Shown in pieces: positions 1 through 23,304 of a stretch of 23,304 nucleotides of DNA. This stretch comes from Campylobacter sp. (lineage in GTDB: Bacteria; Campylobacterota; Campylobacteria; Campylobacterales; Campylobacteraceae): the NCBI GenBank assembly GCA_024680445.1, contig JAILCJ010000196.1, positions 1-23,304 on the forward strand, read 5' to 3'. Position numbers and translations under genes: made by a program. Positions within the stretch are counted from its first letter, which is position 1, and every line of letters starts with the position of its first letter. The notes beneath the pieces are model-generated. The model was not told where the DNA came from. It saw nothing but the letters and a program-made list of their open reading frames with translations, and did not search any database.

Positions 1-40
1 TAAAAGAAAAAAATCCAAAGGGTGGCTAAAATACTAATCA

Positions 41-203
41 AAATTTGATAAGTTTAAAAAACAAATTTGATAAATTTAAAAAGTAAATTTGATAAATTCA
101 AAAAAATGAAATTTGATAAATTTAAAAATCAAATTTGATAAGTTAAATTTGATAAATTTAAAAATCAAATTTGATGAATTTGCAAAATCAAATTTGATAA
201 GCC
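41..203. repeat. AAATTTGAT tandem repeat array (8 units)
   Basis: Eight head-to-tail units built on AAATTTGATAARTTTAAAAA begin at 41, 63, 85, 109, 131, 145, 167 and 190. Most are 22 bp; the third is 24, the fifth only 14 and the seventh 23. Bases differ between units, so the array is old or degenerate. It lies just beyond the infC terminator and codes for nothing convincing. The 22-bp phase is close to two helical turns with A-tracts in register, so the DNA could be curved. Positions 1-40 hold A-rich sequence with no feature I can name. No spacers separate the units, so it is not a CRISPR array. Confidence 0.85.
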
Positions 204-225
204 AAGGACGCCGAAGCGTCCGTGG
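202..225 (-). terminator. Hairpin terminator after infC, UUCG loop
   Basis: Read on the minus strand, CCA-C-GGACGC, a TTCG loop, then GCGTCC-T-TGG form a stem of nine pairs with one C/U mismatch. It begins two bases after the infC stop. The C(UUCG)G tetraloop is exceptionally stable. The downstream tract is only moderately T-rich, so termination strength is uncertain. Confidence 0.65.
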
Positions 226-227
226 AT

Positions 228-746
228 CTAGGCTTTTTTTGGAGTTACAAGCATATTTATATAGCGACCCTCTAAAAGCGGTTCTTTGTCTCTGTCGGCG
301 ACATCTTGTATGCCTTCCCAGATTTTTTCTAGCAAAGCTACGCCGATTTCTGGTGAGTTCATCTCGCGACCTTTTAGAAATACGCGAAATTTCACATGCT
401 TGCCGTCTTGTAAAAATTCAAGCGCGTGCTTAACCTTGTAATTAATGTCGTTTTGAGCTATTTTTACAGAGAGTTTGATCTCTTTTATATCAATAACTTT
501 TTGTTTTTTCTTCGCCTCTTTTTGCTTTTTTTCTTGTTGATAGCGGTATTTTCCGTAATCCATTATCTTGCAAACTGGCGGTTTAGCGTCTGGGGCGATA
601 AGAACAAGATCTAGCCCCATTTTTTCTGCTATGCTTAAAGCTTCGTCTTTGCTGATGACGCCATAAACCGTGCCGTCATCGCCTACGCACCTTACTTCAC
701 GCGCTCGTATATCTTCGTTGAGCATTACATCATTTTCTTTACTCAA
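228..746 (-). CDS. infC: Translation initiation factor IF-3
   Basis: IF3 binds the 30S subunit, keeps it apart from 50S, and checks the start codon-initiator tRNA pairing. The 172-residue product has the usual size and layout: the N-domain ([13 protein letters not shown] near residues 9-21, then [16 protein letters not shown] near 63-78), the lysine-rich linker, and the C-domain with [12 protein letters not shown] near 118-129. The start is TTG at 744-746, inside the thrS stop (TTGA). A GAGG core seven bases upstream supports it; an internal ATG at residue 8 lacks such a site. The overlap suggests coupling to thrS translation. IF3 genes often use unusual start codons, which ties expression to IF3 level; TTG is a mild case. 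A UUCG hairpin follows the gene. Confidence 0.97.
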
Positions 747-2563
747 AAATGCACCTCACTAAGTTTCTCCTTTGTTAAGTTTATAAATTCCGCTAAGCTC
801 ATATCGCTTTGCGTTCTAGCCTGACGATCACGCAAGGCGACGGTGCGGTTTGCTACCTCATTATCACCTAGCACGACTATCATAGGCACTCTTTGTTTTT
901 CAGCCGTTCGAATTCTTTTGTTTAAACTTTCATTTTTACTTGCTACTTCTGTATCTACGCCAACTTTCATAAGCTCACGAGATACTTCTTTTGCATAGTC
1001 TAAATGTGCGTCAGATATCGGCACTATGACGACTTGAGTCGGAGCTATGAAAAATGGCAATTCGCCAGCGGTATGCTCGATAAGTATGCCTATAAATCTT
1101 TCAAAACTTCCAAGCAAGGCTCGGTGAAGCATTACCGGTCTTTGGCGTTCGTTGTTGCTATCTATATAGCCAAGGTCGAAACGTTCTGGCAAGTTAAAAT
1201 CCACTTGTATAGTGCCACATTGCCATTTGCGTTTAAGGGCGTCTGTGATTTTTATATCGATTTTTGGACCATAAAATGCACCGCCACCTTCGTCTATACC
1301 GTATTTAAAGCCGTTTTCGTCAAGGGCTTGTTTAAGGGCTGTTGTAGCGGTTTCCCAAATTTCGTCACTACCTATGGCTTTGGCTGGTTTGGTTGAGATC
1401 TCCATTTCATAAGTAAAGCCGAAGCTATCCATGATTTTACCGGCAAAGCTTAAAATTTCTAATATGTTTTGTTTTATCTGACTTGGCATACAAAAGATGT
1501 GTGAATCGTCTTGTGCGAACTCTCTAACCCTGAAAAGTCCGTGCAAAACGCCACTTTTTTCGTGTCTATGTACCACGCCGTATTCAAAAAATTTCAAAGG
1601 CAAATCTCTATAAGAGCGAATTTCTGTTTGATAAACTTTCAAGTGACCTACGCAGTTCATCGGTTTTATGCCGTACTCTTGTTCGTCTATGGTTGTAAAA
1701 TACATGTTTTCTTTGTAGTTTGCATAGTGTCCGCTTCGTTTCCAAACATCTGATTTTAGTAGTTCTGGCCCACGCACAGGTTCATAACCACGTTCTCGGT
1801 GTGCCTTGTATAAAAGTTGTTCGAGTTTTGAGCGAAGTCGTCCGCCATTTGGTAACCAAAGTGCCAAACCACCGCCTATTTCATCATCAAATGAAAAGAG
1901 TTTCATTTCTACGCCAAGCTTTCTGTGATCTCGCTTTTTGGCTTCTTCCATCATGGTGATATACTCTTTTAGGCTGTCTTTGTCTGCATAAGCAGTGCCG
2001 TAAATGCGGTTAAGCATTTCTTTGCTTTCATCGCCTCCAAGGTAGGCACCAGCAACTCTTATGAGTTTAAAGAATTTTAGATATTTTGTGTTTGGTAGGT
2101 GCGGTCCTCGGCACAAATCCTCAAAATCGCCTTGTTTATACGAGCTTACTTCGCCTTCTGGAATTCGTTTTAGGACTTCTTGTTTTAAATCATCATTTGC
2201 AAATTTTTCGCACATTTGAGCTTTTGTAGCACAGCTTTTTACTATATCAAGCTTGCGTTCGGCTATCTCTTTCATCTTTTTTTCTATCGTTTTTAGGTCG
2301 TCCTCACCGAGTTTGCTACCGGCGTCATCAACTCTAAAATCATAATAAAAGCCGTCTTCTACATTTGGTCCAACAAAAAATTTAGCTTGTGGATAAAGCT
2401 CTTTGATAGCTTGTGCCATAAGGTGGGCACATGAGTGGCGGATAACATTGAGTGCTTCTGGGGAGTTATCAAAATAAATCGGAGTTGCACTATCTTGACG
2501 TGAATTTATGCTTTGGGTATCGATAATTTCGTCACCCAACTTGTATGCGATAATATCGCTCAT
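743..2563 (-). CDS. thrS: Threonyl-tRNA synthetase
   Basis: Class II synthetase that charges tRNA-Thr in the cytoplasm. The editing domain carries HSCAH at residues 43-47. The catalytic core shows the zinc-binding MNCVGH segment, motif 2 ([19 protein letters not shown]) and motif 3 ([13 protein letters not shown]), followed by the anticodon-binding domain. At 606 residues the protein is shorter than the E. coli enzyme (642). The loss is at the N-terminus: only about 40 residues precede HSCAH, too few for a full TGS domain. The ATG start has an AGGAAA site about five bases upstream. Its stop overlaps the infC start, so the two genes form an operon as in many bacteria. Confidence 0.98.
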
Positions 2564-2687
2564 TTGTTTTCCTTTTTTTACTGAATTGTCTTTTTTACGC
2601 TAAAAGAACGAGTGTAAATTTTATCTAAATGGACTTTAAGCTTAACTTAATGTTAGATTTAATATACGCAATTTATCGAGCTTGGCA
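2564..2687 (-). promoter_or_regulatory. Probable thrS-infC promoter region
   Basis: This 124-bp gap separates thrS from the end of the mcc locus. On the minus strand, GATAAAAT (2618-2625) gives a -10-like TAAAAT, and TATATT at about 2660-2665 is a second candidate. Campylobacter promoters have weak -35 boxes, so neither can be fixed by eye. TTAAGCTTAA (2637-2646) is a 10-bp palindrome. I see no strong terminator for the gene ending at 2688, so read-through from the mcc locus into thrS is possible. Confidence 0.35.
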
Positions 2688-3197
2688 TTAAATTTTATTT
2701 TCTTTTAGCAAAATATATATGAGAGGATTCATAGCCGTTTCGCCTCTGGCTGCACAAAGCAAGACATCTTCAAAAAAATAATCGCTTGTGCCGTAAATCC
2801 TAAACTCATAAGCCCCAAAACCAAGCATGGCGGGGGTTAGCTCTATGCGTGAATACCACGCCGTTCTTGCGTTTATATATCTTTTGCTATCTTGCGAATA
2901 CACCCAAAGCGTGATATCGTCCTTGTTTGGCTGACGCATGAGCCAGATAAAAGAGTTGCCTATATCGTTAAAAAAATAGGTATCGCCGTTTGGCATAACG
3001 GCTTGGGCGGTTTGGTAAAGGTCGGTGATAAGGGTTTTGCTCTCATGGCAAATGGTCTTGTTTATATCGATATCTAGGGCTTTTTTATCAAAATTTCCGT
3101 GTTTTACGGTGATTTTTGATTCTTGTATGTCGATGTTAAAAATAAGCAGAGCCAAAACGCCAAGCATGATAGCTACGCCAAAAATTTGCCTTATCAT
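2688..3197 (-). CDS. NosL-like membrane-anchored protein
   Basis: A 169-residue protein with one N-terminal hydrophobic segment (about residues 4-21) and a soluble part that should lie in the periplasm. Residues 73-131 (YFFNDIGNSFIWL..., INARTAWYSR, then TPAMLGFGAYEF) resemble the C-terminal part of NosL-family copper chaperones. The usual NosL CxxCGM copper motif is absent; C50, M68, M124 and C148 are the possible soft-metal ligands. The ATG start overlaps the preceding gene's stop (ATGA). It is the last gene of the overlapping chain that also encodes a double-NosL protein. Copper binding is inferred from weak family resemblance and context. It could instead be a structural partner without metal. 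Confidence 0.7.
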   Translation of the reverse strand: MIRQIFGVAIMLGVLALLIFNIDIQESKITVKHGNFDKKALDIDINKTICHESKTLITDLYQTAQAVMPNGDTYFFNDIGNSFIWLMRQPNKDDITLWVYSQDSKRYINARTAWYSRIELTPAMLGFGAYEFRIYGTSDYFFEDVLLCAARGETAMNPLIYILLKENKI

Positions 3198-4147
3198 AAA
3201 AACACCCCATACAATATATAATACCTCGCCACAAAAAAGCTACAAAGCAAAACGCAAAGGCTTAAAAATATGCTTGAAAATTTAAGCAAATGCGTGTAAG
3301 TTTGCTTGGTGGCTAACTCTATCAAAAACGGCACAATCCCATAAAAAATGCCTAAAAATAGCGTCCCCCAGATAGCATAGCCCACATAAAAATAATCCTT
3401 GCTAAGCATGCAGTAAGGGCATTTGTGATTTGGCTGTTCGTATATATAAAGCCCGAAAAAATAAGTAATGGCATAATAAGCCACAAACAAAAATATCAAA
3501 TTTAGCCCAAAACTTGCCAAACTTTGCTTGGTAAAATTTAGCACCAAAATCGCCACAAAAAGCACATAAAATATCATAGCCAAGGCGTTTTGAGTGTAGC
3601 CAAATGGCAGTTTTGGAGCGTTAAAAACCACAGAACAGCAAAACACAGGCACCTTTAAAGGTATGTTTAAAAAATACAAAATTTCAAGCAAAAATTCCAG
3701 CAAAACAAGGGCAAAAATCACAGAAAAAATGAAGTATTTTCGCCTTAAAAATGGGAAATTTATCGCATTTAGGTCAAGGCGGTTAAGCACTAGCCAAAAA
3801 CCAAGCGAAAAAATAAGCAAAATTTTAAAAAGTAATAAAAAATTGCCATAAGCGTTTGAGCCTATCACCCCAGCCGAGCACATGGCACCGGGCACTATGG
3901 ATGCGAGTTCATCGAGGCTAAGGACAAAAAATATAAACAAAATTATCTTGCAAAATGCCGAAAAAAACAAAATCGTATTTACTAGATAATTCTTTTTTTC
4001 AAGGCTGTATTGTAGCGGTGAGCTAGAATCAAAATCCCAAAAACGCAAGATCGAAACGATATAAAACTGCGAAATACCCATTAAAGCGATAACGATGAGC
4101 TCTGCAAACAAAAAGGCGATAATATCGTTTGATAAAAATATACTCAC
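3194..4147 (-). CDS. Eight-TM protein with CPYC and CC motifs
   Basis: I do not recognise a named family. The 317-residue protein has about eight hydrophobic segments (near 10-32, 52-78, 100-121, 136-160, 184-204, 212-236, 251-276 and 286-314). Conserved-looking cysteines sit near loops or membrane faces: MCSAG at C90, FCCS at C170-C171, and HKCPYC at C243/C246 between segments 6 and 7. A CxxC pair in an inner-membrane protein fits thiol-disulfide exchange or soft-metal transfer. The start is GTG, overlapping the ATPase stop (GTGA), with GGAG seven bases upstream. Position between an ABC transporter and a NosL-like gene suggests work with copper or thiols at the membrane; this is inference. 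Confidence 0.75.
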   Translation of the reverse strand: MSIFLSNDIIAFLFAELIVIALMGISQFYIVSILRFWDFDSSSPLQYSLEKKNYLVNTILFFSAFCKIILFIFFVLSLDELASIVPGAMCSAGVIGSNAYGNFLLLFKILLIFSLGFWLVLNRLDLNAINFPFLRRKYFIFSVIFALVLLEFLLEILYFLNIPLKVPVFCCSVVFNAPKLPFGYTQNALAMIFYVLFVAILVLNFTKQSLASFGLNLIFLFVAYYAITYFFGLYIYEQPNHKCPYCMLSKDYFYVGYAIWGTLFLGIFYGIVPFLIELATKQTYTHLLKFSSIFLSLCVLLCSFFVARYYILYGVFL

Positions 4148-4818
4148 GAAATTTCTCCGTTTTGTAAAAATATCGTGCGATCTACGAAGTCTAAATCATC
4201 AAAAAGCAAGTCGTGAGTCGCGATGATAACGCATTTGCCAAGCTCTTTAAAGCTTTTTAGCATTTGGATAAAGATAAGGGAATTTTCTTTATCAAGGTTG
4301 GCGGTTGGTTCATCTGCCAAAATAATAGGCGGATCCATTACCAAAGCCCTTGCTATCGCACATCTTTGCTTTTCGCCCCCGCTTAGACTAGCAACGCTTT
4401 GATCTTTTTTGTGCTCTATGTTTGCGATTTGCATGGCTTTTTGGCAAAGCTCATTTACTTTGGCGGAGCTAAAATCGCTTATGCTTAGCGGTGCTTTGAC
4501 ATTATCTATAACGCTAAGTCCGTCAAGTAGATTGAAGGCTTGAAAGATAAAACCTACACTTTGGTGGCGGAGTTTTGAAGCCATGATATCAGGGAGTTTG
4601 GCGATGTTTTGTGAGTTGATTATCGCTTCTCCGCTACTTGCCTTGCTAAGTCCGCCCAAAATCGATAAAAGTGTGCTTTTACCGCTACCGCTCACGCCTT
4701 TTAGTATCAAAATTTCGCCCATTTCGGCGGTGAAATTTATGTTTTTTAAAGCCTTAAATTCGTTTGGCTTGCCCTCGTTATAAATTTTATAAAGATTTTT
4801 TACTTCTACAACGCTCAT
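4144..4818 (-). CDS. ABC transporter ATPase, LolD/MacB type
   Basis: Cytoplasmic ATPase subunit of 224 residues, typical size for the LolD/FtsE/MacB class. It has Walker A GVSGSGKST near residue 40, a Q-loop in GFIFQAFNLL, the signature LSGGEKQR, Walker B ILADEPTAN and the H-loop IIATHD. The ATG overlaps the permease stop by four bases (ATGA), so the pair is almost certainly one complex. This class works by mechanotransmission on periplasmic partners or extracts lipoproteins, rather than passing substrate through a channel. The substrate is unknown. NosL neighbours suggest a role comparable to NosDFY, the ABC system needed to make the copper centre of nitrous oxide reductase, but the ATPase looks more like LolD than NosF. 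Confidence 0.93.
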   Translation of the reverse strand: MSVVEVKNLYKIYNEGKPNEFKALKNINFTAEMGEILILKGVSGSGKSTLLSILGGLSKASSGEAIINSQNIAKLPDIMASKLRHQSVGFIFQAFNLLDGLSVIDNVKAPLSISDFSSAKVNELCQKAMQIANIEHKKDQSVASLSGGEKQRCAIARALVMDPPIILADEPTANLDKENSLIFIQMLKSFKELGKCVIIATHDLLFDDLDFVDRTIFLQNGEIS

Positions 4819-5924
4819 TTTACCGCCTCACTCATGTCGCTAATGGCGATTTGCCACGACGGGATAATCACAAAAGCCAAAAATGGTATCACGCTAAACA
4901 AAAAAATAAGAAAAAGCGTGTTTATATCGATAATAGGCGTGAAAGTTAGGGTGTTGGTCAAATTTGAACCAAGGAAAATTTCACGCAAAAATGGAGCGTC
5001 CAGCACAAAAACATAAAAATACGCAAGGGCAATGCTAAGCAAAAAAGCAGACATCGCCACTATGAAATTTTGTATAAATTTCAGGGCGATTATGTCTTTT
5101 ATGGCATAGCCTATGCTTCGCAAAATAGCGATTTCTCGGCGTTTTGTGCCATAAGATAGCGAAATTTGATTTTTTAGCAAAATGAAAAACGATATCATAG
5201 CCACGACATAAATCACCATGAAAATTCCGCCCTTGTAATAATACATGTGTTTTATCTCGGCTATCTTGTCTTCTATGCTTAAAACTTGTGAGTTTGGATA
5301 GATATTTGCTATGCTTAGGGCACTTTGGGCGATTTCGTTTGGGTTTGGCACATCGGCATAAATCTTTGTGTATTCGCCCTCTTCAAGGCTAAGCACCCTT
5401 CTTGCAGTGGCTGGACTAAGGCGGATAAGATCGTTGCTAAAAAGCGAACTTTCGTGTGGGGCTATCTTGTTTATCTTGACATTTATAAGTTCGTTTTCGG
5501 TTAAAAAGTTGAACTCATCTTTGTAGTAAAGCTCCGCCATGGCAATTTTTACGCCCTCGCCGATTATCATTTCATCATCACTTAACTCATCATCGCCTAC
5601 GACATGAAACCAAATTCTTTTTTGTCCGAAATAATAATACCCATCAACCACGCCCCACGCATCGCTAACGCCGTTAATGGTCTTGATATCATAGATATAG
5701 CCCTCATGCATCAAATCGCCCTTACCAGCCCTAAAAGCCTCGATTACTATGCTAGGCTGATTTTTGATAGCCTCGCTTAAATCGTGTTGGATAGAGCTTG
5801 AAATAAAAAGCACAGATGAAAGCACGAAAACTATAAAGGCAAAAATGCTAAAACTAAAAGCATGGTCGGCTTTGTCTTTTAAAAGTAGTTTAACTGCGTA
5901 GTTTATGAAATTTTTATTTAGCAT
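4815..5924 (-). CDS. FtsX/MacB-type ABC permease
   Basis: A 369-residue permease with the MacB/LolC layout: one TM near residues 22-45, a large periplasmic domain (about 46-235), then three TMs with the FtsX-type segment KRREIAILRSIGY before the last two. I chose ATG at 5922-5924, not an upstream TTG, because AAGGA lies eight bases before it. This start overlaps the end of the 62-residue gene by 11 bases. It pairs with the ATPase encoded next. The periplasmic domain has no cysteine pair or methionine-rich stretch that would mark direct copper binding, so a partner such as a NosL protein would have to give specificity. It could alternatively move a lipoprotein or peptide. Confidence 0.9.
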   Translation of the reverse strand: MLNKNFINYAVKLLLKDKADHAFSFSIFAFIVFVLSSVLFISSSIQHDLSEAIKNQPSIVIEAFRAGKGDLMHEGYIYDIKTINGVSDAWGVVDGYYYFGQKRIWFHVVGDDELSDDEMIIGEGVKIAMAELYYKDEFNFLTENELINVKINKIAPHESSLFSNDLIRLSPATARRVLSLEEGEYTKIYADVPNPNEIAQSALSIANIYPNSQVLSIEDKIAEIKHMYYYKGGIFMVIYVVAMISFFILLKNQISLSYGTKRREIAILRSIGYAIKDIIALKFIQNFIVAMSAFLLSIALAYFYVFVLDAPFLREIFLGSNLTNTLTFTPIIDINTLFLIFLFSVIPFLAFVIIPSWQIAISDMSEAVK

Positions 5925-6102
5925 AGACAAAGTCCTTATAAGCTTGGTTTTCAAAGCTAGTGCTTAGTTTTACATCTTTTATGCTTTTTGAAAATTTGGC
6001 TATCTCATCAGCTTTTTTTTCATAATCAAAGCTAAAAAAATGCACCGCCAAAGCTAGATAAATCACGCCAAAAAAAACAGCTAAAATCGTTAAAAATTTC
6101 AT
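5914..6102 (-). CDS. Small single-TM protein, 62 aa
   Basis: Unrecognised. Residues 3-22 form a hydrophobic helix and the rest is charged, with alternating lysine and acidic residues, so it is probably a membrane-anchored periplasmic peptide; the first 22 residues could also be a signal peptide. The evidence that it is real is its layout: the ATG overlaps the stop of the NosL gene by four bases (ATGA), and its stop overlaps the permease start by 11 bases. It may be an accessory subunit of the ABC complex. Without the overlaps I would not have called it. Confidence 0.65.
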   Translation of the reverse strand: MKFLTILAVFFGVIYLALAVHFFSFDYEKKADEIAKFSKSIKDVKLSTSFENQAYKDFVYAK

Positions 6103-7145
6103 AATTCTTTTACAAGTTTTTCATCTATCTCATCAAAACTAAGTATTTTTTTACCAGCATGTTCTCCTGCAAAACTTTGGGCTTCTTCTTCGGTTTTAAA
6201 AGGTATAAGCTCATCGCCCATAGGACCATAAACATTTGAACCAATGACAAAAAATGCAGTTTTTGCATCGATTTTATGGAGTTTGTAATAATCACTCACG
6301 AAAAGTTTGTCAAATTTTTTATCGTTTTGAAAATAAAATTTCATCATATCTTTTACGCCGTCAAAATAAATCTTTTCTTTGCCATTTTCTATCATAGCCA
6401 CCCATTGGGGATGTTTGGCTACTATCATGCCACAAACCGGACATCTAGCGTCTTTTGGCACCTTTATCTTTTCGGCTCGTTTTTTTTCACTCAAATTTTT
6501 TGGCTCATCCCAGATATACAAAGCCACGGCTTGCAAATCGCCATCGTTTTGGAGTTTGCATAAGTCTTTTAAATTTTGTTTTAAAAGGGCTATGTTTTCA
6601 TACTCTTTTTTATCTGTTTTTTGGCAATTTTTCTCATAAAGTTCTTTGCCTTTTTTATACACTCCGCCCTCTCTTTTGGCTTTTATCATCTTTTTATCCT
6701 CGCCAAAATCCTCTTTTGCCTTGGCATAAGCTGCCCTAAAATCCATTATCTCGCCGCCATTTTTTGCCATAAATTCCTTGGCGTCCGCTTCGTTTGCAAA
6801 GGCGTATTTGCTGTTTTTACTCATGGTGCCTTTTACCTTGCTACCAACTACATAAAAGGCTGTTTTTGCGTCTATAAAGCCTAAATTTTTTGTATCCATG
6901 ACCTTGGCGTCACTTGGGATAACTCCGTTTGTTGCCTCGTAAAGGCAGTGGAGTGAGCAGTATTGTTTGTCTTTATGGACATGGTTGGTTTTGTGAAATT
7001 TGATTAGATTCATACCGCAGTTTGGGCAGTAATTTTTCTCCTTGCCTTGCATTATCAAAGTAGCGTTTTCTTCGCTTACGCTTTGAAACATTTCACCCGC
7101 AAATGCCAAGCCAAAAATGGCTAAAAAAATTAAAATTTTTCTCAT
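6099..7145 (-). CDS. Double-NosL protein, putative copper chaperone
   Basis: NosL proteins are outer copper chaperones, known from nitrous oxide reductase maturation. This 348-residue protein has a signal peptide (to about residue 17) and two NosL modules. The first has CPNCGM at 40-45 plus C63 and C67; the second has CPVCGM at 235-240, KIYFDGVKDMMKFYF and IDAKTAFFVIGSNVYGPMG. Both keep the CxxCGM copper motif. Between them, residues 164-213 (KGKELYEKNC ... DLQAVALYIWDE) resemble a small monohaem cytochrome c domain that has lost its CxxCH. The gene overlaps both neighbours by ATGA. No nitrous oxide reductase gene is present, and the copper enzyme in reach is MccA, so I infer delivery of Cu(I) to MccA. 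Family call is firm; client is inferred. Confidence 0.88.
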   Translation of the reverse strand: MRKILIFLAIFGLAFAGEMFQSVSEENATLIMQGKEKNYCPNCGMNLIKFHKTNHVHKDKQYCSLHCLYEATNGVIPSDAKVMDTKNLGFIDAKTAFYVVGSKVKGTMSKNSKYAFANEADAKEFMAKNGGEIMDFRAAYAKAKEDFGEDKKMIKAKREGGVYKKGKELYEKNCQKTDKKEYENIALLKQNLKDLCKLQNDGDLQAVALYIWDEPKNLSEKKRAEKIKVPKDARCPVCGMIVAKHPQWVAMIENGKEKIYFDGVKDMMKFYFQNDKKFDKLFVSDYYKLHKIDAKTAFFVIGSNVYGPMGDELIPFKTEEEAQSFAGEHAGKKILSFDEIDEKLVKEL

Positions 7146-7978
7146 TTTTTACTATCCTTTTCTAAAATTTTTGCATTTTCGCACGCCTCGCCAAGCCCTT
7201 TATCACAAGCTTTTGCGAAAAATTCTTTGGCTTTTTTCTCATCTTTTTTTACGCCTTTTGCCTCGGCATACATTATGGCTATATCATTGCAACCTTTTGC
7301 GTAGCCAAGCATACACGAGCGTTCAAAATGCTTAGCCGCTTGTGCATAGTCTTGCATTACGCCTTGCGAAAAAGCGTAAAGATAGCCGAGATTATCACAC
7401 GCCATGCCTATGCCACCATTACAAGCCATTTCATAGTAAGTTTTGGCTTTTTTGAAGTCTTTTTCGACCCCTTCGCCTTTGTTGTAAAGATAGCCAAGGT
7501 TATTGCACCCCATCATATCGCCGTATTCGCAAGACTTTGTATAAAGCGAAATGGCTTTTTTGAGGTCTCGCTTGACCCCAGCGCCGTTGGCATAAAGCAA
7601 GCCAAGCGAAGTGCAAGCCTCGTTATCTTTACACGCTTTTTCATAATAATTTATCGCTTTTGTGAAATTTTGATCCACGCCTTGTCCGCTTTCGTGCATA
7701 TAACCAAGGTTGCCACAAGCCATGGCAAAGTCCATTTTACAAGATTTTTCATATAAGCTTAAAGCCTTTGCATAATCTTTTTCCACTCCACCGGTGCCTT
7801 CGTGATAGACAACGGCTAGATTGTAGCACCCTGATGCCTTATTTTGTTTGTTGCAGGCTTCATCGTAAATTTCTATAAGTTTTTTGTGATCACCTTTTTT
7901 TTGTGCGTCCATGCCGTCACTGATAAATCCGGCATTTGCGATAACGCCGAGTGCTAAAAGTAAGATAAATTTTTTCAT
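7142..7978 (-). CDS. Cysteine-rich Sel1-repeat periplasmic protein
   Basis: A 278-residue protein with a signal peptide (cleavage near residues 16-17, ANA-G) and about seven Sel1-like (TPR-related) repeats carrying the pattern A..YY/YE..C..G...AC.NLGY.Y..G.GV..D. Each repeat has a cysteine pair spaced six to eight residues apart, expected to form a disulfide within the helical hairpin. This is the architecture of the Helicobacter cysteine-rich (Hcp) proteins and similar Campylobacter proteins. It likely acts as a periplasmic scaffold for protein contacts. An AGGAAA site lies about five bases before the ATG; its stop overlaps the NosL start (ATGA), placing it in the copper chain. A link to MccA or CcsA1 assembly is inference. 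Confidence 0.88.
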   Translation of the reverse strand: MKKFILLLALGVIANAGFISDGMDAQKKGDHKKLIEIYDEACNKQNKASGCYNLAVVYHEGTGGVEKDYAKALSLYEKSCKMDFAMACGNLGYMHESGQGVDQNFTKAINYYEKACKDNEACTSLGLLYANGAGVKRDLKKAISLYTKSCEYGDMMGCNNLGYLYNKGEGVEKDFKKAKTYYEMACNGGIGMACDNLGYLYAFSQGVMQDYAQAAKHFERSCMLGYAKGCNDIAIMYAEAKGVKKDEKKAKEFFAKACDKGLGEACENAKILEKDSKK

Positions 7979-7989
7979 ATTTTTCCTTT

Positions 7990-10650
7990 CTAAATGGCTT
8001 TTATATCGCGACCTTTGTAGGCAAATGCGATAAGTAAAGCAAGTGCTATTAAAACAAAATAAAGTAAATTTGATGTATCTATGCTGTCTCCACTAGCATA
8101 AGAGTGCAAACCGCTTAGATAAAAATTTACGCCAAAATAAGTCATGATTATACTAAAAAATGCTAACAATGAAGCCACGCTAAATGTGTAAATTCCGTTA
8201 AATTTCGGTATCAAACGCAAATGCAAAACTATGGCATAAACGATGATAGACACATAAGACCATGTTTCTTTGCTATCCCAGCCCCAGTATCTGCCCCAGC
8301 TTTCATTTGCCCAAATCGCACCGAAAAAATTTCCTATGCTAAGCATGGATAAACCGACTATCAAGGCTATCTCATCTATGGCACAAAGATAGCGAATTTG
8401 AGCGTTTAATCGAGTGGAATTTTTGCTGTTTTTAAAAGCCATAAGAAGCAAATTTGTAAAGCCAAGCAAGGCAGATAGTCCCAAAAATCCATAACTTGCC
8501 GTGATAACTGACACATGGATACTAAGCCAATACGATTTTAGCACAGGCACAAGGTTTGTGATTTGAGGATTTACAAAACTCATGTGAGCCACCAGCATAA
8601 TGACACTGGCTAAAAGCGTTGAAGCCGAGATAGTAAGCAAGGACGAGCGGAAAAATAAAAGTCCAGCCAAAATACTAGAAAATCCTATATATATCATGCT
8701 TTCATAGCTATCGCTCCATGGGGCGTGTCCCGAGATATACCAGCGAAGTGCAAGTCCAAAGGCGTGGGCTAAAAAGCCAAAAATTAGCAAATAAAAGGCA
8801 AATTTGCTTAGTTTTTTGAAATCCTTGTTCGCCAAAATACCGCCAAATCCAAAAACAAAGCAAAAAAGCCCCAAAATCATATAAAAATAAAGCAAATTTT
8901 TAAAAATTTCAAGCTTGTTATATAGCACTTCGGCTTTGATTTTTTGATCGCTTGGCAAGATATGGGCTGAGGTCGAGTGTTGGTAGTTTTTAAGCTCGGC
9001 TAAGGCGTGGTTTGCCCTTTGCCAGTCGTTGTTTTGTATGCCGTTTTTTAAGCCGTCTATGTATTCGCTTAGCAGATTTTTGGTGCTTTCATTTATTTGA
9101 AAATTTGTAAAGGCATCATTTGGCGATAGCCAAGTATCGCTTGTATCGTTTGGCACAGGCACAAATCTAAAAAACACGCCTTTTAAAGCAAGATAAGCGA
9201 TATTTACTCTCTCATCAAATTTGATTATTTCATTATCAAATTTGCTTCTTTTTGATGGGCTTTTGGCGTTTGCGGCGTCGCTTTGTTTGGCTAGTTTGTA
9301 TTCGCCAAATTGATTAAACATAAAGCTAAAACTTACAAAATTTTCATCTTCGCCAAGCCCTAAAATCTGCTTAATCTCGGCGTTTTTTACCTTGATGATT
9401 TTTTGATCTTGCCAAAAATACGGATCCGTGCTTATGCCAAGGACGATTTGTTCAGGGCTAAGCCCAAAAAGCGTGTATTTGCCTGAAATTTTACTCACGA
9501 CCTCCCAAGACAAAGTGCTTGCCGGCTTTATACGCCCCATATAATCTTGCACCAAAAGGGTGGCAAATTCTTTTGTGGCGTGTTCTTTTGTGTTTTTATC
9601 AAATTTGGCAAAATCATCGGCTATCAAATTTGACCCCAAAAGTAGGCAAAAAATAAGCAATAAATTTGCATTTTTTAAAAATTTGCTTAGTTTGATAAAA
9701 CGAGAGTGTTTGCTAAACAAATTTAGCACAAAGCCCACGCAAAGCAAAAAATAGCCTATATAAGTTGGAATTTTGCCCGGATCGCGATTTACTTCTAATA
9801 TCGTGCCAAGCTCGTCTGTATCGTAAGATGACTGAAAAAATTTGTATCCACTGTAATTTAGTGGATTGTTCATAGAAATTTCGTGTTTTTGCTCCTCGCC
9901 GTTATGCAAAAGCGTAACAAAACTAGCGTAAGATGAGGCACTTTGTGAGCCCGGATAACGTTTAAGCTCGAATTTTTCTAGCCTAAAAGCAAAGGGCAAA
10001 CGAAGGATTTTTGCACCCCACGCAAGCATGATATTTTTGCCATTGTGCGTGATAGTTTGCGGCTCCCCAAGCCAGCCAACACCGCCTTTTAGGCTAAGTT
10101 CTTGACTTTGTTCGTTATCAAATTTGGCACTTAAATTTAGCGTGCTTCTTTTGCCTTTATCGGCTGGGATATAAGAGACAAATTTAAGTATCAAATTTGA
10201 TCCATTTATGTCTTGAATAAAAGTAAAATCATTATTCCCAAGGCGGGATAAATTTAAGTGAAATTCGTAGTTTTTATCTTCGGTGATGATGTTTAGATAG
10301 GGCTTTACGCTTAGCATTTCATCTGAATTTTCGCCAACTCTTAGGTGCAAGATGCCTTCTTCGCCAAGGTATCTTGTCATAAATGCCCCAAGAGCGATAA
10401 CGACAAAGGATAAATGCAAGGCGAAAAGTCCGAGATTTCGCCACATTTTTGTTTTTGTGATGATGGCTATCAAAGAGATACAAAGCAAAGCCATCACAAG
10501 CTCATACCAATGAGCGTCATAAACTAAAATTTTGGCTGTTTGGGTGTCGTAGGCACTTTCTATAAAGGTTGCCACCCCGGCACCCAAAGCCAAAATACCA
10601 AGCATGAAAATAACAAATTTATAAGACAAGAAAATTTTTAGTATTTTCAT
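7990..10650 (-). CDS. ccsA1: Cytochrome c synthase CcsA1 (ResB-CcsA fusion)
   Basis: System II haem lyase that carries haem across the inner membrane and attaches it to apocytochromes in the periplasm. The 886-residue protein is a CcsB(ResB)-CcsA fusion: TMs and a large periplasmic ResB part in the first half, then a CcsA half with the haem-handling WWD segment at about 782-801 (ESWGRYWGWDSKETW) and flanking TM histidines (HAFGLALRW, IHVSV). In Wolinella, CcsA1 is the dedicated enzyme for the CX15CH haem of MccA, and its gene is in the mcc locus, as here. Position ten bases after mccD with AAGGAG before the ATG supports this over a general-purpose synthase. Substrate preference itself cannot be read from sequence by eye. 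Confidence 0.93.
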   Translation of the reverse strand: MKILKIFLSYKFVIFMLGILALGAGVATFIESAYDTQTAKILVYDAHWYELVMALLCISLIAIITKTKMWRNLGLFALHLSFVVIALGAFMTRYLGEEGILHLRVGENSDEMLSVKPYLNIITEDKNYEFHLNLSRLGNNDFTFIQDINGSNLILKFVSYIPADKGKRSTLNLSAKFDNEQSQELSLKGGVGWLGEPQTITHNGKNIMLAWGAKILRLPFAFRLEKFELKRYPGSQSASSYASFVTLLHNGEEQKHEISMNNPLNYSGYKFFQSSYDTDELGTILEVNRDPGKIPTYIGYFLLCVGFVLNLFSKHSRFIKLSKFLKNANLLLIFCLLLGSNLIADDFAKFDKNTKEHATKEFATLLVQDYMGRIKPASTLSWEVVSKISGKYTLFGLSPEQIVLGISTDPYFWQDQKIIKVKNAEIKQILGLGEDENFVSFSFMFNQFGEYKLAKQSDAANAKSPSKRSKFDNEIIKFDERVNIAYLALKGVFFRFVPVPNDTSDTWLSPNDAFTNFQINESTKNLLSEYIDGLKNGIQNNDWQRANHALAELKNYQHSTSAHILPSDQKIKAEVLYNKLEIFKNLLYFYMILGLFCFVFGFGGILANKDFKKLSKFAFYLLIFGFLAHAFGLALRWYISGHAPWSDSYESMIYIGFSSILAGLLFFRSSLLTISASTLLASVIMLVAHMSFVNPQITNLVPVLKSYWLSIHVSVITASYGFLGLSALLGFTNLLLMAFKNSKNSTRLNAQIRYLCAIDEIALIVGLSMLSIGNFFGAIWANESWGRYWGWDSKETWSYVSIIVYAIVLHLRLIPKFNGIYTFSVASLLAFFSIIMTYFGVNFYLSGLHSYASGDSIDTSNLLYFVLIALALLIAFAYKGRDIKAI

Positions 10651-10660
10651 GCTTCTCCTT

Positions 10661-11608
10661 TTATCCTAAAATACTATAACTTTGTCCTGCATAAAGTATA
10701 AACATACGAAGCATTAATACGCCTATTATGCTTGCTATCGCACTAGCGTAAAATGCAAATTTTGTGTGAGCAACGGCTTTGCCAAGAGCAAAATTTAAAA
10801 CGATAGGCACAACAAAGCCAATGCCAACAACCCCAAACCAAAACATTTTAGCATAATTTCCGCCTATAAAAGCAGCACTTGCCATTTTTTGTGCGTCAGA
10901 GCCCAAAATAAGGGATACAAAAATCATGCCGATAAGCAAAATTTCAAAAGCCATTACCGGCCACTCGGCAAGATGTAAGATGTGATTATCACCCTCGTGT
11001 TTGGCTGCACCAAAACAAGCCGATGAAACTAGCATAGAACTAGCTATGCCCGCACTTAGCCCAGAAGCCACGAAAAGTGCTGGTAAAACGGCTGTGTTTA
11101 GGATAGGAAATCTTACCAAAACAGAGATCAAAAAGCCCGTATATGCACAAATGGCTACCGCAAAAATTAGGCTTAGGGCTAAGATGATTTTTCTTAAAGG
11201 ATTTAAGATTGAAAATATAGGCTTTAAAAAAGCAAATTTGTTTACAAATTCGGCTTCAAAGGCATACAAAAGCACAAAAAAGCTAAGCGGTATATAAATA
11301 CAAAGTGCCGCAACGCCGATAGACATTACAGAAGTGAAATTGTAATTTATCAAAATTTTCCAAAAATAAAGCGGTTTATCAAGATCGCCAACCAAGCAAA
11401 CCATACCTAGCAAAATCGTGATAAAAGCCACGACAGAGGCTGCCTTAAACAAAGGCGTAAATTCGCTTTGATTTTTATAGTAGCGAACAAGCAAAGCCAC
11501 TATCAAAGCTCCACCGCTCATACCAGCTAAGAGCAAATACACAGCTATCGGCCAGTGCCAAACCACGCCACTAGAAAAAGTTGTAGTAAAATTTATAGCT
11601 CCGTCCAT
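10661..11608 (-). CDS. mccD: NrfD/PsrC-type quinol dehydrogenase subunit MccD
   Basis: Integral membrane protein of 315 residues with about eight TMs and the NrfD family look (HWPIAVYLLLAGMSGGALI near residues 18-36; a later LAEWPVMAFEILLIG). It should oxidise menaquinol and hand electrons to the Fe-S protein encoded just upstream. The ATG lies one base after the mccC stop, with a G-rich site (GGGGGTG) five to six bases upstream, so the two are translated together. In Wolinella, MccC and MccD are the proposed route from the quinone pool to the sulfite reductase. The family is clear; the mcc name rests on the adjacent mccA. Confidence 0.93.
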   Translation of the reverse strand: MDGAINFTTTFSSGVVWHWPIAVYLLLAGMSGGALIVALLVRYYKNQSEFTPLFKAASVVAFITILLGMVCLVGDLDKPLYFWKILINYNFTSVMSIGVAALCIYIPLSFFVLLYAFEAEFVNKFAFLKPIFSILNPLRKIILALSLIFAVAICAYTGFLISVLVRFPILNTAVLPALFVASGLSAGIASSMLVSSACFGAAKHEGDNHILHLAEWPVMAFEILLIGMIFVSLILGSDAQKMASAAFIGGNYAKMFWFGVVGIGFVVPIVLNFALGKAVAHTKFAFYASAIASIIGVLMLRMFILYAGQSYSILG

Positions 11609-11609
11609 T

Positions 11610-12284
11610 TCACACCCCCATTTTTACAGCCGGGATATAACGCAAACTCGGCTTTGTGCCACACTCTGGTCGCATTCTAAGGCTGTCTTTGATTTTTAGA
11701 AGTTTGCTTATATGGGCATCTTCATCGTTTAGATCGCCAAATACCAAGGCATCATAGCGACATGCTTCGACACAAGCCGGTTCTTTGCCGTTTTTCAAAT
11801 TTGTATCTAAACAAAAGTTGCAACTTTCAGCCGAATGAGTTTGGGCGTTGATAAAACGCACATCATACGGACAGGCGACTATGCAGTATTTACAGGCTAT
11901 GCAGTCGTTTGCGTTGGTCGTGGTGATATTTGTTAGGCTGTCTTTGTGACAGGCATTTGTAGGGCAAACCGCAACGCATGGAGCCTCAACGCATTGTTGG
12001 CAAGAAACTCTCACGTAGCGTTTGTTCATTCTATCATTTGGATCGGTTTTATCCTCGACAAAAAGCCTCATTTGCCCTTTTGGGACAAGATTTACCTTAG
12101 CACATGCCCTTTCGCAATCGGTACAGCCGACACATTTGTTTTGGTCAAATATCATGCCAAAATTTGGCTTTTTGGCTTTTTGGCTTTCGCCGCTTTTTTC
12201 GGTACCAAAGGCTAAGGTGCCGATAGTTGCAGAGCCAAAGGCGAGATATTTAACAAATGCTCGTCGTTTAAAATTTGTTTTCAT
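11610..12284 (-). CDS. mccC: Four-cluster ferredoxin subunit MccC (NrfC-like), Tat substrate
   Basis: Periplasmic electron carrier of 224 residues from the chosen start. The N-terminus has a twin-arginine signal (FKRRAFVKYLAFG). Four cysteine groups fit four [4Fe-4S] clusters: CVGCTDCERAC, CQQCVEAPCVAVCP, CIACKYCIVACP, and CNFC with a later CVEAC. I chose the ATG at 12282-12284 rather than one four codons upstream because GGAGG lies between them, five bases before the chosen ATG. It should take electrons from MccD and pass them to MccA. The gene is 25 bases after mccB and one base before mccD. Confidence 0.94.
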   Translation of the reverse strand: MKTNFKRRAFVKYLAFGSATIGTLAFGTEKSGESQKAKKPNFGMIFDQNKCVGCTDCERACAKVNLVPKGQMRLFVEDKTDPNDRMNKRYVRVSCQQCVEAPCVAVCPTNACHKDSLTNITTTNANDCIACKYCIVACPYDVRFINAQTHSAESCNFCLDTNLKNGKEPACVEACRYDALVFGDLNDEDAHISKLLKIKDSLRMRPECGTKPSLRYIPAVKMGV

Positions 12285-12309
12285 ATTTCCCTCCACTCAT
12301 AAGCAAATT

Positions 12310-13047
12310 TTATTTTTTTGGAGCGGGATTTTTTGGGACTTCGACTTTTTCGCCCGGTTTATAGACTTTTAAAAGTTCGATCTCAAAGGTTACGACCCCG
12401 CCACCCGGTATTACATCATTGCCTTCATCGCCGTAAGCGATATCGCTTGGCATTACGAATTTGTATTTTGAACCTACATCCATAAGCAAAATGCTTTCTT
12501 TAAATCCATCTATCACACTTACTAATGATAGATACGCTGGCACTTTTTTTTCATAGGTATTTTCAAACTCTTTGCCGTCTGGCAAATAAGCTTTGTAATT
12601 TACCACAACAATACTTTCAGGCTTGGCTTTTTCGCCGTTTCCTGGTGCTAGCATTTGGTATTGAAGTCCTGATTTTGTAACTTTAACATCTTTGTTTTTG
12701 GCGTTTTTTGCCATGTATTCTTTGCCGATTTTTTTATTTTTTTCTAGTTCGGCTTTTTTGTTTTTTTCAGAAATTTGATTTAGTTTTTCTGCTCTGTCGT
12801 TTAAAAGCGTGATTATCTCATCATCACTAAATTTGATTTTATTTTTTAAAGCGTCCATAAGTCCGTCTATGACAGCATTTAGGTCGTGTTTTACGCCTAG
12901 TTTTGCTTGATTATGGAGCTGATTTTGTATATAACTTCCAGTCGATGCACCGATAGCATAAGATTCTTTTTGTTCTTGGCTCATATCCGCAAAGCTATAA
13001 TTTGCCATACAAAATATCGCCACGAAACTTAACATAATTTTTTGCAT
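12310..13047 (-). CDS. mccB: FKBP-type peptidyl-prolyl isomerase MccB
   Basis: A 245-residue secreted isomerase of the Mip/FkpA class: signal peptide (to about residue 20), a helical dimerisation domain (about 25-115, including the charged KKAELEKNKKIGKEYMAK stretch), and an FKBP domain (about 120-232) with SGLQYQML, VVVNYKAYLPDGKEFENTY and IAYGDEGNDVIPGGGVVTFEIELL. It should catalyse proline isomerisation during periplasmic folding. In Wolinella, mccB directly follows mccA. MccA is large and carries eight haems, so a dedicated folding helper makes sense. It is 55 bases downstream of mccA, with a hairpin in the gap; AAGGT lies about seven bases before the ATG. Confidence 0.94.
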   Translation of the reverse strand: MQKIMLSFVAIFCMANYSFADMSQEQKESYAIGASTGSYIQNQLHNQAKLGVKHDLNAVIDGLMDALKNKIKFSDDEIITLLNDRAEKLNQISEKNKKAELEKNKKIGKEYMAKNAKNKDVKVTKSGLQYQMLAPGNGEKAKPESIVVVNYKAYLPDGKEFENTYEKKVPAYLSLVSVIDGFKESILLMDVGSKYKFVMPSDIAYGDEGNDVIPGGGVVTFEIELLKVYKPGEKVEVPKNPAPKK

Positions 13048-13069
13048 CTTTTTACCTTTTTTGAAATTT

Positions 13070-13095
13070 AAAAGGGGCGATTTCTCACCCCTTTT
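13070..13095 (-). terminator. Hairpin between mccA and mccB (partial terminator)
   Basis: On the minus strand, AAAAGGGGTG, a six-base loop (AGAAAT) and CGCCCCTTTT form a ten-pair stem with one G-U pair. The stem starts eight bases after the mccA stop. Only four T's follow before an AAATTT stretch, so it looks like a leaky terminator or a 3' mRNA stabiliser. Either would let mccA be made in excess over the genes behind it. Confidence 0.65.
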
Positions 13096-13102
13096 TTGCT
13101 CG

Positions 13103-15166
13103 TTAAATTTTACTATTTAAAATTCTTTGAGCTTCTTCTACATAGCCTTTTGCGGCATCAACTCTTTGTTTTGTGTATTTAAATCCATGCATACCCCATG
13201 AACCATCTTTTTCTAGCAAATCAACTGTGTCTTGGGCTTTTTCGATAAGCTCATAAACTCTTGATTTACTTGATGGATCAAGTTTTTTGGTTTCAAGAAT
13301 TTTATACATGCCTTCTATATTTATTTTTATAGAAGTGTAAGCATTTTTGATAGGTGTTTGCCAGCCCATGACTTCATCGTAAGCTTGTTTTTGGTTTTTG
13401 AAGTGCAAGGTTTCTTTTAGCTCTGAAATAACAGGACTATGGCAACCTTTGTTTTCTACCATATCAAGGTCAGCCCATGAAGTTCTAGCGCAAGCCCACA
13501 TCAAATCTACGAAGTTTCTGCCGTCCTCATTTCTTTGGAAGTGCCAATCTTTCGCATCTCTTGGACTTTGTGAAGTAGAACCTGCGACCATGGTTTTACG
13601 GTCCGGACTAATATCTATTTTCCAGATATGTGAGCGACGTTGAGTATCAAAACCTGCTTGATCTTGGAACTGAATAGCATAGAAATTTTCACAACTCATC
13701 ATAAACGGCATATGGCAAGACGCACAAGAATTTGTTTTGTGTGTGTCTGCACGAGCTGCTATGTAAGCTTGTGTTTTATGGCAATCAGCACATGTTTTTG
13801 TGATTTTTGGTTTTGAGTAAAGTGCGCTTAGATAGCCTTGTTCTGAATTGTAATTTATACCTTTGATATTTTTATCGCCAGTAACCAAACCAGTAACATC
13901 GTGCGGATCGTGGCAGGTTGTACATCTCATGCCTTTTTCATAGTGAGCGGTGAAGTATGATTGAGAACCTTCTGAACCACAGCCTGGTCCCATTGATTTA
14001 AATTTAGAGCTAAGTGCCAAATCCGGAGCAACTTTGCCAAGCGGATGAGCTTTGTATAGGTCTGGACTCCAGTTAAATCTTTGGTGACAGCGTTCGCAGT
14101 TTGACATTCTGAAATTTGTAGCACCGTCAAGGTGACCGCCAGCGCCGTGGCACTCTTCACAGCTTACACCTTTTGAAATGGTGTGTTTTTGAAGTTCTTT
14201 TGCGTTACCAAGGGCTTTATAAAAGTCTTCTTTTGTTTTAAAATCAAATTTGAACGGGTGGCAAACTTCGCAATATGAAGCGTTTGCTTGAAAATTCATA
14301 GAGTGTTTGTAAGTAGCCGCATAAGATGCAAGACCTCTTACATAGCCGGTATTTAAGCCATACTCTTCGAGAGTTTCAGGGAATTCTGGAACCCATTTTT
14401 TGATCTTTTTAACAACTTCTGGGGTGAGATTTAACGCCCAAGTTCTTTGCCATTGGTTTGAGCCCGGAGTTATGGTACCGGTGCCGTCTCTTAGCAAACC
14501 ACCTGCTACATGGTAAGTACCACGAAGTAGCCAAGCGTCTATAAAGCCAAGTTTTGTTCTAACATGTCCAACTGTTGCATAAACTACATCAGGCGTGATA
14601 CCTTGCGGTAAAACAGGTGCAGTGTCTTCGCTAAATACAGGATCTGTTAGGTTGTTGTTAAACTCTGGGTGTTCGCCCGGGAAGCGGATAGTAGTTGAGT
14701 GGCGTGATCTGCTCCATGATTCGTATTGAGCAGGGTGGCACTCACCGCACTTTTCAGAGCCAACGAATTTGTTTGGGAACATGAGTGATGAACCGGCTGG
14801 GATTCTATACATCATAGAGCTGTATCCTTCGCCAAATTCACGTTTTGTTACCTTAGAAAGATCTTTACCGTGTCCTTCTTCGAGCCACTCGTGACCTCGG
14901 TCAACGACTTTCATCTTGCCATCGACTTTACCGCCGTATTTTGTAAAAATCGGGTGATTTTTAAAAAGCCAGTCATACATCTCTTTTTCTTCTACGATGT
15001 AGTCTTGAAGAGATATGACACCTCTATCTTTGAGAGTTCCATTAGGATTTGCTATGACGCCCTGTGCCGCACCAGTCATTTGCATACCCTCGTGAGCACA
15101 GGCTGACGAGGCAAATACGCCTATCCCGGCAAGCAAGCCAATGAGCGCTTTATCCAGGCCTTTCAT
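13103..15166 (-). CDS. mccA: Octahaem sulfite reductase MccA (CX15CH)
   Basis: Periplasmic cytochrome that reduces sulfite to sulfide as a terminal reductase. The 687-residue precursor has a signal peptide (cleavage near ACA-HE, residue 24). Seven classical motifs begin at C140, C299, C336, C357, C415, C459 and C481. The eighth is C559-(15 residues)-C575-H576, the CX15CH signature of MccA's active-site haem. The only other cysteines after the signal are C396 and C492; their 96-residue spacing equals that of the two cysteines I recall binding Cu(I) in the Wolinella enzyme (399 and 495). The ATG at 15164-15166 has AAGGAGG five bases upstream; an upstream TTG is rejected. First gene of the accessory train. 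Confidence 0.97.
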   Translation of the reverse strand: MKGLDKALIGLLAGIGVFASSACAHEGMQMTGAAQGVIANPNGTLKDRGVISLQDYIVEEKEMYDWLFKNHPIFTKYGGKVDGKMKVVDRGHEWLEEGHGKDLSKVTKREFGEGYSSMMYRIPAGSSLMFPNKFVGSEKCGECHPAQYESWSRSRHSTTIRFPGEHPEFNNNLTDPVFSEDTAPVLPQGITPDVVYATVGHVRTKLGFIDAWLLRGTYHVAGGLLRDGTGTITPGSNQWQRTWALNLTPEVVKKIKKWVPEFPETLEEYGLNTGYVRGLASYAATYKHSMNFQANASYCEVCHPFKFDFKTKEDFYKALGNAKELQKHTISKGVSCEECHGAGGHLDGATNFRMSNCERCHQRFNWSPDLYKAHPLGKVAPDLALSSKFKSMGPGCGSEGSQSYFTAHYEKGMRCTTCHDPHDVTGLVTGDKNIKGINYNSEQGYLSALYSKPKITKTCADCHKTQAYIAARADTHKTNSCASCHMPFMMSCENFYAIQFQDQAGFDTQRRSHIWKIDISPDRKTMVAGSTSQSPRDAKDWHFQRNEDGRNFVDLMWACARTSWADLDMVENKGCHSPVISELKETLHFKNQKQAYDEVMGWQTPIKNAYTSIKINIEGMYKILETKKLDPSSKSRVYELIEKAQDTVDLLEKDGSWGMHGFKYTKQRVDAAKGYVEEAQRILNSKI

Positions 15167-15184
15167 GCTTTCCTCCTTTGCAGA

Positions 15185-15202
15185 ATTTTTGAATTCAAAA
15201 AT
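15185..15202. promoter_or_regulatory. 18-bp perfect palindrome upstream of mccA
   Basis: ATTTTTGAATTCAAAAAT is a perfect palindrome ending two bases before the mccA ribosome-binding region. It could be an operator, or a short hairpin in the leader that leaves the ribosome site open. Eleven bases of its core, TGAATTCAAAA with one more A, recur at 15271-15282 in the end of the sensor kinase gene. Confidence 0.5.
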
Positions 15203-15223
15203 CAAAAAGATTTCGTATTGATA

Positions 15224-15254
15224 ATGGTAGCAAGAAAAAGGGGTAAAAAAGGGG
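15224..15254 (-). promoter_or_regulatory. Candidate mccA promoter with 11-bp-phased direct repeats
   Basis: AAAAAGGGG occurs at 15235-15243 and again at 15246-15254, a period of exactly 11 bp, about one helical turn. On the minus strand this reads CCCCTTTTT twice. Immediately downstream is TTGCTACCAT, an extended -10-like element (TGn followed by TACCAT, 15224-15229). The repeats cover about -18 to -37 of such a promoter, where an OmpR-type response regulator that replaces the -35 box would bind. All of this is inference from position and phasing. Confidence 0.4.
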
Positions 15255-15267
15255 GATAGTAAATGAT

Positions 15268-16692
15268 TTATGAATTCAAAAAGCTAATTGTAAATATTAC
15301 TCCGTTTTGTGTGTTTTTAACTGTTATAAATCCATTGTTTTTTTTCATTATAACTTGGCTCATATAAAGTCCCAAACCGCTACCATTTTTTTTGGTAGTA
15401 AAATTTGGTTTGAAAATCTTGTCAATATGCTTTTTATCGATATTTCCAGCATTGTTTTCTATGCTGATATTTCTAGAACGAGAGCTAGTAAAAGAGCAAA
15501 TTTTAATTTGTCTTTCGTTTATATTTTGTTCATTAAATGCGTCTTTTGCATTGTTTATGATGTTAATGATAATCTGTATTAATTCGTTAATATTTCCAAA
15601 ATGAGAGAAATTTTCTTTTATTTGTATATCTAAATTTATCACAGAATTTTTGATGACGGAATTTAAAATTTTAAGTGCTTGATCTATGGCATTTTGGCTT
15701 GAAAACTCGCATCTTTGTGCCTTTGGATCAAAGAAATTTTTAAAGTCATTTATAGTGCTTGACATAAATTTTATTTGTTCATCTATTTCACCTATTTTTT
15801 CGCTTAGTTTGGCTTTTGTTAATTTATCTTTATCGCTATAAAGTTCTAAATTTATAAGTGCTTGGCTGATTTGAGCAAGGGGCTGTTTCCACTGATGAGA
15901 TATGCTAGCTATCATTTCGCCCATGCTTGCAAGGCGACTTTGGTGAGTCATCAACTCCTCGTCTTGTTGTTTGATTTTCGCCATTTTTTCATGTATTTTA
16001 AAGACCAAAAAGCTAAGCAAAACAAAAACAACAAAAAGCAAAATCGCACTGGCTATGAGTTCGTTTATATGATAAGCCAAAAGATCACGAACCGGCATTT
16101 TAAACGATATCATCGCTATCGTATCGCCTACTTTGCCCTCGAAATTTTTGCTTTTTCCGTATTGTTCTATTAGTTTTTTTGGCACAGAATTTATGTTATG
16201 ACAGGCGATGCACGAGGCTTGGGAATTTTTTATAGGCAAACCTACATAAATGTAAGAGACATTATCATCTGTGATGATTTTTGAAAATTCATCATAACGT
16301 TTTTCTTTAAAACCCTCTAAAATTTCGTTTTCAAATTCATCGCCTAGATGTGCCGGATTTAAGGGGTCTGTGGCTATGAGTTTATAATCATAATTTATAT
16401 TTTTTTTGGCTTTTTGGATATTGTAAATTTCACGAGTGATATAAGATGAGGATTGTAAACGTGGATCGAAAAAATCGCTTGGTAAGAGTTTTTGACCTAT
16501 CAATTCATCGAGCAAAGGGCGTTGAATCGTCGAGACATAATCCCGCACGGCATTTAAGGTATCTAGCACATAAAAGGCTTCTTGCCTTGCGTCTTTTAAT
16601 GCCAAATGTCGGTAAAAAGCAAAAACCAAGCTTAAAATAAGCACATAAAGTATCGCAAAGATAGCAAGGACAAAGCGAAATCTGTACTTCAT
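15268..16692 (-). CDS. mccS: Haem-domain sensor histidine kinase (MccS-like)
   Basis: A 474-residue inner-membrane sensor: TM at about 7-27, periplasmic domain about 30-205, TM at about 210-232, then the kinase. The periplasmic part resembles the Tll0287-like (DUF3365) family (YVSTIQRPLLDEL..., FDPRLQSSSYITREI) and carries CIACH at 161-165, so it should bind one c-type haem and could sense redox state or a small ligand. The kinase has H266 in SISHQWKQPL, an N-box IINNAKDAF near 378-386 and a G-box GSGLGLYMSQ near 438-447. It has no receiver domain, and no response regulator lies beside it. AAGGGAG lies just before the ATG. Its place upstream of mccA suggests control of sulfite respiration, as proposed for MccRS. 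Confidence 0.88.
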   Translation of the reverse strand: MKYRFRFVLAIFAILYVLILSLVFAFYRHLALKDARQEAFYVLDTLNAVRDYVSTIQRPLLDELIGQKLLPSDFFDPRLQSSSYITREIYNIQKAKKNINYDYKLIATDPLNPAHLGDEFENEILEGFKEKRYDEFSKIITDDNVSYIYVGLPIKNSQASCIACHNINSVPKKLIEQYGKSKNFEGKVGDTIAMISFKMPVRDLLAYHINELIASAILLFVVFVLLSFLVFKIHEKMAKIKQQDEELMTHQSRLASMGEMIASISHQWKQPLAQISQALINLELYSDKDKLTKAKLSEKIGEIDEQIKFMSSTINDFKNFFDPKAQRCEFSSQNAIDQALKILNSVIKNSVINLDIQIKENFSHFGNINELIQIIINIINNAKDAFNEQNINERQIKICSFTSSRSRNISIENNAGNIDKKHIDKIFKPNFTTKKNGSGLGLYMSQVIMKKNNGFITVKNTQNGVIFTISFLNS

Positions 16693-16830
16693 TTTTCTCC
16701 CTTAGAAATTATCAAATTTGATAAAAATAAAGGCAATTTTATCAAATTTTGTAAAAATAGCACAAAGCAAGGCGAAAAAATTTGATTTTTTGCTTTTAAA
16801 TTTGATCTAGCCTTGCAAAAGCTCAAATTT
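16693..16830. promoter_or_regulatory. mccS upstream region with palindrome and AAATTTGAT copies
   Basis: This 138-bp gap holds the mccS upstream sequence and the 3' end of the phosphopantetheinyl transferase gene. TTATCAAATTTGATAA at 16709-16724 is a perfect 16-bp palindrome, about 17 bases before the mccS start. Further copies of its half are at 16741-16749 (one mismatch), 16778-16786 and 16798-16806. GCAAGGC at 16768-16774 and GCCTTGC at 16810-16816 could pair as a long-loop hairpin. No clear terminator or promoter can be fixed. Confidence 0.4.
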
Positions 16831-17364
16831 TTAGCCCTGATATGCCACGCTAAATATAAAATCCTCAAAACAAAACGATGAAATTTTGGCAAATTTGATT
16901 TTTGAATTTTTAAAATAATATCCGCCTTGTTCGCAAATTCCAAGCTTATCGATATCGCAAAATTCTTTATCGCCAAATTTGATAAGACTTTCTTTTGTTG
17001 TGTAGATTTTATAAAATTCTTTTAGTTTATCTTTTGAGTTTTCAAGCATGATTTTTTCGTCTTTGCTAAAACAAAAATCAACTTGATTTTGGTAATTTCT
17101 TGCCCTTAGATATTCGATATCAACGCCGATTTTAAAATCCGCATAAGCTATGAGACTAAGATCTTTTTTGTGCGAAATACAAGAGAAATTTCTTTTAAAT
17201 TTTTTGCTTTTTTCAAGTAAAAATCGTGAGTGAGTAAAACTTGCTCTTTCGTTCAAATTTGATGAAATTTTGCCTTTGGCTATGCAAAAAACTATGTCAG
17301 CGTCATCTTTGTATTTTGTGATTTCGTTACTATCGCATGTTAAAGAAAAATAAAAAAACTCCAA
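16831..17364 (-). CDS. 4'-phosphopantetheinyl transferase (Sfp/AcpS superfamily)
   Basis: Transfers phosphopantetheine from CoA to acyl carrier proteins. From the chosen start it is 177 residues. Signature motifs: SCISH, then IGVDIE (about residues 79-84, magnesium ligands D and E) and FYKIYTTKESLIKF (about 117-130), matching the (W/F)xxKE(A/S)xxK motif. No ATG exists in the first hundred codons. I chose TTG at 17362-17364 because GGAG lies five bases before it; a TTG at 17440-17442 would place the start inside the divergent oxidoreductase gene. It should activate the carrier proteins of the polyene cluster on the other strand, whose genes are outside the window. Confidence 0.85.
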   Translation of the reverse strand: MEFFYFSLTCDSNEITKYKDDADIVFCIAKGKISSNLNERASFTHSRFLLEKSKKFKRNFSCISHKKDLSLIAYADFKIGVDIEYLRARNYQNQVDFCFSKDEKIMLENSKDKLKEFYKIYTTKESLIKFGDKEFCDIDKLGICEQGGYYFKNSKIKFAKISSFCFEDFIFSVAYQG

Positions 17365-17436
17365 AAAATCTCCGTTTAATAAAAATTCAATTTCTGTTTT
17401 GTTAAAATAACAAAATTTTTGTAACAAGGGGCTTAA
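17365..17436. promoter_or_regulatory. Divergent promoter region, inverted repeat
   Basis: These 72 bases separate the left-facing transferase gene from the right-facing oxidoreductase. TTTTGTTA-AAA-TAACAAAA (17397-17415) is an inverted repeat with eight-base perfect arms, and ACAAAATTTTTGT overlaps its right arm. TAAAAT within the repeat could be a -10 box for the rightward genes. AAGGGG at 17426-17431 is the ribosome site for the oxidoreductase. A repressor or two-way activator site is a reasonable guess. Confidence 0.4.
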
Positions 17437-18651
17437 ATGCAAGAATACGATGTTGTCGTGATAGGAGCGGGTCCAAGCGGTTCTATGGTTAGTGCGATTT
17501 TACACAAAGCTGGTGTAAAAGTTGTGGTAGTAGAAAAAGAGACTTTGCCACGTTTTGTAATAGGCGAAAGCTTGTTGCCGTATTGCAATGAATTGTTAAA
17601 TGAAGCTGGATTTTTAGAAGCGGTAAAGGCTCATGGTTTTCAGTATAAAAACGGAGCGGCATTTAGCTGGGGCAATGAATATAGATATTTTGATTTTTGT
17701 GATAAAAGTAGCCTTGGTTCTGGTACGACTTTTCAAGTTCAAAGGGCTGATTTTGATAAACTTTTGATAGATGAAGCCGCTAAACAAGGCGTTGAAGTAA
17801 GGTTTAAAACCAAGGTTGAAGATGTCAAATTTCAAAGCGATGGTGCTTATGTAAAGCTAGAAAATGGCGATGAGATAAAGGCTAAATTTGTTGTAGATGC
17901 AAGTGGTTATGGTAGGGTTTTGCCTAGAATTTTAGACCTTGAAAGTCCTTCATGTTTGGAGGTTAGAAAGGCGTATTTTACGCATATTCAAGATAATATC
18001 AGCGAAATTTTATACGATAGAAAGAAAATTTTGATAAGCACTCACCCAACATATAGAGAGGTTTGGTTTTGGCTTATACCTTTTTCAAATGGCAGGTGTT
18101 CTATCGGTGTAGTTGGCGAAGGTAAATTTTTAGATAAAGACGGCCAAATGAGCCACGACGATAGGCTTAAAAAATTTGTTTATGAAGTGCCTATGCTAAA
18201 AAGACTTTTGGATAATGCCCTTTGGGATACGCCGGCAAGAACGATAAATTCGTATTCAAAAGATGTTAAGGCACTTTATGGGGATAGGTTTGTTTTGCTT
18301 GGTAATGCGAGTGAATTTTTAGACCCTGTGTTTAGCTCTGGCGTTACGATAGCGTTTTATTCGGCAAAATTAGCTGGCAACTTAGTTACAAGGATAATCA
18401 AAGGTGAAAAAGTCGATCTAGAAAAAGAATACAAAGAACCTTTGATGATAGGCGTAAATGCGTTTAGAACCTATGTTAAAGGCTGGTATGAAGGTAAATT
18501 CCAAGATGTGATTTATACAAAAAATGAAAATCACGACATAAAACGCAAAATTTGCTCTATTTTAGCAGGTTATGCGTGGGATAAGGACAATCCTTTTGTT
18601 ACTAGATCTGATGAGGCACTTGAAAGCGTATGGCAGTATTTGCAAAAATAA
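17437..18651 (+). CDS. FAD-dependent oxidoreductase, halogenase-like
   Basis: A 404-residue flavoprotein. It has the FAD-binding GAGPSG at 10-15, the halogenase-family FVIGESLLP at 40-48, WFWLIP at 210-215 (the WxWxIP motif typical of flavin-dependent halogenases) and LLGNASEFLDPVFSSGV, in which the usual GD is GN. K71 in FQYKNGAAFSW lies where the catalytic lysine of tryptophan halogenases would fall. Relatives are found in aryl polyene, xanthomonadin and flexirubin clusters, where they may halogenate or oxidise the aryl ring. Motif matches do not prove halogenation; many members are plain oxidoreductases. First gene of the rightward operon; AAGGGG lies five bases before the ATG. Confidence 0.87.
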   Translation: MQEYDVVVIGAGPSGSMVSAILHKAGVKVVVVEKETLPRFVIGESLLPYCNELLNEAGFLEAVKAHGFQYKNGAAFSWGNEYRYFDFCDKSSLGSGTTFQVQRADFDKLLIDEAAKQGVEVRFKTKVEDVKFQSDGAYVKLENGDEIKAKFVVDASGYGRVLPRILDLESPSCLEVRKAYFTHIQDNISEILYDRKKILISTHPTYREVWFWLIPFSNGRCSIGVVGEGKFLDKDGQMSHDDRLKKFVYEVPMLKRLLDNALWDTPARTINSYSKDVKALYGDRFVLLGNASEFLDPVFSSGVTIAFYSAKLAGNLVTRIIKGEKVDLEKEYKEPLMIGVNAFRTYVKGWYEGKFQDVIYTKNENHDIKRKICSILAGYAWDKDNPFVTRSDEALESVWQYLQK

Positions 18652-18989
18652 GTAAAATTTTACTTTTTGGCATTTTACTTTTTGGTTGTGCGACAAAATA
18701 CCCTCAAATTTCGCCGCAATTTAGTCAAAAAAGTTTTGAGCTAAAAAGCAAAAGCGAGGCTTATATTTTGCATGTTTCAAAGCAAGATGAGAGTTATTTT
18801 TTTGCTTTGTTTGATTATTTTGGAGCACCGGTGGCGAGTAAGGAATTTAAAGATTCGCGTTTTAAAAATACCAAATTTATGCCACCTAACTCCAAATTTG
18901 ATGATATATTTTATGAGCTTTTAAAGCAAATTTTGGCAAAAAATACAAATTTTGTTTTTAAAGACTTTGTTATAAAGGAAATTGATTGA
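18630..18989 (+). CDS. Small lipoprotein
   Basis: A 119-residue protein whose N-terminus (residues 8-20, ending LLFGC) is a lipoprotein signal with the lipid-bearing cysteine at C20, so it is probably membrane-anchored on the periplasmic side. The rest is a compact domain with SEAYILHVSKQDESYFFALFDYFGAPVASKEF. In aryl polyene clusters a DUF3261-type lipoprotein commonly sits just before the first ketosynthase gene; this one occupies that place but is shorter than those I know. Its start overlaps the oxidoreductase gene by 22 bases, and its stop overlaps the next gene's TTG. Function unknown; help in export or outer-membrane placement of the pigment is a guess. Confidence 0.8.
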   Translation: MAVFAKISKILLFGILLFGCATKYPQISPQFSQKSFELKSKSEAYILHVSKQDESYFFALFDYFGAPVASKEFKDSRFKNTKFMPPNSKFDDIFYELLKQILAKNTNFVFKDFVIKEID

Positions 18990-20155
18990 AATTTTATCTA
19001 AGCAAGTCTTCTATGATATGTGCTATCGGCGATGATAACGATACGATAATGCAAAATTTAGCCCAAGAAAATTCTGGCATAAAAAGCTATGATAATATAA
19101 TGTTGGCTAAGATAGACGAGTTAAAAAATGATGAAATTTTTAAAAATTTAAAGCCAGAGTTTAAAACAAGAACGAACCAAATTTTATATCTTGCCCTTAA
19201 AAATTTAGACGATCAAATCAAATTTAATATACAAAAATACGGCAAAGAAAACATCGCCGTTATAATCGGCACAACAAATACCGGAGTTGATGAAAATTTC
19301 AAGGATTTAAAAGCACAAAGCGATTTTTTGCAAAAAGGTGAGCAAAAAGAGCTTTTTATGGCAAGAAATTCTATATCAAATCCTGCAAATTTTGTTCGTG
19401 AACTTTACGGACTTTCATCTTTGGCTTATAGCGTTTCTACCGCTTGTACTTCTGGTATAAAGACTATAATCGAAGGCATGTATCTTATAAAAAACGGCAT
19501 TTGCAAGGCGGTGATTTGCGGTGGTACAGACGGGCTAAATTCGCTATGTATAGCGGGATTTAAGAGTCTTGATATTTTAAGCGATGAAAAGATAAACCCT
19601 TTTTCGCTAAATCGCAAAGGCACGAATCTTGGCGAAGGGGCTTGTGTTTTCGTGCTAAGCACAGATAAAAGCGGTGAAAGTGTCGAAATTTTAGCAGCCA
19701 AAACAAACAATGACGCCTTTCATATCACCAAGCCTAGCCAAACTTGCGATTTGCAAAAAATTCTTGCAAAAGAAGTGTTAAAACAAGCAAATTTGAGTGG
19801 GGTTGATTATGTAAATTTACATGGCACGGGCACGGTGTCAAACGATACAATGGAGAGTTTGTTAATAAAGGAATTTTTTAAAAACACGCCAGTTTCTAGC
19901 ACAAAGTCCTTAATGGGTCACACCTTAGGGGCGGCTGGTGCGATAGAACTTGGAATTTGTGCCGAGCTTATTTTGGCTTCAAGACAGGGCAAAAAAGTGC
20001 CTTTGCCGGTGCATAGTTTTGATAAAAACTGCGAATTTGAAGCTATAAATTTTGTAAAAAAAGGCGATAAAGCGGTGGTAAAAACTGCACTTTCAAGTTC
20101 TTTTGCCTTTGGGGGGGATAATGCGATGATGATTTTAGGAGAATGTGATGATTAG
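18986..20155 (+). CDS. Beta-ketoacyl synthase (ApeO-like)
   Basis: Condensing enzyme of 389 residues that extends an ACP-bound chain with a malonyl unit. The Cys-His-His triad is visible: C154 in VSTACTSG, H279 in NLHGTGT and H312 in MGHTLGAAG; the tail has SSFAFGG. The start is TTG, overlapping the lipoprotein stop (TTGA), with AAGGA six to seven bases upstream. In aryl polyene systems the extending ketosynthase (ApeO) works with a chain-length factor (ApeC); a chain-length-factor-like gene lies at the right edge. The gene order KS-DH-KR-KS matches apeO-P-Q-R. The N-terminal 60 residues are quite divergent from FabF, as expected for this group. Confidence 0.9.
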   Translation: MKFYLSKSSMICAIGDDNDTIMQNLAQENSGIKSYDNIMLAKIDELKNDEIFKNLKPEFKTRTNQILYLALKNLDDQIKFNIQKYGKENIAVIIGTTNTGVDENFKDLKAQSDFLQKGEQKELFMARNSISNPANFVRELYGLSSLAYSVSTACTSGIKTIIEGMYLIKNGICKAVICGGTDGLNSLCIAGFKSLDILSDEKINPFSLNRKGTNLGEGACVFVLSTDKSGESVEILAAKTNNDAFHITKPSQTCDLQKILAKEVLKQANLSGVDYVNLHGTGTVSNDTMESLLIKEFFKNTPVSSTKSLMGHTLGAAGAIELGICAELILASRQGKKVPLPVHSFDKNCEFEAINFVKKGDKAVVKTALSSSFAFGGDNAMMILGECDD

Positions 20156-20585
20156 TTCACTTATGCCACATAGCGGTAAAATGGTACTTGCTGACGATAT
20201 AGTAGAATACGATAAAGAGCATGCAAAGATAAAAAGCCTTATTGCCGAAGATAACGCTTTTTTGGATAATGGCAAATTTCCAAGTTATATTTTATGTGAG
20301 CTTATGGCTCAATGTTTGGTGAGTTTTAGGGGGCTTAGCGATAAGCAAAATGCAAATACTTTGGGCTTTTTGCTAGGCATTAGAAATTTTAAAATTTTTA
20401 AACCTTGTTGTGATATCGGCGATGAAATCATTACAGAAATAAAAATTTCTATCCAAGATGATAACGGACTTGGAATTTATGACGGAAAATGCACATTAAA
20501 TGGCGAAACTATCGCACAAGGCACGATAACGGCTTTAAATCCAGACAAACAATACCTAGACGAAATCATAAAAAAGAGTGAATAA
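20148..20585 (+). CDS. Hotdog-fold 3-hydroxyacyl-ACP dehydratase (ApeP-like)
   Basis: A 145-residue single-hotdog protein. H8 in LMPHSGKM and E51 in FPSYILCELMAQ are in the positions of the FabZ/ApeP catalytic pair. It should remove water from the 3-hydroxyacyl-ACP; repeated without an enoyl reductase step this gives a conjugated polyene. I chose ATG at 20148, six bases after AGGAG, instead of the GTG three bases earlier. It overlaps the ketosynthase end by eight bases, and its stop abuts the next ATG. In the best-known APE system the dehydratase is a pair (ApeI with ApeP); only one partner is in the window. Confidence 0.87.
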   Translation: MISSLMPHSGKMVLADDIVEYDKEHAKIKSLIAEDNAFLDNGKFPSYILCELMAQCLVSFRGLSDKQNANTLGFLLGIRNFKIFKPCCDIGDEIITEIKISIQDDNGLGIYDGKCTLNGETIAQGTITALNPDKQYLDEIIKKSE

Positions 20586-21293
20586 ATGAAAAAAGTTTTA
20601 ATCACCGGTTCATCAAGAGGCATAGGCAAAGCCATAGCAAAGCGTCTAAAAAATGCTGGTTATGAAGTGCTGTTGCATGGTAAAAGCGAAAGCGAAAATT
20701 TGATAAATTTAGCCAAAGAATTATCTTGCCAATACCTAAATTTTGATGTTTCAAACACAGCCGAGTGCAATGAAATTTTACAAAACTATGTCGAGCAAAA
20801 TGGGGCATTTTATGGAGTTGTGTTAAACGCCGGTATCACAAATGACAATACCTTTTTAGCCCTTGAAGAAGACGACTGGAAAAACGTGATAGATACAAAT
20901 TTAAACAGCTTTTATAATGTTTTAAAACCTATTTTGATGCCTATGGCTAGGGCAAGAACAGGGCGAGTGGTCGTGATAAGTTCGGTAAGTGGGGTTATGG
21001 GAAACAGAGGTCAGAGCAATTATTCGGCTAGCAAAGCCGGGCTTATAGGTGCTGCAAAGTCTTTGGCTATCGAGCTTGCTAGCAGAAATATCTGCGTAAA
21101 TGTTGTAGCCCCCGGACTAATCCAAACCGATATGATAAATCAAAATTTGCCTCTTGAAGAAATTTTAAAAATGATCCCAGCCAAAAGGATAGGACAAAGC
21201 GATGAGGTCGCACCTTTGGTTGAGTTTTTGCTAAGCGAGGGGGCTAGTTATATCACCAAACAAGTAATAGGCGTAAATGGAGGTTTGTGTTGA
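20586..21293 (+). CDS. 3-ketoacyl-ACP reductase, SDR family (ApeQ/FabG-like)
   Basis: Short-chain dehydrogenase of 235 residues that reduces 3-ketoacyl-ACP with NADPH. TGSSRGIG at 7-14 is the cofactor motif, NAG at 81-83 is present, and the catalytic Ser133-Tyr146-Lys150 triad is in ISSVSG and SNYSASK. R11 after the glycine motif fits NADPH preference. The C-terminus ends VIGVNGGLC, as in FabG. The ATG follows the dehydratase stop with no gap, and its stop overlaps the next start, so it is a polyene-cluster enzyme rather than the housekeeping FabG. No enoyl reductase is nearby, in line with a product that keeps its double bonds. Confidence 0.92.
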   Translation: MKKVLITGSSRGIGKAIAKRLKNAGYEVLLHGKSESENLINLAKELSCQYLNFDVSNTAECNEILQNYVEQNGAFYGVVLNAGITNDNTFLALEEDDWKNVIDTNLNSFYNVLKPILMPMARARTGRVVVISSVSGVMGNRGQSNYSASKAGLIGAAKSLAIELASRNICVNVVAPGLIQTDMINQNLPLEEILKMIPAKRIGQSDEVAPLVEFLLSEGASYITKQVIGVNGGLC

Positions 21294-22507
21294 GAGTTTT
21301 TGTAAGTGGATACGGACTTGTTAGTGCTTATGGCAACTCATGGCAAGAGTTTAAAAACGGACTACAAAGCGGAAAAAACGCGGTTTGCTATATGCCAGAG
21401 TGGGAGAAATACAACGAACTTACCGCCTATTTAGCAGCACCAGTGCAAGATTATGCACCGCCAAAAGAGTGGAGCAGAAAACAGCTTAGAAGCCTTGGCA
21501 GAGTATCGCAATACAGCGTCCAAGCAGCAGGTGATGCCCTAAAAATGGCAGGTCTTTTGGACGATGAAAGCATAAAAGATGGTAAAATGGGCGTGGCTAG
21601 CGGTCAAAGCACAGGTAGTACGGACGCCACGGCTGCCATGGCAAAAATGATAGTAGATAACGATCCAAGCGGAGTTAGTGCAAACACTTATGTAAAAATG
21701 ATGCCACACACCACGGCGGCAAATATAGCGATTTTTTATGGGCTAAAAGGGCGAGTGATACCGACAAGTTCGGCTTGCACTTCGGCTTCACATGCACTCG
21801 GTTATGCCTATGAGGCTATCAAATTTGGTCGAATTCCTATGATGATAGCAGGTGGAGCAGAAGAACTTTGTGTAAGCGAGGTTTATACCTTTAACTTGCT
21901 TTATGCTACGAGTTTAAAAAATTCTACACCAAAGCTAACTCCAAGCCCCTTTGACGCCCAAAGAGACGGACTTGTCATAGGCGAGGGTGCGGGCATGCTG
22001 GTGCTTGAAAGCGAAGAAAGTTTGATGAAAAGGGGTGCCACGCCCATAGCCGAAATAGTCGGTTTTGGTTCGACTTGCGATGGCACGCATATCACTAAAC
22101 CAGAAAGTCAAACCATGAAAATGGCTATGCAATTAGCCCTTGATGACGCCGGCTTGCGTCCCGATCAAATCGGCTATGTCAATGCCCACGCCACGGCAAC
22201 AAAGGCAGGTGATATCGCCGAAAGTATAGCCATAAATCAAATTTTTGGCGAAAATATAGCCGTTAGTTCGCTCAAAAGCTATCTAGGTCATACCCTTGGA
22301 GCTTGTGGCGGACTTGAAAGCATAGCAAGTATAGAAATGGCAAAACAAAAATTGTTTTATCCAAATTTGAATTTAAACGAAGTTGATCCGCTATGTGCCA
22401 AGCTTGATTATCTAACCAAGCCAAGGGAGATTTCATGCGAATATGTTATAAAAAACAATTTCGCCTTTGGCGGTATCAACACTTCACTTATATTTAAAAA
22501 TCTTTAA
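21290..22507 (+). CDS. Beta-ketoacyl synthase, FabF/ApeR-like
   Basis: Second condensing enzyme, 405 residues from the chosen TTG, close to FabF length. Active-site residues: C163 in SSACTSASHA, H300 in NAHATATKAGD and H334 in YLGHTLGACGG; NNFAFGGINTS near the end. The start is TTG at 21290, overlapping the reductase stop (TTGA) and six bases after GGAGG; the GTG at 21287 would leave only three bases. In aryl polyene clusters the fourth gene of the KS-DH-KR-KS block is ApeR, a ketosynthase separate from the elongating pair, probably for priming or early elongation. Its own role here cannot be told from sequence. Confidence 0.9.
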   Translation: MRVFVSGYGLVSAYGNSWQEFKNGLQSGKNAVCYMPEWEKYNELTAYLAAPVQDYAPPKEWSRKQLRSLGRVSQYSVQAAGDALKMAGLLDDESIKDGKMGVASGQSTGSTDATAAMAKMIVDNDPSGVSANTYVKMMPHTTAANIAIFYGLKGRVIPTSSACTSASHALGYAYEAIKFGRIPMMIAGGAEELCVSEVYTFNLLYATSLKNSTPKLTPSPFDAQRDGLVIGEGAGMLVLESEESLMKRGATPIAEIVGFGSTCDGTHITKPESQTMKMAMQLALDDAGLRPDQIGYVNAHATATKAGDIAESIAINQIFGENIAVSSLKSYLGHTLGACGGLESIASIEMAKQKLFYPNLNLNEVDPLCAKLDYLTKPREISCEYVIKNNFAFGGINTSLIFKNL

Positions 22508-22520
22508 TAAGGAGAAAAAA

Positions 22521-22949
22521 ATGAAAAAGATTTTTTTTAGTATTTTAGTTTTGGCTTTAAGCCTTCAAGCAGCCGATAAAATAGCTCATTTTAGCATACA
22601 AGAAGCTTTGAGTAGCGATTTGGCAAGACAAAAACTTCCTGATGTTAGCAAATTCAAATTTGGTAGCAACAGCGGTAAAGGTCATAATATAATCACTAGA
22701 AACATTACTTCAAACAAAAGAGCAAATGCTGCACTTCGTGGTGCTGACGGCAAAAAAACAGCTTGCCAAAGAGCTTTCATTTCTGCTTTGATAGCATTTA
22801 ACAACAGAATTTCAAAAGAAGGTGGTTCAAAAGCTGTAAATTTGGTAAGTTATTTTAGAAAAAATACTTACGATAGCACAACTCAATTTGAATGTGCCAT
22901 AGGTTCGCTTATGACAGCTGTTACATTAAAAGGTGATATAGCAAAATAA
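22521..22949 (+). CDS. Small periplasmic protein, often mislabelled excinuclease-like
   Basis: A 142-residue secreted protein with a clear signal peptide (cleavage near LQA-AD, residues 17-18). The mature part has VSKFKFGSNSGKG, KKTACQRAFISALIAF, KAVNLVSYFRKNTYD and FECAIGSLMTAVTLKGDIAK; its two cysteines could form a disulfide. I recall this small family in aryl polyene clusters of many proteobacteria, where databases sometimes name it excinuclease ATPase subunit. It has no Walker motifs or zinc fingers and is secreted, so that name is wrong. AAGGAG lies seven bases before the ATG, and its stop overlaps the next gene (TAATG). Function unknown. Confidence 0.8.
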   Translation: MKKIFFSILVLALSLQAADKIAHFSIQEALSSDLARQKLPDVSKFKFGSNSGKGHNIITRNITSNKRANAALRGADGKKTACQRAFISALIAFNNRISKEGGSKAVNLVSYFRKNTYDSTTQFECAIGSLMTAVTLKGDIAK

Positions 22950-23304
22950 TGCCAAAAATTTCTTTTGACATAAAATTTTTAAATTATTTTGTTTCAGACA
23001 AAATTGCCGGTAACAAAGACTTTGAACAAAGTTTTGATCTATCGCACATACCGCCATTACAACGTAGGAGATATAGCACCTTAGCAAAGTGCTTGTTTTC
23101 TAAAATGCCAGAATTTAGCGATGAATGCGTGATAGTTTATGCTTCACACACGGGCGAAATAAATCGTTGTTTGACGCTTTTAAAAGAGTTAAAAGATACC
23201 GAACTTATCTCGCCGGTGTCTTTTTCGTTATCGGTGCTAAATTCCGCCCCAGCACTTGTGGCGATAGAAAAGCAAAATCACAATGAAATCACAGCTATTT
23301 CATC
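22949..23304 (+). CDS. Chain-length-factor-like ketosynthase (ApeC-like), partial
   Basis: The gene starts in the TAATG overlap with the preceding stop and runs off the window, leaving 118 codons. The visible part resembles the N-terminal domain of the beta-ketoacyl synthase chain-length-factor group (Ketoacyl-synt_2): PPLQRRRYSTLAKCL at about 35-49, ECVIVYASHTGEINRCLTLLKEL, and ISPVSFSLSVLNSAPALVAI, matching the SPTxFSxSVHNA signature of that group. The segment has no catalytic cysteine context, as expected for a chain-length factor. It should pair with the ketosynthase encoded at 18986. The 3' end is cut by the window edge, not by mutation. Confidence 0.85.
   Translation, partial: MPKISFDIKFLNYFVSDKIAGNKDFEQSFDLSHIPPLQRRRYSTLAKCLFSKMPEFSDECVIVYASHTGEINRCLTLLKELKDTELISPVSFSLSVLNSAPALVAIEKQNHNEITAIS

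Follow-up and report, generated by a model that had tools for sequence, protein, structure and literature searches.

A NosL- and FtsX-type transporter module at the mcc operon of Campylobacterota is a candidate copper-delivery system for the sulfite reductase MccA

The mcc operon ends in a chain of overlapping genes

The window analyzed here, a whole stretch of 23,304 nucleotides, carries the following genes, listed from the upstream end with the evidence for each in brackets.

15268–16692, minus strand: sensor kinase upstream of mccA, Tll0287-like sensor domain (Pfam)
13103–15205, minus strand: MccA, octahaem haem c-copper sulfite reductase, presumed client (phmmer to PDB 4rkm)
12310–13047, minus strand: MccB, FKBP-type prolyl isomerase (Pfam FKBP_N/FKBP_C)
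11610–12296, minus strand: MccC, 4Fe-4S protein, NrfC-like (Pfam Fer4_11; NCBIfam NrfC best, below cut-off)
10661–11608, minus strand: MccD, NrfD-type quinol dehydrogenase (Pfam NrfD, 1.1e-63)
7990–10650, minus strand: CcsA1, haem lyase, ResB + CcsA (Pfam Cytochrom_C_asm, ResB)
7142–7978, minus strand: Sel1-repeat 14-Cys protein, HcpC-like, a mcc neighbour (Pfam Sel1, 1.3e-51; PDB 1ouv, 1.4e-63)
6099–7145, minus strand: double-NosL protein, presumed Cu(I) chaperone (Pfam NosL, 1.7e-48; PDB NosL, 2.7e-12)
5914–6102, minus strand: 62-aa peptide with one hydrophobic N-terminal stretch (ORF; homologues in mcc loci)
4815–5924, minus strand: type VII (FtsX/LolC/MacB-type) ABC permease, 369 aa (Pfam FtsX, 7.9e-10; Foldseek)
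4144–4818, minus strand: LolD-like ABC ATPase (Pfam ABC_tran, 8e-32; PDB LolD, 2.6e-43)
3194–4147, minus strand: CPYC membrane protein, eight long helices (no family above cut-off; conservation; AlphaFold)
2688–3197, minus strand: remote NosL-like protein with a hydrophobic N-terminus (hhalign to NosL profile)

MccA matched the MccA of PDB 4rkm with 1270 bits in phmmer, and has eight haem sites, made up of seven CxxCH motifs and a CX15CH motif, together with C409 and C505 (numbered on the 700-aa ORF). We take these two cysteines to be the copper ligands, equivalent by motif match to C399 and C495 of Wolinella succinogenes.

The canonical mcc operon ends with a seven-gene chain, which in the window runs from 7978 to 2688 on the minus strand with all seven genes present. 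Reading the sequence bore out the six overlapping junctions given in a preliminary description of this DNA: ATGA between the Sel1 and NosL genes (7142–7145), ATGA between NosL and the 62-aa peptide (6099–6102), 11 bp between peptide and permease (5914–5924), ATGA between permease and ATPase (4815–4818), GTGA between ATPase and CPYC (4144–4147), and ATGA between CPYC and the last gene (3194–3197). The permease start was set at ATG 5924, matching its homologues; the TTG at 5954 chosen by the ORF caller gives a longer version. We then sought an in-frame start codon at each junction in 20 related mcc loci, excluding the window itself. The 4-bp permease/ATPase overlap and the CPYC/last-gene overlap were kept in 20/20 loci and the ATPase/CPYC overlap in 18/20, while the 11-bp peptide/permease overlap was found in all 19 loci that have the peptide and the 4-bp NosL/peptide overlap in 15 of 19. 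Sel1 and NosL overlapped, by any length, in 3 of 18 measurable loci (two more were unmeasurable). Five of the six junctions are conserved among relatives, and the Sel1/NosL junction mostly is not. At the upstream end, a sensor kinase label appears in 19 of the 20 mcc loci fetched, L128 being the exception. A promoter scan returned 42 sites against 44.3 in shuffled sequences, showing no excess.

The module combines NosL proteins with a LolC/MacB-type transporter

The double NosL, FtsX permease, ABC ATPase and Sel1 domains were all confirmed by Pfam. The double-NosL protein belongs to the NosL family in two stretches, with CxxCGM sites at C40-C43 and C235-C238, and these are the only two Pfam NosL places in the source genome; in some relatives, such as locus L120, NosL is split into two genes. 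The last gene had been called a second NosL-like protein, and profile comparison agrees: hhalign aligned it to the NosL profile over 118 columns (probability 96.7%, E = 3.5e-10), with a single cysteine (C50) where NosL has CxxCGM. It has no Pfam or NCBIfam match, its counterpart in locus L110 likewise lacks a Pfam NosL match, and its profile returned no NosL from the PDB, only chance rows.

The permease (AlphaFold pLDDT 79.6) matches Pfam FtsX only, and is not a NosY-type ABC2 permease. By Pfam and Foldseek it has an FtsX-like permease fold with an extracytoplasmic domain (type VII), and its Foldseek matches include LolE (2.8e-14), MacB (9.0e-13), HrtB, YbbP and FtsX. Among NCBIfam models the ATPase fits the LolD equivalog best, at 187.7 bits, below the cut-off of 307.75. 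A homologue of the 62-aa peptide, 61–65 aa long, is present in 19 of 20 mcc loci; in module copies outside mcc, a protein of about 104 aa occupies its place.

The Sel1 protein is cysteine-rich as described (14 Cys in 278 aa), and its PDB match 1ouv is, we presume, HcpC. Its inclusion in the gene set did not hold up: Sel1 was labelled in 20/20 mcc loci and in 1/39 non-mcc loci, there away from the module, and it seldom overlaps NosL. Sel1 is a neighbour in mcc operons and not part of the module core.

CPYC is a conserved Cys/His membrane protein

CPYC matched no Pfam or NCBIfam family above cut-off. Residues C90, C170, C171, H241, C243 and C246 are invariant in 47/47 aligned relatives, and helix counting places these five cysteines and one histidine on one face of the membrane. 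Loop charges weakly suggest that this face is periplasmic. The CPxC motif recalls a DsbB/VKOR-like role, which we take as a resemblance only. The AlphaFold model (pLDDT 90.1) gave no Foldseek match at E ≤ 0.001, a result that does not amount to evidence of a new fold, and VIA returned mostly generic helical bundles over approximately residues 1–169. Comparison of the two halves by hhalign (probability 1.5%, E = 0.034) left an internal duplication unsupported. In a phylogeny, the mcc-linked CPYC copies form one clade (SH-aLRT 98). The single CPYC copy of the source genome is the mcc-linked one, and several other genomes hold two or three copies.

The module takes the place of NosLDFY at the sulfite reductase operon

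In Shewanella, Ferrimonas, Marinobacter and most of the Sutterellaceae found, the operon of the same enzyme carries NosL-NosD-NosF-NosY; the Campylobacterota order there is NosL, peptide, FtsX/LolC-type permease, ATPase, CPYC, NosL-like protein. SirA-clade Pseudomonadota gave 37 loci whose downstream sequence extended for 8 kb or more; NosD was present in 36 of these, NosL in 35 and a NosY-like gene in 35, and CPYC or the FtsX permease in none (0/37). These labels were checked on examples: Pfam identified NosD on three, and NosL, the ABC ATPase and the ABC2 permease on two, and TIGR04247 (NosD) scored above cut-off in 4/4. NosD is found in 0/39 class-1 (MccA) loci. The new element is a swap, in which the module occupies the place of NosLDFY at the same enzyme.

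The chain itself contains no NosD, and TIGR04247 has no match in the source genome, G000 (a 98.98% complete draft), which lacks NosZ and NosD alike and encodes a single Pfam-NosL protein. NosD is absent in 12/12 class-1 genomes without nosZ, the source genome included, and present in 7/7 tested class-1 genomes with nosZ; in the former twelve, therefore, NosDFY cannot serve MccA in trans.

The module core also occurs without MccA

Across 298 surveyed genomes, all 48 with close (class-1) MccA carry CPYC, which, given the single origin of the mcc CPYC clade, does not count as 48 independent events. The ordered chain follows mccA in 20/20 fetched loci. The reverse association is looser. Of 106 CPYC genomes, all of which have NosL, 58 lack class-1 MccA and 27 have neither class-1 MccA nor NosZ, and genome G056 keeps the chain with no MccA match. 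For the module core, though not for Sel1, the earlier proposal of a MccA-specific set is thus contradicted by the outcome it had itself named as refuting.

Some module copies are embedded in nos operons, flanked by nosF- and nosY-like genes, and so accompany NosFY and do not replace it. An unexplained five-gene insertion in a nos operon, ordered hypothetical, ABC permease, ATPase, hypothetical, hypothetical, is described in the available part of one paper (PMC4794192). This order matches the small protein, permease, ATPase, CPYC and NosL-like protein of locus L110; that part of the paper gives the insertion no function and no link to mcc. The earlier remark that no description of such a combined module was known is limited accordingly, and survives in that we found no paper presenting it as a copper system, a search carrying little weight because subscription papers were thinly covered (related literature, available in part: PMC6976685, PMC7558416, PMC6682613, PMC9888536, PMC4584990, PMC5955497, PMC4412017). 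Some copies sit beside genes that resemble housekeeping genes, named from sequence only.

We had expected the copper cysteines to be missing from MccA-like proteins wherever the module is absent. This expectation failed: class-2 MccA-like proteins keep both in 20/20 aligned sequences, while CPYC is missing from 33 of 38 class-2 genomes and NosL of any kind from 32 of 38. Copper ligands alone fail to predict presence of the module. Apparently, the class-2 site either matures without the module or holds no copper.

The module probably delivers copper, with alternatives

Together, these data suggest that the chain probably delivers copper in Campylobacterota, at the position that NosLDFY occupies in other bacteria with the same enzyme. 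Copper delivery for MccA is favoured because the module replaces NosLDFY, NosL is present in all CPYC genomes, the class-1 link is complete and NosD is absent from the 12 class-1 genomes without nosZ, because related copies inside nos operons accompany another copper enzyme, and because the mcc CPYC copies form one clade, with permease and ATPase of type VII. Counting against this reading are the class-2 sites without CPYC or NosL, which may fill in another way, the chain without MccA in G056 and the 27 CPYC genomes with neither enzyme. Also counted against it are S. arcachonense and S. barnesii, which have a mccA-like gene and are reported not to use sulfite (PMC4794192, available part).

The module might instead handle periplasmic Cu(I) generally in Campylobacterota, for homeostasis or any copper enzyme, and have been captured by the mcc operon without being a dedicated MccA factor. 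The 58 genomes, the housekeeping-like neighbours and the multiple copies per genome all fit this possibility, to which we give somewhat less than an even chance; the single mcc clade, the sole, mcc-linked copy of the source genome and the occupation of NosLDFY's place at mcc speak against it. A role in haem c attachment or apoprotein thiol reduction, and not in copper handling, would account for the haem exporter HrtB among the permease matches, the CxxC of CPYC and the position of the chain after the CcsA1 haem lyase. Moreover, both MccA and the NosZ of Campylobacterota are c-type cytochromes; since this NosZ also carries haem c (PMC4794192, available part), the nos link leaves room for such a role. 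We nonetheless consider it unlikely, given NosL in 106/106 CPYC genomes and NosLDFY in that place in SirA-clade Pseudomonadota. MacB-like ABC transporters can power efflux through an adaptor and an outer-membrane duct, and a cassette for copper export or resistance, regulated together with sulfite respiration, could work in this way. None of the seven genes is an adaptor or TolC-like by Pfam, and copies sit within copper-enzyme operons, making such a cassette highly improbable.

Under copper delivery, the double NosL would carry Cu(I) in the periplasm. The permease and ATPase would not pump copper; like LolCDE and MacB, they would spend ATP on shifting or opening a partner in the periplasm. 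CPYC, by way of its invariant Cys/His residues, may hold Cu(I) or keep cysteine sites in the reduced state. The peptide, along with the degenerate NosL-like protein, may dock the complex, and Sel1 may adapt it to MccA, with Cu(I) ending on Cys409/Cys505. The original inference that the chain loads Cu(I) into MccA remains the best reading, though the core is not MccA-specific. More broadly, we lean towards a second Cu(I)-loading solution for periplasmic respiratory copper reductases, in which NosL chaperones are driven by a LolC/MacB-type mechanotransmission ABC transporter with the previously unrecognised Cys/His membrane protein CPYC. In Campylobacterota this system would take over from NosDFY at the MccA operon, and in some nos operons it would supplement NosFY. 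A natural swap of two ABC systems at one enzyme hints that the task requires NosL together with an ATPase acting on the periplasm, and that NosD may be dispensable for it; the nos-operon copies may also bear on nitrous oxide removal by Campylobacterota.

Comparison with known systems

Locus L129 (genome G167, 2,110,355-bp contig), which we take to be W. succinogenes, has the same gene order and every module gene; its mcc cluster was reportedly published in Kern 2011 and Hermann 2015, further narrowing the claim of novelty. A later paper on MccR/MccC/MccD/MccL reportedly names MccL, proposed there as a copper chaperone in sulfite respiration; to our knowledge, the whole module has not been compared with NosDFY.

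The module shares its permease fold and LolD-like ATPase with LolCDE and MacB, for which ATP-driven movement or opening of a periplasmic partner is established. It differs in its single permease gene, and its chain has NosL proteins as partners instead of one for efflux or lipoprotein sorting. NosL with NosDFY serves the CuZ site of nitrous oxide reductase, and likewise pairs a NosL chaperone with an ABC ATPase and permease, all encoded in one operon with a periplasmic copper reductase. The description of the chain as a machine analogous to NosDFY but different is upheld by its MacB/LolC-type transporter, lack of NosD and swap at mcc, and needs amending where nos copies accompany NosFY. Compared with NosL-NosDFY, the module dispenses with NosD, has an FtsX/LolC-type permease in place of ABC2_membrane_2, doubles NosL, and brings in CPYC as well as the small membrane peptide and the NosL-like protein with its degenerate site.

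The mcc operon and its downstream gene chain

The window, contig C57, comes from a draft genome of 1.72 Mb (completeness 98.98%) of Campylobacter type; the closest named permease homologue is from Campylobacter sp. RM13119. Its minus strand carries an mcc operon encoding a sensor kinase, MccA (1270 bits against PDB 4rkm), an FKBP isomerase, a 4Fe-4S protein, an NrfD-type subunit and the CcsA1 haem lyase, followed by seven chain genes: Sel1, a double NosL, a 62-residue peptide, an FtsX/LolC-type permease, a LolD-like ATPase, the membrane protein CPYC and a NosL-like protein. We call the chain without Sel1 the module, and use CPYC as its marker.

7978-2688, minus strand: seven-gene chain
15268-16692, minus strand: sensor kinase upstream of mccA; one CxxCH, sensor domain Tll0287-like by Pfam
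16831-23304, mainly plus strand: aryl-polyene-like biosynthesis cluster (Pfam: phosphopantetheinyl transferase, FAD halogenase-like oxidoreductase, ketosynthase, ApeP-like dehydratase)

On reading the sequence, the biosynthesis cluster also appears to hold a ketoreductase and a second ketosynthase.

The six gene overlaps claimed in the preliminary description all read as claimed in the window. In 20 relatives, five of these junctions are kept and the Sel1/NosL junction usually is not (3 of 18 measurable). The permease model (pLDDT 79.6) matches LolE, MacB, HrtB, YbbP and FtsX, and the nearest relative of the ATPase is LolD; transporters of this kind act on the periplasmic side, as is established for MacB and LolCDE. 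The CPYC model (pLDDT 90.1) has eight long helices, and residues C90, C170, C171, H241, C243 and C246, invariant in 47 of 47 sequences, share one face by helix count. The final chain protein is a remote NosL relative, and the Sel1 protein resembles PDB 1ouv.

The module accompanies class-1 MccA

An MccA match was found in 86 of the 298 Campylobacterota genomes surveyed, and these 86 form two classes: class 1 (48 genomes, 62-100% identity) and class 2 (38 genomes, 44-51% identity; in G120, broken pieces). CPYC is present in 106 of the 298. The proposal that the chain co-occurs with mccA held in one direction, with CPYC in 48/48 class-1 genomes, and failed in the other, with CPYC in 58 genomes without class-1 MccA (31 with NosZ, 27 without); 5/38 class-2 genomes carry it.

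In all 20 fetched class-1 loci the chain follows CcsA1 in identical order. The 62-residue peptide was labelled in 17 of these and found on closer inspection in 19 (missing in L127), and the sensor kinase was labelled in 19 (not in L128). G167, a class-1 genome with the chain, is presumably W. succinogenes. Some loci have extra genes between CcsA1 and Sel1, with products of ~168 aa (L125, L128) and 422-426 aa (L125, L128, L130). In a CPYC tree the mcc-locus copies, together with that of G056, form a single clade (SH-aLRT 98) and thus reflect one recruitment with co-inheritance rather than 48 independent events. Sel1 is labelled in 20/20 mcc loci versus 1/39 non-mcc loci.

The window genome, a 98.98% complete draft, gave no match to NosZ or NosD, and the double NosL, with its two domains, accounts for every Pfam NosL hit in it. 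NosD is missing from 12/12 class-1 genomes without nosZ, present in 7/7 tested class-1 genomes with nosZ, and found in 0/6 further tested genomes (five class 2).

SirA-clade Pseudomonadota carry NosD in place of the module

A scan of named genomes with the MccA alignment (best 80 of 100 relatives) gave 77 loci, which with 40 previously fetched make 117; in 105 of these the sequence downstream of mccA is 8 kb or longer. Among these 105 loci, the permease or CPYC occurs in 32 of the 35 from class-1 Campylobacterota, a set that includes some genomes counted twice; in the other three (L162, L163, L165) the sequence ends before them. NosD was looked for in all 39 class-1 loci of the combined set and found in none. 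In contrast, the SirA-clade Pseudomonadota among the 105 (Shewanella, Ferrimonas, Marinobacter, Sutterellaceae) have NosD in 36/37 loci and NosL plus NosY-like genes in 35/37, with CPYC and the FtsX permease in 0/37. The NosD exception is L197 (Ferrimonas senticii), a genome whose second locus, L210, carries NosD; L189 has NosD without NosL and NosY-like genes. Neither system is present in 32 of the 33 class-2-like loci among the 105, and the remaining one, L141, adjoins a nos operon. Since three of these 33 are Pseudomonadota (L212, L214, L224), the module/NosD contrast follows MccA clade, not simply phylum.

For Shewanella L179 and Parasutterella L183, Pfam verified NosL, NosD, the ABC ATPase and the ABC2 permease, and for Marinobacter L190 it verified NosD; the NCBIfam NosD model TIGR04247 scored above cut-off in 4/4 loci, including Ferrimonas L202. 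On the MccA tree, rows with the module group into one starred clade, class-2-like rows group into a second, and the NosD rows fall between them in two sets rather than a single clade; the states module, NosD and none need three changes against a minimum of two, L197 being the extra one. A table in PMC5955497 lists nosL (SO0485) and nosY (SO0488) with the S. oneidensis sir genes, so sir-linked nos genes are themselves not new.

The module also occurs outside mcc loci

Of 39 fetched non-mcc loci, 37 have the permease alongside CPYC and 38 have the ATPase; 27 have NosL-labelled proteins, a count that takes in the NosL of nos operons. For fifteen of the non-mcc CPYC copies, the same contig has a nosZ gene no more than 21 kb away. 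In L110 and L074, NosD is upstream and the module is flanked by genes for a nosF-like ATPase and a NosY-type permease (ABC2_membrane_2); L102 has this order on weaker matches, and in L078, L093, L098 and L099 the arrangement appears similar or the module lies just behind. NosL is present in 106/106 CPYC genomes, and 23 genomes have NosL without CPYC, 19 of them with nosZ. On the CPYC tree the nos-linked copies are dispersed (8 changes for 8 rows). G206 has two near-identical copies (branch lengths 0 and 0.018), one in a nos operon and one elsewhere (L102 and L103).

Near non-mcc module copies (L073, 8339-9049, and 8 other loci) we also noted a ~236-aa membrane protein with the motif GHCVGMCGG, which we take to resemble the DsbD/TauE type; it is possibly a copper or thiol transporter.

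MccA-like proteins and chains found apart

Class-2 MccA-like proteins retain both copper cysteines (20/20 aligned), and NosL is wholly missing from 32 of 38 class-2 genomes; these proteins would either receive copper by another route or hold none. The class-2 octahaem proteins (L131-L150, L211-L227) are mostly paired, in Campylobacterota and Mucispirillum, with a ~690-aa six-CxxCH protein, and a CcsA1-like haem lyase often accompanies the pair.

Conversely, G056 (L071) has MccC (lower score), MccD, CcsA1 and the entire chain, with no MccA match in the genome and with mccB and the kinase missing from the locus, an apparent deletion. PMC4794192 notes an mccA-like gene in both S. arcachonense and S. 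barnesii, even though the two reportedly do not use sulfite. Operon presence is thus no proof of function.

A proposed copper path

The genes present, with their order, homology, conservation and distribution, are observed; every functional step is our inference. The most likely copper path runs from the double NosL, which would take up Cu(I), through the permease and ATPase, which would power release or docking, and CPYC, which may hold Cu(I) or keep thiols reduced, to MccA as the putative final recipient. A literature search of limited coverage found no paper naming the module as a copper system. NosL with an ABC transporter serving a copper reductase is already known from NosL-NosD-NosF-NosY and NosZ, and the present build is a variant of it.
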